Source of the DNA: Bacteroidia bacterium
GTDB lineage: Bacteria; Bacteroidota; Bacteroidia; J057
Reading direction: 5' to 3'
Length of the DNA stretch: 64,000 nucleotides
Assembly: GCA_033391075.1 (NCBI GenBank)
Contig: JAWPMV010000001.1
Span: 5,084,001 to 5,148,000, forward strand
Below, in pieces: positions 1 to 64,000 of the stretch (position 1 is its first letter; every line of letters begins with the position of its first letter). The translations under genes were made by a program, and so were the position numbers. The notes beneath the pieces were generated by a model, which worked only from the letters and a program-made list of their open reading frames with translations, did not search any database and was not told the origin of the DNA.

Positions 1-1
1 A

Positions 2-505
2 CAAATGACTTCTTTGATCAACGACCTGCTTATGCTCTCCAAAATCAATAAACTGGATCTTAAAAAAGAAAAAGTAAATCTTGGCGAATTGGCCATCCAG
101 ATTTTTTGCGAACTTACTGAAAAGGAACCACAAAGAAAGATTAAGCTAAGCACAGAAGAGGAACTTCATGCAAATATGGAACCGGGACTTGCTAAATTGT
201 TATTAGAGAATTTGATTGGAAATGCCTGGAAATTCTCCTCTAAAAAAGAAATGGCGCAAATTGATTTTGGTAAGGAAAGGAGAAACGGAATTGAGTGGTT
301 TTATGTGAAGGACAATGGCATGGGGTTCAATATGAAGTATGGAGAGCTCCTGTATACTCCTTTTCAGAGATTACATTCCTCTCCCGAAATTGAGGGAAGT
401 GGAATTGGACTATCAACGGTAAAAAGAATCATCAATAAACACGGCGGCCAGATTAAGGCTGAAGCTGAACCGGATAAAGGAGCTAGTTTTTATTTTAGAG
501 TATAA
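2..505 (+). CDS. Sensor histidine kinase, C-terminal part (cut by window edge)
   Basis: The reading frame is open to the left edge, so this is the tail of a larger kinase. Visible are the end of the HisKA dimerisation helix (residues 1-25), an N-box (LLLENLIGNAWKFS), a G1 box (DNGMGF) and a G2 box (GSGIGLSTVK), which together make a HATPase_c ATP-binding domain. It would autophosphorylate a His that lies outside the window and pass the phosphate to a receiver. The stop is only 11 bases before the receiver/sigma-54 activator at 517, so the two are probably one operon and a cognate pair. The sensory input cannot be seen. The family call is secure; the signal is unknown. Confidence 0.9.
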   Translation, partial: QMTSLINDLLMLSKINKLDLKKEKVNLGELAIQIFCELTEKEPQRKIKLSTEEELHANMEPGLAKLLLENLIGNAWKFSSKKEMAQIDFGKERRNGIEWFYVKDNGMGFNMKYGELLYTPFQRLHSSPEIEGSGIGLSTVKRIINKHGGQIKAEAEPDKGASFYFRV

Positions 506-516
506 TTTTTTTATAC

Positions 517-2412
517 ATGGATCAGGGGGAAAAAATAAACTTGTTATTGGTTGAGGACTCTGCGGATGATGCAGAGCTTCTGGTCTTTGAATTAGAACAG
601 GAGGGTTTTCTCATTGATTCGCAACGGGTATCTTCTGCCGATAATTTCCTCAAAGCTCTTCAAGACCGAGAATGGGATCTGGTGATCTCAGACTATTCCA
701 TGCAAGGCTTTACGGGCATGGATGTTTTGCATCTCCTGCGGAAGTTTGATCCCATCATTCCCTTTGTGCTTGTTTCGGGGGCAGTAGGAGAAAGAGTAGC
801 GATTGAATTGATGAAAGAAGGAGGACAGGACTATGTATTAAAAAATAATCTTGTCAGGCTTCCCACCATTCTCCGCAGAGAATTACAGGAATCCCGCATT
901 AAAAAGAATGCCAACCAGAACAAGGAAAAACTGGCTGAAAGTAATGAGCGCATGCGCCTCATTTATGACTCGACCAGTGATTGTATGAGCCTGATCAGGG
1001 TTACCAGCAATCATATGGAGATTGAATCCGTAAATACCTCTTTCATTCACTGCCATCAAAAAATAGGAGTAGATGCAGAACTGGAAGATTATATCGGCAT
1101 GCTGCTACCTTATTTTTTCGGGGCAAAACTTGAGATGAAGGATGAAAAAGTATTCGAGATGCTCGATCGTATTGGTGAATGTATTCGTAGCCAACGCATC
1201 GTAGAATTTGTCGAAGAACTCATTTTCCGCGACCAGACTCTTTATATTGAGAATTGCATCACACCCATTATTAAAAATGGAACATGTACCCATGTACTCA
1301 GGGTAACCCATGATGTAACCCAACGAATACATTCTACCCAAAAACTCAAAGAAGCCTATCAGGAAGTTGAAACACTCAAAGTAAAACTCGAACAGGAAAA
1401 TCGATATTTAAAAGAAGAACTCAATCTGGAGTATGATTTCAAGAGCATCATCTATCAAAGCGAAAAGTTCAAAAAAATTCTCAAAAATATAGAAGACGTA
1501 GCACCCCTGGATACTACCGTTCTGATCTCAGGAGAAACAGGTACCGGAAAGGAATTGCTGGCCCGAGCGGTACATGATCTCAGCCCAAGAAAGAAAAAAC
1601 CCCTGGTCAAAGTCAATTGTGCAGCCTTGCCAAGAGAACTGATAGAAAGTGAATTGTTTGGCCATGAAGCGGGAGCTTTTACGGGAGCAACCCAAAAGAA
1701 GATGGGGAAATTTGAACTGGCCCAGGATGGGAGTATTTTCCTGGATGAGATTGGTGAACTTCCCATAGAACTACAACCCAAGCTTCTACGGGTTCTTCAG
1801 GAAGGGGAATGTGAGCGAATAGGCGGTACCCAGACCATCAAACTAAATGTCCGAATCATAACTGCTACCAATCGAGATCTCCAAAAGGCTATCAAAGAAG
1901 GAAAATTCCGAGAGGACCTCTACTATCGACTTCATGTATTTCCTATCCATGTCCCTCCTTTACGGGAAAGGACCGATGATATCCTCCCGCTTTTCTTCTT
2001 TTTCATCAAAAAGTACAGCAAGAAATTTAGCAAGAACATAGATTTCATTCCAGACTCTATTATCCAGGCTTTTGAAAGCTATAGCTGGCCGGGAAATGTG
2101 AGGGAAATGGAACACCTGGTCGAACGTGCCCTCATTCTTTCCAAGGATGGATACCTTCCCATCGACCAGTTTATCGGTATCTCCAAAGATCTCCCGGTCG
2201 AGCATAAAAAACCTGACTCAGAGGAACTATGGAAGATCGAAAGGGATCATATCCTCAAGATTCTCGATAAATACAAATGGAAAATCAATGGAGAAAAGGG
2301 AGCTGCCAAAGCTCTGGGATTGAAACCCAGCACCCTGAGAGATCGCATGAAGAAATATTTGATTCTCCGCCCCAAACCGAGACAGGAATCTTCTGACATC
2401 CTAAGGTCCTGA
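517..2412 (+). CDS. Receiver-PAS-sigma-54 activator (NtrC-like response regulator)
   Basis: A 631-residue regulator. Residues 7-125 form a receiver domain with likely phospho-acceptor D59. A PAS-like middle region (about 140-275) is followed by a short coiled coil (about 278-305). The AAA+ domain (about 310-540) has Walker A GETGTGKE, the sigma-54-contacting loop GAFTGA near residue 386, and Walker B IFLDEIGE. A Fis-type helix-turn-helix closes the protein (GAAKALGLKPSTLRDRMKK). In this family, phosphorylation permits ATP-driven opening of sigma-54 promoters. The upstream kinase fragment ends 11 bases earlier and is the likely partner. An extra PAS between receiver and AAA+ domain is less common than the plain NtrC layout and may add a second input. 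Confidence 0.93.
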   Translation: MDQGEKINLLLVEDSADDAELLVFELEQEGFLIDSQRVSSADNFLKALQDREWDLVISDYSMQGFTGMDVLHLLRKFDPIIPFVLVSGAVGERVAIELMKEGGQDYVLKNNLVRLPTILRRELQESRIKKNANQNKEKLAESNERMRLIYDSTSDCMSLIRVTSNHMEIESVNTSFIHCHQKIGVDAELEDYIGMLLPYFFGAKLEMKDEKVFEMLDRIGECIRSQRIVEFVEELIFRDQTLYIENCITPIIKNGTCTHVLRVTHDVTQRIHSTQKLKEAYQEVETLKVKLEQENRYLKEELNLEYDFKSIIYQSEKFKKILKNIEDVAPLDTTVLISGETGTGKELLARAVHDLSPRKKKPLVKVNCAALPRELIESELFGHEAGAFTGATQKKMGKFELAQDGSIFLDEIGELPIELQPKLLRVLQEGECERIGGTQTIKLNVRIITATNRDLQKAIKEGKFREDLYYRLHVFPIHVPPLRERTDDILPLFFFFIKKYSKKFSKNIDFIPDSIIQAFESYSWPGNVREMEHLVERALILSKDGYLPIDQFIGISKDLPVEHKKPDSEELWKIERDHILKILDKYKWKINGEKGAAKALGLKPSTLRDRMKKYLILRPKPRQESSDILRS

Positions 2413-2596
2413 GCAATACCTCATCCAAAACCGAGTTTTATTTCTACAAGAGAAGTTAGACTATGACTACTTCTGTCTAAAAGAATATCCGGAATATAGA
2501 TTTTTTTGTACCCATTGAAGGATTCAGAAATTGAAGCTAATTTCAAACGCAGAGTTTCAGGATTTTCAATTACTTATACAGCCCATCAATCAATAT

Positions 2597-3286
2597 ATGT
2601 TAGCAATTATTCCCGCCAGAGGAGGATCGAAGGGTTTACCCGGAAAGAACATCAAAGAATTAAGGGGAAAGCCCCTGCTTGCCTATACCGTAGAAGCAGC
2701 ACTGGCAGCTGAGGGAGTAAGTCAGGTCATTATTTCTACTGATGATGACAAAATTGCTGAAATAGCCACAGAATATGGTGCAGAATGTCCCTTTATGAGA
2801 CCTGCAGAACTGGCTTCTGATACCGCCAAGTCTATAGATACCTATCTATACACTGTTGGAAAAATGGAGGAAATAAAAGGCCAGAGCATCCCGAATTTTA
2901 TGATTTTACAGCCTACCTCCCCGCTACGAAATCAGCAGCATATCGAGGAAGCAATCCAGCTCTTCCACTCCAAAAAAGCAGATTCAGTGGTATCTTATGT
3001 TGAGGAAGCACATCCGATCAATTGGCATAGATACCTGGATCAGGAGGGATGTTTTGAGAATGTTTTCACAGAACATTCCCTGCTCAACAGACAGGAATAT
3101 CGAAAGACCTATTATCCCAATGGAGCTATTTACATCTTCAAGCATGAATTGGTGAAGAAGGGAAAATATTATTCAGAAAAATCTTTTGCCTATATCATGG
3201 ACAAAAAATACTCTGTCGATATAGATACACAGGAGGATTTTGACTATGCCGAACACCTCTTGCAAAAACTTTATCCTACTCATTAA
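2597..3286 (+). CDS. neuA: CMP-N-acylneuraminate (CMP-sugar) cytidylyltransferase
   Basis: About 230 residues. The N-terminal nucleotide-binding signature IPARGGSKGLPGKN is diagnostic of cytidylyltransferases that activate sialic or related nonulosonic acids with CTP. A later LQPTSPLR motif and a C-terminal SVDIDTQEDF segment are also typical. An in-frame ATG exists 66 bases upstream, but the family begins right at MLAIIPARGG, so 2597 is preferred. It is followed 24 bases later by a large surface-carbohydrate protein, which suggests a CMP-activated sugar for a surface glycan. It could equally use legionaminic or pseudaminic acid; the substrate is not determined by what can be seen. The other gene of this chemistry in the window, kdsB, is far away at 37456. 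Confidence 0.85.
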   Translation: MLAIIPARGGSKGLPGKNIKELRGKPLLAYTVEAALAAEGVSQVIISTDDDKIAEIATEYGAECPFMRPAELASDTAKSIDTYLYTVGKMEEIKGQSIPNFMILQPTSPLRNQQHIEEAIQLFHSKKADSVVSYVEEAHPINWHRYLDQEGCFENVFTEHSLLNRQEYRKTYYPNGAIYIFKHELVKKGKYYSEKSFAYIMDKKYSVDIDTQEDFDYAEHLLQKLYPTH

Positions 3287-3310
3287 TCGAAAACCCCAGA
3301 CTCGATAGGT

Positions 3311-5062
3311 ATGCTCATCATCAACCTTTCCAATCAGGTAAAAAATATCCAGCATCAGTTTAAGGCTTCAGATAAAATTCTGGACCTGAAAGGAAAAATC
3401 CTTCAAGAAAATTCATTAAATATTTCCTTCTTCGGTGATCCGGATCACATCTATCCGCATGGCCTCGATTTGTATAAATCTTATATACAGGAACTCCTTA
3501 ATCCATCTCAGAAAAATAAGGACTATCTGGACCTTGAAATAGATGGGCTTCCTTTATTCTGGATCACTGAAACCGCCATCAAACATCCGATTACCTTCTG
3601 GGCAAAGGATTACTTTCTCTTGATGGCCATAGTTGATTTAGCGGTTGAAAAAATCAATACTTCTTTTGAAAAATTACTATTGATTTTGCCAGCTGAAGTT
3701 CTTCTTTTCCAAGCGGATTTGATCCCTATATTACAGGAAAAAGGAATAGAGCTGGAAATAGTCATTCAGAAACTCGACCCTCTGCTAAACATATCCCTCA
3801 CTCAAGTACTAAAATCCTGCCTCAACAATTTTCTAAAGATGAGCCGCTTTTCTCCCAAAAAGCTGGAAGCTTCAAAAGAGCTGGGGAAATACCTCTTCAT
3901 TATAAATAATCTGGCTAACAAACATACCCGAAACAAGATTTACCAACCCTTAAAAAATCTTTTCGAAGAAGAGGGAAAAAAACTGGAAATGATCCCGATT
4001 CTGGAATGGACCGATCCATCAGATGAAAGTGTCATAACTCCTGAATTCTACCGGGCAAAACCCGGCTTTGGGCAGTTGATGGCTATGGTAGGGAATATTT
4101 TGTCAGCTTTTCAGAAAATCAAAAAATTAAATATCGAGGATGTACAGTTGGGAGAAAGGACTTATTCCGCTGAATTTATCCGCCATGATCTTTTATTGAG
4201 TCTGTATCACAATATTTATCTCTTCTTTTCCTTCATCTGGTTGAAAAATTACTTCTCCATGCTTCCAAAAGGCGGAGTTGTTTTATTAGAAGATGAATTT
4301 TATCGGACGGGAAAGACGATTATTACGATAGCCAGATCATTCGGTCTCAAATCTATCGGCGTCCAGCATGCGCATTTCAATCAAGTCCATACCGTATATA
4401 AATTTAGTTCGGAAGAAAGAAATGCCTCTTTTTCCAATCCCCTGCCGGATATTTTTGCGGTTTGGGGAATGCATCATAAGCAGCTTTTTGAGCAAAGCGG
4501 GCAAGGCTCTCTACCAGAAGTTTTGCCTCTGGGAAATCCCAGCTATGTCATGGCAGAAAAAAAACCTATTCCCAAAGGGCAGGCAGCCCATGAACTTCTC
4601 TGGTGCCTAAGTAGCAAAGAGTGTTTTCTTCTCGAATGGGATATCCTGAAAAACAGCCAGCTCCTTAAGAAGTTTTCCCTTAAGATCCGTCTCCACCCGG
4701 TACCTCATGTCACAAAAGAAGATGTCCAGGAATTGCTGGGAGATTATCCCTATGAATTCAGCGGACATAAGGTCATAGAACAGGCCATAGAACATGCAGA
4801 CCTCGTTATGGGCAGTGCGCACTCTACGACTTTTATCGATGCCCTGGTAAACAAACGGGCAAGCCTGCGATTGATCAGCAATCGTTGGGTACAGAGTTTT
4901 AGTTCCGAAAGTCAGGACCTCTACGACATCAAAAAGACGGAAGACCTTGATGAGGTACTTGAAAAGTTTTCCAAGCCTGGCCTGAGAGGAGATAAAGCCA
5001 AAGAGAGTGACTTTTTAATCCTACATAAAAGCCCCTGGAAAAACTTCATCAAAAGCCTCTAG
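3311..5062 (+). CDS. Putative surface-carbohydrate biosynthesis protein (GT-B-like)
   Basis: 583 residues with no signal peptide and no clear membrane span, so probably cytoplasmic. The C-terminal half (about 340-560) has features of the GT-B-like capsule and CDP-glycerol transferase group: GVQHAHFNQVH, LPLGNPSYV, IRLHPVPHVT and a late HADLVMGSAHSTTFIDAL segment. Histidine-rich turns of this kind hold a nucleotide sugar or teichoic-type donor in related proteins. The N-terminal half is not recognised. Its position directly downstream of the CMP-sugar synthetase suggests it transfers or assembles the activated sugar, possibly as a sialyltransferase-like enzyme. The exact reaction is inferred from context only. 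No other polysaccharide genes follow; the next gene is on the other strand. Confidence 0.6.
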   Translation: MLIINLSNQVKNIQHQFKASDKILDLKGKILQENSLNISFFGDPDHIYPHGLDLYKSYIQELLNPSQKNKDYLDLEIDGLPLFWITETAIKHPITFWAKDYFLLMAIVDLAVEKINTSFEKLLLILPAEVLLFQADLIPILQEKGIELEIVIQKLDPLLNISLTQVLKSCLNNFLKMSRFSPKKLEASKELGKYLFIINNLANKHTRNKIYQPLKNLFEEEGKKLEMIPILEWTDPSDESVITPEFYRAKPGFGQLMAMVGNILSAFQKIKKLNIEDVQLGERTYSAEFIRHDLLLSLYHNIYLFFSFIWLKNYFSMLPKGGVVLLEDEFYRTGKTIITIARSFGLKSIGVQHAHFNQVHTVYKFSSEERNASFSNPLPDIFAVWGMHHKQLFEQSGQGSLPEVLPLGNPSYVMAEKKPIPKGQAAHELLWCLSSKECFLLEWDILKNSQLLKKFSLKIRLHPVPHVTKEDVQELLGDYPYEFSGHKVIEQAIEHADLVMGSAHSTTFIDALVNKRASLRLISNRWVQSFSSESQDLYDIKKTEDLDEVLEKFSKPGLRGDKAKESDFLILHKSPWKNFIKSL

Positions 5063-5068
5063 AAATTC

Positions 5069-6034
5069 CTATTCAGACAGGTATTTCGAAAAGAATTCAA
5101 CCAAATCCATTTGCTCTTCTTCGGGAGGTTCAACCCCGATTTTAGGTGCGTATACAAGGCTGGGGTGATCTATTTTTTCTAAGGCTTCCTTTAACGCTAT
5201 TGCATGAAAGGGGTGGTGTTGTACATGTCCACGATCCAAAGGATCAATTTCCCCACCACGCATTCCATTATATACAAAGACCGGAGGATCATCTTCACTG
5301 ATCAAACTCAGGAAATCCACATCTGCTCTGAGTTCCTTTCCTGCTTCACTTTCCATATCCTCTATTGTTTTAAATCCCAGAGCAAAAGCTCCTTGTTGTA
5401 AAAGGACCTGGGTTTCTTGCTCACTTGCTCCTTCCATTTTCAACAAAGCCTGCCATTTGGTAAAATCATAGGTCGCCTGAGTAGCCAAAGCTCCGACCAC
5501 CTTCAATCGACTGGATTCCTGTAATACCGGATCTTCATTGTCAGGATCAGCCATTTCGTCATGCAAGCCCAACCATAAAGAGGTACCCGCTCCAGCAGAA
5601 CCTCCATAGGCACCAATACGGTCTTTATCTATATTCCAATCTTCAGCCATTACCCGCAGAAACTGAAGGGCCCTACGGCTATCTTTCATACAACCGGGCA
5701 GGCGTTCCTCCTGTTGGAGCATGAATCTGTAATTGATAGAAGCGAAAGAAATGCCTGACTTGAGAAATTTGGCAATATCCTCAGATTCATAGATCCTGGA
5801 TTTATCCCCATTCATGAAACCTCCTCCATGGATATACACGACCAAAGGAGTAGGCGTTTCACTTTCCGCTAGCCATATATCCAGCACATTGCGCTCATGA
5901 TTTCCATAAGCCACATCCGTATGGGTGGCAGCTACTCCTTCCGTATTTACAGCCGGAAGAATTTTATTTCTTTGACCAAAAAGAGGAATACTCAAATAGA
6001 GGGAAAAGAGAAAAACAAAAACTCGCTTATTCAT
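5069..6034 (-). CDS. Secreted/periplasmic carboxylesterase (alpha/beta hydrolase)
   Basis: 321 residues with an N-terminal signal peptide (hydrophobic stretch VFLFSLYLSIPLFGQ, cleavage likely near residue 20). The oxyanion-hole motif HGGGF (residues 69-73) and the nucleophile elbow GGSAG with S146 place it in the hormone-sensitive-lipase/carboxylesterase group. The catalytic His probably lies near RGHVQHHPFHA. Such enzymes hydrolyse small esters or acylated sugars. It overlaps the upstream beta-lactamase-like gene by 8 bases, so the two are co-translated. Its convergent neighbour at 5062 ends only 6 bases away. Confidence 0.82.
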   Translation of the reverse strand: MNKRVFVFLFSLYLSIPLFGQRNKILPAVNTEGVAATHTDVAYGNHERNVLDIWLAESETPTPLVVYIHGGGFMNGDKSRIYESEDIAKFLKSGISFASINYRFMLQQEERLPGCMKDSRRALQFLRVMAEDWNIDKDRIGAYGGSAGAGTSLWLGLHDEMADPDNEDPVLQESSRLKVVGALATQATYDFTKWQALLKMEGASEQETQVLLQQGAFALGFKTIEDMESEAGKELRADVDFLSLISEDDPPVFVYNGMRGGEIDPLDRGHVQHHPFHAIALKEALEKIDHPSLVYAPKIGVEPPEEEQMDLVEFFSKYLSE

Positions 6035-7163
6035 TGGTAGAACTATTTTTGATTAGTATGTCCAGTATTTCTTCGACCTTTTCACTCATTTTTTGATGGG
6101 TTTGAGGGCCTGAAACATTGGTGATGATAATAACAGCTATTTCTTCTTTAGGAAGGAGACTCACCCATGTGGCAGTACCAAAAGCTCCTCCATTTTGAAA
6201 AACCCGATCCGGATTATCTCCATCTTTATTCAATTGCCAGTAAAAGCCGGTCCCATAATCTCCATGCAGGCCTTCCCACAAATCCGTCTGACACAATTGA
6301 ACCCATTCCTCATTTTCATCCATTTGAAAACGCGCATACTTCAACAGATCATCTATTCCGGATACAATTCCTCCTTCTGCGCTCATATCCTTATTAACCG
6401 AAAAAGGCATCTTAAGTTTATGGTGATTTTGTCCCTCTACCAGATGAGAACCCAAGCCATCCTTTACTCCAACAGCTGATCTTTCCATCCCTAAAGGAGT
6501 GAAAAGAAATGCATCCAGCAAGTCCGCATAATCTTTCTGATAAACTTCCTCCAGTATATATCCCATTAAATTAGCTCCTGCATTGGAATAGGAAAAATTT
6601 ATCCCTGGAAGCGTATCCAGCTCTACTTTTGCCAACTCCTCAAAAAAGGCTTCTTTGCTGAAATCTTTTTGTAAAGCATTGATCTGATCGGGGAGTTTGT
6701 CGAAATCAGGATTATCAAAGAGTCCGGGCTGATCCGGTAACATGCGGGGAATGCCGCCCTGATGCGTCAGGAGATTTCTCACAGTGATAGGAGTACCTTC
6801 ATACTCCAGATTGGGAAAATCTCCCTTCAGATACTTTCTGATGTCAGCATCCAGCGCTAATTTTTTATCTAAAACTGCACGAGCAGCCAGACTTCCGGTA
6901 AAGGTTTTGGTAATAGAAGCAATTTCATACAGACTCTCTTCATTGGGTGTTTTCCCATTCATCAATATTCCTTTGTAGAATTGGTATTCCTTTTCACCTG
7001 CAATTATTCCTACAGCCAAAGATTCAATTTCTTCATCTTGTAAAAGAGCATCTAGCTGAAGAGAGATTTTATCTTTAAGGGGATCCCCTTTCTCTCCTTC
7101 TGTTTGACAAGAGAAAAGAAAGAAGGAAATGATGATCAGTACAATCAGTTTTTGAGAAAGCAT
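6027..7163 (-). CDS. Class C beta-lactamase-like serine hydrolase lipoprotein
   Basis: 378 residues from the chosen start. It is predicted to be a lipoprotein: the hydrophobic N-terminus ends in a lipobox LFSC (C19). The beta-lactamase/penicillin-binding fold is shown by the SxxK motif ASITK (S83, K86), a YSN motif, and a C-terminal segment (NGGAFGTATWVSLLP) in the place of the KTG strand. Members are often DD-peptidases or esterases rather than true lactamases. Longer in-frame starts at 7187 and 7220 exist, but would bury the lipoprotein signal. It sits between a dehalogenase-like gene (59 bases upstream) and an esterase (8-base overlap), giving a three-hydrolase transcription unit. Substrate unknown. 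Confidence 0.82.
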   Translation of the reverse strand: MLSQKLIVLIIISFFLFSCQTEGEKGDPLKDKISLQLDALLQDEEIESLAVGIIAGEKEYQFYKGILMNGKTPNEESLYEIASITKTFTGSLAARAVLDKKLALDADIRKYLKGDFPNLEYEGTPITVRNLLTHQGGIPRMLPDQPGLFDNPDFDKLPDQINALQKDFSKEAFFEELAKVELDTLPGINFSYSNAGANLMGYILEEVYQKDYADLLDAFLFTPLGMERSAVGVKDGLGSHLVEGQNHHKLKMPFSVNKDMSAEGGIVSGIDDLLKYARFQMDENEEWVQLCQTDLWEGLHGDYGTGFYWQLNKDGDNPDRVFQNGGAFGTATWVSLLPKEEIAVIIITNVSGPQTHQKMSEKVEEILDILIKNSSTNE

Positions 7164-7222
7164 AGGTATTCCTGTTAATTTGTCCATAAAAAGCAATCCA
7201 ACACACCTATACACAAACACGC

Positions 7223-8158
7223 TTACGTCATCTGCATAAAAAGTTCAATCAATGCGACCAGGGTTTTGGGGGCATCTTCCTGGCAGAAATGACCGGCATC
7301 CTCAATTTCGACGATGGGCTTCCCCGGATATAGTCGCCTGAAATCCTCCATCACCATAGCGGGAAGCATGGCCTGGTCCAACATCCCTTCTGCCAGCATA
7401 GCAGTTTTGGAACGCAACTTTTCCAGATTTCCCATCTTCAATCCCTCAATCACATACTCCTTGATTCTCCCCAAAGCAGCATCAAGCGGAAACTCGATGG
7501 CAGCGATGGTTTCTTCTTTTGTTTGGAAAGGCATGGAATAAGCCCTGATCCAGTCTGGCGTTACTACTGATGAGTCATGGAAATAGAGCTTCTTCATATT
7601 GGATACCACATGATCGCCCAAGTGTTGCATGATTTCTCGATAATTTCCTTCTTCATGCACTTTGAGTACCCATTGAAACCAGGGAGATTCCTGCAGAGAG
7701 GGAGGCTTAGGATCTGATGGGGGAATGTCGCGCACCGCTCCTCCATAGCCCAACATGGTATTCATCATGAAGATGCGTTTGACCTTATCCGGATACCTCA
7801 AGGTATAAGCTCCCGTGATCGGACCTCCCCAATCCTGGCAAACAATCGTAATATCTTCCAGTTCCAGATGGTCAATCAGGGCAGCGAGATTTTCAACATG
7901 AGTTTTGAAACTGTACTCAGCATCTGAAGGAGTCTCACTTTTCCCGTAGCCCATATGATCAGGTACAATGACGCGATAATTTTGGGAAAGTTTGGGAATA
8001 AAGTTTCGGTACAAATAGCCCCAGGTCGGCTGGCCATGGAGGCAAATAAGGGTTTCGCCTTCTCCTTCATCAACATAGTGCATCTTGAAGCCTCTACCTT
8101 CGTAGAAATTGGGCTTGAAAGGAAAAGTACCATTGATGGTTTCGTTAGCAGGAATCAT
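7223..8158 (-). CDS. Haloalkane dehalogenase-like alpha/beta hydrolase
   Basis: 311 residues, cytoplasmic. The HGQPTWGYLYR motif (41-51) matches the oxyanion region of haloalkane dehalogenases (DhlA has HGEPTWSYLYR). The nucleophile elbow is CQDWGG, with D109 instead of the Ser of esterases and W110 as the usual halide-binding Trp. The catalytic His is H290 in DAGHFCQED. In the family these residues hydrolyse carbon-halogen bonds through an alkyl-enzyme ester. The acid that normally follows strand 7 is hard to place and may be a Glu in the AMLAEGMLD segment. First gene of the three-hydrolase unit. True dehalogenase activity is likely but unproven, since some relatives act on other substrates. 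Confidence 0.78.
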   Translation of the reverse strand: MIPANETINGTFPFKPNFYEGRGFKMHYVDEGEGETLICLHGQPTWGYLYRNFIPKLSQNYRVIVPDHMGYGKSETPSDAEYSFKTHVENLAALIDHLELEDITIVCQDWGGPITGAYTLRYPDKVKRIFMMNTMLGYGGAVRDIPPSDPKPPSLQESPWFQWVLKVHEEGNYREIMQHLGDHVVSNMKKLYFHDSSVVTPDWIRAYSMPFQTKEETIAAIEFPLDAALGRIKEYVIEGLKMGNLEKLRSKTAMLAEGMLDQAMLPAMVMEDFRRLYPGKPIVEIEDAGHFCQEDAPKTLVALIELFMQMT

Positions 8159-8224
8159 GAGTAGAATTTCTTTTGGAAGAAATTAGGATTTTTTCCTGCC
8201 AGAAAAAAGGAGGGAAAGAAGGAT

Positions 8225-8253
8225 CAAGTTCAAGTTCAAGTTCAAGTTCAAGT
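8225..8253. repeat. Tandem hexanucleotide repeat, about 4.8 copies of CAAGTT
   Basis: Four perfect CAAGTT units and a partial fifth, in the intergenic region upstream of the dehalogenase start at 8158. It is not inside any reading frame I support. Its copy number may vary by replication slippage, but no promoter could be tied to it. Confidence 0.85.
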
Positions 8254-8308
8254 AGAACGAACTAATCCTCAGCAAAGCTTTCATTGCGAAGATCTAATCA
8301 GCACAGCT

Positions 8309-8344
8309 GTCATTGCGAGTTGGAATCTCCAGCGAAGCAATGAC
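8309..8344. repeat. REP-like palindrome with GTCATTGC/GCAATGAC arms
   Basis: Two 8-base arms (8309-8316 and 8337-8344) form a perfect inverted repeat around a 20-base centre. A second half copy (TCATTGCGAA) lies at 8281. The motif resembles the short extragenic palindromes found in many copies in some bacterial genomes. It lies between the ArsR gene end (8372) and the dehalogenase start (8158). Both genes run leftward, so it could also act as a weak transcript-end structure. Confidence 0.5.
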
Positions 8345-8371
8345 AAAGGTTTTGTTTTGGCCTAAGAAGAT

Positions 8372-8716
8372 TCATTCCTTCTCCGTATCTGGCTTTTGCT
8401 CAGCCTCCAGTTTATCCAGGTAATCACCCAAAGCATTGAGGCGTTCGGACCAGAATTTCTCCAAATTTCGGATATAGGCTTCCACCTCTTTCAATGCATC
8501 CAATTGAGGATAACAAATGCGCTGACGGCCATCTATTTCATCTGAACGAATCTCTAAAAGCCCGTGGGTTTCCAGCACTTTTACATGCCTGGAAACCGCC
8601 GGACGGGACATCCGAAATTTCTCTGCGATCACATTGACATGGCTGGGATTTTGGGAAACCATAAGTAGAATTTCCCGCCTCGTCGGATCCGCCAATGCTT
8701 TGAATACATCTCTCAT
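8372..8716 (-). CDS. ArsR-family winged-helix repressor
   Basis: 114 residues. The N-terminal two-thirds is a canonical ArsR winged helix: FKALADPTRREIL at the start and a recognition helix SRPAVSRHVKVLETHGLL. No metal-binding ELCVCDL-type motif is present, so it is the non-metal kind that usually sits next to SRPBCC (AHSA1) genes. It overlaps the upstream SRPBCC gene by 4 bases (ATGA), so it is translationally coupled and last in a three-gene operon. The tandem palindromes at 9728-9778, at the head of that operon, are its most likely operator, giving autorepression. The C-terminus (about 85-114) is charged and helical. Confidence 0.88.
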   Translation of the reverse strand: MRDVFKALADPTRREILLMVSQNPSHVNVIAEKFRMSRPAVSRHVKVLETHGLLEIRSDEIDGRQRICYPQLDALKEVEAYIRNLEKFWSERLNALGDYLDKLEAEQKPDTEKE

Positions 8717-9129
8717 TTCGCCAGATATTCAGGTAATAATTTGGTAAGTATTTTCCGTTTCCAGCCTGCTGCAAGGATATTTCTTGCGATCAGGCGATTG
8801 AATAAGCCTTCAAATCCTTTATGTTGAAAATCCAGTCGGGTTTCATTCCCCACAGCCGTCAATTCAAATACGACAATAGTACTCATGCTTTTTCCAGCAC
8901 TCCAACTAAAAGATAGCTTCTCTTCCTCCACAATTTCCAGGACCTCGCAATTCACAATACCGTCAAAATTCCCCTGAGGCTTGGTCTTGAACTGAAACTT
9001 ATGTCCGACTACAGGCTCAAAGTCTGTGGGCATCAACCATTGGCTGAGTGCCGTTTTATCTGTCAGGGCTTTCCAAACCTTTTGCACAGGATGTGAATAG
9101 GTCGTCGTGAGATTTATCGTTCGAGTCAT
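8713..9129 (-). CDS. SRPBCC / AHSA1-domain protein
   Basis: 138 residues forming a single START-like (SRPBCC) fold: the opening segment TYSHPVQKVWKALTDKTALSQWLMP is the usual AHSA1 beginning and the FELTAVGNETRLDFQHKGF strand its middle. These domains hold hydrophobic ligands in a deep cavity. When beside ArsR regulators they are thought to belong to a stress or ligand-response pair. The gene lies 5 bases after the membrane-protein gene and overlaps the ArsR gene by 4 bases, so all three are co-transcribed. Ligand unknown. Confidence 0.85.
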   Translation of the reverse strand: MTRTINLTTTYSHPVQKVWKALTDKTALSQWLMPTDFEPVVGHKFQFKTKPQGNFDGIVNCEVLEIVEEEKLSFSWSAGKSMSTIVVFELTAVGNETRLDFQHKGFEGLFNRLIARNILAAGWKRKILTKLLPEYLAK

Positions 9130-9134
9130 GCTTC

Positions 9135-9704
9135 TTAGGCAAAAGCCGCTTGAGGTTCAACAAGAGGGGTAAAAACATTTCTCAGTGTCCAAGATACGGC
9201 AGAAGCGGCCAAAAACCAGCCCAGCAACATATTTAGCAAACTCACCAATACATAAGGAGTTGAGAATCCCCACCAATTCCACATGGGGATGAGGTAAGAT
9301 AAAGCCGCTATCATCGCGATAATCATGACAAAACCTACCCTTTGCCAATGTCCACCCAAATTTACTTTTAGCAGGAGGAAACTAAGAAGAAACCATAGAC
9401 TTAGATTGATCAGTAGTTGGCCGCTCATAAATTTTCCCGGATTATAAAAGTCAGGGCTTTGTTTGGCCATAAAATACATGCTCTCTGTAGGTAAACCGGC
9501 TTCATTGCGCGTTTCGGGTCCATTGGGCCAAATGTACATGCCGCTCTCTTCCATATTTTCCATCAAAACCTTATTTACCGCCTCACTGGATTTGGGACTT
9601 TTATAGACTTTGCGGGGAAGGGGATTGATCCATTCAGTAGCCCCCCAGAAAAACAAAACCAGGGTTCCGATCAGTGTTCCTTTGATTAAATTCTTTGCAT
9701 TCAT
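9135..9704 (-). CDS. Small integral membrane protein of the ArsR operon
   Basis: About 189 residues. A hydrophobic N-terminal segment (LIKGTLIGTLVLFFWGATEW) is followed by a periplasm-like region of about 70 residues and then three further membrane segments (about 95-185). The family is not firmly recognised; it resembles uncharacterised membrane proteins found beside SRPBCC/ArsR pairs. An upstream in-frame start at 9734 is rejected because it would lie inside the first operator palindrome. It is the first gene of the operon, and therefore the one most directly controlled by the operator at 9728-9778. Confidence 0.7.
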   Translation of the reverse strand: MNAKNLIKGTLIGTLVLFFWGATEWINPLPRKVYKSPKSSEAVNKVLMENMEESGMYIWPNGPETRNEAGLPTESMYFMAKQSPDFYNPGKFMSGQLLINLSLWFLLSFLLLKVNLGGHWQRVGFVMIIAMIAALSYLIPMWNWWGFSTPYVLVSLLNMLLGWFLAASAVSWTLRNVFTPLVEPQAAFA

Positions 9705-9727
9705 GATTTTCTCATTTATCCATTTAT

Positions 9728-9778
9728 GTAACAATTTTGTTACGCAAATATATGTGTAACGTTTTTGTTACGCAAATA
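9728..9778 (-). promoter_or_regulatory. Tandem palindromic operator, probably ArsR-type
   Basis: Two 23-base direct repeats (9728-9750 and 9756-9778) start 28 bases apart and differ mainly in the centre. Each reads GTAAC, a six-base spacer, then GTTACGCAAATA, so each contains a GTAAC/GTTAC inverted repeat. Four half-sites therefore lie within 51 bases, 24 bases upstream of the operon whose last gene encodes an ArsR-type winged helix. ArsR-family dimers bind such inverted repeats. The assignment to this ArsR protein is inferred from position. Confidence 0.72.
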
Positions 9779-9817
9779 ATTTTCAAAAACTTCTACTTTT
9801 TACAGGAGAAAAAGTCC

Positions 9818-10942
9818 TCAATCTCCTTTTGAGGCCCATTCCCAGTACTTGCCTTCGTGAAGACATTTATAGACTTTATCCCGATAGAGGTTGCATTCCT
9901 CATCCGTCAGACTCCGATGAAGGGATCTTAGCACTACCCTGACCAGGGCATTTTTCTGTCCTTTTTCCAGACCCAGTTTATCCTGTACATGAGCTGGCAA
10001 TTTATCATAAGGACTTTCATTCAAAATCTCCAGGCTCTCAATCAAATACGATTCATCCCCTAAGGTTTCCCGAACTTTATCTCCCAGTGTTTCTACATCT
10101 GTTTCTATATCCAGAACCAAAGAAAGATCTCTTCTTACAGCTGGCATATAAGAAACTTCCTGATAGGGATTCAGGTCATTCATTTGTTTGGAGATACGAG
10201 GATTTGAGGAGGAAATAAGGCGTACATCCTTCATTCCTTTTCTGAGCATAAGGATTCGGTCTAATCCCAGGCCCATAGCGAGCCCACTCAGCTTATCTCC
10301 ATGGGGTAAGTTCTCTTTGTGAATTTCCGGATGTGTCAATCCGCATTCGCCTAGCTCGACCCACTCTCCCTCATATTTGACATCAATTTGCAGCCCCTCC
10401 AGGGTGTAGGGATGTACCCGTTCTTCCAGTCGGTATTCACAGCCTTCTAATACTGCGTCCAGGACCAATTGGATCATTTCTCGCATATCCTCAGACTTCA
10501 TGGGTTTCTTTGTTATCCTCCAGAGGTCCATCTGATGAATTTCAGCCAAATGTAGACGGTCGATTTGGTCGCGACGGTATACCAGACCTGGACAAAGGAT
10601 AAGATCTTCTCCCTTGAGATCAGAAGCCAGGCTACGCATAGCACGCGGTATCATCGCAGAAGTACTGGTACGTAAAAGTGCCTTATCGCAGACATAGCGT
10701 GTATATCTGGCTGCTCGGGCAGGACCATCAGCCGGATATCGGAGACGGTCATAATTATCTTCTACAGAGACAATAGGACTTTCCCGGTATATGTGGGTGT
10801 TGCAATTCCAGGCCTTTTCAAGGGCCAAACGGATTTTTTCGATGAGAATTTGTAGTGCGTGATCTCCCTCTTCAGGATTACTTAGATCACGGACCTTGAG
10901 AGCCTTGAGCAAGGCCTCCTTACTTAGTATGGAAATATTCAT
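9818..10942 (-). CDS. Single-chain PheRS-like class II ligase with FDX-ACB domain
   Basis: 374 residues. Residues 60-250 are a class II aminoacyl-tRNA synthetase core like PheS: LLRTSTSAMIPRAM (89-102), motif 2 with LVYRRDQIDRLHLAEIHQMD (120-139) and motif 3 LAMGLGLDRILML (221-233). Residues 258-374 are an FDX-ACB anticodon-binding fold (PAVRRDLSLVLD), which in bacteria normally lies on PheT, while PheS carries a coiled coil instead. The layout therefore resembles mitochondrial PheRS. The PheS pocket signature FPFTEPS is replaced by HPYTLEG (177-183), so amino-acid specificity may differ. It stands alone, with no pheT. Sometimes annotated as a PheS-related ligase of unknown role. A normal PheST is expected elsewhere in the genome. 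Confidence 0.8.
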   Translation of the reverse strand: MNISILSKEALLKALKVRDLSNPEEGDHALQILIEKIRLALEKAWNCNTHIYRESPIVSVEDNYDRLRYPADGPARAARYTRYVCDKALLRTSTSAMIPRAMRSLASDLKGEDLILCPGLVYRRDQIDRLHLAEIHQMDLWRITKKPMKSEDMREMIQLVLDAVLEGCEYRLEERVHPYTLEGLQIDVKYEGEWVELGECGLTHPEIHKENLPHGDKLSGLAMGLGLDRILMLRKGMKDVRLISSSNPRISKQMNDLNPYQEVSYMPAVRRDLSLVLDIETDVETLGDKVRETLGDESYLIESLEILNESPYDKLPAHVQDKLGLEKGQKNALVRVVLRSLHRSLTDEECNLYRDKVYKCLHEGKYWEWASKGD

Positions 10943-11426
10943 GATTTACTCGATGTTGAAGGTGAAAAAGAAAATGGGAATCTCTTCTGATTCCTGGTAT
11001 CCCCCTGAACCGAGTAAAAATGATTTCAGAAAATATGCTAGTGGAATAAGTACACAGCAATACGCCCCCGAAATCCAGATCGGTTCAAGGGGTTGCTAAA
11101 TCGTAGCATATGTATTGCGTACTTCATAGGTACAAATTTCAACAAATAAACGGAGAAAGTCCAAATCGGGTTTCCATTTAGCTGATTTTTCTATCGTAAT
11201 GCTAGCAGGTAAAATTTAATTTCTTATTCTTAGTAACTTCTCAAGACCCAGGCACACTTGGACAAACTCATTGGTTTTCCTGTTGAATTGGGGTCTAAAA
11301 TTTGAATTACGAGACATTTTCTTTTATTGATTAAGCAATTGATTGAATTATTATTCTAATTTTTGATGACCTTTTACTATTTCAAACATCCAAAGTATTA
11401 TTGAACGCGCTTAAATCTATCCACAC
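10943..11426. other. Intergenic region between divergent genes
   Basis: 484 AT-rich bases between the PheRS-like gene (leftward) and the OmpA lipoprotein gene (rightward). It must hold both promoters. I see no convincing TAnnTTTG element, only a weak relative around 11357 (TAATTTTTG). No plausible gene was found: the short open frame at the left overlaps the PheRS-like gene and has no family features. Confidence 0.5.
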
Positions 11427-12122
11427 ATGTTTAGCAAACACGAAACACGGAGGTTCCCCCAAACCTTGTTGATCCTGTGCCTAATCACATCATTGAGCAT
11501 TTTCCCATCTTGTAAGGCGAGCAAAACTGCCAAAGGAGGAGCCATAGGTGCTACCGCCGGAGGAGTTTTGGGAGGTATTATAGGGAAAAAGAAAGGCAAT
11601 ACAGCCGCTGGAGTTCTTATTGGAGCTGCAATCGGTGGTACAGCCGGAGCCGTCATCGGTCGTTATATGGACAAGCAAGCCAAAGAGATCGAAGAAGAAA
11701 TTGAAGGAGCTGAGGTAGAGAGAGTGGGAGAAGGTATATTAATCACCTTTGATTCCGGCCTTTTATTCGACTTTGGTTCATCAAGGCTTAGCAATGAAAC
11801 CAAAAGAAACCTGGACGAATTTGCCGACATTCTCCAAAAGTATCCGGAGACAGATATCCTGATTGAAGGACATACAGATAATGTCGGATCAGACGAATTT
11901 AATCAGGAACTTTCGGTCAAACGTGCATCTTCGGTAAGAAATTACCTGAGTACCCATGGTGTACAGGGAAGTCGCTTTTCGATCAAAGGTTATGGTGAAG
12001 AGAAACCCGTAGATGACAATGAGACGGAAAGTGGTCGTACTGCCAATAGAAGGGTCGAAGTAGCCATCTATGCCAATGAAACCTTAAAAGAAGATGCCCA
12101 GGACGGCACAATTTCCAATTAA
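11427..12122 (+). CDS. OmpA-family lipoprotein with glycine-zipper segment
   Basis: 231 residues. The lipobox SIFPSC ends at C29, so this should be an outer-membrane-anchored lipoprotein. Residues about 35-80 are a glycine-zipper (repeated GATAGG and GAAIGG patterns) of the kind that inserts in or packs against membranes. Residues about 105-220 are an OmpA-like peptidoglycan-binding domain with ILIEGHTDNVGSDEFNQELS and a C-terminal NRRVEVAI strand. It tethers the outer membrane to the cell wall. It lies 19 bases upstream of a beta-barrel gene and they share a terminator at 12775, so the two form one unit. Resembles YiaD/Pal-like lipoproteins. Confidence 0.9.
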   Translation: MFSKHETRRFPQTLLILCLITSLSIFPSCKASKTAKGGAIGATAGGVLGGIIGKKKGNTAAGVLIGAAIGGTAGAVIGRYMDKQAKEIEEEIEGAEVERVGEGILITFDSGLLFDFGSSRLSNETKRNLDEFADILQKYPETDILIEGHTDNVGSDEFNQELSVKRASSVRNYLSTHGVQGSRFSIKGYGEEKPVDDNETESGRTANRRVEVAIYANETLKEDAQDGTISN

Positions 12123-12141
12123 TCTATCCAATCAATAAGTC

Positions 12142-12756
12142 ATGAAAAAAGTATTCGGGCTGCTATTTACAGTCCTTCTATTTTCCCCTATTGTTTATGG
12201 TCAGGGAGCCTATCTTGGCCTGGAAGGTGGAGCCGCTTTTCCGCTTGGGAAGTTCTCCGCGAATTCAGATGCCGGAGCGGGTTATGCCAAAGCCGGTTTC
12301 AATGGTTCAGCTTCGGTAGGATATAAATTTTCGGACCGCTTTTCAGCAGGCTTGCGAGCCATATTTGCACAAAACAATCCCGAGGGTCCCAATAGTGTAT
12401 TCCTCGAACTAAATCCCTGGAACAGCACTTCAATTCTGGCTGCGGCTAAAACCAGTCAAGCCATTACAAAGGATTTGTATGTAGAAATCGAAGGGAATGC
12501 AGGAATTATGTTTCTGGAATTTCCTGCTGCTGATATTGTCATTGGAGGATTTACCATCAATCGTGAAGCGGGATCAGGAAATGCATTTGCATTTGGACTG
12601 GGAAGCGGATTGAAGTATTATCTCGCAGATGATTTTGCGCTGAAATTTGGGCTTCATTATATAGGCGCTGAACCGTCTTATACTACTAGTCTAAGTGAAT
12701 TCAGTCAACGTGTAGATATTCTCCTGCTGAATTGGGGAATATTGTTTGAATTATAA
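12142..12756 (+). CDS. Outer-membrane beta-barrel protein (OmpW/porin-like)
   Basis: 204 residues with a signal peptide (hydrophobic segment VFGLLFTVLLFSPIVYG). The rest shows alternating strands rich in Gly and aromatic residues (GYKFSDRFSAGLRAIF, LKYYLADDFALKFGLHYIG) and ends in a final strand ILLLNWGILFEL. This fits an eight-stranded outer-membrane barrel of the outer-membrane-protein beta-barrel family. It is 19 bases downstream of the OmpA-like lipoprotein and followed by a strong terminator. Whether it is a pore or a structural barrel is unknown. Confidence 0.8.
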   Translation: MKKVFGLLFTVLLFSPIVYGQGAYLGLEGGAAFPLGKFSANSDAGAGYAKAGFNGSASVGYKFSDRFSAGLRAIFAQNNPEGPNSVFLELNPWNSTSILAAAKTSQAITKDLYVEIEGNAGIMFLEFPAADIVIGGFTINREAGSGNAFAFGLGSGLKYYLADDFALKFGLHYIGAEPSYTTSLSEFSQRVDILLLNWGILFEL

Positions 12757-12771
12757 ATTGAGATATTGTTA

Positions 12772-12805
12772 AGGAGCTCCTGGGATTTCGGTCTCAGGAG
12801 CTTTT
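12772..12805 (+). terminator. Rho-independent terminator after the barrel gene
   Basis: An 11-base-pair stem (AGCTCCTGGGA at 12775-12785 with TCTCAGGAGCT at 12792-12802, one G-U pair) closes a TTTCGG loop and is followed by TTTT. It ends the OmpA/barrel transcript, just before the convergent membrane-protein gene ends at 12814. Confidence 0.85.
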
Positions 12806-12813
12806 GCATTTAC

Positions 12814-13542
12814 CTATAGAAATACACCATCCTTTCTCTCAAAAGGAGATCTTTTGTCAAAAATGTTAATTCCCATTTGTTGGCAAGTTGTATAGAGTTT
12901 TTCCGTATCTGTCTCCCTCCAACCATAACTGGAAAGCATCATAAAGCTGGCCTGATTTTTCCCTTTTACCAAAGATACCGCTGTAGGTCGGGCATCGTAA
13001 TCATAATCCCTGGGGTATTTATCCTCTACGAGTGAATCAAATATGGGAAATTGGATCATCAAGGTAATCGGAAAGGTGAGCAAGAAAAGAAAACTTAAAA
13101 ATATGGGCCTTAAGACATGCCTATTTATTACAAAAAGTACTCCTTTGGTTTTTAGATTGTGTCGAATAATAGGAAAGCGAAAATTGAGGCGATCGAAACG
13201 CGTTTTGTGAACTACAGCGGTAATTTCCTCAAAAGCCAGGCTATGTTTCGTCCATTCAAACCATTTCCCAAAACTCCAGACTTCCACAATACGATTTTCA
13301 GGATAAATTTTGAGTTTGTACACATGGTTTTCCATTCTGAGAAGCCGTAATAAAACTCCTCTTATCAATCTGAATAGAATATACAGGTAGCTGGGGATAA
13401 TCAAAATCATCCAGGGAGAAGCATATTCTTCATAGTTCAAGCCAACATAAACAGCAGCTGCCAGGCCCAACACAAAAAGTAACAGATATGCTACGGCTCT
13501 GAGGCGAAGGTTTTCCGGATTTTTAAAAATAAGGTGTTTCAT
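12814..13542 (-). CDS. Membrane protein, paralogue of the neighbouring 13598-14350 protein
   Basis: 242 residues, family not recognised. Two membrane spans lie at about 16-58, a third hydrophobic segment at about 145-170, and a soluble C-terminus follows. The C-terminal block RPTAVSLVKGKN...SYGW...FDKRSPFERKDGVF is closely repeated in the next gene, with the same spacing and the same membrane layout, so the two are tandem duplicates. It is last in a leftward run of three membrane-protein genes beginning at 15203. No catalytic motif is seen. Confidence 0.72.
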   Translation of the reverse strand: MKHLIFKNPENLRLRAVAYLLLFVLGLAAAVYVGLNYEEYASPWMILIIPSYLYILFRLIRGVLLRLLRMENHVYKLKIYPENRIVEVWSFGKWFEWTKHSLAFEEITAVVHKTRFDRLNFRFPIIRHNLKTKGVLFVINRHVLRPIFLSFLFLLTFPITLMIQFPIFDSLVEDKYPRDYDYDARPTAVSLVKGKNQASFMMLSSYGWRETDTEKLYTTCQQMGINIFDKRSPFERKDGVFL

Positions 13543-13597
13543 GCGCTCTCCTTATTACTTTATCTAAAGACTCAATTTACAGCAAAAAGTTGGTAGA

Positions 13598-14350
13598 TTA
13601 AATAAAGGCATCTTCCTGTTTTTCCCGATGCGGCCTTTTATCAAAGACCCTTACCGTATGGTCCTGACAAACTTCTACGATTTCCGCAAGCTTTTCCTGT
13701 TTCCAACCATAAGTAGGAAGTAAAATCAGGCTTTTTTCGTTTTTCCCTTTTACAAAAGATACGGCTGTGGGCCTGAGATCAAGGGCTGTTTCTGTGGGGC
13801 CATAGAGATATTGGGCCATGCTCTTACCTGCAGGCCCATCCTTCAGAAAAAGATCAACGATCCCCCCCAGGCTAATAGAGAATAAAAGAATCAGATACTT
13901 CATGATGATCATGCCTGATCCATCTGTTTTATAGGTATACCGCAAGCCAGCAAGCTGATAATATAGCCGAGGAACATCACTTTTGTGGATCACACAAGTA
14001 GTTTCATCTAAGTCAAAGCTAGCCTCCTGATGACGGAAGAGCCTCTTATGACAAAGAAAATGGACTTCATGGGAGGACTCGCGAAACTCCAACATCCAGA
14101 CGTGATCCTCCAGTTTGAATACCCTCAATCGAATTCCCCTAATTAATCTCCACATCAATACGTAAAACAACACATTTCCCCAAAAGCCAAATTCATCGTG
14201 ATACCAATTCCCTCTTTCCCCATAAAACCAAAAGCAAAGCCCTGTGATCAGGAACAGCCCATACACCATCGCCCATATTCTCATTTTTTGAGGAGATAGA
14301 GATGAGAAAAACTGAGTCGGTAAATCATCGACAAATTTTGCTCTTTCCAT
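13598..14350 (-). CDS. Membrane protein, paralogue of the 12814-13542 protein
   Basis: 250 residues from ATG at 14350, which starts one base after the stop of the upstream gene, so the two are coupled. A longer in-frame start would overlap that gene by about 60 bases and is rejected. Membrane segments at about 22-60 and 140-160. The C-terminal block PTAVSFVKGKN...TYGW...VFDKRPHREKQEDAF matches the downstream paralogue. Function unknown; no enzyme motif seen. Confidence 0.72.
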   Translation of the reverse strand: MERAKFVDDLPTQFFSSLSPQKMRIWAMVYGLFLITGLCFWFYGERGNWYHDEFGFWGNVLFYVLMWRLIRGIRLRVFKLEDHVWMLEFRESSHEVHFLCHKRLFRHQEASFDLDETTCVIHKSDVPRLYYQLAGLRYTYKTDGSGMIIMKYLILLFSISLGGIVDLFLKDGPAGKSMAQYLYGPTETALDLRPTAVSFVKGKNEKSLILLPTYGWKQEKLAEIVEVCQDHTVRVFDKRPHREKQEDAFI

Positions 14351-14351
14351 G

Positions 14352-15203
14352 CTACCAATAATAAGATTCAGGAACTTGCTTTCGCAGCTTTTTGATGACT
14401 TTCTTTTCAAATAAGAGAATGAGTTTGTCTTCCTGGCTTTGGTTCTTATGTGCGGGTGTGTATTTGGCCAATCGCTTTAAGGTAAGTTTTGAATGCTGGG
14501 AGTCTCCACTTATCTCAATCTCTCCATGTACCCCTCTGAAATATAATGGATGCTCATCATCTATTTGGCTTACATCTATTAAACGAGCAATAGTATCTCC
14601 ATTAGCCATAATAAAACTGTTGGAAGGGGCGTCGAAGTTCAGAGACTCAGGATTATAGAGTTTGACAAGTTTGACGGCTTCTTTGTTGAGTCTTTTTGCC
14701 AATAAGGTTTTAGAATAAGGAAACTCATAACTCTTATTAATCTCTTTATACTCTATAGTTTTTCCTGGAGGAATAGAGGTTGCACAAAAACTCGTAAAGG
14801 CAATTCCCGCTATCAGATAGGCAGGAATCTTTTGTATTCCCTTTGCATGCTTTTCGTAATTCCAGGCAAAAGGGAGCATACAAAAAGCCCAGAGATCACT
14901 GTAATCGACTACTCTCGAAATACCGACACCTGTAAAATTGAGCCAATCAATCATTCCCCCACTAAAGGGACTTTTCCACCACACGAAAAAGATGGCTACA
15001 AAAGTAAAAACAACTTTCTTGTAAGAGGGAAAGAAGGCTAAGAGGAAAAGCGGAAAAATAAACAATCCGGCAAAATCTGAAATCTTGCCGGTCAAAAAAT
15101 TACCATAGGCCATTTTTGCCCAATGGTCATTGAGCAGAAGGACGATAAGTCCACAAATAAATAATGGGGAAGTTAGCAGATGCAGACGAAGGCTGTGTTT
15201 CAT
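14352..15203 (-). CDS. Multi-span membrane protein with ISDFAGLF motif
   Basis: About 283 residues starting at MKHSLRLHLL; an earlier start at 15227 would add only eight residues. At least four membrane spans lie in the first 160 residues, with the motif TGKISDFAGLFIFPLF in the second. Similar motifs occur in uncharacterised bacterial membrane proteins. The C-terminal part (about 165-283) is soluble and charged. It is first in the cluster with the two paralogous membrane proteins, separated from the next by one base, which suggests a complex. Function unknown. Confidence 0.68.
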   Translation of the reverse strand: MKHSLRLHLLTSPLFICGLIVLLLNDHWAKMAYGNFLTGKISDFAGLFIFPLFLLAFFPSYKKVVFTFVAIFFVWWKSPFSGGMIDWLNFTGVGISRVVDYSDLWAFCMLPFAWNYEKHAKGIQKIPAYLIAGIAFTSFCATSIPPGKTIEYKEINKSYEFPYSKTLLAKRLNKEAVKLVKLYNPESLNFDAPSNSFIMANGDTIARLIDVSQIDDEHPLYFRGVHGEIEISGDSQHSKLTLKRLAKYTPAHKNQSQEDKLILLFEKKVIKKLRKQVPESYYW

Positions 15204-15273
15204 GTATCGAAATTGAATGATGAGCATTCAATTTCGACAAAAATGAAGAAAGGATCAATCCGGGAATTCCTGC

Positions 15274-15651
15274 CTAGTTTTCAGGGGCGCCATCATCTAT
15301 CCAGGCCTGAATCGATTCGAGCGTACAATCTGGTAATTTAGATGCATTTCTCGGCATGGGTTCCCAACCGGCATCATGATTTATAGCTCCCTGAAAGCTC
15401 CCGTTATCAACGATTGTTTTCAAGCCATTGTAGGTATCGAATACAATTCCGCCGGCATTTCCAGCAGCATCATGACAGCCCAGACAGCTACTTTGAAGAA
15501 CAGGCAAAACATCATTGAGATAGGAAACCGTAGCAGGGGTATTGCAACCACCGGGAACAATATTATCCTCTCCACTACGATAGGCACAAGCTGTAAAAAG
15601 CTGGCTGCCGAGCAGCGCGCAAATGATCAAAGCTCTAAAACAGGTTTTCAT
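15274..15651 (-). CDS. Mono-heme c-type cytochrome-like lipoprotein
   Basis: 125 residues. The lipobox is LFTAC (C22). One c-type heme site CLGCH (C56, C59, H60) follows the SYLNDVLPVLQSSC stretch. The rest matches the short cytochrome domains found in Bacteroidota and Planctomycetes: VFDTYNGLKTIVDNGSFQGAI and an ending SIQAWIDDGAPEN. A Met in WEPMPRNASKLP could be the sixth ligand. It would be exposed in the periplasm or on the surface and could carry electrons. It is transcribed leftward alone, 46 bases after the next gene to its left ends at 15203. Confidence 0.82.
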   Translation of the reverse strand: MKTCFRALIICALLGSQLFTACAYRSGEDNIVPGGCNTPATVSYLNDVLPVLQSSCLGCHDAAGNAGGIVFDTYNGLKTIVDNGSFQGAINHDAGWEPMPRNASKLPDCTLESIQAWIDDGAPEN

Positions 15652-15750
15652 ATAATTCGTCTAAACAATGGTTCAACTTAACAGGCTTTCCATTGGAAAT
15701 TTCATTTCATCCATTCGCACTCATTATAACCAAAAAGCCTGTCTTTTGAT

Positions 15751-15758
15751 TATCTTTG
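15751..15758 (+). promoter_or_regulatory. Bacteroidota -7 promoter element (TATCTTTG)
   Basis: An exact match to TAnnTTTG in the divergent intergenic region, 130 bases before the start of the Ig-like protein at 15888. No TTG -33 element is found at the usual spacing, so this rests on the -7 element alone. Confidence 0.42.
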
Positions 15759-15887
15759 CCTTAATTAGAGTCAAAAAAGATATTTTGGTTACAGGCTGAT
15801 CTTTTTATTTGGCAGATATACAAAAAACAGGACAATGGCGTATAGATTATTGTGCTACAAGATCAGATCTGTAAGAGGAAAAACAGG

Positions 15888-16931
15888 ATGAAGAAAATAA
15901 GCCTGACAAGCTGTACATTTTTTTGGTTGATCATATTCAACCTGGGATTATTTGCTCAAGAGCGAGGCTTTGTAACTTCAAGCTTCCCTTCAAATGGAGC
16001 TGACAATCTTCCCTGCAATACATTTATATCCTTTACTTTACACTTTCCATCAGAGAGTAAACAGCTTGATCCGGCCACATTGGACGAAAATAGCCTCAAA
16101 ATGTTCGAGGTCGACTTCCCGGATCGGAAGATCAAGTATGACATCAATTATGATGTTCTCAATCAATATGTCCAGTTAATACCGAAGTCGCTCCTTAATT
16201 CCGAAACCACCTATGCAGTAGAGCTATCTGTCTCATTAGTAGATGATAGAGGCTTCAGCCTGAAGCCTTTTCGCATGGAATTTGTTACTGGTATATGTCA
16301 CAGGGAAGATGCTGTACCGGAAATAGCAGAAAGAGGTAGTGAGGAAGAAGAAAAATCCGGTATAGATATCAATGATCTTGATGCTCCCTATATTGATCTT
16401 TCACATTTCAAGGCCTTCGTTGTTGCGGACTCAGTTGAGATTGCCTGGCAAACTCAATTGGAATTTATGTTTTCCGACTTTACTGTGGACCGCTCACAAA
16501 ACAGGAAGGACTTCCAGATTCTGGACAGGGTACCTACCATCGGAGATGGACAGGAAGAGCGAAACTACTTTTGGGTGGACCATGAACCGGAATACGGATG
16601 GAACTATTACAGGCTTTCTTTGCTGGATATCCTGGGGGAAGTTCAACAATCTGATACGGTAGGGGTGTTTTACCGATTGGTTGAATTTGGCAAAACAAAA
16701 TTGCAACAAGCCGATACCCTGGAGATGAATTTTGTACTGGCAGAGAAAACGACTATGGCATTTATGATGAAATCCTCGGAAGGGGAAATTGTCCGAAGAA
16801 AAGCCGGCTTTATTTATCCAGGTTCCCAAAAATTACAGATACCCATTGGAGACCTGAAGCCGGGAACATATTTTGCAGTACTCAGAACCCCGGATATAGT
16901 ACGTGCTGAACGCGTCTATGTCTTACCTTAA
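15888..16931 (+). CDS. Secreted protein with SbsA-type Ig-like domain
   Basis: 347 residues from ATG at 15888, preceded by AAGAGGA. A GTG 36 bases upstream gives a poorer start. The signal peptide is the hydrophobic run CTFFWLIIFNLGLFAQ. Residues about 22-130 form an SbsA Ig-like domain (SSFPSNGADNLPCNTFISF, then NSETTYAVEL). Residues about 185-265 are the tandem-strand region seen in many Bacteroidota surface proteins (VEIAWQTQLE...DFTVDRSQNRKDFQ). The ending resembles a degenerate sorting domain but lacks the usual NP/GxY core. It is the first gene of a unit with the BtpA-like protein 7 bases on. Confidence 0.7.
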   Translation: MKKISLTSCTFFWLIIFNLGLFAQERGFVTSSFPSNGADNLPCNTFISFTLHFPSESKQLDPATLDENSLKMFEVDFPDRKIKYDINYDVLNQYVQLIPKSLLNSETTYAVELSVSLVDDRGFSLKPFRMEFVTGICHREDAVPEIAERGSEEEEKSGIDINDLDAPYIDLSHFKAFVVADSVEIAWQTQLEFMFSDFTVDRSQNRKDFQILDRVPTIGDGQEERNYFWVDHEPEYGWNYYRLSLLDILGEVQQSDTVGVFYRLVEFGKTKLQQADTLEMNFVLAEKTTMAFMMKSSEGEIVRRKAGFIYPGSQKLQIPIGDLKPGTYFAVLRTPDIVRAERVYVLP

Positions 16932-16938
16932 CACAAAC

Positions 16939-17772
16939 ATGCCTCGACTTCACCCCTTATTTAAACATAGCCCTGCTATCATTGCTATGATCCATGTACC
17001 CGCTTTGCCAGGTACTCCGGCTAATAAATATCCGCCGGGAAAGATCATTATGGATTGCTTAGCAGAAGCCGAGCTCTATCAGCGTATGGGGGTAGATGGA
17101 ATCATGATTGAGAACATGCATGATCGCCCCTATCTCAACCGTGAGGTTGGGCATGAGATTAGTACCCTTATGGCCATTATCGGAAGGGAAGTAAAAAGCT
17201 TTTCCGAAATCCCCTGCGGGATACAAATCCTGGCCGGTGCAAACAAAGCAGCACTTGCAGCAGCCTTTGCAGCCGAAATGGATTTCATTCGGGCAGAAGG
17301 TTTTGTTTATGGGCATATGGCCGATGAAGGCATGATGCAATCGGATGCAGCCGAACTATTGCGCTATCGCAAAATGATAGGCGCTGAAAACATTCAGATA
17401 TTCACCGATATCAAGAAAAAGCATAGTTCACATGAGATCACCAAAGATGTAGATCTTATAGAAACAGCCAAAGCTGCGACCTTCTTCCAGTCAGACGGTC
17501 TCATCATTACGGGCAATGCCACAGGAGAAGAAGCAAATATCATGGATGTAGCAACGCTTACGCAGGAATTGGACGTTCCTATCATAGTAGGCTCAGGTAT
17601 CAGTATTAGCAATGTCGAGGCTTTTGCTCCTCATTGTGATGCCATGATTGTAGGTTCTTACTTTAAGCAGGAAGGGAATTGGCAGAATCCTCCAGATCTT
17701 TTGCGGATCAAAACCTTCATGAATAAAGTAGAAAGAATTCGATCTGCCTCGCCACAGATTCCTGTTCGATGA
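16939..17772 (+). CDS. btpA: BtpA/SgcQ-family TIM-barrel protein
   Basis: 277 residues from ATG at 16939, which avoids overlap with the gene before. The opening AMIHVPALPGTP and MGVDGIMIENMHDRPY are hallmarks of the BtpA family, as are the later IFTDIKKKHSSH and GLIITGNATG motifs and the phosphate-binding-type end VPIIVGSGIS. Cyanobacterial BtpA affects photosystem I assembly, but most members are in non-photosynthetic bacteria and are presumed enzymes acting on a phosphorylated sugar or nucleoside. The next gene, a lipoprotein, overlaps by 4 bases. Family sure, function open. Confidence 0.85.
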   Translation: MPRLHPLFKHSPAIIAMIHVPALPGTPANKYPPGKIIMDCLAEAELYQRMGVDGIMIENMHDRPYLNREVGHEISTLMAIIGREVKSFSEIPCGIQILAGANKAALAAAFAAEMDFIRAEGFVYGHMADEGMMQSDAAELLRYRKMIGAENIQIFTDIKKKHSSHEITKDVDLIETAKAATFFQSDGLIITGNATGEEANIMDVATLTQELDVPIIVGSGISISNVEAFAPHCDAMIVGSYFKQEGNWQNPPDLLRIKTFMNKVERIRSASPQIPVR

Positions 17773-18542
17773 TAAGATATACAGCAAGATTTATCCTGAT
17801 TCTCTCTCTCCTCTTTTTCGCCTCCTGCGAAGAAGAAGTCAATTGTGGGGAGAGCGATAGTTTGAGTTGTTTCCTGGAAACACATGCTGATCGTTCACAA
17901 AGCAAAAATCTTATAGCCTGTGCAGCAGGGGGACAGGAAGGTTTTTTGGATGATCCGGCCTTACCCGTTTCTGTATTCTTCTATCCCATAGCCGGGGCAA
18001 CTGAGTTTCGCTATTTCGAAACCGAGGATTTGAGTGCAAATCCCGATGATTTCAGTGCGTTTAAAGAAGTCCCTCTGGATGGTTTAGCAGTATTCAATGG
18101 ATATCTCCATAGATTTACCCGAGCTGCCAGTACCGAAGATAGCTGGAGCCGTGTGGTATACTTTACGCCTGACAGTGTACATATCTCCAATGCAATTCGA
18201 CTCAAGGATGCCAGCAAACCCTCTGAATTTGCCCCGGAATTGCTCAATATTGATCTGAGCAATCCTTTGGAACCCATTTTTAGCTGGACGGATGGCAGAA
18301 CTCCCGAAAATGAAATTTATTTCCATGTTGTTTCGGATGAAAGTGGAAACCTCATTTCCGGCACCTATACCTTCGACAAAAATTTTCAGTTTTATAAGTT
18401 GGATAATGTGGTGCTAAATATTCGGGATGTCGATCCTGCTCCTACACTTACTCCCGGAGAGACCTACAATTTCACCCTCATGGGCGTAAGTCTGGATAAT
18501 TGGGTGAATCTGATCGTGGATACGACATTTGTGGCTGAATGA
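17769..18542 (+). CDS. Uncharacterised lipoprotein translationally coupled to BtpA
   Basis: 257 residues with lipobox FFASC near residue 20. It begins with four bases overlapping the BtpA stop (ATGA), so it is translated with it. After the signal there is a short Cys-containing segment (EEEVNCGESDSLSC) and an extended region of beta-strand character with no motif I recognise. The sequence pattern suggests one or two immunoglobulin-like or jelly-roll domains. It ends close to a convergent gene, with a shared inverted repeat. Function unknown. Confidence 0.68.
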   Translation: MIRYTARFILILSLLFFASCEEEVNCGESDSLSCFLETHADRSQSKNLIACAAGGQEGFLDDPALPVSVFFYPIAGATEFRYFETEDLSANPDDFSAFKEVPLDGLAVFNGYLHRFTRAASTEDSWSRVVYFTPDSVHISNAIRLKDASKPSEFAPELLNIDLSNPLEPIFSWTDGRTPENEIYFHVVSDESGNLISGTYTFDKNFQFYKLDNVVLNIRDVDPAPTLTPGETYNFTLMGVSLDNWVNLIVDTTFVAE

Positions 18543-18566
18543 CCCGGACCCCTTTTCGCCGACCGT

Positions 18567-18639
18567 CCCCTTAAAAAGGGACATGGCGAATGACTCCTAA
18601 ATAAAATATTGGCTTGCGGGTCGTTCCCTTTTTAAGGGG
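18567..18639. terminator. Paired palindromes/inverted repeat between convergent genes
   Basis: A 15-base arm (18567-18581, CCCCTTAAAAAGGGA) is exactly complementary to 18625-18639, with 43 bases between. Each arm is itself nearly palindromic, so either one long hairpin or two small ones can form. It sits between the lipoprotein end (18542) and the convergent Plug gene end (18662), so a bidirectional transcript end is likely. The unusual length suggests it may also belong to a dispersed repeat family. Confidence 0.55.
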
Positions 18640-18661
18640 AACGGGGCTTGCAGCGGAGGGG

Positions 18662-19963
18662 TTACTCAGCATAATTTATCGGCAGATAACCAATCAATTG
18701 CTCACTGCGATCTGTGGGCGACCGGTAGTATACCATGATGGTATAAAAGTTTTCCGGAGCGGAGAGCCTACCTTCGACAGCCGTCTCCTTCCATCCCTGA
18801 GCAGAACCTACCAAATACTGATAGTCATATACGCCCTGCTTGAGTCGGATATCTGCTTCATATTGTCCCAGATCATCATTGTAGCTCATCCGAAACTGAG
18901 GCTTTAGCTGCCAATCACTTAGTTTTCCAAAGACATAGACTTCTTCACCTGCTGGGAAGGGTTCCATTCTTTTTAGACTAAAGAAGGTATAAACATAATC
19001 GGCCTGGTAATCATTTTCCGGCCACTCCTGGACTTCAATAAAGTAGCCGCCATTTCGATCTCTTCTATTGCCAAAATTATTTCGTAGGAAAGGATCTCCG
19101 GGAAAGAGAAAGACCCGATAGGTTGAATCCAGATCTTCTACATCCTCCATATCTCTAGAATAAAAACGAGTACTCCGGATATCAGCTTGCCGAAATTCAT
19201 TTCCCCCGCCAAAAGCACGCAACAAATCTACATGGTATTCGTGTCGATTGTCTCTGGAAAAACGAGGCACTCCGGGTGTAAAAGGCTGATCTAATCTAAA
19301 ATTTTGAACGATGCGAATGTCAAGGTCTTGTTGCGGACTAAAAATTTGCAAGCCTGAAGTATTGACTTCAAAATCTATCGATGCCAATTGCTGGCGTTCA
19401 AATTTCTCTGCAAGCATCCGTGTAGGTCTTATCCCTACCCTTTGCTCTGCCACTACAAAGCGACGTGTCAGGACTAAATCATTGGGATTGCCAGAACGAT
19501 AAACTTTCAGGATATAATTTCCGCTTATTTTGAAGTATTCATTCTCCTGAGGAAAACTATAGGTATAATGAACATATGGCGTACGGGTAAACTCCGACCT
19601 TCGATAATCGTCTATTCGATCCTGAGAAAAGCCCTCATAGAAGGAGATGGGCAAGACAAAACTTTCTTTCCAATCCACATCACAGTGCACCAAATCAACC
19701 ATAAAATCTGACTCCCGCTCTGTATCAGGAATAAATTCATCAAATTCCAGGGTCAGATTTCCTCCAGCATCCTTGTAGATCACGGGATAGGATTCTTCCC
19801 ATTGTGTCCGGTAAAGCTGGACTGTATGAATCGCATCATCATAGATATGATCACGTGTGATGAGTTTCTTTTTGGGGGCGCGTGGGCTAGCCTGTGTGAG
19901 ATCCGAAGGAGGACAAGCCGTCAAAACTAATTGCAGGGAGAATAAAAGAAGAATTAGACGCAT
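18662..19963 (-). CDS. T9SS Plug lipoprotein (DUF5103 family)
   Basis: 433 residues from ATG at 19963, 7 bases after the upstream gene's stop. The lipobox is LVLTAC. The DUF5103 signatures are present: DAIHTVQLYRT near the start, DLVHCDVDWKES, TPYVHYTYSFPQENEYFKIS and GNYILKVYRSGNP, followed by a second beta-sandwich and a C-terminal FGKLSDWQLKPQFRM segment. In T9SS studies this family (Plug) closes the SprA translocon on the periplasmic side. Several T9SS cargo proteins lie in this window, and the next upstream gene (19971) is one. Named from recalled domain features, not a database search. Confidence 0.82.
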   Translation of the reverse strand: MRLILLLFSLQLVLTACPPSDLTQASPRAPKKKLITRDHIYDDAIHTVQLYRTQWEESYPVIYKDAGGNLTLEFDEFIPDTERESDFMVDLVHCDVDWKESFVLPISFYEGFSQDRIDDYRRSEFTRTPYVHYTYSFPQENEYFKISGNYILKVYRSGNPNDLVLTRRFVVAEQRVGIRPTRMLAEKFERQQLASIDFEVNTSGLQIFSPQQDLDIRIVQNFRLDQPFTPGVPRFSRDNRHEYHVDLLRAFGGGNEFRQADIRSTRFYSRDMEDVEDLDSTYRVFLFPGDPFLRNNFGNRRDRNGGYFIEVQEWPENDYQADYVYTFFSLKRMEPFPAGEEVYVFGKLSDWQLKPQFRMSYNDDLGQYEADIRLKQGVYDYQYLVGSAQGWKETAVEGRLSAPENFYTIMVYYRSPTDRSEQLIGYLPINYAE

Positions 19964-19970
19964 GGTTTCA

Positions 19971-22775
19971 TTACTCTTTGATGAGTTTTCGGATATACCA
20001 TTGATCTTCAATTTCAATAGAAAGAAGGTATATCCCGGCTTTCAAGTTACTCAAATCAAGCTTCACTTCTCCGGGAAATATTTTCACATATAGTTCCTGC
20101 ATTTGAATTTGCCTGCCGTCAAGACTTGTTAGCTGTAAATCCTCAATCAGACTTAAGGGAAAATCACTGCGAATCACAAGCATGTCTTCTACTGGATTGG
20201 GAAAAACCCTTAATGCCCGATTTATGCTTTCGTCTATTCCTACTCCATTCTCTACCTGTACACTCAAGGTATCAGACTCAAGGTAACAGCCGTCTGAGTT
20301 TCTCCCTTTCACCTGATAGATGCCACTCCCATATAAAGCTGCATCAAGGCTATCCTTCATTTCACTGGTCAAGAGGGTATCATTTCTAAACCATTCATAG
20401 CTGAGCAATCCGGAAATTGCATAGACCGTACTGCTATCAGCCGTCAGCACGAAATTATCAAGCTGGTAGGTACTTAGTTCTAATCGAATCAAGCTATCGC
20501 AAGCATTTGTATTCGGAATAGTATCTGTATACATGCCTGCGTCAAATATCCAGGTATTCCCAAGCAAGAAACTATCCCCCAAACAAATGCTTTCGGTTAA
20601 ACTCGCATAGGTTCTGGGGCAATCAATTTCCATATTTTTCATCCAGACAATCCGGGCATTCCATCTGGACGATGCAATTACATCCTGATCTCCATCTTGA
20701 TCCAAGTCCTCAATCTCCAATTGTGCAAGGAGAGGAATATCCTCAATAAGTATACTTTCCGTAAAGACTTCTGATCCATTATTTGAAAGGTAAAACACTT
20801 TACCCTGGCTATTACTTCCAACTACTATATCCTTCTTATTATCCCCATCAAAATCAGCAATCTGATAGATGCCGGGATCAATGATAGTTGTATTAATATC
20901 CAAATCTGTAAAAACCAGATTACTATCATTTCGGAGCCAGCTTATCTCATTGTCAAATTCATTGGCAAATATAAGATCGAGGTCGCCATCAGAATCGAGG
21001 TCTTCTGCTTTCATGAGGCTACTAAATATTCTACCTGAAGTTTCCGTCACATCCTGGATATAGACATTGCTGTAGATATTATTTGTGTTTTGGGCATACC
21101 ATAGTTCAGCAACCCGGCTAGTCTGATTTCGAATCAGGTAGGCGATATCTTTATCCCCATCCAAATCCCAATCTCCAGCAGCAAATAAATTGCTACGAAA
21201 CCCCATCGTACTTTGCATGAAATTGTTCCCGTTCCATTCAAAACGCTCGAGAGTACTGGCGCTCACCAGGATGTCAGGATTTCCGTCTTCATCCAGGTCC
21301 TCATTTCTGATCGTAAAATTTGGGCTCAATCCAGAAACCGCCAGGGTAGCACTAAAACTTCCTCCAGAATTATTTAACCAGTACAAATTATTTTTATGAG
21401 CCATCAATAAGTCGATATCCTGATCACCGTCTTTATCTATTTGAAATATTGCATCAGGAGCGGTACTTGCATCTGGATAGGTATCAGGTAAGCCTGAGGG
21501 GATATAGGGCTGTTGAAAGGAGAAATTTTCCTCATAACTTTGTCCCAGCGGATATAAAGTTGTTCCACTTACACTCAATACATCAGTTCTGTTATTTTGA
21601 TCCTTATCAAAGAGCTGCAAACTTGAAGCTCCCATATCGAAACTGTTCCAGTACAATTCATAGGACCCATCTGTTTGCTGGTCATATACAGAATATTCTA
21701 TCAGCAGATCTTTTCTTCCATCTCCTGTCACATCTTCCCATGCCTTAGCTGGATAAAAATTTGAGAAACCCATATCCAGGGTAGTAAATGTGCCTCCTCC
21801 GTCATTCTGAATCAGGGCATAGGCAGATCGTGTACCTTTCAGCAAAACATCTATATCTCCATCTCCATCATAATCATTGGGCAAATAGAAATTTCCTTTA
21901 TCGGCCAAAGAAGGGCTGGCAAGAAGACTAAATGAAAAATTCCCATCATGTTGCCAAAGAAATGCCTGGGTGGTATTTGCCAAAGGACTGATGAGAATTT
22001 CTTTCTCATCTGAGCCTACAAAATTCGCCACTACGGCCGTTCCAGCTCTGAGGGTATCAAATACATGAGAGATAAATCCTTCAGTCAGATTTGTATCGGC
22101 TTCCATAACCGTAACAACATCATCATTAATGGAAAAATCTCTGTGCCTGGCAACGACATCCATCAGTCCATCCTCGTCAAAATCTGCCAGACCGTATAGG
22201 GTAGCTGGTTGGCCGGAAAAACTGACGAATGACCAGCTAAACTGGAAATTAGTTTCCTGCTTTAGATAATAGAAATAGTTCAAATTGGCCTTCATATCCA
22301 CCACAAGATCCAAATCCCCATCATTGTCCATGTCTGCGATTTCGATATGATCTATGGGATCATTAAGCGGGAAGGAGATTTCATAGCTCTGATACTGGTA
22401 ATTGCCGGTATTGAGATGAAGTACCAGGTGATATTTCAGGTTATTGTCTCGATGCTCTGCCAAAAAGTCATCAAAACCATCCTGATTAAGGTCAACTTTC
22501 TTGATATAGTAATAGCCTCTTACAGTATCCGCTTCTGTTTGCATCCGGAAGCCAACTCCCTGATTTGCCATATTCAGCAGATACTTAGTATTGGGGAAAC
22601 CTCCTATGATGTCCAACTTACCATCACCATCGTAGTCCATAAAATCAGATGACAGTCCTCTTCCGGAACCCGAATCTCCGGTTCGAAGAAATTGCGTCTC
22701 AAAATTTTGAGCATCCAAATGATAAGAGAATAGGAAAAAGAAGAGCAATAAAGATGAAAGATATTGAGTTTTCAC
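19971..22775 (-). CDS. FG-GAP/VCBS-repeat secreted protein with T9SS sorting domain
   Basis: 934 residues. It has a signal peptide (LSSLLLFFFLFSYHLDAQ) and then about a dozen FG-GAP/VCBS repeats across residues 30-700. These are recognisable by calcium-binding patterns such as DYDGDGKLDI, DMDNDGDLDLV, DFDEDGLMDVV and DLDQDGDQDVI. They fold as an integrin-like propeller. A linker follows, and the last 80 residues (RVFPNPVEDMLVI..., SLEIEDQWYIRKLIKE) form a type A T9SS sorting domain, so the protein is exported to or beyond the cell surface. The Plug gene lies 7 bases downstream, an association of cargo with machine. Ligand unknown; probably adhesion or binding. Confidence 0.85.
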   Translation of the reverse strand: MKTQYLSSLLLFFFLFSYHLDAQNFETQFLRTGDSGSGRGLSSDFMDYDGDGKLDIIGGFPNTKYLLNMANQGVGFRMQTEADTVRGYYYIKKVDLNQDGFDDFLAEHRDNNLKYHLVLHLNTGNYQYQSYEISFPLNDPIDHIEIADMDNDGDLDLVVDMKANLNYFYYLKQETNFQFSWSFVSFSGQPATLYGLADFDEDGLMDVVARHRDFSINDDVVTVMEADTNLTEGFISHVFDTLRAGTAVVANFVGSDEKEILISPLANTTQAFLWQHDGNFSFSLLASPSLADKGNFYLPNDYDGDGDIDVLLKGTRSAYALIQNDGGGTFTTLDMGFSNFYPAKAWEDVTGDGRKDLLIEYSVYDQQTDGSYELYWNSFDMGASSLQLFDKDQNNRTDVLSVSGTTLYPLGQSYEENFSFQQPYIPSGLPDTYPDASTAPDAIFQIDKDGDQDIDLLMAHKNNLYWLNNSGGSFSATLAVSGLSPNFTIRNEDLDEDGNPDILVSASTLERFEWNGNNFMQSTMGFRSNLFAAGDWDLDGDKDIAYLIRNQTSRVAELWYAQNTNNIYSNVYIQDVTETSGRIFSSLMKAEDLDSDGDLDLIFANEFDNEISWLRNDSNLVFTDLDINTTIIDPGIYQIADFDGDNKKDIVVGSNSQGKVFYLSNNGSEVFTESILIEDIPLLAQLEIEDLDQDGDQDVIASSRWNARIVWMKNMEIDCPRTYASLTESICLGDSFLLGNTWIFDAGMYTDTIPNTNACDSLIRLELSTYQLDNFVLTADSSTVYAISGLLSYEWFRNDTLLTSEMKDSLDAALYGSGIYQVKGRNSDGCYLESDTLSVQVENGVGIDESINRALRVFPNPVEDMLVIRSDFPLSLIEDLQLTSLDGRQIQMQELYVKIFPGEVKLDLSNLKAGIYLLSIEIEDQWYIRKLIKE

Positions 22776-22815
22776 AGTGCTTGATTAGTAAAGTGAATTT
22801 ACTCAGAACCTTTCC

Positions 22816-23835
22816 CTAATTCAACATCTTCCAGACCAAAGTTTTAACAAGTTCGCGGGCATTGAGGTGGGTGCTGACCATGCCTTTCATACTTAAATCA
22901 ACCTCTTTCAGATAGGAAATATTTCTATAGGTCTGAGCGAGGTTGAAATTTCGGCTGGCCAATTGATAATCCTTAGCCTGGTAGTAATTGACTTTCAACT
23001 GATTTTTGATAGAGTCCGTAGTCCTCAGTTGAAAACGATGTACCAAAGCCAAGTTATGGAAAAAGCGAAATAGCCCATTGATGGTCAGGATAGGTGGGTT
23101 GATCTTTTCATTTTGGGTGAGCCGATCGACGATCATATGTGCTTTATAATTTTCCCTGCCTGCAATAGCATGTACCAGTTCAAAGACATTGAAGCGCTTA
23201 TCTACCTGGATCATTTGGTAGACAAAATCCTGCTTGAGTTCTTTTTTATTATGAGCCTTCAGGAAGATGAACATTTTCTCTAGTTCATTTTCGATATGGG
23301 CAATGTCTGTCCCAAGATTGGTACTCAGGATAAAAGGAATCTGAGAATCTGCCTCAAAACCGGAATCTTTGATATGTCCGGCTATCCATTGTTGTACATC
23401 TTTTTCGTAGAGTTTCTTCGCATGAAAGTTGACCCCTCCTTTCTTTCCCAAAGCCGTAACGGAGGCTTTCGGAAGACCGGCATTCCTGTCTCGAAATGCG
23501 AGGACCAAAACAGTAGAAGGAACCGGATTTTCGAAATAGGATTTCATCTTCTCCCACTCCGCCTTATTTACACGCTGAGCTTCTTTTACCAAAACCAGGC
23601 GATACTGCGCCATAACAGGAAAACTCCTGCAAGACTGAACGATTTGAGCAGCCTGGGCTTCTGCTCCATACATTAAGGTTCGATTGAAAGAAGCTTCAGA
23701 AGCGGTCATGACAGCCCCATCTTCATCCAGGGCATCCATAATCCTGTCAATAAACCAGGCCTCCTCTCCATGTAGATAGTATACAGGAGCGAATTTCTTG
23801 TCCTTGATTTGAGAAAGGATTTGGTTTAAAGTCAT
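22816..23835 (-). CDS. holA: DNA polymerase III delta subunit
   Basis: 339 residues from ATG at 23835 (MTLNQILSQI). An upstream ATG at 23865 is less likely. The early segment KKFAPVYYLHGEEAWFIDRIMDAL is the HolA signature, followed by KSYFENPVPSTVLVLAF and a C-terminal collar-like helical region NYYQAKDYQLASRNFN. The protein opens the beta clamp as part of the clamp loader with DnaX, whose gene is also in this window at 53599. It stands between an FG-GAP cargo gene and an alpha/beta hydrolase, all on the same strand. Confidence 0.9.
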   Translation of the reverse strand: MTLNQILSQIKDKKFAPVYYLHGEEAWFIDRIMDALDEDGAVMTASEASFNRTLMYGAEAQAAQIVQSCRSFPVMAQYRLVLVKEAQRVNKAEWEKMKSYFENPVPSTVLVLAFRDRNAGLPKASVTALGKKGGVNFHAKKLYEKDVQQWIAGHIKDSGFEADSQIPFILSTNLGTDIAHIENELEKMFIFLKAHNKKELKQDFVYQMIQVDKRFNVFELVHAIAGRENYKAHMIVDRLTQNEKINPPILTINGLFRFFHNLALVHRFQLRTTDSIKNQLKVNYYQAKDYQLASRNFNLAQTYRNISYLKEVDLSMKGMVSTHLNARELVKTLVWKMLN

Positions 23836-23894
23836 AGAAGATAGAGTGGATACTTTCCTCCGCAAGTTAAGTTTCCCGACCGTAGGCTACAAGT

Positions 23895-24734
23895 CTATTG
23901 GACCAGCTTTTCCTTGAAAAAGATAAGGCTTTGTTCCAATGCAACATCCAGGGCGGGAGTACTCCCTTCGAAGGGATGTTTGGCCCCAAAGGTATGCCCG
24001 GTAGCAGGAATCAAGCGCATGGTGCTGAATTCCGGACTGGAGTAAATATTGAGGTGTTCGGCTTCGAAGTAGGGAACCGTTTCATCCGATTGCCCATGTA
24101 GAATCAAAATGGGTTTTTCCATGCGTTTTACAGCATTGAGGACATGTAGTTTCTTTTTGACGTGTTTCTCCACATCCTTTAACATCTCCTGGCCCATTCT
24201 CAACACCTGACCTGTACGGGAGTTTACGACTTCTTTATAGCCCTTGCTTTTCCATTCCTGGATTTCCTGCTTATTATATCTCTCAAAAGTGGAAACGGCA
24301 GCCCAGGTAGAAATCGCCTTAATTTCACGGGCTCTTTCGGCAGCAAGTACAGCTATCCCACCTCCTCGGCTGTGTCCCAGCAATCCAATGGGTTGATTGA
24401 GATATTTCCCAAAGAAATCCGTGTGGGCACAAAGGTGTATAATTTCCAGTGCTTCATCCAGTTCGAGGCTCAGGCTATTTTGGAGGAACTTATCCTTTTC
24501 GGTAAAGTTCTCCATATCGGCTCCTATTCCATTATGAGAAAAATTGAAAGCGATAAAGCTGATATTGTTTGCCGCAAAATATTCAGCGGCAAAAGGTACA
24601 AAACCCCAGTCTTTGAAGCCCTTGAATCCATGGATGTAAATTACGCAGGGATGAGAGCCGAAGGATTCGGCACCATATAATGTGATGGGAATTTCATTCC
24701 CGGCCTGACTTGAATAGGAGTATTGCTTTACCAT
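23895..24734 (-). CDS. Cytoplasmic alpha/beta hydrolase (dienelactone-hydrolase-like)
   Basis: 279 residues from ATG at 24734. Oxyanion region VIYIHGFKGFKDWG (32-45), nucleophile elbow LLGHSRGGG with S122, an acid near LHGQSDETVP, and His in PATGHTFGAKHPF. This is the layout of serine hydrolases that act on small esters or peptides; no signal peptide is seen. Located 59 bases upstream of holA in the same direction. Substrate not inferable. Confidence 0.82.
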   Translation of the reverse strand: MVKQYSYSSQAGNEIPITLYGAESFGSHPCVIYIHGFKGFKDWGFVPFAAEYFAANNISFIAFNFSHNGIGADMENFTEKDKFLQNSLSLELDEALEIIHLCAHTDFFGKYLNQPIGLLGHSRGGGIAVLAAERAREIKAISTWAAVSTFERYNKQEIQEWKSKGYKEVVNSRTGQVLRMGQEMLKDVEKHVKKKLHVLNAVKRMEKPILILHGQSDETVPYFEAEHLNIYSSPEFSTMRLIPATGHTFGAKHPFEGSTPALDVALEQSLIFFKEKLVQ

Positions 24735-24791
24735 AGATCCAAAACGAAACAAAATTGCGAAAAGCTAGCAATATAGCAGCTACCCTGCAAG

Positions 24792-27272
24792 TTACAATTT
24801 CATTTTGAGTTCCTCCATGGCATCGCCTACGATATTCTGGGTATTTTGAACTAAATGAGGAAGATCATTCATTCCCTCATGAGTTTTGGCTACATTTTCA
24901 ATTTTCAACAAAATCTCCTTTACAGCTTCAATTCCCATAAAAGCGACTGAGCTTTTGAGCTTATGTGCGCTTTTTCCCAAAGCCTGTGCATCACTGGCAT
25001 TGAGTTGATCACCCATTTGACTAAGTAATTCAGGGGTCGTGTCCAGAAATTTCTCGATCGCCTTGCGAATGATATTTTCATCATTGCCAGAAATTGACCT
25101 GAGGTAATCGAGATTCACGTAATTTGTCGGCATAGATTTTTCTTCATTAACCTCCTCCTCTTCTTCTACTTTCTCTACAAACGCATTTGCAGTCCCATTG
25201 TTATGTACGAGGGCTTCTTCCTGAGGCGCTTCCGCTTCTGCATGGTGGAATCCATTTTTTTGTTCCACTACAGGAGGCTCTGGAGTAGCTTCGGCTATGG
25301 GTTCTGTTGCTGTCTTCTGGCCGTTTACCGGGGCTTCTTCCTCAGCTTCTACCGGCCACTTTCTCACATACTGGACAATTTTAGAATATAAATTGGCAAT
25401 TTCAATAGGCTTGGACACATAATCATCCATCCCAGCCTTTAGACATTCGTCATCACTCCCACTAAAAGCATTTGCTGTCAAAGCTATAATGGGGATTTCG
25501 CTAAAAGGAGTATCCATATTCTTCCGAATGTAGCGAGTCGCCTCATAGCCATCCATTTCCGGCATTTGTACATCCATCAGAATAAGATCATATCCTCTTT
25601 CTTTCAGACGGTCTATGGCCTCCCGACCATTGCTGGCTATTTCCAGTTCTATACCCCAATCTGAGAGAAGTTTTTGGGTAACGAGTTGATTAAGGGGATT
25701 ATCTTCTACAAGCAGAAGCTCAAATCCGTTCAACTTATCCCTGAGAATTTCAATCTTCTCTTCTTTCTCCTTTACCTCTCCTTCTGATCCAAATTCTAAT
25801 TCAAAGCTAAATACAGAGCCTTTTTCGGGCTCACTTTCAACCGCTATACTTCCTCCTTGCAATCTCACCAACTGCTTTACAATTGTGAGTCCCAATCCGG
25901 TTCCGCCCAATTGGCGATTGGTGTCACTATCGATCTGCTGGAAGCTTTCGAAGATCACTTTCAACATATCTTTGGGAATTCCTATGCCCGTATCAGAGAC
26001 TTCAAAGCGAACGCCTAGCTGTCCTTCTTTTTCGTATTCTTTTTTAGCCAGCACCTTGACTTCCCCTTCATTGGTAAACTTGATAGCATTGCCAATCAGG
26101 TTTAGCATGATTTGCGTCAGTCTCACATCATCGCCAATCAAGCTTTTAGGGACTCCACTATCTATTTCAAGATGGAGTTTGAGGCCTTTTTTACGAGCAT
26201 TGGGCTCCAGCATATCCCGGGCATAATCAAATACCTCATGTATACTAAAGCTATGTTTTACAAAATCAATCTTTCCGGCTTCAATCTTGGAGAGATCCAG
26301 GATATCATTTACTACTGCTAGCAGGGTATTTCCTGCTGCTTTGATGGTATCCAGGTCTTTCTTTTGTTCCGGACTCAGATCGCTTTTTAGCAATATGTCT
26401 GTTAATACCAGAATGGGATTGAGCGGAGTACGAATTTCATGACTGGTCTTGGCCAAAAATTCCTGTCTCAATTTGGCAGAACGAATCGCCAGCTCAGTTT
26501 CTTTTTTCAAAGCATCCATCTGGACCCTATGTGTCACATCCTGAGTCGTACCGATCAGTTCATAGGAATTCCCCTCAGCATCCTTTTTGGTCCGAGCCTT
26601 CATGATCACGGACTTGACCTCCTTATCAGGCAGGACAAAACGGTGATCCACTTCAAACTCTCTTCCGCTGTCAAATGATTCTTTAATATGTGTCGCAACC
26701 AATTGCTGATCTTCGGGATGTACCAGTTCCATGTACTCAGCAAAACTATGGCTGTTGTCATTGTTCTTATTGAACTGAAACAGATTATACATTTGCTGGG
26801 AAAGGCTCATTTCATTGCTCGTCATATCAACGGTCCAGCTTCCCATCATCGCAAGATTCTGGGCCTCCTGCAAATTGCTCTTCAGATTGTTTCGCTCAAT
26901 TGCATAACCAATCGCCCTTCCAAGCAGGTATCCACTAAGGTCTCCTTTAGAAAGGAAGTCTTGTGCACCGGCTTTTACACAACGCATCCCGAGGGAGGAT
27001 TCTATCCCTCCTGTCAGTACCACGATGGGCAAGTGGGGAAATTCGCCATGTATCTTCTCGAAAGTCGAAAAGCCAAAGGAATCTGGAAGTTGAAGGTCGA
27101 GCATAATGATATCCACCGGATGCTCGCGGGGAACTTTTCTTCCTTCGGCAAGGGTATACCTGTGATGTAGGGTGAAATTCTCTATTCCAGAGTCTTCCAT
27201 ATAAGCACGGAAGAGGACCACATCTTCATCAAGGTCTTCAATTAGGAGAATATGATAGCTTGGCAATGACAC
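24792..27272 (-). CDS. Hybrid histidine kinase: REC-PAS-HisKA-HATPase-REC-HPt
   Basis: 826 residues. Order: receiver 1-125 (acceptor D59), PAS about 130-255, HisKA around H278 in KTSHEIRTP, HATPase_c about 380-495 (GGTGLGLTIVKQL), second receiver 515-635 (D567 in DVQMPEMDGYEATR), acidic linker, and C-terminal HPt domain with H770 (AHKLKSS). It contains the components of a phosphorelay in one chain and no membrane segment, so it is soluble. It starts with GTG, one base inside the stop of the upstream receiver gene (sequence TAGTG), so translation is coupled. Input unknown; no output DNA-binding partner is encoded next to it. Confidence 0.92.
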   Translation of the reverse strand: MSLPSYHILLIEDLDEDVVLFRAYMEDSGIENFTLHHRYTLAEGRKVPREHPVDIIMLDLQLPDSFGFSTFEKIHGEFPHLPIVVLTGGIESSLGMRCVKAGAQDFLSKGDLSGYLLGRAIGYAIERNNLKSNLQEAQNLAMMGSWTVDMTSNEMSLSQQMYNLFQFNKNNDNSHSFAEYMELVHPEDQQLVATHIKESFDSGREFEVDHRFVLPDKEVKSVIMKARTKKDAEGNSYELIGTTQDVTHRVQMDALKKETELAIRSAKLRQEFLAKTSHEIRTPLNPILVLTDILLKSDLSPEQKKDLDTIKAAGNTLLAVVNDILDLSKIEAGKIDFVKHSFSIHEVFDYARDMLEPNARKKGLKLHLEIDSGVPKSLIGDDVRLTQIMLNLIGNAIKFTNEGEVKVLAKKEYEKEGQLGVRFEVSDTGIGIPKDMLKVIFESFQQIDSDTNRQLGGTGLGLTIVKQLVRLQGGSIAVESEPEKGSVFSFELEFGSEGEVKEKEEKIEILRDKLNGFELLLVEDNPLNQLVTQKLLSDWGIELEIASNGREAIDRLKERGYDLILMDVQMPEMDGYEATRYIRKNMDTPFSEIPIIALTANAFSGSDDECLKAGMDDYVSKPIEIANLYSKIVQYVRKWPVEAEEEAPVNGQKTATEPIAEATPEPPVVEQKNGFHHAEAEAPQEEALVHNNGTANAFVEKVEEEEEVNEEKSMPTNYVNLDYLRSISGNDENIIRKAIEKFLDTTPELLSQMGDQLNASDAQALGKSAHKLKSSVAFMGIEAVKEILLKIENVAKTHEGMNDLPHLVQNTQNIVGDAMEELKMKL

Positions 27273-27706
27273 TATACTTTATTAAATGAGGGTAGTTTAA
27301 CGATGTTAAACCAAAAGTTCTCTATACTCTTTATCACTTCAATAAATTCATTTATATCTACTGGTTTAGCTATATAGCAATTTGCATGCAAGTTATAAAC
27401 CATTTCGATATCCTGGGTAGCCTGAGAAGTCGTCAACACCACCACAGGTATGGACCTGAGGATAGAAGAAGCCTTGATCTCAGCTAGTACTTCAGAACCG
27501 TGTTTTTTGGGTAAGTTAAGGTCGAGGAGAATGATGTCCGGTTGTACTGCATCTATATATTTTCCTTCCTTGTTAAGATACGCAATCGCTTCCACTCCGT
27601 CAGGCACTACATGCAAGCTCAGATCCTGACTAAAATTCCCTTCTTTCAGTGCTTCCTGCGTCAATCTTACATCTCCGGGATTGTCCTCCACTAACAGAAT
27701 ATTCAT
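27272..27706 (-). CDS. Single-domain response regulator (Rcp1-like)
   Basis: 144 residues, one receiver domain. The extended insertion LNKEGKYIDAVQPDIILLDLNLPKKHG, with acceptor D62, is typical of Rcp1/phytochrome-type receivers. Conserved Lys falls in IAKPVDINEF. No output domain, so it works by protein interaction, most likely with the hybrid kinase whose start codon overlaps its stop (TAGTG). The pair forms one operon with the phosphorelay. Confidence 0.9.
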   Translation of the reverse strand: MNILLVEDNPGDVRLTQEALKEGNFSQDLSLHVVPDGVEAIAYLNKEGKYIDAVQPDIILLDLNLPKKHGSEVLAEIKASSILRSIPVVVLTTSQATQDIEMVYNLHANCYIAKPVDINEFIEVIKSIENFWFNIVKLPSFNKV

Positions 27707-28108
27707 GGCAATTAACTATTTATGGTATTTGATTTACTAAGAAATAAATATAGGAAAATAGCGCTTAAGCTTCTTTATTTCCCACCCCATGAATAGCTCC
27801 CTATCAACCTTTCAAAGATTTTCTAATACGCCCTGCTGTCCATAATATTTACTGTTTGTAAAATTTGTCCTTTTGAGGGAAAGAAAAAATTCGCAGGAAC
27901 TGTGATTCTTACATAGTTCTTCAGAAAAAGGGGATCACTACTAGCAGCACTCTTACATGATGAAATAGCCAAAATGCGGGCTAAATGGATGGAAGGCCAA
28001 GAAAACAGAAAAAATATGCACTTTTTTAATCAAAATGTTACCTAGCATGCAATAAAAAATACCTACCCAAAGCCAGAAATCATTCATCAAAAAGCGGGAT
28101 GAAAGAAA
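27707..28108. other. Intergenic region upstream of the receiver/hybrid kinase operon
   Basis: About 400 AT-rich bases between the receiver start and the terminator of the BI-1 gene. It must contain the leftward promoter of the two-gene operon; the best candidate -7 element is a weak TATATTTA on the minus strand around 27746-27753. I see no gene and no repeat. Confidence 0.4.
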
Positions 28109-28138
28109 AATGCCGAAAGTGTAAGCACTTTCGGCATT
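28109..28138 (-). terminator. Rho-independent terminator of the BI-1 family gene
   Basis: A perfect 13-base-pair stem (AATGCCGAAAGTG paired with CACTTTCGGCATT, loop TAAG) read on the minus strand and followed by a run of T. It lies 34 bases after the end of the gene at 28172. One of the clearest terminators in the window. Confidence 0.9.
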
Positions 28139-28171
28139 TCAAGAATGATCATATCATCCTGTATTATTACA

Positions 28172-28894
28172 TCAGTCATCTCCTCCTCCAAAGAATCTGA
28201 GCAGGAAGAGGAAAAGGTTGATAAAGTCAAGATAAAGGTTCAGCGCTCCCATCAAAGCAATCTTATTGGTGGTTTCTGTACCGGGCTCAGCCGTTCTGGC
28301 TACATTCAAAAGCATTTGGTTATCATAGGCCGTCAAACCACAGAAGATAAGGACTCCTGCACATGAGATGATATAGTCGAGGGTACTTGAACCCATAAAC
28401 ATATTCACAACCATTGCTATGATAAGGCCGATGAGTGCCATATACATGATAGAGCCCATTTTACTTAGGTCCACTTTTGTGGTAAGTCCAATAAGCGCCA
28501 TCGCTCCAAATGTGCCTGCTGTTATAAAGAATACTCTTGATATTGCTCCAAGCTCATATACCATAAATATGGTGGCGAAGCTTATTCCATTCACCAGGGA
28601 ATAAATGGCAAAGGTGGTACTTGCAGCCTGAAAGCTCATTTTATTGATTCGAGCAGCCAGAAAGAATACCATTCCCAAAGGAGCCAGCATCACGATCCAG
28701 GTCAGGATACCTCCACTTAAAAACAAATTGATGAGTGCAGGTGACTGAGAAACGAACCATGCGGTAAGACCTGTAATGACCAGTCCCAAAGACATAGTTA
28801 CATACACCTGTCGCATGAAAACATTCACTCGCTCATCGCTGAGTTGCTGTTCCCTTATGGTTTTCTGTTGTGTACTACTAAAAGGATTTTCCAT
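28172..28894 (-). CDS. Bax inhibitor-1 (YccA/BI-1) family membrane protein
   Basis: 240 residues with seven predicted membrane spans. The family features are the hydrophilic start with RVNVFMRQVYVTMSLGLVITGL, an acidic residue in a late helix (LTAYDNQMLL) and a short C-terminal tail. In other organisms such proteins are proton-sensitive calcium leak channels or FtsH-interacting modulators. It stands alone, with a strong terminator downstream. The role in this host is inferred from the family only. Confidence 0.88.
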   Translation of the reverse strand: MENPFSSTQQKTIREQQLSDERVNVFMRQVYVTMSLGLVITGLTAWFVSQSPALINLFLSGGILTWIVMLAPLGMVFFLAARINKMSFQAASTTFAIYSLVNGISFATIFMVYELGAISRVFFITAGTFGAMALIGLTTKVDLSKMGSIMYMALIGLIIAMVVNMFMGSSTLDYIISCAGVLIFCGLTAYDNQMLLNVARTAEPGTETTNKIALMGALNLYLDFINLFLFLLRFFGGGDD

Positions 28895-29243
28895 TATAAA
28901 CGATTTCTATTTTTTTCTTGGAAAGTAAATATACGAAATATGAATAAACTTGGATATTTAATCTCCATACTTTATGGTTACAAAAATCATACAAATCCCA
29001 CAAATCTGTCAGCTTTTCAGCATGCTATGCCATTCGGACAGGTAAATTCCCCATCAAGTAAGATTTTCCCTTGATTTTACACGAAAATACCTAACTTCCC
29101 TCCATCCCGACAAAAGCACCTCTGTGCCATTCCGGCACAATGAAAAAACCCTTATTCCATGTAAACTCCCTGAAAAGACTCATATAGTCAGCCATGGCTT
29201 ATGCCTACTTCAAGGAAATGATTAATGTGAATATAAACGTCGG
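28895..29243. other. Divergent intergenic region
   Basis: About 350 bases between the BI-1 gene (leftward) and the first PQQ-type dehydrogenase (rightward). Poly-T and AT-rich at the left; a weak leftward TATATTTA lies near 28935-28942. No confident promoter for 29244 and no gene or repeat seen. Confidence 0.4.
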
Positions 29244-32200
29244 ATGAAACATCTATACTCAAGTACTACGCGAAAGATCTCAGGCTCTTATAGGAATTTA
29301 TTTTTACTGGTTTTCCTGATAGGAACCACAGCATTCCTTCCCATGAAGATTATGAATTATGGGATAAGCAATCCTTCTCCTATATCAGCCTACCTAAATG
29401 GTAATTTTCCAGATGAAGCACCTTCCAGTACTTCCTCATGGACTGCAGAAGTTGCCTACCCCAATCTTACCTTTACCGATCCTATTCAACTACTCGAATT
29501 GCCGGGAACCAATAAGTTCATCATGGCAGGTAAAAAAGGAAGACTCTGGACCTTTGACAAAGATCCCAATACGAATTCAAAAACAACGGTATTAAATATT
29601 GAATCCAAGATTCTGACCTCCGGTGATGCCGGATTGATGGGATTAGCCTTACATCCGGAATTTGGACAAGCAGCTTCTCCCAATCGGGGATACCTTTACA
29701 TCTGGTCCCGTCAAAAAGGACCTACCAGCAATGGCAACCTCGGCTATGTGATCCTTGCAAGATATAACTGGCCCGATGGAGCCAATACAATCGATGCCAA
29801 TTCCGAATTTGTTATGATCAGGCAATATGACAGACATCAGTGGCACAATGGAGGCGGCATGTTTTTCGGACTCGATGGATTTTTATACATCTCAAGTGGA
29901 GATGAAGGAGGAGCCAATGATCAGTACAATACAGGACAAAAGATAAATGTAGGCTTACTTGCGGGCGCTTTGCGCATAGATGTTGATAAAGACGCAAGCA
30001 GAAGCCATCCCATACGGCGACAACCGTTAAATCCGGCAACTCCTCCCAGTGGTTGGCCCAATAGCCTCAGTCAGGGCTATTATGTACCTAATGATAATCC
30101 CTGGCAGGATGTCAATGGTACAATACTCGAAGAATTTTATGCAATTGGTTTCCGCAGCCCACACAGAATGACCCAGGATCCTCAAACCGGTGATATTTGG
30201 ATGGGTGATGTCGGACAGGGTTCGCGCGAAGAAGTAAGTTTGGTACCGAAAGGCTCCAATCTGCAATGGCCCTATAAAGAAGGAAGCATCAATGGCCCCA
30301 AAGCCAAACCAGGAAATTTGATAGGATTCGATCAAGCTCCTGTCCATGACTATGCCAGAAGTGTAGGAACCTGTGTGATTGGAGGTTTTGTGTATAGGGG
30401 AAACAAATGGCCCAGCCTCAGAGGAAAATATATCTTTGGAGATCATACCACCCGTAGAGTTTGGTCCCTGGATCATAATCAGCAAAACGGCAATACTACC
30501 AAAGCAGATTTGGTAACCATTCCGGCTTTTGGTACGGGCAGCAAAGCAGGAATTTCTGCTTTTTCTACAGATGCTGATGGAGAAGTTTATATCCTGAAGC
30601 TCTATGGAACTAATCAGGACGGGGGAAGGATTTATAAACTCAATGCAAGTAACATCACGCCTGAGCCTCCCCAATTCCTTTCTCAAACCGGAGTATTCTC
30701 AGACTTAAGCGACCTTACTCCAGCAGCTGGAGTCATTCCCTATAAAGTAAATGCTCCTCTATGGTCTGACAATGCTACTAAAAAACGATGGGTAGCGATC
30801 CCTAATAATGGAAGCTATAATACTGCAGCTGAAGACGTAGTCTGGGCAGAAAATTCTGAATGGGAGTTCCCCGAAGGAACGGTTTTCATCAAGCATTTTG
30901 AAATGCCTTTAGATGAAGACGATCCCACAGTAATCAAAAGACTGGAAACTCGCTTTATCATACGGGATAAAAATGGGGGACTTTATGGCGTTACTTATAA
31001 GTGGAATGCCGCAGGCACAGATGCGGAACTTTTGCCGGGCGCGGATACAGAGCCTTACACCATTAGCAAAAGCGATGGAAGTACAGTCAACCGCGTATGG
31101 GACTTCCCAAGCAGAGCAGATTGCATGACCTGTCATAATGAAAATGCAGGTGGGATTCTCGGAGTAAACACCCATCAATTGAATGGAGAATTTGAGTATC
31201 CTTCCGGTATAAGTGACAATCAGCTTCGCACCTGGAATCATCTCGGCATATTTGATGTAAGCCTGAACGAGCCCGATATTCCTGGCTACATTCACACAGG
31301 AAACATCAATGACCCCAATTATAGCCTCGAAGAAAGAGTGAGGTCTTACCTGGATGGAAACTGTGCCCATTGCCACCAACCCAATGGAGTAAATGCCAAT
31401 TTTGATGCACAATTTACAACTGCAATCGGATCGCAAAATCTAATCAATGGTAGCCTACAGGGTTCCTATGGCATCCCAGATGCCGCTGTTGTAAAAGCCG
31501 GAGAAACCTCCAAGTCCATCCTGTATATACGAGACAATAGTGTTGGGAATGATGCGATGCCTCCCTTGGCAAAAAGTGTAATTGATGATGAGTACATCGA
31601 AGTTCTCGCAGCATGGATTGGCGACCTTGATCCCAACAATTGCCAGGGTACGACAACTACTTATCTATCCGACCTAAACTGGGTAGGAAGTCCAAGCAAT
31701 GGATGGGGGCCAGTAGAAAAAGACAGAAGTAATGGAGAGCAGGGAGCAACGGATGGAAATACCCTTACCATCAATGGCCAAACCTACAGCAAGGGACTAG
31801 GCGCACATGCAGATTCTGAAATCATATATAATCTTGCTGGCCAATACACACGCTTGCTTTCTGACATTGGCGTAGATGATGAAACATGCGCTTCCGGATC
31901 CGTAGGATTTGAGGTGTATACGGATGGCACGCTTGCATATAGCAGTCCGGTCATGACCCAGGCAGATAATGCGATTTCTATAAATATAGATGTTACAGGA
32001 GTAAATCAATTGAGGTTAGTAGTAAATGATGGAGGGAATGGTATTACCTGCGATCATGCAGACTGGGCGGATATTAGATTAGAAGCGGGATGTGCGGATA
32101 ATCAAGCACCTGTAACAGTATTCTCTGCCTCGCCAATAAGTGGCAATGGCCCACTAACGGTAAATTTTGACGCAAGTGCGACAACCGATCCTGAAAATGA

Positions 32201-32936
32201 CCCCATCACCACCTATAGTTGGGACTTTGGAGATGGCAATACGGGAACAGGATTAAGTCCTAATCATATTTACGGTACTCAAGGGACTTTCAGAGCTACC
32301 CTTACCGCTACCGATAATCAGGGCAACTCCAGCATCAACTTTGTAAATATCAATGTAGGTCCGGTAACAATCTTCCCGGTTGAGATGCTGAGTTTTACAG
32401 CCTCTGCTTTTGGAGAAGCGATTTCTCTGAGTTGGCAAACCGCTTTGGAACAAAACAATGAAGGATTCGAGATTCAACGCTTCAATGAAAGAAGCGAGCA
32501 ATTTGAAAAAATTGGCTGGATTCAAGGAAAAGGGGATACCCGGGATGGACATAGCTATCTATTCTTCGATACGGAAGTACGAGCAGGCAAGCTCTACACC
32601 TATCGTCTGAGACAAATCGATCTGGATGGGCAATTTACCTTCTCCGCTCAGGTCAGCGCTCAATTGGATGGCACGGGATTAACTGAACTCAAAGTTTATC
32701 CTAATCCGCTTGATCAGGAAGTATTGCATCTCGAACTTCTTGGAGTAGAAATCGAAGAATCGGTCTTTATTTCTCTCTTTGATAATACGGGCAGATTGGT
32801 ACACGAGAAAATTTTGAGCAAAGAAGCAGCTGAAAGCCGCGTGAGCCTTGAAGTAGGAAATCTACCGGGAGGTATTTATAGCCTGCAAGTGAGCAGTTCT
32901 AAATTCAGCAAAGTGCAGAAAATCATTGTGAGATAG
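29244..32936 (+). CDS. Secreted PQQ-type sugar dehydrogenase fused to diheme cytochrome, NPCBM, PKD, T9SS domain
   Basis: 1230 residues with a hydrophobic export signal in the first 40. Residues about 60-470 are a GSDH-type six-bladed propeller (LMGLALHPEFG, HNGGGMFFGLDGFLYISSGD, IWMGDVGQGSREE). Residues 490-800 match the SO2930-type diheme c cytochrome, with heme sites CMTCH (627-631) and CAHCH (707-711) and a Met ligand in DAMPPLAK. Then follow an NPCBM carbohydrate-binding domain (about 803-950), a PKD domain (about 953-1040), and a T9SS sorting domain (YPNPLDQEVL to end). It probably oxidises a polysaccharide-derived sugar at the surface and passes electrons through its own hemes. A paralogue lies next door at 33109. 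PQQ use is by family analogy. Confidence 0.85.
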   Translation: MKHLYSSTTRKISGSYRNLFLLVFLIGTTAFLPMKIMNYGISNPSPISAYLNGNFPDEAPSSTSSWTAEVAYPNLTFTDPIQLLELPGTNKFIMAGKKGRLWTFDKDPNTNSKTTVLNIESKILTSGDAGLMGLALHPEFGQAASPNRGYLYIWSRQKGPTSNGNLGYVILARYNWPDGANTIDANSEFVMIRQYDRHQWHNGGGMFFGLDGFLYISSGDEGGANDQYNTGQKINVGLLAGALRIDVDKDASRSHPIRRQPLNPATPPSGWPNSLSQGYYVPNDNPWQDVNGTILEEFYAIGFRSPHRMTQDPQTGDIWMGDVGQGSREEVSLVPKGSNLQWPYKEGSINGPKAKPGNLIGFDQAPVHDYARSVGTCVIGGFVYRGNKWPSLRGKYIFGDHTTRRVWSLDHNQQNGNTTKADLVTIPAFGTGSKAGISAFSTDADGEVYILKLYGTNQDGGRIYKLNASNITPEPPQFLSQTGVFSDLSDLTPAAGVIPYKVNAPLWSDNATKKRWVAIPNNGSYNTAAEDVVWAENSEWEFPEGTVFIKHFEMPLDEDDPTVIKRLETRFIIRDKNGGLYGVTYKWNAAGTDAELLPGADTEPYTISKSDGSTVNRVWDFPSRADCMTCHNENAGGILGVNTHQLNGEFEYPSGISDNQLRTWNHLGIFDVSLNEPDIPGYIHTGNINDPNYSLEERVRSYLDGNCAHCHQPNGVNANFDAQFTTAIGSQNLINGSLQGSYGIPDAAVVKAGETSKSILYIRDNSVGNDAMPPLAKSVIDDEYIEVLAAWIGDLDPNNCQGTTTTYLSDLNWVGSPSNGWGPVEKDRSNGEQGATDGNTLTINGQTYSKGLGAHADSEIIYNLAGQYTRLLSDIGVDDETCASGSVGFEVYTDGTLAYSSPVMTQADNAISINIDVTGVNQLRLVVNDGGNGITCDHADWADIRLEAGCADNQAPVTVFSASPISGNGPLTVNFDASATTDPENDPITTYSWDFGDGNTGTGLSPNHIYGTQGTFRATLTATDNQGNSSINFVNINVGPVTIFPVEMLSFTASAFGEAISLSWQTALEQNNEGFEIQRFNERSEQFEKIGWIQGKGDTRDGHSYLFFDTEVRAGKLYTYRLRQIDLDGQFTFSAQVSAQLDGTGLTELKVYPNPLDQEVLHLELLGVEIEESVFISLFDNTGRLVHEKILSKEAAESRVSLEVGNLPGGIYSLQVSSSKFSKVQKIIVR

Positions 32937-32957
32937 ATCTACAAATCTTCTGTAAAC

Positions 32958-32997
32958 AAAAGCCTCTCTCATATAGATATACATGAGAGAGGCTTTT
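32958..32997 (+). terminator. Strong terminator after the first dehydrogenase
   Basis: A 15-base-pair perfect stem (arms 32958-32972 and 32983-32997, core AGCCTCTCTCAT/ATGAGAGAGGCT) with a 10-base loop, ending in TTTT. It separates the two paralogous giant genes, so each is transcribed on its own. Confidence 0.9.
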
Positions 32998-33030
32998 GAT
33001 ATTACGCTTTCTATATTCTTTGCTTCGTCC

Positions 33031-33038
33031 TATTTTTG
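33031..33038 (+). promoter_or_regulatory. -7 promoter element (TATTTTTG) of the second dehydrogenase
   Basis: Exact TAnnTTTG match 70 bases before the start at 33109, between the upstream terminator and the gene. No well-spaced TTG -33 element was found. Confidence 0.42.
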
Positions 33039-33108
33039 TAGGAATTAAATTCCTATACTAGGCCGCAATCAATAAGGGTATAAATTCTCGATTGAACAGC
33101 TCTAAGCT

Positions 33109-36100
33109 ATGAACAAATTTGCTTTGTCCACTATCTTTTCAGGCAAAAGGATTTCCCTCAATCTCAGCCTGGGATTGGTCTTTTTCCTTTCTCTCGCGGC
33201 TTTGCCTTTGTTTATGCCTCCTCCAGGTTTGACACAGGCAGAACCTATTGGGAAATTCCTCAACGGAAATCTGCCAGCCCTGACTCCGGGAGGAGGAGCA
33301 GATTTGGAGTGGGACAGTGAAATTGCCTATCCAAACCTGACGTTTGAGGAACCGATCTTTATGATCTCTCATCCTAGAGAAAGAAGATTGTATGTTGCTT
33401 CTCGTACAGGTTTGATTGAAAGCTTTGGAGATAGTGCCAATGTTTCGACCAAAGAACCCCTGATTGATCTCAGAAATCTTACGAGCGTGGTTCATGATGG
33501 TGGGATGCTGGGCATGGCTTTTCATCCTGATTTTGGAGACCCCACTTCCCCAAACAGAAATTATATCTATGTATATCATACCGTCAGAGGAGAAGATGGG
33601 AGGAGCGGACCTTTCGTTTGTGATGAACTTTGTTTCACCTGTTTCGACAATGCCGTATGGTATGGAAGTTATCTGAGACTTTCTCGCTTTACTGTTACGG
33701 ATGGAACTTATACGGCTGATCCTAATTCCGAGCAGGTACTCCTAAATATCCGCCAGTTGAACGGATCACATAGAGGGGGTGGAATCCTCTTTGGGAATGA
33801 TGGTTTTCTCTATCTGACAATTGGAGATCAGGCGAGATTTGATGGTGCCCAGAATATCGTTGACAACTTCGAAGGAGGAGCCATCCGTATCGATGTAGAT
33901 ATGCAAGGAGGACAGATCAGCCATCCTCCCAGAAGAATCCTGGGTGAACATGCAGGTTCTCTAGGCGAAATCAGTGGAATGGGATATTACATCCCAAATG
34001 ACAATCCCTGGCTCGAAGCTGACAGCAGCATTTTCGAAGAATTTTACGCCATCGGTCTACGGAATCCTCATCGTATGTCCATTGATAAAAATACCGGAGA
34101 AATATGGATAGGTGATGTGGGACATGCAAGCAAAGAGGAAATTGATGTTCTGGCCGGAGGAGCCAATTACGGATGGCCTTTATATGAAGCAAATGTAGGA
34201 CCGATCCCTCGTTGCAGCATCGATCAGATTGGTCGGGGGACCCTTACAGCCCCCATAGCCCAGGTAAATCGCTCTGAAGTAGAATGTGTGATTGGTGGCT
34301 ATGTATATCGGGGAGAGAAACACCCCAGCCTTTATGGAAAATATATCTATGGAGACTGTACCAGTAAACGGATTTTTGCAAGAGATACTGAAGGAGATTG
34401 GGAATTACTGATGAATTTCCTGCCCGCAGGTTCACTCATGACATTTGGAGAAGATTCTGATGGGGAAATCCTGATTGGTCGTCAAAATGGAAACACTACC
34501 CTCTACCGACTGAGTTCTCGAAATGCCAATCCGCCAGCCCCCGCTTTATTATCACAAACGGGAGCTTTCAAAAATCTAAATACCCTCGAAGCGGAAATAG
34601 GTGTCATTCCCTATGACATGATCGAAGATTTCTGGTCGGATGGTTCGGATAAGTATCGTTGGTTGGCCATCCCGAATGATGGAAACCCCGATACACCAGA
34701 AGAAAAGATCGGCTTCTTCAAGAATAATAATTGGGAGTTCCCCCTTGGAACGGTCTTCATCAAACACTTCGAACTGGGAGGCAAACGACTGGAAACCCGC
34801 TTTGAAGTACATGCTGACGATGGAAAATTCTACTACCTCACCTATAAATGGAACGAGGATCAGACTGATGCCAACTTACTCTTAGGAAGTCTGGATGAAG
34901 AGATTATGGTAAATGGAGCACCTCAGACTTGGCATTATCCCAGCCGTAGTGAATGTCTGAGCTGCCATCAATCCAATGCCGGATTTGTTTTGGGTCCCAA
35001 GACCCGATACCTCAATTCTTCCATTACCTATCCCCAAACAGGCGAAACAGCCAATCAGCTATATACCCTGAGTCATATCGGATTACTGAGTGAAGATATT
35101 TCTGAATTGGAAGTTGAAGAACTTCCGCGTATCCCTCAATTTGATGACAACTCTGTTGATTTAGAGGAAAGAGCTCGGGCCTATATAGACCTGAACTGTT
35201 CCTACTGCCATCAACCCGGAGCCAGCAATCGCGCGCAATTTGATGCCCGAATCAATACCCCTTTATCCCGACAAAAACTCATCTTTGGTGGCGTAAATAG
35301 TCCTTTGGGAATAGATGGAGCAAGAGTTATTAATCCTGCTAATCTTAATAGCTCCATTCTTTATCATAGGGTAAACTCCTTGCAAGAAGGGATAGCCATG
35401 CCTCCTTTAGCCAAAAATGAAATAGATCAGGAAGGAGTTGATTTACTAAATGCCTGGATCTCAGGTATGGAAAATCGGAACAATCCGGGAGGAACCGGAC
35501 TGTTTGCAACCTATTTCAGAGATAATAACTTAAGTATTCAGGCCTATACCCAAATCGATCCTGCTGTAGAGTTTAGTTGGAGTGAAGAGGGAACAGAATT
35601 CCCTCCTTCTCCAGATAATTTTTCCATTCGCTGGGAGGGGGAGCTTATTTCTATGCAATCTGGCAACTACACCTTCTTTGTACAATCTGATGAACAGCTA
35701 CGTCTGTGGATCGGCAGAGAGTTACTCATCGACACCTGGGATCAGGGAAGTCAGGAAGAACAAAGTGTACAAGTCAATCTTGATCAGGAAGAAAAATATA
35801 AAATCCGACTGGAATACCGGCATATCGATGGCCCTTCCAATATCAGTTTATCCTGGTCGGGGCCTGGCTTTAATAAAGAAATCATCCCTCGTTATCACCT
35901 CTTTCCGACTTCGGGAGACAACCTGGATTTAGGAGGAAGAGGCCTATTGGCAACTTATTTTAACAATGAAGACCTGACGAATGAAACCCTGCAAAGAATC
36001 GATCCACAAATCGCATTCGATTGGGGAGGTGGATCTCCGGATCCCAGCATTCTGGCACATACTTTCTCTGCACGCTGGGAAGGAAGCATAGAAGTCAGCA

Positions 36101-37452
36101 CCTCTGGAACTTACACCTTCTATACCCTCACAGATGATGGATGCAGGCTTTGGGTAAATGGAAAATTGATCGTTGATAAATGGGTAAACCAGGGAGAAAC
36201 CGAATGGGAAGGACAAATCGATTTGAGTGCAGGAGTGAGTATTCCAATCAAAATGGAATACTTTGAAAATGGAGGGAATGCATCCGCTCAATTATTCTGG
36301 AAAGGCCCTCGTTTTGAAAAACAAATTGTTCCCAAAAGTCATCTCTTTCCTCCTGGTGAGCAATCCCCCAATCGTCCTATTCCCCTTTGTATACAGGAAA
36401 ATGAAGGAGAATTCGTCATTGAAGCAGAAAACTACACTTCTATTTTCGGAGGAAAAGACAATGCTCAATGGAATTTCTGGTCAGAAGTCAATAATGGGGA
36501 TGCCAGCGATGGGAAAGCCATGATGGCCTCGCCTAATTTGGGAATCAGAGCCAGAGGCCTGGGAGGACCGAGGTTGGACTATGCGCTTTACTTTGAAGAA
36601 GCGGGAACCTACCAACTCTTTGTACGAAGCTATAAAGATCCCAATAGTGATGGTTCTTTTTTCATCGGTCTGGATGGTACTCCCCTGATGAGTCCCAATG
36701 GCAATGGTATGGGATATTCAGGTATTTGGAACTGGGAATCCTATGCCGATGGCAAATCTTTAGAAATCACCATAAAGGAAGCAGGAAAACATTACCTCAA
36801 TCTATGGATGAGGGAAGATGGTAGCCTTGTGGACAAATTCATCCTCAAAAAAGACTTTGAAAAACCAGAAGGCATCGGAAATCTTCAGGAAGAAAAATGG
36901 GATTGTGAAGACGAAACTGCCATTTTTAGTTTGCAGGAATATGGTCAAGATCTCTTGATTACCTGGAATTTGCATCCTCAGGGAGGTATTTACTACCAGA
37001 TTGAGCGTTCTGTAAATGGAGCACCTCATACTTTATTGGAAGAAGGGGGGCTACCTGCAAATTTTGCCAGTTTGTGGGATTTGGAACTCAGCAGCTTTGA
37101 GGGGGCCAAACTTCACTATAGAGTTCGTGCCTTTGATGAATTTGACAATCAGATTTTGGTATTGGGACAAGACCTTGATTTGAGTCAGTCTGTCGGCAGC
37201 TTTAGTTTCCAAACCTTTCCCAATCCTGTCAGCTACAATCTCCTGATCAATTATGACAATCCTTCCAGGGCTTCTATGCAGTTGCGGATTTTGGATATTC
37301 AGGCCAGGGAATTAAAGTATGCGACTATTGGAGAAGGAGAAAGAAATGGTAGCTTTGAATTTCCAATAGGAAATTGGAATGACGGCATCTACTTTATCAT
37401 GCTTTCGGATGGAGAAGAGGTGCAGACGAAAAGAATTTTAGTCAAAAAATAG
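33109..37452 (+). CDS. Second PQQ-type dehydrogenase/diheme cytochrome fusion with PA14 domains and T9SS domain
   Basis: 1447 residues with an N-terminal export signal. The first 790 residues parallel the gene at 29244: propeller (LGMAFHPDFG, GGGILFGNDGFLYLTIGD, IWIGDVGHASKEE) and SO2930-like diheme cytochrome with CLSCH (616-620) and CSYCH (697-701) and Met in AMPPLAKNE. The C-terminus differs: two PA14 domains (about 799-936 and 943-1084, GLFATYF and GLLATYF starts), a CBM-like domain from about 1100 (FVIEAENYT) to 1250, and a sorting domain in the last 80 residues. The shared core suggests gene duplication, with carbohydrate-binding modules swapped to suit another polymer. Surface oxidase in function by inference. 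Confidence 0.85.
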   Translation: MNKFALSTIFSGKRISLNLSLGLVFFLSLAALPLFMPPPGLTQAEPIGKFLNGNLPALTPGGGADLEWDSEIAYPNLTFEEPIFMISHPRERRLYVASRTGLIESFGDSANVSTKEPLIDLRNLTSVVHDGGMLGMAFHPDFGDPTSPNRNYIYVYHTVRGEDGRSGPFVCDELCFTCFDNAVWYGSYLRLSRFTVTDGTYTADPNSEQVLLNIRQLNGSHRGGGILFGNDGFLYLTIGDQARFDGAQNIVDNFEGGAIRIDVDMQGGQISHPPRRILGEHAGSLGEISGMGYYIPNDNPWLEADSSIFEEFYAIGLRNPHRMSIDKNTGEIWIGDVGHASKEEIDVLAGGANYGWPLYEANVGPIPRCSIDQIGRGTLTAPIAQVNRSEVECVIGGYVYRGEKHPSLYGKYIYGDCTSKRIFARDTEGDWELLMNFLPAGSLMTFGEDSDGEILIGRQNGNTTLYRLSSRNANPPAPALLSQTGAFKNLNTLEAEIGVIPYDMIEDFWSDGSDKYRWLAIPNDGNPDTPEEKIGFFKNNNWEFPLGTVFIKHFELGGKRLETRFEVHADDGKFYYLTYKWNEDQTDANLLLGSLDEEIMVNGAPQTWHYPSRSECLSCHQSNAGFVLGPKTRYLNSSITYPQTGETANQLYTLSHIGLLSEDISELEVEELPRIPQFDDNSVDLEERARAYIDLNCSYCHQPGASNRAQFDARINTPLSRQKLIFGGVNSPLGIDGARVINPANLNSSILYHRVNSLQEGIAMPPLAKNEIDQEGVDLLNAWISGMENRNNPGGTGLFATYFRDNNLSIQAYTQIDPAVEFSWSEEGTEFPPSPDNFSIRWEGELISMQSGNYTFFVQSDEQLRLWIGRELLIDTWDQGSQEEQSVQVNLDQEEKYKIRLEYRHIDGPSNISLSWSGPGFNKEIIPRYHLFPTSGDNLDLGGRGLLATYFNNEDLTNETLQRIDPQIAFDWGGGSPDPSILAHTFSARWEGSIEVSTSGTYTFYTLTDDGCRLWVNGKLIVDKWVNQGETEWEGQIDLSAGVSIPIKMEYFENGGNASAQLFWKGPRFEKQIVPKSHLFPPGEQSPNRPIPLCIQENEGEFVIEAENYTSIFGGKDNAQWNFWSEVNNGDASDGKAMMASPNLGIRARGLGGPRLDYALYFEEAGTYQLFVRSYKDPNSDGSFFIGLDGTPLMSPNGNGMGYSGIWNWESYADGKSLEITIKEAGKHYLNLWMREDGSLVDKFILKKDFEKPEGIGNLQEEKWDCEDETAIFSLQEYGQDLLITWNLHPQGGIYYQIERSVNGAPHTLLEEGGLPANFASLWDLELSSFEGAKLHYRVRAFDEFDNQILVLGQDLDLSQSVGSFSFQTFPNPVSYNLLINYDNPSRASMQLRILDIQARELKYATIGEGERNGSFEFPIGNWNDGIYFIMLSDGEEVQTKRILVKK

Positions 37453-37455
37453 TCT

Positions 37456-38199
37456 ATGAAGATCCTGGGTGTGATTCCCGCCAGATATGCTTCCAGCAGA
37501 TTTCCCGGCAAACCTTTGGTTGACATCAAAGGAAAAAGCATGATTCAGCGAGTCTATGCCCAATGTCAGGCCTCTGAACTTCTGGATGAAGTAATTGTGG
37601 CGACGGATGATGAGCGCATTTTCGATCATGTACATGCTTTTGGAGGGAAAGTACTCATGACTGCTGAGCATCACCGATCTGGTACAGAACGTTTGGTAGA
37701 GATTGCTGAGAAAGAAACTTCCTATACTCATTTTGTAAATATCCAGGGAGATGAGCCCTTTATCGATCCTGCACAAATCGATCTTTTGTGTAAGCTTTTG
37801 ACTTCTGACAGCGAGGTTCAGATCGCTACTTTGGTACACAAGATCCATAGCTATGAAGAGCTCATCAATCCCAGCATGCCCAAAGTAGTTCTTGACGAGC
37901 AAGGGAATGCTTTGTACTTCAGTAGATCCCCTATCCCTTTTATCCGAAAAGAAGCGGAGCAAACAAATTGGTTAAATCATCATGATTTTTACCGTCATAT
38001 AGGAATTTATGCCTTCGAAAGGGAAGTTTTGTTGAAAGTTCCCCTGATGAAAAAGAGTATTCTGGAAGAAAAAGAATCTCTTGAGCAACTCCGTTGGCTG
38101 GCAAATGGCTATAAGATTCGGACCGCCGAAACGAATAAAATTAGCTTTGCCATTGATTCCCCTGAAGATTTGGATCGCTTACTCGAATCTTTGGCCTAA
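37456..38199 (+). CDS. kdsB: 3-deoxy-manno-octulosonate cytidylyltransferase
   Basis: 247 residues, usual KdsB length. The opening VIPARYASSRFPGKPLVDI is diagnostic, with FVNIQGDEPFIDPAQI and the KDO-contacting YRHIGIYAFER further on. It makes CMP-KDO for lipopolysaccharide core assembly in the cytoplasm. Starts 3 bases after the second dehydrogenase stop, though with no evident functional link. It is followed by nuoJ. Confidence 0.93.
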   Translation: MKILGVIPARYASSRFPGKPLVDIKGKSMIQRVYAQCQASELLDEVIVATDDERIFDHVHAFGGKVLMTAEHHRSGTERLVEIAEKETSYTHFVNIQGDEPFIDPAQIDLLCKLLTSDSEVQIATLVHKIHSYEELINPSMPKVVLDEQGNALYFSRSPIPFIRKEAEQTNWLNHHDFYRHIGIYAFEREVLLKVPLMKKSILEEKESLEQLRWLANGYKIRTAETNKISFAIDSPEDLDRLLESLA

Positions 38200-38260
38200 T
38201 ATTTTGCTTATTTGAATAAAATGTTCAATTTTAGCTATCTATTAAAAACCCTACTATATA

Positions 38261-38773
38261 GTGGACGCAGCGATTCTACAAACCATACTCTTCTGGATTT
38301 TTTCCCTACTGGGATTAGCCGGTGCAGTCGGACTTTTGATCAATAAAAATCCAGTCTATGCTGCTCTCTCTCTGATTCTTAACTTTTTCAGCATTGCTGG
38401 ACTATATCTGTCCCTTGGGGCCGAATTTCTGGCAGCTATTCAGATCCTCGTTTATGCGGGGGCCATCATGGTACTCTTTCTGTTTGTGATTATGCTCCTG
38501 AATCTTCAGGATGAGCAAGGCGTGTTGAAATACGACGCTCGTAGAGGAGCCGCATTCGTCATCGGCATTGCCTTTGTAGGAGAGATGATGTACATATTCA
38601 GAAGCTTCTTCGATGACTCAGTTTTGGGAGATTTCAAATACGGCTCCGTTGAGCCTATCGGTCGTCAGCTGATGACCAATTACCTTTTCCCCTTTGAGAT
38701 CATCTCTGTCATCCTTCTGGCTGCCCTGATCGGTGCGATTGTAGTAGCCAGAAAACACACCTATACTGATTAG
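38261..38773 (+). CDS. nuoJ: NADH-quinone oxidoreductase subunit J
   Basis: 170 residues with a GTG start (MDAAILQTILFWIF). Five predicted membrane spans; the AIQILVYAGAIMVLFLFVIMLLN helix with its kinked pi-bulge region is the family hallmark. A membrane-arm subunit of complex I. It is followed at 8 bases by nuoK and then nuoL, but no nuoA-I precede it: the neighbour upstream is kdsB. Confidence 0.92.
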   Translation: MDAAILQTILFWIFSLLGLAGAVGLLINKNPVYAALSLILNFFSIAGLYLSLGAEFLAAIQILVYAGAIMVLFLFVIMLLNLQDEQGVLKYDARRGAAFVIGIAFVGEMMYIFRSFFDDSVLGDFKYGSVEPIGRQLMTNYLFPFEIISVILLAALIGAIVVARKHTYTD

Positions 38774-38781
38774 CATTAAAC

Positions 38782-39120
38782 ATGGAAAATCTGATCCCTA
38801 CTACATACTCTTATTTGGCAGTTAGCGCGGTGATGTTTGCTTTGGGTATCATCGGAGTAATGACAAGAAAAAATGGAATTGTAGTATTCATGTGTATCGA
38901 ATTGATGCTCAATTCGGTAAATCTGGCTTTGGTTACCTTTTCAAAAATGTGGGAAGTAAACAGTCCGGAAACTACAGTTGGTGCAACGGGTTCGATGCTG
39001 GTATTCTTTGTTATGTGCGTGGCAGCGGCAGAAGCGGTAGTTGGCTTATCAGTGATCATTGCGCTTTTTAGAAACAAACTGGACATCGATATTAACAATG
39101 TAAATATATTCAAGTGGTAA
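38782..39120 (+). CDS. nuoK: NADH-quinone oxidoreductase subunit K
   Basis: 112 residues with three membrane spans. Carries the conserved Glu of the second helix region (MCIELMLNSVNLAL) and a second Glu in AAAEAVVGLSVIIALFR, both important for proton transfer. Preceded by nuoJ and followed by nuoL at 34 bases, one operon. Confidence 0.94.
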   Translation: MENLIPTTYSYLAVSAVMFALGIIGVMTRKNGIVVFMCIELMLNSVNLALVTFSKMWEVNSPETTVGATGSMLVFFVMCVAAAEAVVGLSVIIALFRNKLDIDINNVNIFKW

Positions 39121-39154
39121 TCATGCCACTTGTTGGACGTTAAACGCTCCCCGA

Positions 39155-41134
39155 ATGGAAGCTCTGTACCCTTTAATCATAATCATGCCCATGGTCGGCT
39201 CCTTGCTGATCGGACTGGGTGGGTTCTTAAATCCCGGATTACGCAAACAGGAGAGCCTGATAGGTTGGTTAGCTACCGCCTGTGTGGCTTTACCATTTTT
39301 GTTGATCCTTCATGCATTCTTCAACTTTGACCCCGCTCAGGGAGCTGTTAAGGTTGAATTGTTCACATGGATGCAAACAACAAGTGGATTTCAGATCAAT
39401 TTTGATTACCAAATAGATCAGCTTTCCCTGCTTATGGGAATGATCGTAACCGGTGTAGGATCACTGATTCATATCTACTCCATAGGCTATATGCATGGAG
39501 ATTCTGGTTATTATAAGTTCTTCGCTTATCTCAATCTATTTATCTTCTCCATGAATAACCTGATCCTGGGTGATAACATGGTGGTGATGTTCCTGGGATG
39601 GGAAGGGGTAGGACTATGTTCATATCTTCTGATTGGATTCTGGTTTGAAGATATGAATAAGGCGAAAGCAGCACAGAAAGCTTTTGTCGCTAACCGTATT
39701 GGTGATTTTGCCCTGATCATCGCTATGCTGATGATCTTTAATCAGATAAACTCTCTTACGTTTGCAGATATCGTAGTAGCTGATTTCGGAGAAAATACCT
39801 TCTGGATTGGCTTACTCATTTTTATTGCTGCAACTGGTAAATCAGCTCAGATACCTCTTTTCGTCTGGCTACCAGATGCGATGGCGGGACCAACTCCTGT
39901 ATCGGCCCTGATCCATGCAGCTACGATGGTAACCTCAGGTATCTACCTGATCACAAGGGTTCACCCTATCTTCCTCGCTGCTGAAGAAGTACTGATGATC
40001 ATAGTGGTAGTTGCTGCACTTACAGCGATTGTAGCGGCCTTTATTGCCATCGCACAAAATGATATAAAAGCAGTTCTGGCATACTCCACTGTTTCCCAAT
40101 TGGGCTTTATGTTCATGGCCCTGGGAGCAGGAGCATTCACCACAGCAATCTTCCACGTGATGACACATGCTTTCTTCAAAGCCTGTCTCTTCCTGGGTTC
40201 CGGTTCGGTGATTCATGCCATGGAACATATGCATACGGTCGATGATCCCCAGGATATACGAACGATGGGAGGCCTGAAGAAATACATGCCTTCTACTAGT
40301 CGAACCTTCTGGATCTCTACCCTGGCAATTTCAGGTATACCTCTATTCTCAGGTTTCTTTTCAAAAGATGAGATATTGAGTAGCCTCTTCTTTAGTGGAT
40401 ATGGAAATACCCTCTACTTTGTGGTTTGGGGAGTAGCCGTATTTACTGCTGCATTGACGGCTTTCTATATGACTCGGGTTACCTTCCTTACATTCAATGG
40501 CAAGGAGCGTTTCCCTCAGGAAAAACATCCACACGAAAGTCCTTCCATCATGACTATCCCCTTATGGATTCTTGCTGGATTGGCAACTGTCGGTGGCTTT
40601 CTGGGTATTACTCCTCTATTTGGACATATTCTTCATGTACCCCACGTCCTCAATGATAGCTGGCTTTCCAGTAATGCAGGGATGGGAGATGCAGGGGGTA
40701 TGGTAACCAATAGGGCTTCTATGATTACAGATATGCACCATCATGAAGCACTTGAGTGGTTCCTGGTGCCTTTCTCCATAGTCGTTGCAGTAGGAATGGT
40801 TTTATTCGCTTTCAGGTTTTACACACGCCATGATGTGGCAGGAGATCAAAAAGTGCAAAACTTCTTCGGAGGATTCTATACCGCTATGCAGAATAAATTC
40901 TACTTCGACGAAGTTTACAATAAATTCATTATCAAGCCTTTTGTTTGGGCAGGAACCAACCTCGTCCTATGGTTTGATCAGAATATCGTAGATGGTATTG
41001 TAAATGGAACGGCTGACCTTATATCCTCTATAGGAGACGTTTTCAAGAAATTGCAATCAGGTCTTGTATCCAATTACCTCCTACTGTTATCTGTAGGTGT
41101 AATCGTAATTATGACCTATCTGATCTTCGGATAA
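39155..41134 (+). CDS. nuoL: NADH-quinone oxidoreductase subunit L
   Basis: 659 residues with about 15 membrane spans. The antiporter-like core is visible: FLGWEGVGLCSYLLIGFWF, GKSAQIPLFVWLPDAMAGPTP, a Lys in LAYSTVSQLGFM, THAFFKACLFLGSG. The C-terminus has the long amphipathic helix and final membrane span (NYLLLLSVGVIVIMTYLIFG) of this subunit. No nuoM or nuoN follows: a terminator and then bshA come next, so the membrane arm is encoded in pieces elsewhere. Confidence 0.95.
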   Translation: MEALYPLIIIMPMVGSLLIGLGGFLNPGLRKQESLIGWLATACVALPFLLILHAFFNFDPAQGAVKVELFTWMQTTSGFQINFDYQIDQLSLLMGMIVTGVGSLIHIYSIGYMHGDSGYYKFFAYLNLFIFSMNNLILGDNMVVMFLGWEGVGLCSYLLIGFWFEDMNKAKAAQKAFVANRIGDFALIIAMLMIFNQINSLTFADIVVADFGENTFWIGLLIFIAATGKSAQIPLFVWLPDAMAGPTPVSALIHAATMVTSGIYLITRVHPIFLAAEEVLMIIVVVAALTAIVAAFIAIAQNDIKAVLAYSTVSQLGFMFMALGAGAFTTAIFHVMTHAFFKACLFLGSGSVIHAMEHMHTVDDPQDIRTMGGLKKYMPSTSRTFWISTLAISGIPLFSGFFSKDEILSSLFFSGYGNTLYFVVWGVAVFTAALTAFYMTRVTFLTFNGKERFPQEKHPHESPSIMTIPLWILAGLATVGGFLGITPLFGHILHVPHVLNDSWLSSNAGMGDAGGMVTNRASMITDMHHHEALEWFLVPFSIVVAVGMVLFAFRFYTRHDVAGDQKVQNFFGGFYTAMQNKFYFDEVYNKFIIKPFVWAGTNLVLWFDQNIVDGIVNGTADLISSIGDVFKKLQSGLVSNYLLLLSVGVIVIMTYLIFG

Positions 41135-41154
41135 GGGAAAAAAATATTCATAGG

Positions 41155-41188
41155 AGGCTGTCTTGGAGAGAAAAATCTGAGACAGCCT
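41155..41188 (+). terminator. Terminator after nuoL
   Basis: A stem of at least nine pairs (AGGCTGTCT at 41155-41163 with AGACAGCCT at 41180-41188), extendable by GU and GC pairs, followed by TTTATTTTAT. It ends the nuoJKL transcript 20 bases after the gene. Confidence 0.82.
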
Positions 41189-41241
41189 TTATTTTATCTG
41201 CAAGTTGAAGTTGGAAACTATTTTATTTTGTCCAAACTCTT

Positions 41242-41249
41242 TAGCTTTG
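41242..41249 (+). promoter_or_regulatory. -7 promoter element (TAGCTTTG) of bshA
   Basis: Exact TAnnTTTG match 31 bases before the start of bshA, just after the nuoL terminator. It fits a short leader. No well-spaced TTG was found. Confidence 0.5.
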
Positions 41250-41280
41250 CCTGCGTTGTAATAAGAGCTATAGATCTATT

Positions 41281-42423
41281 ATGAATATTGGAGTAGTTTG
41301 TTATCCTACTTATGGGGGAAGCGGAGTTGTTGCGACGGAGCTTGGAAAATCCCTGGCACTTCGAGGGCATAAGATCCACTTTATCACGTATAGCCGACCT
41401 ATACGACTGGACCTTTTCTCTGAAAATATATTTTATCACGAAGTTCGTACCCAGGATTATCCTCTTTTTGAGTTTATCCCATATGAGTCTGCTTTGGCAA
41501 GTACAATGGTTGATGTAGCTCGATACAATGATATCGACCTCTTCCATGTACATTATGCTATCCCACATGCCTCGGTGGCTTTTACCGCCAAGCAAATCCT
41601 CAAAGAATATGACCTCCATGTACCGGTTGTAACGACCTTGCATGGAACAGATATAACCCTGGTAGGGAAAAACAAAAGTTTTGCCCCTACTGTGAGTTTC
41701 TCCATCTCGAAAAGCGATGGAGTAACGGCCGTATCAGAATTCTTAAAAGATGCTACCCTGGACAACTTTCAGGTGGGGAATAAGGACATCCGGGTCATCC
41801 CAAATTTTGTTGATGTCAATCGGTTTCAACGACATGACAAGGATCACTTTCGCAAAATGATCAGCGGAAATGATGAAAAAATCCTTATCCATACCTCAAA
41901 CTTTCGAAAAGTAAAACGGATCGAAGATGTCGTAAAAACTTTTGCGATTGTAAGAAAAGAAGTCCCTTCACGACTTATGATGGTAGGAGATGGGCCGGAG
42001 AGGAGCAAAGCAGAAGAATTGTGTCGTCAAATCGGAATGTGCGACGATATCGTTTTCCTGGGGAATCAAAACAAGGTAGAGGAGATTTATTCAATTGGAG
42101 ATATCTTCCTCATGCCCTCTGCAAGTGAGAGTTTTGGTTTGGCCGCTCTGGAAGCCATGGCCTGTGAAGTTCCGGTAATTTCTTCGAATGCGGGAGGATT
42201 GCCAGAACTAGTGGTAGACGGTAAAACGGGTTTTACCAGCCCTATAGGAGATGTGGAGAAAATGGCCGCTGATGCTATTGGTCTCTTAAAAAATGAGGCC
42301 AAATGGAAAGAGTTTTCTCTGGCAGCCAAAAACCACGCACACAACTTTACGATCGAAAAGATCGTGCCCCATTATGAAAGATATTATGAAGAAGTTTCAC
42401 GAGAATACTCTTCTGTTATCTAA
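41281..42423 (+). CDS. bshA: N-acetyl-alpha-D-glucosaminyl L-malate synthase (bacillithiol)
   Basis: 380 residues, GT4 glycosyltransferase of the BshA type: [49 protein letters not shown], and the donor site [21 protein letters not shown]. It links GlcNAc to L-malate, the first step of bacillithiol synthesis in the cytoplasm. It sits directly after the nuoJKL unit with its own promoter. bshB and bshC are not in the window. Confidence 0.94.
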
Positions 42424-42531
42424 TCCCGGGCCCGCTTTTCGCCGTATAAGCATTAGACGCTTGATGAGATGCTGCAATGGAATGCGCGATTGAGCATTGG
42501 ATTTGAGCCTTAATTTTTTCAACTTAAACCC

Positions 42532-42816
42532 ATGAGCTTTTTACTCTGGACACTAGGAATAATCCTCGCTATAAACCTTACCATACGCTTATTTGGCAAG
42601 AGAATTCTCACTTTCGGGATGAAACGTGTGATGAGAAAACTTATGAAGGATGCCGAAAAGCAAGCCCAGGCTTATCAAAAAAATTATGACCAGGGCGACT
42701 TCCGTCAGAATGTATACGTCGACAATGAAGTCAAAGTAAGCGCTCCTAAATACGACGACAAAAAAGATATACGAGTAGAAGAAATAGCGGAGGAAATCGA
42801 ATACGAAGAGATTTAA
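42532..42816 (+). CDS. DUF4834-like small membrane protein
   Basis: 94 residues. One N-terminal membrane segment (LLWTLGIILAINLTIRLF), then a basic stretch and an acidic tail (EEIAEEIEYEEI). This matches the DUF4834 family, which is common in Bacteroidota and of unknown function. ispE starts 2 bases after its stop, so the pair is one unit. Confidence 0.75.
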   Translation: MSFLLWTLGIILAINLTIRLFGKRILTFGMKRVMRKLMKDAEKQAQAYQKNYDQGDFRQNVYVDNEVKVSAPKYDDKKDIRVEEIAEEIEYEEI

Positions 42817-42817
42817 C

Positions 42818-43594
42818 ATGCCCAGCCTTTCACTCAGGCCCCATGCAAAGATCAATCTGGGGCTTATTATTCAGGGGAAAAGACCCGACGGCTATCATTT
42901 ACTGGAAACCTTATTATATCCCATCTATCACTTTCAGGATGAGCTAAATCTTGTTCCTACGCAAAGCGAAGGATGTGATTTTCATATTGAAGGGATAGAA
43001 CTGGAAGGAGACCCCAATGACAACCTTGTCGTCCGGGCCTACAATGCCCTTAAAGAGCAGATTCCAGAGCTTCCCGGAGTTCTCATTCATCTAAAAAAAC
43101 AGATTCCTGCTGGCGCAGGTTTAGGAGGAGGTTCTTCCGATGCAGCTTTCACCCTCAAAGGTCTTCGGCAATTATTTGAATTGGATATTGAAGATGCTGT
43201 ACTGGAAGGAATTGCAGCCGGCCTGGGAGCGGATGTTCCCTTTTTCCTATATGACAAACCTCTTTTTGCCGAAGGAATTGGTACCCAACTCTCCAATTTC
43301 CACTTAGAACTCCCCTACCATATAGAACTCATTACTCCCGGCATACATTCTTCCACTATCGCAGCCTACAAAGGCCTGGATATCCGCAAGCTCAAACCCG
43401 GAAGGCAGCTAAGGCCTGCATTGGCAGGGCCGGTTCATCTGTGGAAAGAATACCTGGACAATGATCTCGAATCTGTTGTATTCGACATGCATCCGGAGAT
43501 TCGGGAAATTAAGGAAGATCTCTATCGACAAGGAGCCATATATGCTGCTATGTCTGGCAGTGGAAGCTCTGTTTTCGGTATATTTGAAAAATAG
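42818..43594 (+). CDS. ispE: 4-diphosphocytidyl-2-C-methyl-D-erythritol kinase
   Basis: 258 residues. GHMP-kinase features: AKINLGL and RPDGYH near the start and the ATP loop PAGAGLGGGSSDAA. The C-terminus ends AAMSGSGSSVFGIF. It phosphorylates a non-mevalonate isoprenoid intermediate in the cytoplasm. It is coupled to the small DUF4834-like gene, from which it is separated by one base. Confidence 0.94.
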   Translation: MPSLSLRPHAKINLGLIIQGKRPDGYHLLETLLYPIYHFQDELNLVPTQSEGCDFHIEGIELEGDPNDNLVVRAYNALKEQIPELPGVLIHLKKQIPAGAGLGGGSSDAAFTLKGLRQLFELDIEDAVLEGIAAGLGADVPFFLYDKPLFAEGIGTQLSNFHLELPYHIELITPGIHSSTIAAYKGLDIRKLKPGRQLRPALAGPVHLWKEYLDNDLESVVFDMHPEIREIKEDLYRQGAIYAAMSGSGSSVFGIFEK

Positions 43595-43656
43595 CAAGAT
43601 CGCTTAGGGATTTTCAGAAATTACGATATTATTTAATAAAGATATTTAAGCAGCAT

Positions 43657-45051
43657 ATGAAGTACCTCTTCACAACTCTAATTGTATTGCTCAGCTTGAT
43701 GGGCCTACAGGCTCAAAAAGGATATGATATCCAGGCCAAAGTAGAAGGTTTTCAGGCAGAAGAAGCTTATCTGGCTTATTATTTCGGAGAAAAACAGTAT
43801 ATCAAGGACACCGTTCAGGTGGTGGACGGGATTATTCGTTTTACAGGCGAAGAGCCTCTGGATGCTGGGATTTACCTTATCGTACTTCCTCCGGAAAATC
43901 AATATTTTGAGTTGATCGTTGACAAGGATCAGCATTTTGCTGTGGAAACAAAGCAGGAGGACTTTGTCATGAGCATGAAAGTAAATGGCTCAAAAGACAA
44001 TGAATTGTTCTATAAAGACATGCGTTTCCTTGGATCAAATCGCATGCGTGCCAATGAGATCAATGAGCAGATGAAGGACATGGGAGAAGATGATCCTAAG
44101 CTGGTTGCTTTGAAAGAGGAATTGACAAGTATCGATCAGAAAGTGAAAGATGGGCGTAAGGGATTGATGGAAAAGAATCCTGATATGCTTTATACCAAGG
44201 TTCTGAAAGCCATGATCGATCCGGTCGTACCTGATGAGATCAAAGATGATCGCAATGCTGCTTTTTATTATTACCGTGACAATTATTTCAACAATCTCGA
44301 CTTCTCGGATGATCGCCTACTCAGGACTCCCGTGATGTATAATCGGGTAAATACCTTTTTGGAAAACCTGACTGTCAAGCAGCCTGATTCCATTAATAAA
44401 TCCATCGACATTGTCCTGAATAAAAGTGCAGCACATGATGATGTCTTTCAGTTTTTCACCGTCAATACCTTAAACAAATATGCCAAGTCCAAAGTCATGG
44501 GCATGGATGCTGTTTATGTTCATATCGTAGAAAGTGTGTATATGCAGGGGAGAGCCTGGTGGGCAGATGAGGAACAAATATCTCAGCTTACCGAGCGCGC
44601 ATTGGCCATCAGTCCAACCATTCTAGGCAGAAAAGCCCCCAATTTCCGCCTCAAAGATGAACTGGACAACTGGACAGATCTCCAATCGACACCTGGTAAA
44701 TACACCATTCTGTATTTTTGGTCCTATGACTGCGGACATTGTCAGAAAGAAACTCCCAAACTGGCAAAAATATTTGCCAAGTATAAGGATAAAGATGTTT
44801 CGCTCTTTACCGTCAGCATCAATGGAGATGTTGAAATCTGGAAGGAAAAAATCAAAGAATATAAACTGGAAGGTGCTATCAATACCCAGGATCACGTAAG
44901 GCGTTCAGGCTTTGATTCTATGTATGATATCCGTTCCACCCCAAGGGTATTTGTTCTCGATGGAGAGAAAAATATCATCGCCAAGCAAATCTCTGTGGAG
45001 CAGATCAGCGAAGTTCTCAATCATGAACTGGGGATAGAGGAGGTAGAGTAG
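43657..45051 (+). CDS. Periplasmic thioredoxin-like protein with DUF4369-type N-terminus
   Basis: 464 residues with a signal peptide (LFTTLIVLLSLMGLQAQ). The N-terminal 120 residues resemble the DUF4369 beta domain (VEGFQAEEAYLAYYFGEKQYIKDT), the middle is helical as in DUF5106-like proteins, and residues about 320-455 are a TlpA/AhpC-type thioredoxin fold with redox site CGHC (C359, C362) and cis-Pro region STPRVFVLD. Such Bacteroidota proteins probably reduce or resolve disulfides in the periplasm; the partner is not known. Single gene. Confidence 0.85.
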   Translation: MKYLFTTLIVLLSLMGLQAQKGYDIQAKVEGFQAEEAYLAYYFGEKQYIKDTVQVVDGIIRFTGEEPLDAGIYLIVLPPENQYFELIVDKDQHFAVETKQEDFVMSMKVNGSKDNELFYKDMRFLGSNRMRANEINEQMKDMGEDDPKLVALKEELTSIDQKVKDGRKGLMEKNPDMLYTKVLKAMIDPVVPDEIKDDRNAAFYYYRDNYFNNLDFSDDRLLRTPVMYNRVNTFLENLTVKQPDSINKSIDIVLNKSAAHDDVFQFFTVNTLNKYAKSKVMGMDAVYVHIVESVYMQGRAWWADEEQISQLTERALAISPTILGRKAPNFRLKDELDNWTDLQSTPGKYTILYFWSYDCGHCQKETPKLAKIFAKYKDKDVSLFTVSINGDVEIWKEKIKEYKLEGAINTQDHVRRSGFDSMYDIRSTPRVFVLDGEKNIIAKQISVEQISEVLNHELGIEEVE

Positions 45052-45089
45052 CGCCAAGCGCTTTGAAGTGTTAGGGTGTAAAAGTATTA

Positions 45090-45177
45090 GTGTGTTAGGG
45101 TAGATGTATGACACATATACGCTAACACACTAACACGGTTCGGAATCAGGATAGATGTATGCATTACCCTAACACAC
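45090..45177. repeat. Clustered GTGTTAGGG repeats with inverted arms
   Basis: Arms GTGTGTTAGGGTA (45090-45102) and TACCCTAACACAC (45165-45177) are perfectly complementary, with a second GTGTTAGGG half-site at 45068 and an inner CTAACACACTAACAC copy near 45122. A direct repeat TAGATGTATG occurs at 45101 and 45152. It lies between convergent genes and may act as a transcript-end or dispersed repeat. Too short and irregular for a CRISPR. Confidence 0.7.
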
Positions 45178-45186
45178 AAAAACTTC

Positions 45187-46587
45187 TTAAACATCCAACT
45201 CTTCCAGCAATTCGTTCAGGCGATCCTGATCGACTTTGCGGAATTTAGCTTTCAGTTTTATATAAGGAAGTCTTTTGCTTTTCTTTCCTTTCTTCTTGAG
45301 GAGGTTTCCAACTTTGAAATCTCTTTTGATAAGATAAGGAGTCCCATCTTTATCATACTGAACCGCCACGAGAATCATATTGGTTTCCGTATCGACAAAT
45401 TTCACTTTGGTAGCCTCATAATTTCTCAAGTCTTTTTTGCGAAGGGGAATGTAAGTTTTGACAACCTCACCGGTGATCATCGCAGTAGTTCCGCGATCAA
45501 ATCTCTTTCCTTTAAACTTCACAAAAACATCGATTCCCTTATCCTTTCTTTCTGTATTCTGAGAATAGTACAAAGGACGGGCGATGGCATAACGACCAAT
45601 AGAAGGGACCTTGAAGGAATATGACTTCTGAGTACCTTTATACAGTACCTCTTCATTTTCTATTTCCTGCCAGCTTTTCACCGCATTGAAACCGGGCGTA
45701 CCACCTTCCGGCGCATTGCGAGAGCGACCTCTTCGGCGAGTTCCTCCTCTGGATCCTCCGCTACCGGCATAGAGTCCCATTTCCTTATCCCTACGAGTAG
45801 TAGGAAGAAGAACCTCAAAATTGGCATTGGGTTGAACCCTTACAGCTCTTCCACCAGCAGTAGCATTGATAGAGAAACTTCCTGCAGCTTCGAGTGGCCC
45901 ATCTTTACTGATGGTAGGCATGTTGTTTTTCAACATGTCACTACGGTCATATAGCTCTTTCATTTGCCACATAACTTCATCATCCTCTGTTACAAAACTT
46001 CCCGGAGGAACAATTACAACCAGACCTCTGGGAGAAATGATGTAATTTCTACGGCCAACTTTGATAGGCACGGGATTGTAATCGGCATAAATGGTATCCG
46101 TGATTGAAGCAGGATCTACTTCTACAGGTGGTAATTCTTCCTGAGGGGCTTGTTCTACCACAGGAGGAGTATAGACTTCACTCGTAAATACCACTGCGAT
46201 ATCTGCTCTTCGATTCTTTCTCCTTCCGGAGAAGGAAAGATTTGAAGCTACAGGTTTAGTCGTACCCAATCCTTCATAGGTGATCCGATTGAGGTCCACT
46301 CCTTTTCCGGTAAGATAAAGAGAGACCGCACGGGCCCTTAACTCCGAGAGTTTGAGGTTATATCCATCAGAACCGATGCTATCGGTATGACCAAATATCT
46401 CAATGTAGTATGATGGATAAGTTCCAAACTGAGTAATCATCGAATCCAGCTCAGCAGCTGAACTCGGAGGCAGATCGTAACGGTCAAATTCAAAGTAAAC
46501 CGTGTCGATCAGAAAATTGGCTGACTCCTGGGCTTGTACAGCAAGCAAGCTCATCATAATCAGGCCCAGTATATACAGTCTTTTCAT
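45187..46587 (-). CDS. OmpA-domain protein with N-terminal OmpA and basic C-terminal region
   Basis: 466 residues with a signal peptide (MKRLYILGLIMMSLLAVQAQ). The OmpA-like domain (YFEFDRYDLPPSSAAEL, IEIFGHTDSIGSDGYNL, NRRADIAVVF) is near the N-terminus, about 28-135, instead of the usual C-terminal place. A Pro-rich linker and an uncharacterised beta region follow. Residues about 275-295 are Arg/Gly-rich (GGSRGGTRRRGRSRNAPEGG) and the last 60 are Lys-rich (KKKGKKSKRLPYIK). Peptidoglycan-binding is inferred for the first part; the rest is unknown. Confidence 0.75.
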   Translation of the reverse strand: MKRLYILGLIMMSLLAVQAQESANFLIDTVYFEFDRYDLPPSSAAELDSMITQFGTYPSYYIEIFGHTDSIGSDGYNLKLSELRARAVSLYLTGKGVDLNRITYEGLGTTKPVASNLSFSGRRKNRRADIAVVFTSEVYTPPVVEQAPQEELPPVEVDPASITDTIYADYNPVPIKVGRRNYIISPRGLVVIVPPGSFVTEDDEVMWQMKELYDRSDMLKNNMPTISKDGPLEAAGSFSINATAGGRAVRVQPNANFEVLLPTTRRDKEMGLYAGSGGSRGGTRRRGRSRNAPEGGTPGFNAVKSWQEIENEEVLYKGTQKSYSFKVPSIGRYAIARPLYYSQNTERKDKGIDVFVKFKGKRFDRGTTAMITGEVVKTYIPLRKKDLRNYEATKVKFVDTETNMILVAVQYDKDGTPYLIKRDFKVGNLLKKKGKKSKRLPYIKLKAKFRKVDQDRLNELLEELDV

Positions 46588-46625
46588 TGCAAGGCTTATT
46601 AATTAAAGCGGGATATATTAAAGGC

Positions 46626-46656
46626 GAAATATAGAGAAATTTTACCCCTAGACAAA
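46626..46656 (-). promoter_or_regulatory. Promoter of the OmpA-domain gene at 46587
   Basis: On the minus strand, TTTG (46656-46653) is followed after 19 bases by TATATTTC (46633-46626), a one-base departure from TAnnTTTG at the accepted Bacteroidota spacing. It is 39 bases before the start codon. Confidence 0.6.
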
Positions 46657-46720
46657 GCGTTGGAGATGGTTCCAGATTTGGTAGTAGTCATAAGCTCCAA
46701 ATATTTTTTGTCTGGGATTG

Positions 46721-47101
46721 TCAACTTTGAAAGTATTTTTCAGATACTTTCTGAAACTTTGTCCCATCAAAGGGTTTGATGATGTAGCCATTCATGCCTG
46801 CGTGCATGAACTCTTCCAGTTTCTCAGGGATAGAGTGTGCGGTAAGGGCAATAATGGGAATTGCTTTGCCATTTTGCATTTCCCGGATGATAGGAGTTGC
46901 TTCTAATCCGCCCATGATAGGCATTTCTATATCCATTAGAATCAGGTCAAAAGACTCATCCTGAACATAATTGATGGCCTGCTCACCATTGATGGCAGAT
47001 TTTACACTATGGCCTTCTTTACCGAGGATATGCTCGGCAATCATGAGGTTTACTTCATCGTCCTCGACAACCAGAATTTTTTTACCGGTAGGGATACTCA
47101 T
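46721..47101 (-). CDS. Single-domain response regulator
   Basis: 126 residues, one receiver domain only. Acid pocket VVEDDEVN, phospho-acceptor D57 in ILMDIEMPIMGG, and Lys in IIKPFDGTKF. It has no output domain and no kinase neighbour, so it serves as a CheY-like relay partner for a kinase elsewhere. Confidence 0.9.
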   Translation of the reverse strand: MSIPTGKKILVVEDDEVNLMIAEHILGKEGHSVKSAINGEQAINYVQDESFDLILMDIEMPIMGGLEATPIIREMQNGKAIPIIALTAHSIPEKLEEFMHAGMNGYIIKPFDGTKFQKVSEKYFQS

Positions 47102-47121
47102 ACACAGCTTTATGTAGGCAA

Positions 47122-47129
47122 CAAACCTA
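47122..47129 (-). promoter_or_regulatory. -7 promoter element (TAGGTTTG) of the receiver gene
   Basis: Exact TAnnTTTG on the minus strand, 21 bases before the start at 47101. No paired -33 TTG could be identified. Confidence 0.45.
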
Positions 47130-47233
47130 TCTCAGATATGAAAATAAGGGCTTTTTGGCTGATAATCAAAGCAAAAAGACCCACAAAGCAATCTAAATGT
47201 AACCAAGTCCCTAATTTGGTAAAATAAACGCCC

Positions 47234-47261
47234 TTGAAATGGAATTATTATTCTACTTTTG
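47234..47261 (+). promoter_or_regulatory. Promoter of panB (TTG-N17-TACTTTTG)
   Basis: TTG at 47234-47236, a 17-base spacer, and TACTTTTG at 47254-47261 make one of the best Bacteroidota-type promoters here. It lies 44 bases before the panB ATG at 47306, and also explains why a TTG at 47234 cannot be the start codon. Confidence 0.65.
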
Positions 47262-47305
47262 TTCCAATTCTGATTAAAAGACTGCTAAACTCGAATAGAA
47301 GATCT

Positions 47306-48124
47306 ATGTCTACGGCAAAAAAAGATGTTAAACGCGTAACCACTCATGTACTGCGTGCCATGAAGGAACGTGGTGAGAAAATTTCCATGCTCACTTCCTA
47401 CGATTTTTCCATGACCCGTATCGTGGATGAAGCAGGAATCGATGTCATTTTAGTAGGAGATTCTGCATCCAATGTGATACATGGACATGAAACTACCCTT
47501 CCCATTACCCTTGATCAAATGATCGATCATGCCTGTTCAGTAGTAAAAGCTGCGAAACGGGCATTGGTAGTCGTGGACCTTCCTTTTGGTCATTACCAGG
47601 GAGACTCCCGGGCAGCACTCAAAAGTGCAATTCGAATTATGAAGGAATCCGGGGCACATGCCATCAAAATGGAGGGAGGAGAGTTCATTGTAGATTCGGT
47701 AAAGCGGATTGTGAGTGCGGGTATCCCAGTAATGGGGCATTTGGGCCTTATGCCTCAGTCTATTTATAAATACGGAACCTATACCGTTAGGGCCAAAGAA
47801 GAAGAAGAAGCCAAACAATTGATTTCCGATGCCAAGAGTTTGCAAAAAGCAGGTGCCTTCGGAATCGTCCTGGAAAAGATTCCCCGTGATTTGGCTAAGC
47901 AGACAAGCGCCAAACTTAAGATTCCTACAATTGGAATTGGGGCCGGGCCGGATTGTGATGGACAAGTACTGGTTCTCCACGATATGCTAGGAATCAATAA
48001 GGACTTTAGCCCAAGATTTTTACGACGCTATGCAAATTTATTTGACGTGATTAAGGAGGCGGTTTCTGCGTATATTGGAGACGTAAAATCTCAGGACTTC
48101 CCCAATGAAAAGGAAGCCTACTAA
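47306..48124 (+). CDS. panB: 3-methyl-2-oxobutanoate hydroxymethyltransferase
   Basis: 272 residues from ATG at 47306, the normal family length. Motifs: [45 protein letters not shown], and [23 protein letters not shown]. The enzyme makes ketopantoate from alpha-ketoisovalerate and methylene-THF in pantothenate (CoA) synthesis. Preceded by a clear promoter. Followed 21 bases later by an O-antigen-ligase-like gene with no evident functional link. Confidence 0.95.
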
Positions 48125-48145
48125 ATATTTGCCGTGAAGGGCTGA

Positions 48146-49606
48146 ATGGAGAAATTACTGGATAAAATACCTCTAAAGATTTGGCACAATCTCGGATTGG
48201 CTGCCATTGCGCTTTTGTTATGGGGTACAATCTGGCTTACCCTTCAATACAAAATCTGGTTTTTGCTCGCGCTGCCTCTGGGAGCAATTGTGCTTTTACA
48301 GGTAGTCTATAATTACCGTCCCCTTTATTACCTCTTGATCTTTTCTATTCCCTGCTCCCTGCATTATGAGATGGGAGATTTGGCCATAGATGTAGTTTCG
48401 GAGCCCTTGATGCTTCTTTTTCTCTTGATTTTTTTGGTGAATCTGGCTTCGGGTAAGCAGTTTAACCTAAAAGGCAAACTCTATCCCTTCCATATTCTGA
48501 TCTTTATGATCCTGTTTTGGACTGCCTTTACTACCATTACATCAGAATATCCGCTGCGATCCATAAAATTCCTCATGTCGAGGGTATGGTATCTGGCTGC
48601 CTTTGTCTATATCGCCGAACGGATTATAACAAGACCTGCTTCAATCAAAAAAATCTTCTGGGCCTTCTTTGTACCTATGGTGCTGGTAAGTATCGGAATC
48701 ACCATACGCCACAGCCTGGATGGCTTTTCCTTTGAGCAATCCAATCTAGTCCCCTATCCTATATTCCCAAATGGAGTAGTATACTCTGCGACCCTCGTAC
48801 TCTTTTTGCCCTGGTGCTGGTATGCAAGGACCTGGTATAGCCCTAAAAGTGTGGAATGGTATCTTATTATTATAGGGACGCTTATTCTGGCTTTTGCTAC
48901 CATCATCACGTATAAGAGAGGTGCATGGGCTGCGATTTGTGTATTGCCGCTTATCGACCTCGCGATCAAACGGAAGATTTTTGACAAACTCATATATGTA
49001 GTCCTCCTACTTGCTACCCTTGCATTGGGCTGGCTACTCAATGACAACAAATTCTATGAGTTCGCTCCTAACTACCAGAAAACCGTCTGGCATGAAGGAG
49101 ATATCAGTGGACATTTGGCTGCGACTTTTACCGGTACAGAGATTTCCAGTATGGAACGATTCTATCGATGGGTAGCCGCCAAAAACATGATTGCGGACAT
49201 GCCAGTTCTGGGGGCAGGTCCCAGTACCTTTAACCAGGTTTACAAACGATATACAGACGATGCTTTCCGGACCTATGTAAGTGATAATCCGGAACAATCT
49301 ACTACCCACAACTATTTTCTTCTGACCTTTTCAGAACAGGGAATTATCGGGGGATTGCTTTTCATCGCCTTCTGCGTATATATGCTTATTCAGGCTGCTC
49401 GCCTCTATCCCCGAATCAAAGATCCGGAGATGAGGTCATTTTTGATGCTGGCCCTTTTGAGCGTAAGCACCATCCTTTTCCATAGTTTGTTAAATGAATT
49501 ACTGGAAGTAGATAAGGTAGGGGCTATGTTTTGGTTAAATATGTTGCTCATCCACAAACTCACTGTCTGGCATGAACCGGAAAAAAACGGGAAAGATAGA
49601 TCGTAA
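48146..49606 (+). CDS. O-antigen ligase/polymerase-like membrane protein
   Basis: 486 residues with about 11-12 membrane spans. The Wzy_C/WaaL features are the periplasmic loop with VLGAGPSTFNQVYKRY and the TTHNYFLLTFSEQGIIGGLLF motif following it. It would join or polymerise glycan units at the periplasmic face of the inner membrane. The end overlaps the alkyltransferase-like gene by 35 bases. Glycan and donor unknown. Confidence 0.8.
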   Translation: MEKLLDKIPLKIWHNLGLAAIALLLWGTIWLTLQYKIWFLLALPLGAIVLLQVVYNYRPLYYLLIFSIPCSLHYEMGDLAIDVVSEPLMLLFLLIFLVNLASGKQFNLKGKLYPFHILIFMILFWTAFTTITSEYPLRSIKFLMSRVWYLAAFVYIAERIITRPASIKKIFWAFFVPMVLVSIGITIRHSLDGFSFEQSNLVPYPIFPNGVVYSATLVLFLPWCWYARTWYSPKSVEWYLIIIGTLILAFATIITYKRGAWAAICVLPLIDLAIKRKIFDKLIYVVLLLATLALGWLLNDNKFYEFAPNYQKTVWHEGDISGHLAATFTGTEISSMERFYRWVAAKNMIADMPVLGAGPSTFNQVYKRYTDDAFRTYVSDNPEQSTTHNYFLLTFSEQGIIGGLLFIAFCVYMLIQAARLYPRIKDPEMRSFLMLALLSVSTILFHSLLNELLEVDKVGAMFWLNMLLIHKLTVWHEPEKNGKDRS

Positions 49607-49925
49607 ACAATTCTACGAAGACGTCTATGAAGTCGTAAAGCTCATCCCCAAAGGACGAGTCAGCAGTTATGGCGCTATTGCCCGATATCTGGGTGCCAAT
49701 AAAGCCTCCCGCATGGTCGGCTATGCCCTGGGCGGGAGTTTTGATGGCCTGGATGTTCCCGCTCATCGGGTTGTCAATCGAAATGGACTCCTCAGTGGTG
49801 CCCACAATTTTCCCAAAGATCGACCGATGGATAAATCTCTGGAAGCTGAAGGTGTAAAGATCGTAGATATGCAGGTTCAGAATTTTAAAGAGATCTATTG
49901 GGATCCAAATGAGGAACTACTCTAA
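49572..49925 (+). CDS. Alkyltransferase-like (ATL) protein, MGMT family without active Cys
   Basis: 117 residues equal to the DNA-binding C-terminal domain of O6-alkylguanine alkyltransferases. The reactive PCHRV motif is PAHRV here (A64), so it cannot accept an alkyl group; the helix-turn-helix with VSSYGAIARYLG and the RVV Arg are kept. Such ATL proteins flag alkylated bases for nucleotide excision repair. The start overlaps the upstream membrane-protein gene by 35 bases. Confidence 0.88.
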   Translation: MNRKKTGKIDRKQFYEDVYEVVKLIPKGRVSSYGAIARYLGANKASRMVGYALGGSFDGLDVPAHRVVNRNGLLSGAHNFPKDRPMDKSLEAEGVKIVDMQVQNFKEIYWDPNEELL

Positions 49926-49941
49926 TACGAGAGTAGTTATC

Positions 49942-50002
49942 GTGTTCTTGTGTTCACGTATTCTTGTTTGGCATGCAGCAGAATACTTTAACACCTGAAC
50001 AC
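49942..50002. repeat. Extragenic palindromic element A
   Basis: Nested inverted arms: GTGTTC (49942-49947) with GAACAC (49997-50002), and GTGTTCACGTATTCT (49950-49964) with AGAATACTTTAACAC (49980-49994, three-base mismatch). They would form a long imperfect hairpin. A related element (B) is at 57043-57085: both share GTGTTC, a GCAGCA centre and GAATAC...AACACCTGA. Just downstream of the ATL gene. Confidence 0.6.
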
Positions 50003-50224
50003 TCGCATACGCTCTTACCTCTGTAAGCTTTCCTTCAAAATCTACTATATCAGAGAGAAAAAAGACCGTATCTTCTAATAAGATTGATCGAAGGCGAACA
50101 TTTTTTTGCCAAATCCGAAAAATTGTCCATTTGGGCAAAAGTTATGATTTAACTAAAACTGTCGCTTTCCGGATAATTCATTGGAACGTTCCTTGCAAAA
50201 GGAGGTTGTAACCAGACAAACCCC

Positions 50225-50959
50225 ATGAACCCATTCAAAGGATTAGCTAAACTGGGTATCCTATGTTTAGCCCCATTTTTTGTCGCTTGCTCACCTCAAC
50301 TGAAAGTTCAGCAATACAGTTATTTGCTGAAACATACTTCTCCTAAAAAAGAAGTACCCGCACCCAAAAGTGCTATTGCATCCACAGATCTTGTAGCTTC
50401 AAATCATATGGAACCGCAGAGTCAGACCACTCGTGTATATTACGATGAGCCTGCTCCGATCGGTAAAACAGATGTGAAAGCTCCGATTGTTGTTAAAGAA
50501 GAAACGGAAGCTCCGAAAGTAGATGTTTCACCAAAAATTCCCATTGCCCCAAAGGTCATCCATAAAGACCTCAAACAGATCCTTAATACAGCTGATACAT
50601 TTATCGGCACTCCTTATCTCTATGCAGGAGATACAGAGAAAGGCATCGACTGCTCAGGTTTGATCTGTCAGTCTTATGCATCTGTTGGGATCAGACTGCC
50701 TCGCACATCACATGCAATGGCTGAAAGTGGGCGAAAAGTGTCCATTTCCGAGATCGGTCCTGGCGACCTTCTCTTTTTCCATTCCTACAAAGGGAAAGGC
50801 ATCAATCATGTAGCGATGGTCAGTAAAGTGGAAGATGGTGAAATTGAATTCATCCATTCGACCGTAAGCAATGGCGTGAGAAAGGACATCCTATCCGATC
50901 CGTACTGGAATCAGAGATTCAGAATGGCGATAGAGATAGTACCTGCGGGTAAAAAATAA
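50225..50959 (+). CDS. NlpC/P60 peptidoglycan hydrolase lipoprotein
   Basis: 244 residues with lipobox FFVAC (C22). A Pro-rich linker (about 40-110) precedes the NlpC/P60 domain: catalytic C143 in IDCSGL, H195 in NHVAMV, and H211 in EFIHSTV. It is expected to cleave D-Glu-DAP-type peptide bonds in the periplasm. A single gene with a terminator overlapping its end. Confidence 0.9.
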   Translation: MNPFKGLAKLGILCLAPFFVACSPQLKVQQYSYLLKHTSPKKEVPAPKSAIASTDLVASNHMEPQSQTTRVYYDEPAPIGKTDVKAPIVVKEETEAPKVDVSPKIPIAPKVIHKDLKQILNTADTFIGTPYLYAGDTEKGIDCSGLICQSYASVGIRLPRTSHAMAESGRKVSISEIGPGDLLFFHSYKGKGINHVAMVSKVEDGEIEFIHSTVSNGVRKDILSDPYWNQRFRMAIEIVPAGKK

Positions 50960-50988
50960 AGCACAGCTCTCAATAGAACTGTGCTTTT
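50957..50988 (+). terminator. Terminator after the NlpC/P60 gene
   Basis: AAGCACAG (50959-50966) pairs with CTGTGCTT (50979-50986), with additional A-T pairs, followed by TTG and T-rich sequence. The stem overlaps the last codons. Confidence 0.7.
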
Positions 50989-51034
50989 GTTTGAATAAGT
51001 CTAATTAGCCTGCAAAGGCTGTGAGCAATCGGTA

Positions 51035-51493
51035 TTATGCTTCGGGAAGGCTTACTTTGGAAATCTTTTCCAATCCTTCCACAAGAATACCGAATTGATC
51101 GTCTTGCATTACTTGCTTCATTCGGGTTGAGAGTTCTCTCAGGAAATCAGCATAGTCTGCAAGTAATTTTTTACCCTTAGTAGTAATGTGGACATAAATA
51201 GATCGTCTGTCAGTTTTTGAGTTTACGCGCTTTACAAGCTTCTGCGTTTCCAAGCGATCAATAATATTGGTCAGGTTACTCAATTTTACCCTAACACGGT
51301 CTCCAATGTCCTTCATTTTTTTGTCGCCCTCATCACTCAGCAGTTTCAAGATATCAATCTCTACTGCTGTAACTTTAAACCGCCGTTGAACTATTTCCTG
51401 GTGTCTGTTGATCACAGCGCTAAGCTCGAACAGACTTTTTTCCAGGCGCGATAGCTTATCAGCTTTGGCGTCGAGGTTCTCTTGCATAGTCAT
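51035..51493 (-). CDS. MarR-family transcriptional regulator
   Basis: 152 residues. The winged-helix core is seen in EIDILKLLSDEGDKKMKDIGDRVRVKLSNLTNIIDRLETQKLVKR, with the wing strand NSKTDRRSIYVHIT, and flanking helices for dimerisation. The target may be a neighbouring gene or a distant efflux or metabolic gene; none is obvious. A second in-frame ATG two codons downstream (51487) is also possible. Confidence 0.9.
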   Translation of the reverse strand: MTMQENLDAKADKLSRLEKSLFELSAVINRHQEIVQRRFKVTAVEIDILKLLSDEGDKKMKDIGDRVRVKLSNLTNIIDRLETQKLVKRVNSKTDRRSIYVHITTKGKKLLADYADFLRELSTRMKQVMQDDQFGILVEGLEKISKVSLPEA

Positions 51494-51785
51494 TGGGTAT
51501 TAAACAATGGGTTGATGTAGCTCCGAACTGAAATATACAATTCTATGGAATTAATAGGTAGCATATTGGAGGATCGAAGTTTAACAAAAATTGAAAAAAG
51601 CAGTCTAGGTAGAAGTAGTTTTTCGACTTTTTCTATATTAAAGAGGGAAAAATTGTTTACGTTCTGCTTTTTCTAGAAATTAGTTTTGTATTGAGAACGA
51701 AATAATCTTTTTCAGGATTATTTCTCAAAAAAAACACTTTAAATTCAAAAACGCAAATTTCGAAAGTTATTTACCTATAATACTT
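51494..51785. other. Intergenic region between marR and dnaX
   Basis: About 290 AT-rich bases. It contains a perfect nine-pair hairpin (GAAATAATC at 51699-51707 with GATTATTTC at 51716-51724) flanked by A- and T-runs. It lies after the dnaX tau stop and upstream of marR, so a weak terminator or regulatory structure is possible. No TAnnTTTG seen. Confidence 0.45.
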
Positions 51786-53599
51786 TTATTCGTAAATAAT
51801 TCTGGTTTTAAATATTTTCTGCAATTTTTGTACCAAAGGATTTTTCTTGTTCATCGCCTCCAATTTCCCTTCTTCCGTATAGGGAATTTCTTCTTTTTCA
51901 GGGACCAGGCTTTCATCAACAATCACCTCAATAAACAAGGAACTTTGGTCCAGTTTATCTCTCAAATAAGGCAACAGGTCCTGTTCATGTTCAATGTATC
52001 CTTTGAAGATATGATTCTCCACTGCCAGCTCCCATTTATTGTGGGTAAAAGTACTCTTCCCATTGAGGATGGCAGAGGCCAGATTCATTTTATTTTGACT
52101 CTTTAGCTTTTCAACATAATCAGCCAGGTGTTTTTCAAAGGCAGAAAGGTCTAATTGGATCTCAGGCCTGATCTCCTTGCTGATTTCTACCTCCTGTTGC
52201 TTGGAAAGCTGTTTTTTCAGCTCGGCCTTTTCTTTTAACTGATTCTGAATTGCTTCAAAACTATTTCCTCCCAGCTTCAAAGCGCCATTGGATTTCCTTT
52301 TAGAGGCGACCTTTGGTGCACTTTGCGAAACACTTATTTCTTCCTTTACAACTGGGGTTTCAACTTCTGCTATGGGAGTGGATATTTCTTCTTTTTTTGC
52401 TGGAATTGCAGGGCTTTCAGCTAGCGCTTTGGCTGCAGGAGGTGGACTTTCTAGCTTAGGATTTTTTTTTTATCCACAGTCTCCTGTGTCGCTACAATTT
52501 GCATGGCTTCACTGAGGTGGGCCAGCTTGATCAAAGCCAGTTCTACCTTGAGCCTGGGATGGGTGGCATAGCGGGCTTCTTTTTCAGATTCTGAGCAGAG
52601 ATTGAAAGCGTTCAGCAAAAAACCGGGAGACATGCTCGCACTTTGTTCCTGATATCTTTTCTTCACATTTTCAGAAGTTTCCAAAAGAGAAACTGTTTTT
52701 GGATCCAGACAAACGAGCAGATTTCTAAAATGAACAGTCAGACCTACAATAAAATCCTTCGGTTCAAAGCCACGCTCCATGATCTCTTCCAGAAGGAGTA
52801 AGAGGGAGCTATGATCTTTTTCAGATATCTTTTCTACTGCCTTGAAATAATAGTCATAATCGAGAATATTCAGATTCTCGAGAACTGATTCAAAGTTGAG
52901 TTTCTTTCCGGTAAAACTGACAAGTTGGTCGAAAAGACTCAGACCATCTCTGAGCGCTCCATCAGCTTTCAAGGCAATTTGTTGTAAAGCTGCAAATTCG
53001 TAGTCGATTTCTTCTGCCTTACAGATATGCTCTAAATGCCGGGCAATATCATCTACCTTGATCCGGCGAAAATCAAATTTCTGTACCCGGGAAAGAATGG
53101 TCGGCAGAATCTTATGCTTTTCTGTTGTAGCCAGAATAAATAGCACGTGATCCGGCGGTTCTTCCAATGTCTTGAGGAAAGCATTGAATGCAGCCTGCGA
53201 AAGCATGTGAACCTCATCTATGATGTAAACACTTTTCTTTCCATTGGCAGGAACATAGCGAGTCTGCTCAATCAGATTACGAATATCATCAACGCTATTA
53301 TTAGAGGCAGCATCCAGTTCGTGAATGTTTATGCTCTTTCCCTGATTATAAGATTGGCAGGATTCACAGGAATTACAGGGTTCTCCGTCTTGTTGCAGGT
53401 TCTCGCAGTTGATACTCTTGGCCAGAATCCGGGCACAAGTAGTCTTGCCAACTCCTCTGGGCCCGGAAAACAAAAAAGCATGCGCAAGCTGATCCAGCAG
53501 GATCGCACTCTTAAGCGTATGCGTTACATGTGCCTGCCCCACCACTGATGCAAAAGTATCCGGGCGATACTTGCGAGCCGATACAACATAATTAGACAT
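51786..53599 (-). CDS. dnaX: DnaX tau form, made by -1 frameshift at A10
   Basis: If the ribosome (or RNA polymerase) slips by -1 at the A10 run, translation continues as NPKLESPPPAAK for 225 codons to a stop at 51786, giving about 604 residues, a usual size for DnaX in this phylum. The -1 frame is open from the run to the stop, with no in-frame stop before it. The linker is Pro/Ala/Lys-rich and the C-terminus (about 475-604) resembles a tau C-terminal domain with helices such as ASAILNGKSTFTHNKWELAV. I infer a programmed or slippage event, as in Escherichia and Thermus dnaX. A homopolymer sequencing error is the alternative. Confidence 0.75.
52451..53599 (-). CDS. dnaX: DNA polymerase III clamp-loader gamma form (frame-0 DnaX)
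   Basis: 382 residues in frame 0. Walker A GPRGVGKT (46-53), four Zn-binding Cys (C65, C75, C78, C81), DEVH box and sensor motif LATTEKHKILPTILSRVQKF. It is the ATPase subunit of the clamp loader. This frame ends KKKILS then stop, four codons after an A10 run on the coding strand (positions 52471-52462). The sequence upstream of the run contains AGGAG ending 9 bases before it. Frame 0 alone makes a gamma-like protein lacking the polymerase- and helicase-binding part. See the tau entry for the -1 frame. Confidence 0.88.
   Translation of the reverse strand: MSNYVVSARKYRPDTFASVVGQAHVTHTLKSAILLDQLAHAFLFSGPRGVGKTTCARILAKSINCENLQQDGEPCNSCESCQSYNQGKSINIHELDAASNNSVDDIRNLIEQTRYVPANGKKSVYIIDEVHMLSQAAFNAFLKTLEEPPDHVLFILATTEKHKILPTILSRVQKFDFRRIKVDDIARHLEHICKAEEIDYEFAALQQIALKADGALRDGLSLFDQLVSFTGKKLNFESVLENLNILDYDYYFKAVEKISEKDHSSLLLLLEEIMERGFEPKDFIVGLTVHFRNLLVCLDPKTVSLLETSENVKKRYQEQSASMSPGFLLNAFNLCSESEKEARYATHPRLKVELALIKLAHLSEAMQIVATQETVDKKKILS
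52462..52471 (-). other. A10 slippery run in dnaX with upstream SD-like AGGAG
   Basis: Ten A residues on the coding strand are preceded 9 bases upstream by AGGAG. The same arrangement (SD-like motif about ten bases upstream of an A-run) stimulates -1 frameshifting in E. coli dnaX. Because anti-SD usage is weak in Bacteroidota, transcriptional slippage may be the true mechanism here. Confidence 0.7.
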
Positions 53600-53680
53600 A
53601 GAAACAAAGCTAAGAAAAAATCAGCGACCTCAAATAGCCTGTAACAATTCTTTGTCCACATAGGTTTTCCACATCTTCTT

Positions 53681-53714
53681 TACCAACTACTCAAAAAAAC
53701 ATACCAACTACTCA
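53681..53714 (+). promoter_or_regulatory. LytTR-type direct repeat upstream of the sensor kinase
   Basis: TACCAACTACTCA occurs at 53681-53693 and again at 53702-53714, a period of exactly 21 bases (two DNA turns). LytTR regulators such as AgrA bind short direct repeats with a 21-base period. It lies 95 bases before the kinase gene at 53809. The same motif with the same period recurs at 57923. Binding by the regulator encoded at 57115 is inferred. Confidence 0.72.
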
Positions 53715-53784
53715 TTTACCTCCTCGGATCGCAGGGATTTTCCTGATTTTTACCCAGGCCCTGATCGCAACAAATCAAATCTAT

Positions 53785-53792
53785 TATCCTTG
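53785..53792 (+). promoter_or_regulatory. Possible -7 element (TATCCTTG) of the sensor kinase
   Basis: One mismatch to TAnnTTTG, 17 bases before the start codon at 53809 and 70 bases downstream of the direct repeat. The distance is longer than usual for a class II activator site, so a second promoter nearer the repeat is possible. Confidence 0.3.
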
Positions 53793-53808
53793 TCCCAAGT
53801 CCAATAAA

Positions 53809-56800
53809 ATGAAAACTCATTACTTCCACATCCTGCAAAAATTCGGCATACTATCTTTGCTGCTGCTGGAAGTAGTATATCACCACCCTTTACACGCACA
53901 GGTCAATTGGGACAATCCCAGTTTTATCCTCACTACGGATGAAGGCCTTCCTGACAACTATATAAAGAGCATCGCTGAGGACTCCTATGGCTTCTTTTGG
54001 ATAGGTAGCAATAATGGTTTGAGTAGATATGATGGAACCCGCGTTGAAGTCATCAAGAAAGAAGGCCTGCCCCAGGCCTATTATTCAAAATTACTGGTCG
54101 ATAAGAAAAGAGATATCATCTGGCTGGGAAGCTATTTGGGACTATACAATATGGACCTCAAATCCCAAAAAGTAGAACAGTTTACCGTAACAGGGATTAA
54201 AAAAGAATTCGAACATTATGTAAATGCCCTTCACTTGGATAGAAATGATCGGCTATGGGTAGGAAGCCGGAAAGGATTCTATCATGTTGATCTCGAAAGC
54301 CGAGAGTTAAGCTACCACCTCATCCTGGAGGACAGCACCGATTCCAGATTTGGGATGTACAACAACATCCATCATATTTTACAGGACCCTGACAGAGATC
54401 ATATCCTTTGGATAGGAGCAGTCGGGGGATTCTTTAAATATGATATAAATAAGGGGAAAGCCGAATTAATCAAACCCCAACTGGAAAAACTCAAAAGTAG
54501 CAAGATCATTGGCTACCTCTATCAGGATACTTCCTCGCATTACATTTATGCATCCATTCGACCGGGAACCTCTACCCCCAGCCCTTATCAGTATTTAAAG
54601 TTTGATCCCCGACAGGAAAAATTTGTAAAAGGTATATCCATATTTGACACCTGGAGGAGTTACAAGATTTTCCCCCATAGCCAAAATCGCCTGTGTTTTT
54701 CTTCCAATGAAGGCATAGCTGTATACAATACGATAGAGGATAAGATTGAAGAAGTTAGGAAAATGGATCCCAGCTCAGGAAAAAGCTTCCGGATAGAATT
54801 TATGGATAGTTCAGAACGGATTTGGGCAAGTAATGCAAATGGACTTGCTGTTTATGATCCCATTCAGAACCAATGCTTAAGCGCATATTATGAATCAAAT
54901 CTTCCCAAGGCTTATCATGTGATTACAGAGATTTATGTAGAGCCCTCCGGAAGAAAAGTTTACCTGGCTGTTTTTGGCGGCGATGGATTGTATGAATACG
55001 ACCTCAGGAAAAAAAGCTGGAAAATCTATCCGGCTGTGGGTCGGGATGGTCAAATTTTTGATGCAACAGGGGTACAAACAGATAATAAAGGCCGCGTGAT
55101 TGTAATTGCGAACTCGAATACCTATTTCCTTGATAGATCTGCAGGCCTTCTCAAACCCATGAAACTCCCCTTCTCTCTGGAAGAAGCAGGAAGAGGATTG
55201 AAGTTCATTCGCGACAGAAAAGAAAATGCCCTCTGGCTACTATACAGGCGAGGATTATATTACCTCAATCTGGATGAAAACAGTTATAAATCCTGGCCTG
55301 ATTTCCCAGAATTTTGCCCGGAATCTCATACAGCCGCAGCCATGTTTCAAGACAAGAAAGGGAGAATCTGGTTTTCAGGAATATGCGATGGATTCCTTGT
55401 TTTTGATCCCAAAACGGAGGAGGTAAAAAATCAAATGGACTTTCCCATCCTGATTCAAGATTTTTCCAATGCAGAAATTGGAGATATAGCTGAACTGGGC
55501 GATACGGTCTATGTCTTGTCCGAGCTGTTGAAGTTGGCAAAGATACCGGTAGAGGACCTTTCCGCCGAACATAGCCGTTTATTAAACCTAAAAGATCATA
55601 TTCCCAGTGAAAAGTATCCCAATCTTGAAGGTATGAGCGAGCTGGGCTTTGCAGCTGCGACCACTTCCTCCTTTGACCAAAAAGGAAACTACTTTATCCT
55701 AACCACCTTTGGTTTGTTAAAATATAACCCCAAAGATCATAGCACTGAGATCTATAATGAGGGAGAAGGTTTTGTCTTTAAGGATAGGGAACTTAAGGTA
55801 CATGTAGCCGAAAAACTGACTACCATGCCTAATGGCCAAATGGTATATGGGTCCAGAAAAGGTATTCATTTTTTTGATCCCCTGAATTTGAGTAAGGATG
55901 AAAGAATGCCTATCCCCTACATCAGAAACATCGATATCAATGACGAAGCAATAGAAAGTGATTCTGCTTTCTATTTCAAGAAATCTCATTACCTGGAAGC
56001 CGGAGAGTATTATCTGAGTTTCGATTTCTCGGCCATTGATCAGACAAGTTCAAACAAGCGCAAATACAAGCATAAGCTCGAGGGCGTAGATCAGGAGTGG
56101 CGAACCCTGAGAGATAGAAACAGCATTTCTTATCCCAATCTAAAAGGCGGCGAATACACCTTCAAATTGATGGTCAGTAATAAAGATGGGATTTGGAATC
56201 CTCAGGTAGCTACTGCCAGCATAAAGATTGACAAATTTTGGTATGACACCTATTTTGCACGTGCCTTTGGGATTACTTTTCTGATTTGCCTGGCTATACT
56301 TTGGTATCACTATCGGGTAAAGAGAGCAGTAGAGAAAGAGCAAATGAGGACCAGCTTTGAAAAGAAACTGGCGGAGGTAAAAATGAATGCCCTCACGGCT
56401 CAAATGAATCCTCATTTCATCTTCAACAGCCTCAACTCTATCGACTACTTTATCATCAAAAATGAATCCGTCCTGGCCTCCGAATACCTCAATCGTTTCT
56501 CCAGACTGATTCGACTCATCCTCAATAATAGCAGATCCAATTACATCTCCCTGAAAGATGATTTGGATGCATTAAAACTGTATATTGAAATTGAGAGCCT
56601 TAGATTTGACAATAAATTTGAATACGAAGTTAAGGCAAGCAAAAACCTCGATCCCGAATTGATACAAATACCACCTATGCTTTTTCAACCCTATGTAGAA
56701 AACGCGATCTGGCACGGATTGATGCAAAAAGAGGGCTCGGGGAAGATTGAAGTAAAAGTGGAATTGGATGAAAAGGAAGAGCTCATCATAGGTACGATTA

Positions 56801-57015
56801 CAGACAATGGAATCGGAAGAAAAAAAGCTATGGAGCTTAAATCCAAAGGAGTAAACAAAAAGAAAAACAAGTCTATGGGTATGCAGATTACTCACGACAA
56901 AATAGAAGCAATAAATTTTTTACACGATCTAAATGCAAGCGTAAGCATACATGACCTGGTAGATGATGCAGGAATAGCAGCAGGTACTCAGGTTGTATTG
57001 GAGATACCTATTTAG
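53809..57015 (+). CDS. Two-component propeller sensor with LytS-type histidine kinase
   Basis: 1068 residues. Signal peptide (ILSLLLLEVVYHHPLHAQ), then a periplasmic two-component propeller (Reg_prop repeats) to about 690 (DSYGFFWIGSNNGLSRYDG, NDRLWVGSRKGFYHVD and others), a Y_Y_Y domain (about 715-800), one membrane span near 805-825, a short coiled coil, and a His_kinase/HATPase part with H869 in QMNPHFIFNSLNSID and ATP-site residues in YVENAIWHGL and DNGIGRKKA. In this family such receptors often sense glycans or other ligands outside the membrane. The LytTR regulator gene follows 99 bases later and is the likely partner. A LytTR-type repeat lies in its own promoter, which suggests autoregulation. 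Confidence 0.92.
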   Translation: MKTHYFHILQKFGILSLLLLEVVYHHPLHAQVNWDNPSFILTTDEGLPDNYIKSIAEDSYGFFWIGSNNGLSRYDGTRVEVIKKEGLPQAYYSKLLVDKKRDIIWLGSYLGLYNMDLKSQKVEQFTVTGIKKEFEHYVNALHLDRNDRLWVGSRKGFYHVDLESRELSYHLILEDSTDSRFGMYNNIHHILQDPDRDHILWIGAVGGFFKYDINKGKAELIKPQLEKLKSSKIIGYLYQDTSSHYIYASIRPGTSTPSPYQYLKFDPRQEKFVKGISIFDTWRSYKIFPHSQNRLCFSSNEGIAVYNTIEDKIEEVRKMDPSSGKSFRIEFMDSSERIWASNANGLAVYDPIQNQCLSAYYESNLPKAYHVITEIYVEPSGRKVYLAVFGGDGLYEYDLRKKSWKIYPAVGRDGQIFDATGVQTDNKGRVIVIANSNTYFLDRSAGLLKPMKLPFSLEEAGRGLKFIRDRKENALWLLYRRGLYYLNLDENSYKSWPDFPEFCPESHTAAAMFQDKKGRIWFSGICDGFLVFDPKTEEVKNQMDFPILIQDFSNAEIGDIAELGDTVYVLSELLKLAKIPVEDLSAEHSRLLNLKDHIPSEKYPNLEGMSELGFAAATTSSFDQKGNYFILTTFGLLKYNPKDHSTEIYNEGEGFVFKDRELKVHVAEKLTTMPNGQMVYGSRKGIHFFDPLNLSKDERMPIPYIRNIDINDEAIESDSAFYFKKSHYLEAGEYYLSFDFSAIDQTSSNKRKYKHKLEGVDQEWRTLRDRNSISYPNLKGGEYTFKLMVSNKDGIWNPQVATASIKIDKFWYDTYFARAFGITFLICLAILWYHYRVKRAVEKEQMRTSFEKKLAEVKMNALTAQMNPHFIFNSLNSIDYFIIKNESVLASEYLNRFSRLIRLILNNSRSNYISLKDDLDALKLYIEIESLRFDNKFEYEVKASKNLDPELIQIPPMLFQPYVENAIWHGLMQKEGSGKIEVKVELDEKEELIIGTITDNGIGRKKAMELKSKGVNKKKNKSMGMQITHDKIEAINFLHDLNASVSIHDLVDDAGIAAGTQVVLEIPI

Positions 57016-57042
57016 GAAGTCTTCTTGTTTTCAGCTGTTCCA

Positions 57043-57085
57043 GTGTTCCTGTAGTTTTTACAGCAGCACGAGAATACCAGAACAC
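57043..57085. repeat. Extragenic palindromic element B
   Basis: Arms GTGTTC (57043-57048) and GAACAC (57080-57085), with an inner ACAGCAGCACGAGAATAC region related to element A at 49942. It lies between the kinase and regulator genes, where it may act as an mRNA processing or attenuation structure. Confidence 0.5.
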
Positions 57086-57114
57086 CTGAGTACGTGAGCA
57101 CTAAATATGCTACC

Positions 57115-57855
57115 ATGATAAAATCCGTAATACTCGACGACGAAAAGCACTCGGTGGAGACCCTTAAATGGAAAATCGAGAAGTTCTGCCCGGAAGTGGA
57201 AATCGTGGCAACATTTACCAATCCCGAAGAAGCCTTTAATTTTCTTCAAACTGCGAATATCAATCTCTTGTTTATAGATATTGAGATGCCTCGCATGAAT
57301 GGTTTTGAGGTACTTCGAAATCTGGGGAAAGTAAATTTTGATGTCATTTTTACTACCGCCTATGATGAATTTGGGATCAAAGCCATCAAATTCAGTGCGC
57401 TGGATTATTTACTCAAACCCATCCAGACCCAGGAACTTGGACAAGCTATAGAAAAGCACAAGCAAAAATCAGCTCAGCAGATTAGCTCAGAACAACTCAA
57501 AGTACTCTTCAGCAATATAAAAGAAGACAATGAAGCCCCTATAAAGATCGCCTTAGCGACCAAGGAAAGTATAGAGTTTGTCCAACCTCATGAGATCATT
57601 GCCTGCGAAGCAGATAGCAATTATACCCGTGTCTTTCTGGCAGACGGGAGAAAGAAACTCATTTCGAAAACCCTCAAGGAATTTGAAGAACTTTTGGGGG
57701 AACATCATTTCTTCCGCTCTCATCACAGCCATTTAGTTAATACCAACCACATCAAGGAATATGTCAGAACAGAAGGTGGCTATCTGCTTATGACGAATAA
57801 ACTTTCCGTACCCGTCTCCAGATCCAAGCGAGAAGAGATCCTGCGGTTATTCTAA
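57115..57855 (+). CDS. LytTR-family response regulator
   Basis: 246 residues from ATG at 57115 (a GTG at 57094 is an unlikely alternative). Receiver 1-120 with D55 in FIDIEMPRMNG and Lys in LLKPIQTQEL; linker; LytTR DNA-binding domain about 145-245 (ACEADSNYTRVFLADGRK, FFRSHHSHLVNTNHIKEYV). LytTR domains bind pairs of short direct repeats on one DNA face. The two matching repeat pairs at 53681 and 57923 are its proposed targets. It is cotranscribed with the kinase; a terminator follows at 57877. Confidence 0.94.
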   Translation: MIKSVILDDEKHSVETLKWKIEKFCPEVEIVATFTNPEEAFNFLQTANINLLFIDIEMPRMNGFEVLRNLGKVNFDVIFTTAYDEFGIKAIKFSALDYLLKPIQTQELGQAIEKHKQKSAQQISSEQLKVLFSNIKEDNEAPIKIALATKESIEFVQPHEIIACEADSNYTRVFLADGRKKLISKTLKEFEELLGEHHFFRSHHSHLVNTNHIKEYVRTEGGYLLMTNKLSVPVSRSKREEILRLF

Positions 57856-57876
57856 AAATTAGATACTGTGATATTT

Positions 57877-57907
57877 GAGGCTTTGTGGAATTCGACCGCA
57901 AGGCCTC
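57877..57907 (+). terminator. Terminator after the LytTR gene
   Basis: GAGGCTTTGTGG (57877-57888) pairs with CCGCAAGGCCTC (57896-57907) over 12 pairs including two G-U pairs, with a seven-base loop, and is followed by TTT. It ends the kinase/regulator transcript before the cyclase promoter region. Confidence 0.75.
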
Positions 57908-57922
57908 TTTAGCCCCAAGTCT

Positions 57923-57956
57923 TACCAACTACTCAAAATACCTTACCAAGTAATCA
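57923..57956 (+). promoter_or_regulatory. LytTR-type direct repeat upstream of the cyclase gene
   Basis: TACCAACTACTCA (57923-57935) and TACCAAGTAATCA (57944-57956), period 21 bases, the same spacing and the same first half-site as at 53681. It lies 58 bases before the cyclase start, just upstream of a weak -7-like AGTCTTTG (57978-57985), the normal place for an activator. Target of the LytTR regulator by inference. Confidence 0.72.
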
Positions 57957-58014
57957 TTTAGCCCTACAAATATCCTGAGTCTTTGGGATATTGAATCCTA
58001 TAAGATCTATTGTT

Positions 58015-59382
58015 ATGGATAATTACGAACAAAGCCCACAAGCGGAAGAAAAGAAAGATGCCCCCAAGGTTACTTATGTCGGCATGAATCAATCCTTTCC
58101 CTGTTACGACCCCAATTATAGCATCCTCGATGTGTCGATTGAAGAAAGGATTTCTCACGTTCACGAATGTGGCGGAAATGGAAAATGTACGACCTGTCGG
58201 GTGCGGGTATTGGATGGAATGAACAATCTAAGTCCTAAAACGGCCCTGGAGAAAGAGATTGCCCACAAAAGGAAATGGGATCATGGTATTCGCCTCGCAT
58301 GCCAGGCCAAACCCAAGGGCGATGTCGTAGTACAAAGGTTGGTCTGGTCCAGTGCGGAGATTAGCCAACTGCAGACGGAATTTATAGGAGATTCCGGAGG
58401 AGAGGAAAGAGAAATTATCATCCTTTGTTGTGATCTGAGGAACTTTACAGAAATCACCAGTCAGAACCTGGTTTTCGATATGGTGCATATGCTCAATCGT
58501 TTTTACACCTTACTGGGTGATCCCATTTTGGTAAACAATGGCATCATTTATCAGTATGTTGGCGATGAGATTGTAGGCATCTTTGGAACAGCTGGCGGAG
58601 ATGTGGAGAAAAATTGCACCGATGCTATACGAGCAGCATTGGGTATGCAATATGCCCTGGAAAGGCTCAATCAATTTGAACTGAAAGACCTGGGCAACCA
58701 GTTTGACATAGGGATAGGTATCCATTATGGCAAAGCCTACCTCGGACACATGGGCCACCCCAAACACAGACAATTTGCAGTCATTGGCGATCCCATCAAT
58801 ATTGCCAATAGAATACAATCCGAAACCAAAGAAATCGAATCCAAAATCCTGATCTCAGAAGACTTTCTTGCAAAGTTGCCGGATGGTATACTTGAATTGA
58901 AGGAGGAAATGGATTCAACCTTAAAAGGAAAAGAAGACAGTCTGAAGCTCCATGGGGTTAAATCTTTCCGCAAACCCGATATGAATCTGGAAGTACAAGC
59001 TTCTCTGAGTGTTTTATTGAAAGATGAGGAAGGTTTTGCCGAAAGTTTTTACAAAAGGGTATTCGAGAAGGCTCCACAGGTTCGCTCTATGTTCAAAAAC
59101 AATATGACTATCCAGGGCAGACTTCTGACGCATATGCTTGGAGGAATAGTCTATAGCCTGAGTAGACCCGGACACTTGAAATTAGGCCTGAAAAGTTTAG
59201 GAAAAAACCATGCTAAATATGGGGTAATGCCCGCACATTATCCGGTGGTAAAAGAAGCCATGCTCGAAACCATCGAAGCTGAAATGGGAGATTTATACAA
59301 TGAAAACATCGGAGCAGCATGGACCCAGGCATTGGACTTCGTTCTTATGCACATGATACAGGGACATATGAGTAAATTCTGA
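58015..59382 (+). CDS. [2Fe-2S] ferredoxin - class III cyclase - globin fusion
   Basis: 455 residues from ATG at 58015 (an upstream TTG is unlikely). Residues 15-110: plant-type ferredoxin with C52, C58, C61 and C96 (CGGNGKCTTC, then RLACQ). Residues about 125-310: class III adenylate/guanylate cyclase with metal Asp in ILCCDLRNFTEI and VGDEIVGIFG, and VIGDPINIANRI. The Thr/Ser usually before VIGD is Ala, so base specificity is uncertain. Residues about 320-455: flavohemoglobin/Vitreoscilla-like globin (FYKRVFEKAPQVRSMF) with distal Q367 and proximal H399 in NHAKYGVMPAHYPVV. Likely a cytoplasmic second-messenger enzyme gated by redox state and O2/NO. Its promoter carries the LytTR repeat. Confidence 0.85.
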   Translation: MDNYEQSPQAEEKKDAPKVTYVGMNQSFPCYDPNYSILDVSIEERISHVHECGGNGKCTTCRVRVLDGMNNLSPKTALEKEIAHKRKWDHGIRLACQAKPKGDVVVQRLVWSSAEISQLQTEFIGDSGGEEREIIILCCDLRNFTEITSQNLVFDMVHMLNRFYTLLGDPILVNNGIIYQYVGDEIVGIFGTAGGDVEKNCTDAIRAALGMQYALERLNQFELKDLGNQFDIGIGIHYGKAYLGHMGHPKHRQFAVIGDPINIANRIQSETKEIESKILISEDFLAKLPDGILELKEEMDSTLKGKEDSLKLHGVKSFRKPDMNLEVQASLSVLLKDEEGFAESFYKRVFEKAPQVRSMFKNNMTIQGRLLTHMLGGIVYSLSRPGHLKLGLKSLGKNHAKYGVMPAHYPVVKEAMLETIEAEMGDLYNENIGAAWTQALDFVLMHMIQGHMSKF

Positions 59383-59412
59383 TAAACGCCTTTCAACAAA
59401 CAAAGACAAAAA

Positions 59413-59931
59413 ATGAAATACAGAAAAAGGAACGGAGCTCCCAGAGAGCCTTCGAGGGATGGGATTGGGCAGGAATTTCGGCAGATAGCCAGTTCAGAAA
59501 ACCGAGAAAAAGAATTCCTTGAATTCCCCTTTAGTTCCAAGAGACCCAAACTAAACCAGGCCTTAGGTGGCAGATCCCTGGGCCAGAGTCACAAAGACGA
59601 ATTGTATCTGCAGATCATGCGCCTCAAAGGAGGTTCCGAATGTCTACCCAATAAATACGAAGATGCGGAAGTACAACTTAGTCTGGTTGCACGAAGGATT
59701 TGCTCTGCTTATTCTTCCATCCTCGTCGGCAGATATTATGAAGGCCTGCTAGAAGGGATTCCAGTAAAAGCCTTCCTAGCCCAGGTAAGCCTGAATCCGG
59801 ATGAAATTTATCTGGTCATCTCGGTACTTGAAGCCAGAAAAAAAGAAGAGGCAGTTGAATCATATACCCTCCTGGTAGCAAAGGCTCTGGAAGATTGTGT
59901 CAAAGAGAATCAACTATCTCATTTATCCTGA
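59413..59931 (+). CDS. Uncharacterised helical protein downstream of the cyclase
   Basis: 172 residues, start 31 bases after the cyclase stop, same strand. Not recognised. The first 60 residues are basic and probably disordered; the rest is helical (YEDAEVQLSLVARRICSAYSSILVGRYYEGLLEG, then SLNPDEIYLVISVLEARKKEEA). No signal peptide or membrane span. Its place suggests a partner or effector of the cyclase, but no second-messenger binding motif is visible. Confidence 0.6.
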   Translation: MKYRKRNGAPREPSRDGIGQEFRQIASSENREKEFLEFPFSSKRPKLNQALGGRSLGQSHKDELYLQIMRLKGGSECLPNKYEDAEVQLSLVARRICSAYSSILVGRYYEGLLEGIPVKAFLAQVSLNPDEIYLVISVLEARKKEEAVESYTLLVAKALEDCVKENQLSHLS

Positions 59932-60004
59932 TCGGTATGGGATAATAGAAAAATTATTTAATGTGTATCTTTTCTGCAGTTGTCTGTTTCGATAGGCAAC
60001 TGTT

Positions 60005-60379
60005 TCACTTTTGAAGATACCCCCTTTCCAGCCGCAGAAATTCCACCATTTCTGAAGCGCTCCCAGGCGAATTAGGCGGGGGAACAAAATATTCAAAGTA
60101 ACCATGTGCTCGCATAAACTCCTTTTGCCCGTTTACATGGCTGAGAAAAGCTTCCTTATTGGCATAGCGCTCATAAAAAAGCACCTCTAATTGGCTAGGA
60201 GTAGGTTTGGAAACTAAATCTATGTCCCACATGGGTCTATGGATCAAATAACTAAGCGTCCCAGGCTCATTTCGAGCCCGCTCCTCAAATTGAACCAGAA
60301 CTTTCTCCGCTTCTTTCTGGTATCCATTTTTGATTTTCCATCGTGAAATCAGATGTACTTCCTCTGAAGATTTTTCCAT
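60005..60379 (-). CDS. Antibiotic-biosynthesis-monooxygenase (ABM) domain protein
   Basis: 124 residues, one dimeric alpha+beta barrel of the ABM type: HLISRWKIKNGYQKEAEKVL strand-helix start, GTLSYLIHR, VLFYERYANKEAFLSHVNG and a C-terminal helix. Members are small cofactor-free monooxygenases or quinol/heme-handling proteins. Convergent with the 59413 gene; divergent from the amidotransferase gene at 60487. Substrate unknown. Confidence 0.78.
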   Translation of the reverse strand: MEKSSEEVHLISRWKIKNGYQKEAEKVLVQFEERARNEPGTLSYLIHRPMWDIDLVSKPTPSQLEVLFYERYANKEAFLSHVNGQKEFMRAHGYFEYFVPPPNSPGSASEMVEFLRLERGYLQK

Positions 60380-60486
60380 GACTTCTGCCTTAAATTCGAC
60401 AATACTAATATTTCGACCTCTAGTAATTTAGTCCTTTTATGGCAAAAAAAGTAGCTTAGCTTTCGTATAAATTTCAACCCTCACTC

Positions 60487-61182
60487 ATGGCAAAGAAAAT
60501 TGGACTTCTGATTTGTGATCATGTCCTGAAACAATACGTTCACATTAATGGCAGCTATCCGGAAATGTTCAGGAAACTACTCCCGAAGCTTGAGATGGTG
60601 GATTATTTCGTCTGTGATGGTCAATTCCCGGATAGCATAGAAGCCTGCGATGGCTATTTGGCTAGCGGTTCCAAATATTCGGTTTATGAAGAGGTCGATT
60701 GGATCATTCAGCTCAAGGAATTTGTTAGCCAGCTTGATCAGGCAAAAAAGAAATTTGTGGGAGTCTGTTTTGGTCATCAACTCCTCGCAGAATCGACGGG
60801 AGGTAAGGTGGAAAAATCAGCGAAGGGATGGTGCGTAGGTGTCCACAGTTTTGATATGATCCAGGAGAAGGATTGGATGAGAGAAAAGGAAGCCCCCCTC
60901 AATATCCTCATGATGTGTCAGGATCAGGTTCATAAGCTCCCTCCAGATACAGAAGTCCTGGCTACAGGGCCTACGGTTGAATACGCCATCATTCAGAAAG
61001 GAGATCATATGCTAGGCATTCAGGGGCATCCCGAATTTTCGAAAGCCTATGACAGAAAGCTCATGGAAGATCGGGTGGAAAGGATGGGGAGGGAAACTGT
61101 CCAAAAAGGTTTGAAGAGTCTTGAGAAAGATCCACATAGAGCTCTTTTTTCGCAATGGATCACGGATTTCCTCCAAACCTAA
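60487..61182 (+). CDS. Class I glutamine amidotransferase (GuaA-like stand-alone)
   Basis: 231 residues. Triad: C94 in GVCFGHQLL, H181 and E183 in IQGHPEF. A stand-alone glutaminase of the type often annotated GMP synthase-like amidotransferase, with no synthetase domain. Related enzymes hydrolyse gamma-glutamyl compounds. An ATG at 60487 follows a poly-T stretch; no strong RBS. Role open. Confidence 0.85.
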   Translation: MAKKIGLLICDHVLKQYVHINGSYPEMFRKLLPKLEMVDYFVCDGQFPDSIEACDGYLASGSKYSVYEEVDWIIQLKEFVSQLDQAKKKFVGVCFGHQLLAESTGGKVEKSAKGWCVGVHSFDMIQEKDWMREKEAPLNILMMCQDQVHKLPPDTEVLATGPTVEYAIIQKGDHMLGIQGHPEFSKAYDRKLMEDRVERMGRETVQKGLKSLEKDPHRALFSQWITDFLQT

Positions 61183-61192
61183 AAAAGAAGAA

Positions 61193-61224
61193 CTCTCACC
61201 GATGCGAAACATCAGGAGAGCTCT
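61193..61224 (+). terminator. Imperfect hairpin after the amidotransferase gene
   Basis: CTCTCACCGATG (61193-61204) against CATCAGGAGAG (61210-61220), with mismatches, forms an imperfect stem closing a CGAAA loop. It lies between convergent genes. The T-run is short (CTCTTATG), so confidence is modest. Confidence 0.4.
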
Positions 61225-61248
61225 TATGTCCATCTATGTTAGCTAATT

Positions 61249-63438
61249 CTAATTGATTTCTATCCGTTTTATCAGGTATACTTGTCGATTTCTGTTTTCA
61301 ATCCTCAGGAGATACATCCCCAGGGCAAGTTCTCCCAGATAGAAACTGTTTTCTATTTCTTTTAGCTCTTTCCTCATAATTTCCTGGCCCATCATATTGA
61401 GTAAAAAAGCCTGTGTTCCAGCCAAAAGTTGATCTTCAAAATTGACATTCAATCGGTCATGAGCGGGATTTGGGAAAACGCTTAGCCGCATTTCTTCGGG
61501 CCAGCGCTCCCCGATACCCGTCACCCAGTCATTGGTAGCCTTGAACGTAGGGCTCCCAGCCAGAAAGTTTCCACTTCCATTGGGCTTTCTGGCAAAGGTC
61601 TGATTGGAGCTTTGGGCTTCATAGCTCAGTGAATCCAGGATCGTGTTATTATCCATAAGGATAATGGATTCACCTGCTTTTGAAAGTTTAAAGTTTGCGT
61701 GTAATCCCTCCTGGCCTTCATCATTGTCAGCCCAGATAATCATATAGGCGTGTGGACCTAATCGAGTTCCTGCAGGAAAGGCCCATTTTTGAGGGTTCGA
61801 AATATTGTCGGATAGGTACGCATGAGAAAGATCAACCTCCGATGAGGTCGTATTGTATATTTCTATCCAGTCATCATACTCTCCATTTGCATCTGCAAGT
61901 CCCGAAAGGGAATCACAGGAAGCACAAAATTCATTGATTACCACTTCCCGAAAAGAAAGACTTGAATTCAGTTGACTGCAATCATACAAATTTCCTAACT
62001 GCATGCTATGTTCTGCAATCCGAGAACCGATAAAGCGCTTTAGACCGGGAATGGTATCATTGCCCTGATCCAGATCGCCTTCAAAGTTCTGCAAGCTCCA
62101 GGGGTAATTTACATCTGTCTGTATGTGGGGTCTAATCAGATTCCCAATCGTATCAATGATGGGAAATAGTCTTTCTGTGGTAAAGTTATCTTCCAGCAAT
62201 CGACACCAGGTCTGATAGTAAATTTCATTGTATTCAGGTACTGCAAGAAGTCGATTGATAAGCACCTTTGAAGAGGTGTCCATATTTACAGGAAAAGTCG
62301 GATAGCCGAAAGGAAAACCTCCCCCTCCACCCAGGGTATCTCCATTTGACAGTCGGGTATATAAATCCTGACAAATCCCATCCCAACCAATATAACAACA
62401 GGCTTCGTCCAGGCTCATAACCTCCTGTAAAATGGTATCCTCGGGAGGATAAGGAACGGATCCATTAATTACTGTCGGGCATTGAGATACGGCAAGGGAA
62501 TCTTTGCGAAGAGAATCCGGGGGATTTGGATCTTCTCCGGCAGAACTAAAAGTTCCCCCCATAGCGAGATTATAATCCCAGGGAATCCATTGAAACTTCC
62601 CGGAATTGGGGTTCTCATACATATAAAAGTTCCGCCCATGCTCTATATAAGAATCCCAATTAGAAGTGGCGACATCCACTGCCAGAACTTTCAGGTATAA
62701 TTCTACATCAAATACCTGTGCAATGGCATCTTTAAAATCCTGATCGGAACTATTGTTCAGGACATCCAGCAAATTGACAAAGCGATTCCAGGCACCTGCC
62801 CTTGCTGGAGTTTTCAATTCGAACTCCTGTTGGTATAGGCTAGTGTCCCTTCCCTGCCAACTCAAATCCGAATTGCCCATATTCTTGAAGAGATTTCCCT
62901 CATCTGTCCCAAAGTTTTCATCCAGAAACGTTCGGTCTATTTGCTCCACCAATAAATAGAGCCCCCAATAAGTCCCATTCAAATAGACCTTTGCATAAGC
63001 AGTACGGGGTACCTTTACGCCTGAATTCCTCAAAATATCATAGCATAATTTATCTCGAAGAATAGCAGGATCTCCTTCTCCATTATTGAGGTTAATCTTT
63101 TTGAGTCCATCATATTTCTTTCCACTGACATATTCATTGAAGTCTAGTTTGATGGATTTTTTTGGGGTTGCGATGAAAGTAGAGGAAAAGCCCTTTAGGC
63201 GTACCCCGATGGAATCGAGAATTTCCCCATCTATCACAGCATTGGCCATGATATAGGGAATGTTGGGATAGTTGTTTTCATAATTGTCACTCAGGGTAGT
63301 CCAAAAATCAGAATCACTGAAGCTGAGTTGAATTTCATGGACTATGGCATCATCAAAAATTTGTTCTCCCTGGCCTAGTAGGTTATAAAAGGGAAAACAT
63401 AGCCATAGGAGCAAAAAGGCAGAAGTAGATCTGGTCAT
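61249..63438 (-). CDS. Secreted CotH-kinase-family protein with lamin-tail and T9SS domains
   Basis: 729 residues with signal peptide (FLLLWLCFPFYNLLGQ). Residues about 25-500 are a CotH domain: IVHEIQLSFSDSDFW, RLKGFSSTFIATPKKSIKLDFN, KINLNNGEGDPAILRDKL, YWGLYLLVEQID and the later FQWIPWDYNLAMGG. Residues 500-635 are a lamin-tail domain (VVINEFCASC, YDDWIEIYNTTSSEVDLS), and the last 80 residues are a T9SS sorting domain (VFPNPAHDRLNVNFEDQ). CotH proteins in spores and in some bacteria are atypical secreted protein kinases. Substrate unknown. Confidence 0.85.
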   Translation of the reverse strand: MTRSTSAFLLLWLCFPFYNLLGQGEQIFDDAIVHEIQLSFSDSDFWTTLSDNYENNYPNIPYIMANAVIDGEILDSIGVRLKGFSSTFIATPKKSIKLDFNEYVSGKKYDGLKKINLNNGEGDPAILRDKLCYDILRNSGVKVPRTAYAKVYLNGTYWGLYLLVEQIDRTFLDENFGTDEGNLFKNMGNSDLSWQGRDTSLYQQEFELKTPARAGAWNRFVNLLDVLNNSSDQDFKDAIAQVFDVELYLKVLAVDVATSNWDSYIEHGRNFYMYENPNSGKFQWIPWDYNLAMGGTFSSAGEDPNPPDSLRKDSLAVSQCPTVINGSVPYPPEDTILQEVMSLDEACCYIGWDGICQDLYTRLSNGDTLGGGGGFPFGYPTFPVNMDTSSKVLINRLLAVPEYNEIYYQTWCRLLEDNFTTERLFPIIDTIGNLIRPHIQTDVNYPWSLQNFEGDLDQGNDTIPGLKRFIGSRIAEHSMQLGNLYDCSQLNSSLSFREVVINEFCASCDSLSGLADANGEYDDWIEIYNTTSSEVDLSHAYLSDNISNPQKWAFPAGTRLGPHAYMIIWADNDEGQEGLHANFKLSKAGESIILMDNNTILDSLSYEAQSSNQTFARKPNGSGNFLAGSPTFKATNDWVTGIGERWPEEMRLSVFPNPAHDRLNVNFEDQLLAGTQAFLLNMMGQEIMRKELKEIENSFYLGELALGMYLLRIENRNRQVYLIKRIEIN

Positions 63439-63643
63439 AGAAAATGTTTTTAGGTAATGCGAAAGTTAGAGCTCATGTGCACCTCCAATAGAGGTACATA
63501 GTAAGCATCCCTGAGCGAGACAGGTTCTAATCGTGATTCCCAGTAAGGACATAGGATTGAGCGTTTTCCCCTATGCTTCCTGCTAATTTTTCCTCCGGCT
63601 CTCAAAAACCGCTCTTTTCTTACAAAAATTCCGCTTCCCTTCT

Positions 63644-63651
63644 TATCTTTG
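63644..63651 (+). promoter_or_regulatory. -7 promoter element (TATCTTTG) of thrS
   Basis: Exact TAnnTTTG match 19 bases before the thrS start, giving a very short leader. No TTG at the normal -33 distance is seen. The 232-base gap between the CotH and thrS genes must also hold the leftward promoter of the CotH gene. Confidence 0.5.
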
Positions 63652-63670
63652 CGCCCTCAAAGACGCAATT

Positions 63671-64000
63671 ATGGCCGAAAATATTAAGATCACATTGCCT
63701 GATGGCATGGTAAAAGAGTATCCCTCCGGAGTAAGCGGAGAGAAAATTGCCATGGATATCAGTGAAGGACTTGCCCGGGTGGCACTATCGATCAAAGTAA
63801 ATGGAGACATTTACGAGCTGAGCCGCCCCATCACAGAAGATGCAGATATCCAGATCCTCACATGGAGAGATCAGGAGGGGAAAGAAACGATGTGGCACTC
63901 TTCGGCTCATATTCTTGCAGAAGCAATTGAAGAATTATATCCCGGTGCAAAATTGGGATTCGGACCACCCATTGAAAGAGGTTTCTATTATGATATCGAC
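63671..64000 (+). CDS. thrS: Threonine--tRNA ligase, N-terminal part (cut by window edge)
   Basis: 110 codons are inside the window and the frame is open at the edge. The first 60 residues form a TGS domain (ITLPDGMVKEYPSGVSGEKIA), followed by the editing-domain start MWHSSAHILAEAIEELYPGAKLGFGPP with the zinc/editing HxxxH-type motif HSSAH. It charges tRNA-Thr with threonine in the cytoplasm. The catalytic core is beyond the window. Confidence 0.93.
   Translation, partial: MAENIKITLPDGMVKEYPSGVSGEKIAMDISEGLARVALSIKVNGDIYELSRPITEDADIQILTWRDQEGKETMWHSSAHILAEAIEELYPGAKLGFGPPIERGFYYDID

Follow-up and report, generated by a model that had tools for sequence, protein, structure and literature searches.

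A conserved ferredoxin-cyclase-globin protein of Bacteroidota, assembled from known modules

A [2Fe-2S] ferredoxin domain (Fer2), a class III cyclase and a globin are joined in a single chain encoded in the window, by which we mean the whole 64,000-nucleotide stretch of a Bacteroidia bacterium genome that was analyzed (GCA_033391075.1, contig JAWPMV010000001.1, positions 5,084,001 to 5,148,000). Judged by sequence, this triple is real and conserved, mechanistically suggestive, and assembled from known modules. The window protein is probably a soluble, heme-containing class III cyclase that senses redox state and gas, that is, an analogue of CyaC in which a C-terminal globin replaces the membrane heme module. 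Sequence and structural model together support the domains, their order, the intact ligand and catalytic residues, the ancestry shared with CyaC and the conservation of the family, and we infer joint control of cyclic-nucleotide output by redox state and O2/NO.

The reading frame is open throughout from an ATG at 58015 to the stop at 59382 on the + strand and encodes 455 residues (Table 1), with an in-frame TTG at 57991 as an alternative start that would give 463. Pfam matched Guanylate_cyc at residues 133-308 (E 1.6e-16), Globin at 344-444 (E 4.1e-13) and Fer2 at 23-101 (E 9.2e-12), all above the gathering score, and no further Pfam domain at E up to 1. NCBIfam gave partial likeness only, for example to the ferredoxin regions of reductases and to the globin part of Hmp, with every score far under its cut-off. 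AlphaFold2, with 57 rows of the homolog set as input alignment, returned a confident three-domain chain (mean pLDDT 91.9, pTM 0.89) with Fer2 to about residue 110, a helix at 113-123, the cyclase at about 130-318 and globin helices at 323-454; about four residues separate the last cyclase strand (309-318) from the first globin helix (323-334). A chance or artefactual ORF was ruled out by the one uninterrupted frame and by 75 distinct relatives with the same architecture.

An earlier note, made from the sequence alone, had read these three domains in one chain and had named C52, C58, C61 and C96, a proximal H399 and a distal Q367. The profile search that it proposed for 2Fe-2S, Guanylate_cyc and globin domains found all three over the Pfam cut-offs, and each residue was confirmed by sequence or alignment. 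It had also stated that the lack of a globin fold at 320-455 would count against it; residues 318-455, folded alone with 46 relatives (47 of the 72 globin segments in all), form a globin with a pLDDT of 90.9 and a pTM of 0.85.

Table 1. Coordinates in the window of the triple protein, its parts and the upstream gene.
Feature	Coordinates	Strand	Evidence
Fer2 - class III cyclase - globin protein	58015..59382	+	Single ORF, 455 aa
Fer2 domain, residues 23-101; ligands C52, C58, C61, C96	58081..58317	+	Pfam and Cys conservation
Helix 113-123 linking Fer2 to cyclase; invariant L119 and E122	58351..58383	+	AlphaFold2 helix, conservation
Class III cyclase catalytic domain, residues ~130-318; D140, D184, N262, R266, Q180, A255	58402..58968	+	Pfam, alignments, fold match, conservation
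C-terminal globin, residues ~323-455; Y346 (B10), Q367 (E7), H399 (F8)	58981..59379	+	Pfam, own fold and fold searches, conservation
LytTR response regulator upstream, 159 nt gap (context only)	57094..57855	+	Pfam

Conservation was assessed in 83 homologs, window protein included, that were aligned after removal of duplicates (L039, equal to L002, and L106, equal to L032; L001 is the window protein itself). The globin part is present in 77, of which 75 are full length, L058 and L110 being N-terminally incomplete ORFs that count among the 77 only, and six Fer2-cyclase proteins that lack the globin (L033, L034, L109, L111-L113) were excluded from the triple counts. Identity to the window protein among the 77 triples starts at 35% for the fragment L110 and 38% for L032 and reaches 59%. 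When 57 homologs were scanned with Pfam, the cyclase was matched in 57, Fer2 in 56, the globin in 53 and all three in 52, the exceptions being the N-terminally incomplete L110 (no Fer2) and four Oceanospirillum proteins (no globin).

Both the sequence family and the four Cys ligands, spaced CX5CX2CX34C in the window protein, identify the N-terminal domain as a [2Fe-2S] Fer2 domain. The ligands are invariant in the 75 of 75 triples that cover these columns (2 of the 77 triples are N-terminally incomplete). The matches listed in the fold search of the full-length model were all cyclases, and the Fer2 domain is assigned by sequence. The helix at 113-123 is a candidate transducer element between Fer2 and the cyclase, and structural alignments to OaPAC and 6fht begin at model residues 118 and 114, respectively.

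The catalytic domain has the fold of class III cyclases (PF00211), with Spirulina CyaC (1wc1_C, Z 26.8, rmsd 1.6, 188 aligned), CyaB (3r5g_B, Z 26.4) and the guanylyl cyclase Cya2 (2w01_B, Z 26.3) tied in VIA-align. All four residues that we take, from class III motif roles, to be the metal aspartates (D140 and D184) and the transition-state residues (N262 and R266) are present in the window protein. Among the triples covering each column, D140 and D184 are each found in 76/76, N262 in 77/77 and R266 in 76/77, L062 having Lys. Of the two positions presumed to specify the purine, 180 is Gln in all 76 triples that cover it and aligns with Lys in CyaC and CyaB and with Glu in Cya2, and 255 is variable (32 Ser, 30 Ala, 13 Thr, one Cys and one Gly; Ala in the window protein). 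Synechocystis Cya2 and Spirulina CyaC, which rank among the top matches of the catalytic domain by both structure and sequence, have Glu and Lys, respectively, where the triples have Gln, and their PDB chains comprise the catalytic domain only. S. meliloti CyaC has Lys/Thr at the purine positions, against Gln/Ala in the window protein, and the globin-less relatives have Lys (four), Glu (one) or Asp (one) in place of Q180. Within the homolog set, the presence of the globin coincides with Gln at the base-selecting position. The Lys with Asp/Thr pair of adenylate cyclases is replaced by Q180/A255, and since Gln stands for the purine-specifying Lys, we do not assert the label 'adenylate cyclase' and give the product as cAMP and/or cGMP. 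A Gln/Asn pair occurs in a characterized cyclase, Rv0386 of Mycobacterium tuberculosis.

In both fold searches of the globin model, the best 50 matches were globins or globin-bearing chains. The first Foldseek match was Hell's Gate globin I (3s1i_A, E 4e-7), which tied in VIA-align (Z 20.9, rmsd 1.4, 130 aligned) with neuroglobin (7ohd_A, Z 21.1), and the closest PDB globins by sequence were HGbRL (3wfw) and then Hell's Gate globin I (3s1i). Y346, F360, Q367 and H399 are invariant in 77/77 triples. The globin fold together with His F8, Tyr B10 and Gln E7 places the domain in the F/M (flavohemoglobin-type) family, and the Pfam scan of the window protein found no FAD/NAD reductase domain of flavohemoglobins. 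The NCBIfam Hmp score of 43.8, against a cut-off of 432, likewise indicates a protein other than flavohemoglobin (Hmp). The sensor globin of S-family globin-coupled sensors is N-terminal, whereas this one is C-terminal; Protoglobin was not matched in the window protein at E up to 1 and was matched weakly in 1 of 57 homologs (E 5.2e-4). Parts of PMC4476040 report that HGbI, with Tyr29(B10)/Gln50(E7), binds O2 with very high affinity and autoxidizes slowly, that Tyr B10, Gln E7 and His F8 are conserved in the flavohemoglobins HMP and FHP, which draw electrons from their reductase domain, and that ligand binding in multi-domain globins of the group is proposed to rearrange loop CE and helix E, perhaps shifting the neighbouring domain. 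By analogy, such a rearrangement may be a signal route in the window protein as well.

The closest known system is CyaC. In a search of plasmid records, residues 34-328 of the window protein matched the annotated S. meliloti cyaC gene (30.9%, E 4e-39), and in the alignment of the two proteins Fer2 and cyclase are collinear, with the four Cys and the catalytic residues common to both. By sequence, the Fer2-cyclase part shares ancestry with CyaC. According to parts of PMC10463352, S. meliloti CyaC has six transmembrane segments (6TM), two heme b and a [2Fe-2S] cluster, and its cyclase responds to the quinone redox state, being activatable after oxidation. The two proteins are alike in carrying Fer2 directly before a class III cyclase, and CyaC already combines heme, Fe-S and cyclase in one chain; however, heme in CyaC sits in a quinone-responsive membrane anchor, as those parts describe, and the predicted heme site of the window protein is the C-terminal globin. 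The N-terminal region of CyaC, with its 6TM di-heme-b anchor, is absent from the window protein, in which a crude scan found no hydrophobic 19-mers versus four in S. meliloti CyaC. Parts of PMC4821796 describe 30 bacterial class IIIb cyclases in which a ferredoxin stands between the catalytic domain and an anchor resembling cytochrome b. The class IIIb cyclases of the Rhodopseudomonas palustris Q132R4 cluster likewise have the ferredoxin directly before the catalytic domain, but they are membrane anchored, and a term search of PMC4821796 gave no mention of a globin.

Other proteins resemble the window protein in their globin or heme. Flavohemoglobins, VHb and the Hell's Gate globins share the globin fold and the Tyr B10/Gln E7/His F8 pocket, but in the window protein the FAD/NAD reductase is missing and the globin forms the C-terminal end of a cyclase fusion. 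HemAC-Lm, a heme adenylate cyclase of Leishmania, is similar in being an O2-sensing soluble adenylate cyclase, as parts of PMC12755159 state. This protein is eukaryotic, is not known to carry a ferredoxin domain and differs in domain order. Chimeric globins described in parts of PMC1457004 and PMC3287990 are the flavohemoglobins and globin-coupled sensors with diguanylate cyclase, chemotaxis, kinase or STAS partners. Globin-coupled sensors of the S family (HemAT, globin diguanylate cyclases) and Methylacidiphilum HGbRL also pair a globin with an output domain, but with the globin N-terminal in the parts of PMC1457004, PMC3287990 and PMC4476040 that describe them, as opposed to C-terminal and with a class III cyclase as output in the window protein. 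No description of a ferredoxin-cyclase-globin protein was found among the matches listed by full-text searches of the open-access literature, some of them aimed at other subjects. Vinogradov's later reviews of bacterial globins reportedly may include such chimeras.

The earlier note knew of no described protein that combines all three domains. This stands for the architecture itself in the open-access literature searched, although a chain with heme, [2Fe-2S] and class III cyclase was already known in S. meliloti CyaC. The architecture survey that it suggested revealed a widespread family of 75 distinct full-length proteins. Uniqueness to the source genome was ruled out by relatives across Bacteroidota and beyond.

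The 75 full-length triples, window protein included, form one group in the tree with a support of 100/100, apart from the six Fer2-cyclase proteins (81 rows, midpoint root). Long branches (L034, L033, L032, L102, L097, L092 and the window protein) make the deep branching order unsure, and the tree tool warned of possibly false joins for both L102 and L097. Carriers belong to Saprospiraceae, Lewinellaceae, Flavobacteriaceae, Cyclobacteriaceae and other Bacteroidota, with two Variovorax isolates and one Polyangia MAG (Myxococcota) in addition, and the L032 protein is identical to L106, a Rhodothermales entry. The simplest reading of these sequences would be a single fusion origin with wide, patchy spread. 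A full-length relative was present in 1 of 12 other genomes of the source genome's own family (G010, 61%). Of 395 genomes drawn evenly from the phylum, three had the triple (the window's own, G173 and G394) and two others a Fer2-cyclase without globin, and 12 of 299 Flavobacteriaceae genomes had a match spanning query residues ~16-447. Scanning a species-genome collection with an alignment of four triples yielded at least 79 loci, a lower bound given that the scan was filtered by two peptide patterns, and scanning its contigs with the window protein alone as query gave no matches. Among plasmid records, 167 match at E 1e-20 and none cover 80% of the query.

Two observations concern individual members of the homolog set. 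L093 comes from a MAG labelled Thalassovita (Alphaproteobacteria), and its triple nests among Bacteroidota sequences, which suggests a mis-binned contig. The Oceanospirillum Fer2-cyclase proteins (L109, L111, L112 and L113; 600-657 aa) have ~290-340 extra C-terminal residues with no Pfam match at E 0.001, perhaps another module in the globin's place.

No conserved operon partner was found across loci; the context varies, and one arrangement recurs. In this arrangement, a divergent TPR histidine kinase (c1) and a LuxR-type regulator (c2) lie upstream and an FAD/berberine-type oxidase (c3) downstream, with Pfam identities that rest on the L049 copies only. It is complete in 13 of 76 loci, all from Flavobacteriaceae or Algoriphagus, with c2 in 16 loci and c3 in 14. 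Neighbourhood ORFs came from a longest-ORF caller that missed the L100 homolog, so that 75 loci were really laid out. A NifJ-type pyruvate:ferredoxin oxidoreductase (PFOR; c11, Pfam identity from L069) is encoded on the same strand in 4 of 76 loci, all from related Flavobacteriaceae, directly upstream in L066, L069 and L081 and further upstream in L078, and might supply electrons to the ferredoxin domain. As in the window, a LytTR regulator (Pfam) precedes the relative in L002 on the same strand, with a gap of 308, and such a regulator is a candidate partner at most. Beside the triple gene of L069, a 1126-aa hybrid of TPR, HisKA, HATPase, receiver and class III cyclase domains is encoded at 6338-9718 (-) (Pfam, L069 only), with a member of its cluster, of 1125 aa, in L081.

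The source genome holds 33 matches to the cNMP-binding domain PF00027, 32 of them over cut-off, and possible readers of a cyclic-nucleotide signal therefore exist. Searching this genome with the whole window protein gave 24 matches, most of them, among the matches listed, to the cyclase part, which makes the triple one of many class III cyclases in the genome; its globin is the only PF00042 match there. Elsewhere in the window, nuoJ-, nuoK- and nuoL-like ORFs (named by eye; PF00361 in the last) lie at 38261-41134 without other nuo genes adjoining, and six further PF00361 matches elsewhere in the genome suggest that the complex I operon is split. Two neighbouring genes at 29244-32936 and 33109-37452 encode long secreted proteins whose starts resemble each other, sugar dehydrogenase/heme-binding-like by eye, the second with extra parts, and there is a 729-aa secreted CotH-kinase-type-like homolog with a C-terminal sorting tail (by eye) at 61249-63438 (-).

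A link to NO was sought in denitrification genes. NosZ was over cut-off in 18 of the 36 carriers searched overall. It was not significantly commoner in Flavobacteriaceae carriers (17/27) than in the family sample (70/149, p 0.146), of which at least 8 genomes are themselves carriers, some identical to carrier-set genomes; with the 8 known carriers removed from the sample, the comparison was 17/27 versus 65/141 (p 0.141). NirK was over cut-off in 0/27 carriers, with five weak matches, in a search that covered carriers only. Given that no firm association with NosZ or NirK emerged, NO is no likelier an input than O2 or redox state.

Class III cyclases work as dimers, and the triple would likewise dimerize via its cyclase domain. 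The N-terminal [2Fe-2S] domain, coupled by the short helix, would act as the redox switch common to CyaC-type cyclases, and the globin would bind heme via H399, with a Tyr(B10)/Gln(E7) pocket like that of tight O2 binders. It would then signal O2, NO or the heme redox state to the cyclase, either directly or by electron exchange with the Fe-S cluster, and the product, cAMP and/or cGMP, would be sensed by cNMP-binding proteins. Relative to CyaC, the Fe-S redox switch would have been retained and the heme module swapped for a gas-binding globin.

This reading was weighed against others. The globin could be mainly an enzyme, to which the ferredoxin would feed heme electrons for the turnover of NO (as an NO dioxygenase) or O2, with the cyclase reporting electron flux and not ligand binding. 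The conserved flavohemoglobin-like Tyr B10, Gln E7 and His F8, known from HMP and FHP in parts of PMC4476040, and the [2Fe-2S] domain in the same chain would suit such an enzyme, as would the PFOR genes upstream in 4 of 76 loci. These four loci, however, are so closely related that they count as about one occurrence, the chain has no reductase domain and no conserved reductase neighbour, and neither the lack of NosZ enrichment nor the lack of NirK over cut-off in carriers favours this role, which we consider unlikely. We give still less credit to a simple CyaC-like redox cyclase whose globin has no sensing role and serves, for example, as a dimer or stability module. Homologous Fer2-cyclases do exist without a globin (L033, L034, four from Oceanospirillum and rhizobial plasmid proteins), but the invariance of the heme-pocket residues in all 77 triples, down to 35-42% identity, argues for selection on heme function, and the globin is the sole PF00042 member in the genome. 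It is highly improbable that the cyclase has degenerated and the chain serves in electron transfer or O2 storage: Gln in place of Lys/Glu at the purine-specifying position in 76/76 triples would fit a loss of activity, but both metal aspartates and the transition-state Asn are invariant and the Arg is kept in 76 of 77.

With a soluble redox- and gas-sensing cyclase as the preferred reading, we tentatively raise a bolder version, about which we have more doubt than confidence. The triple might be a self-contained gas/redox coincidence detector, in which the [2Fe-2S] cluster re-reduces the heme of the same chain, output depends on both electron supply and O2/NO, and the Gln shifts purine choice in an unusual way, towards cGMP or a cAMP/cGMP mixture. 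If so, control of a class III cyclase by a C-terminal globin of the flavohemoglobin type would be, as far as the open-access literature searched goes, without precedent.

To our knowledge, cyclic-nucleotide signalling in Bacteroidota has been little studied. In the literature searched, control of a cyclase by heme and [2Fe-2S] is described for membrane-bound CyaC-type enzymes, of which the triple family would be the soluble globin version. Present in cultured strains, among them Eudoraea adriatica DSM 19308, and predicted to be soluble, this family would allow the coupling of Fe-S cluster, heme and cyclase to be measured in one purified protein, and it points to C-terminal sensing as a possible role of F/M-type globins.
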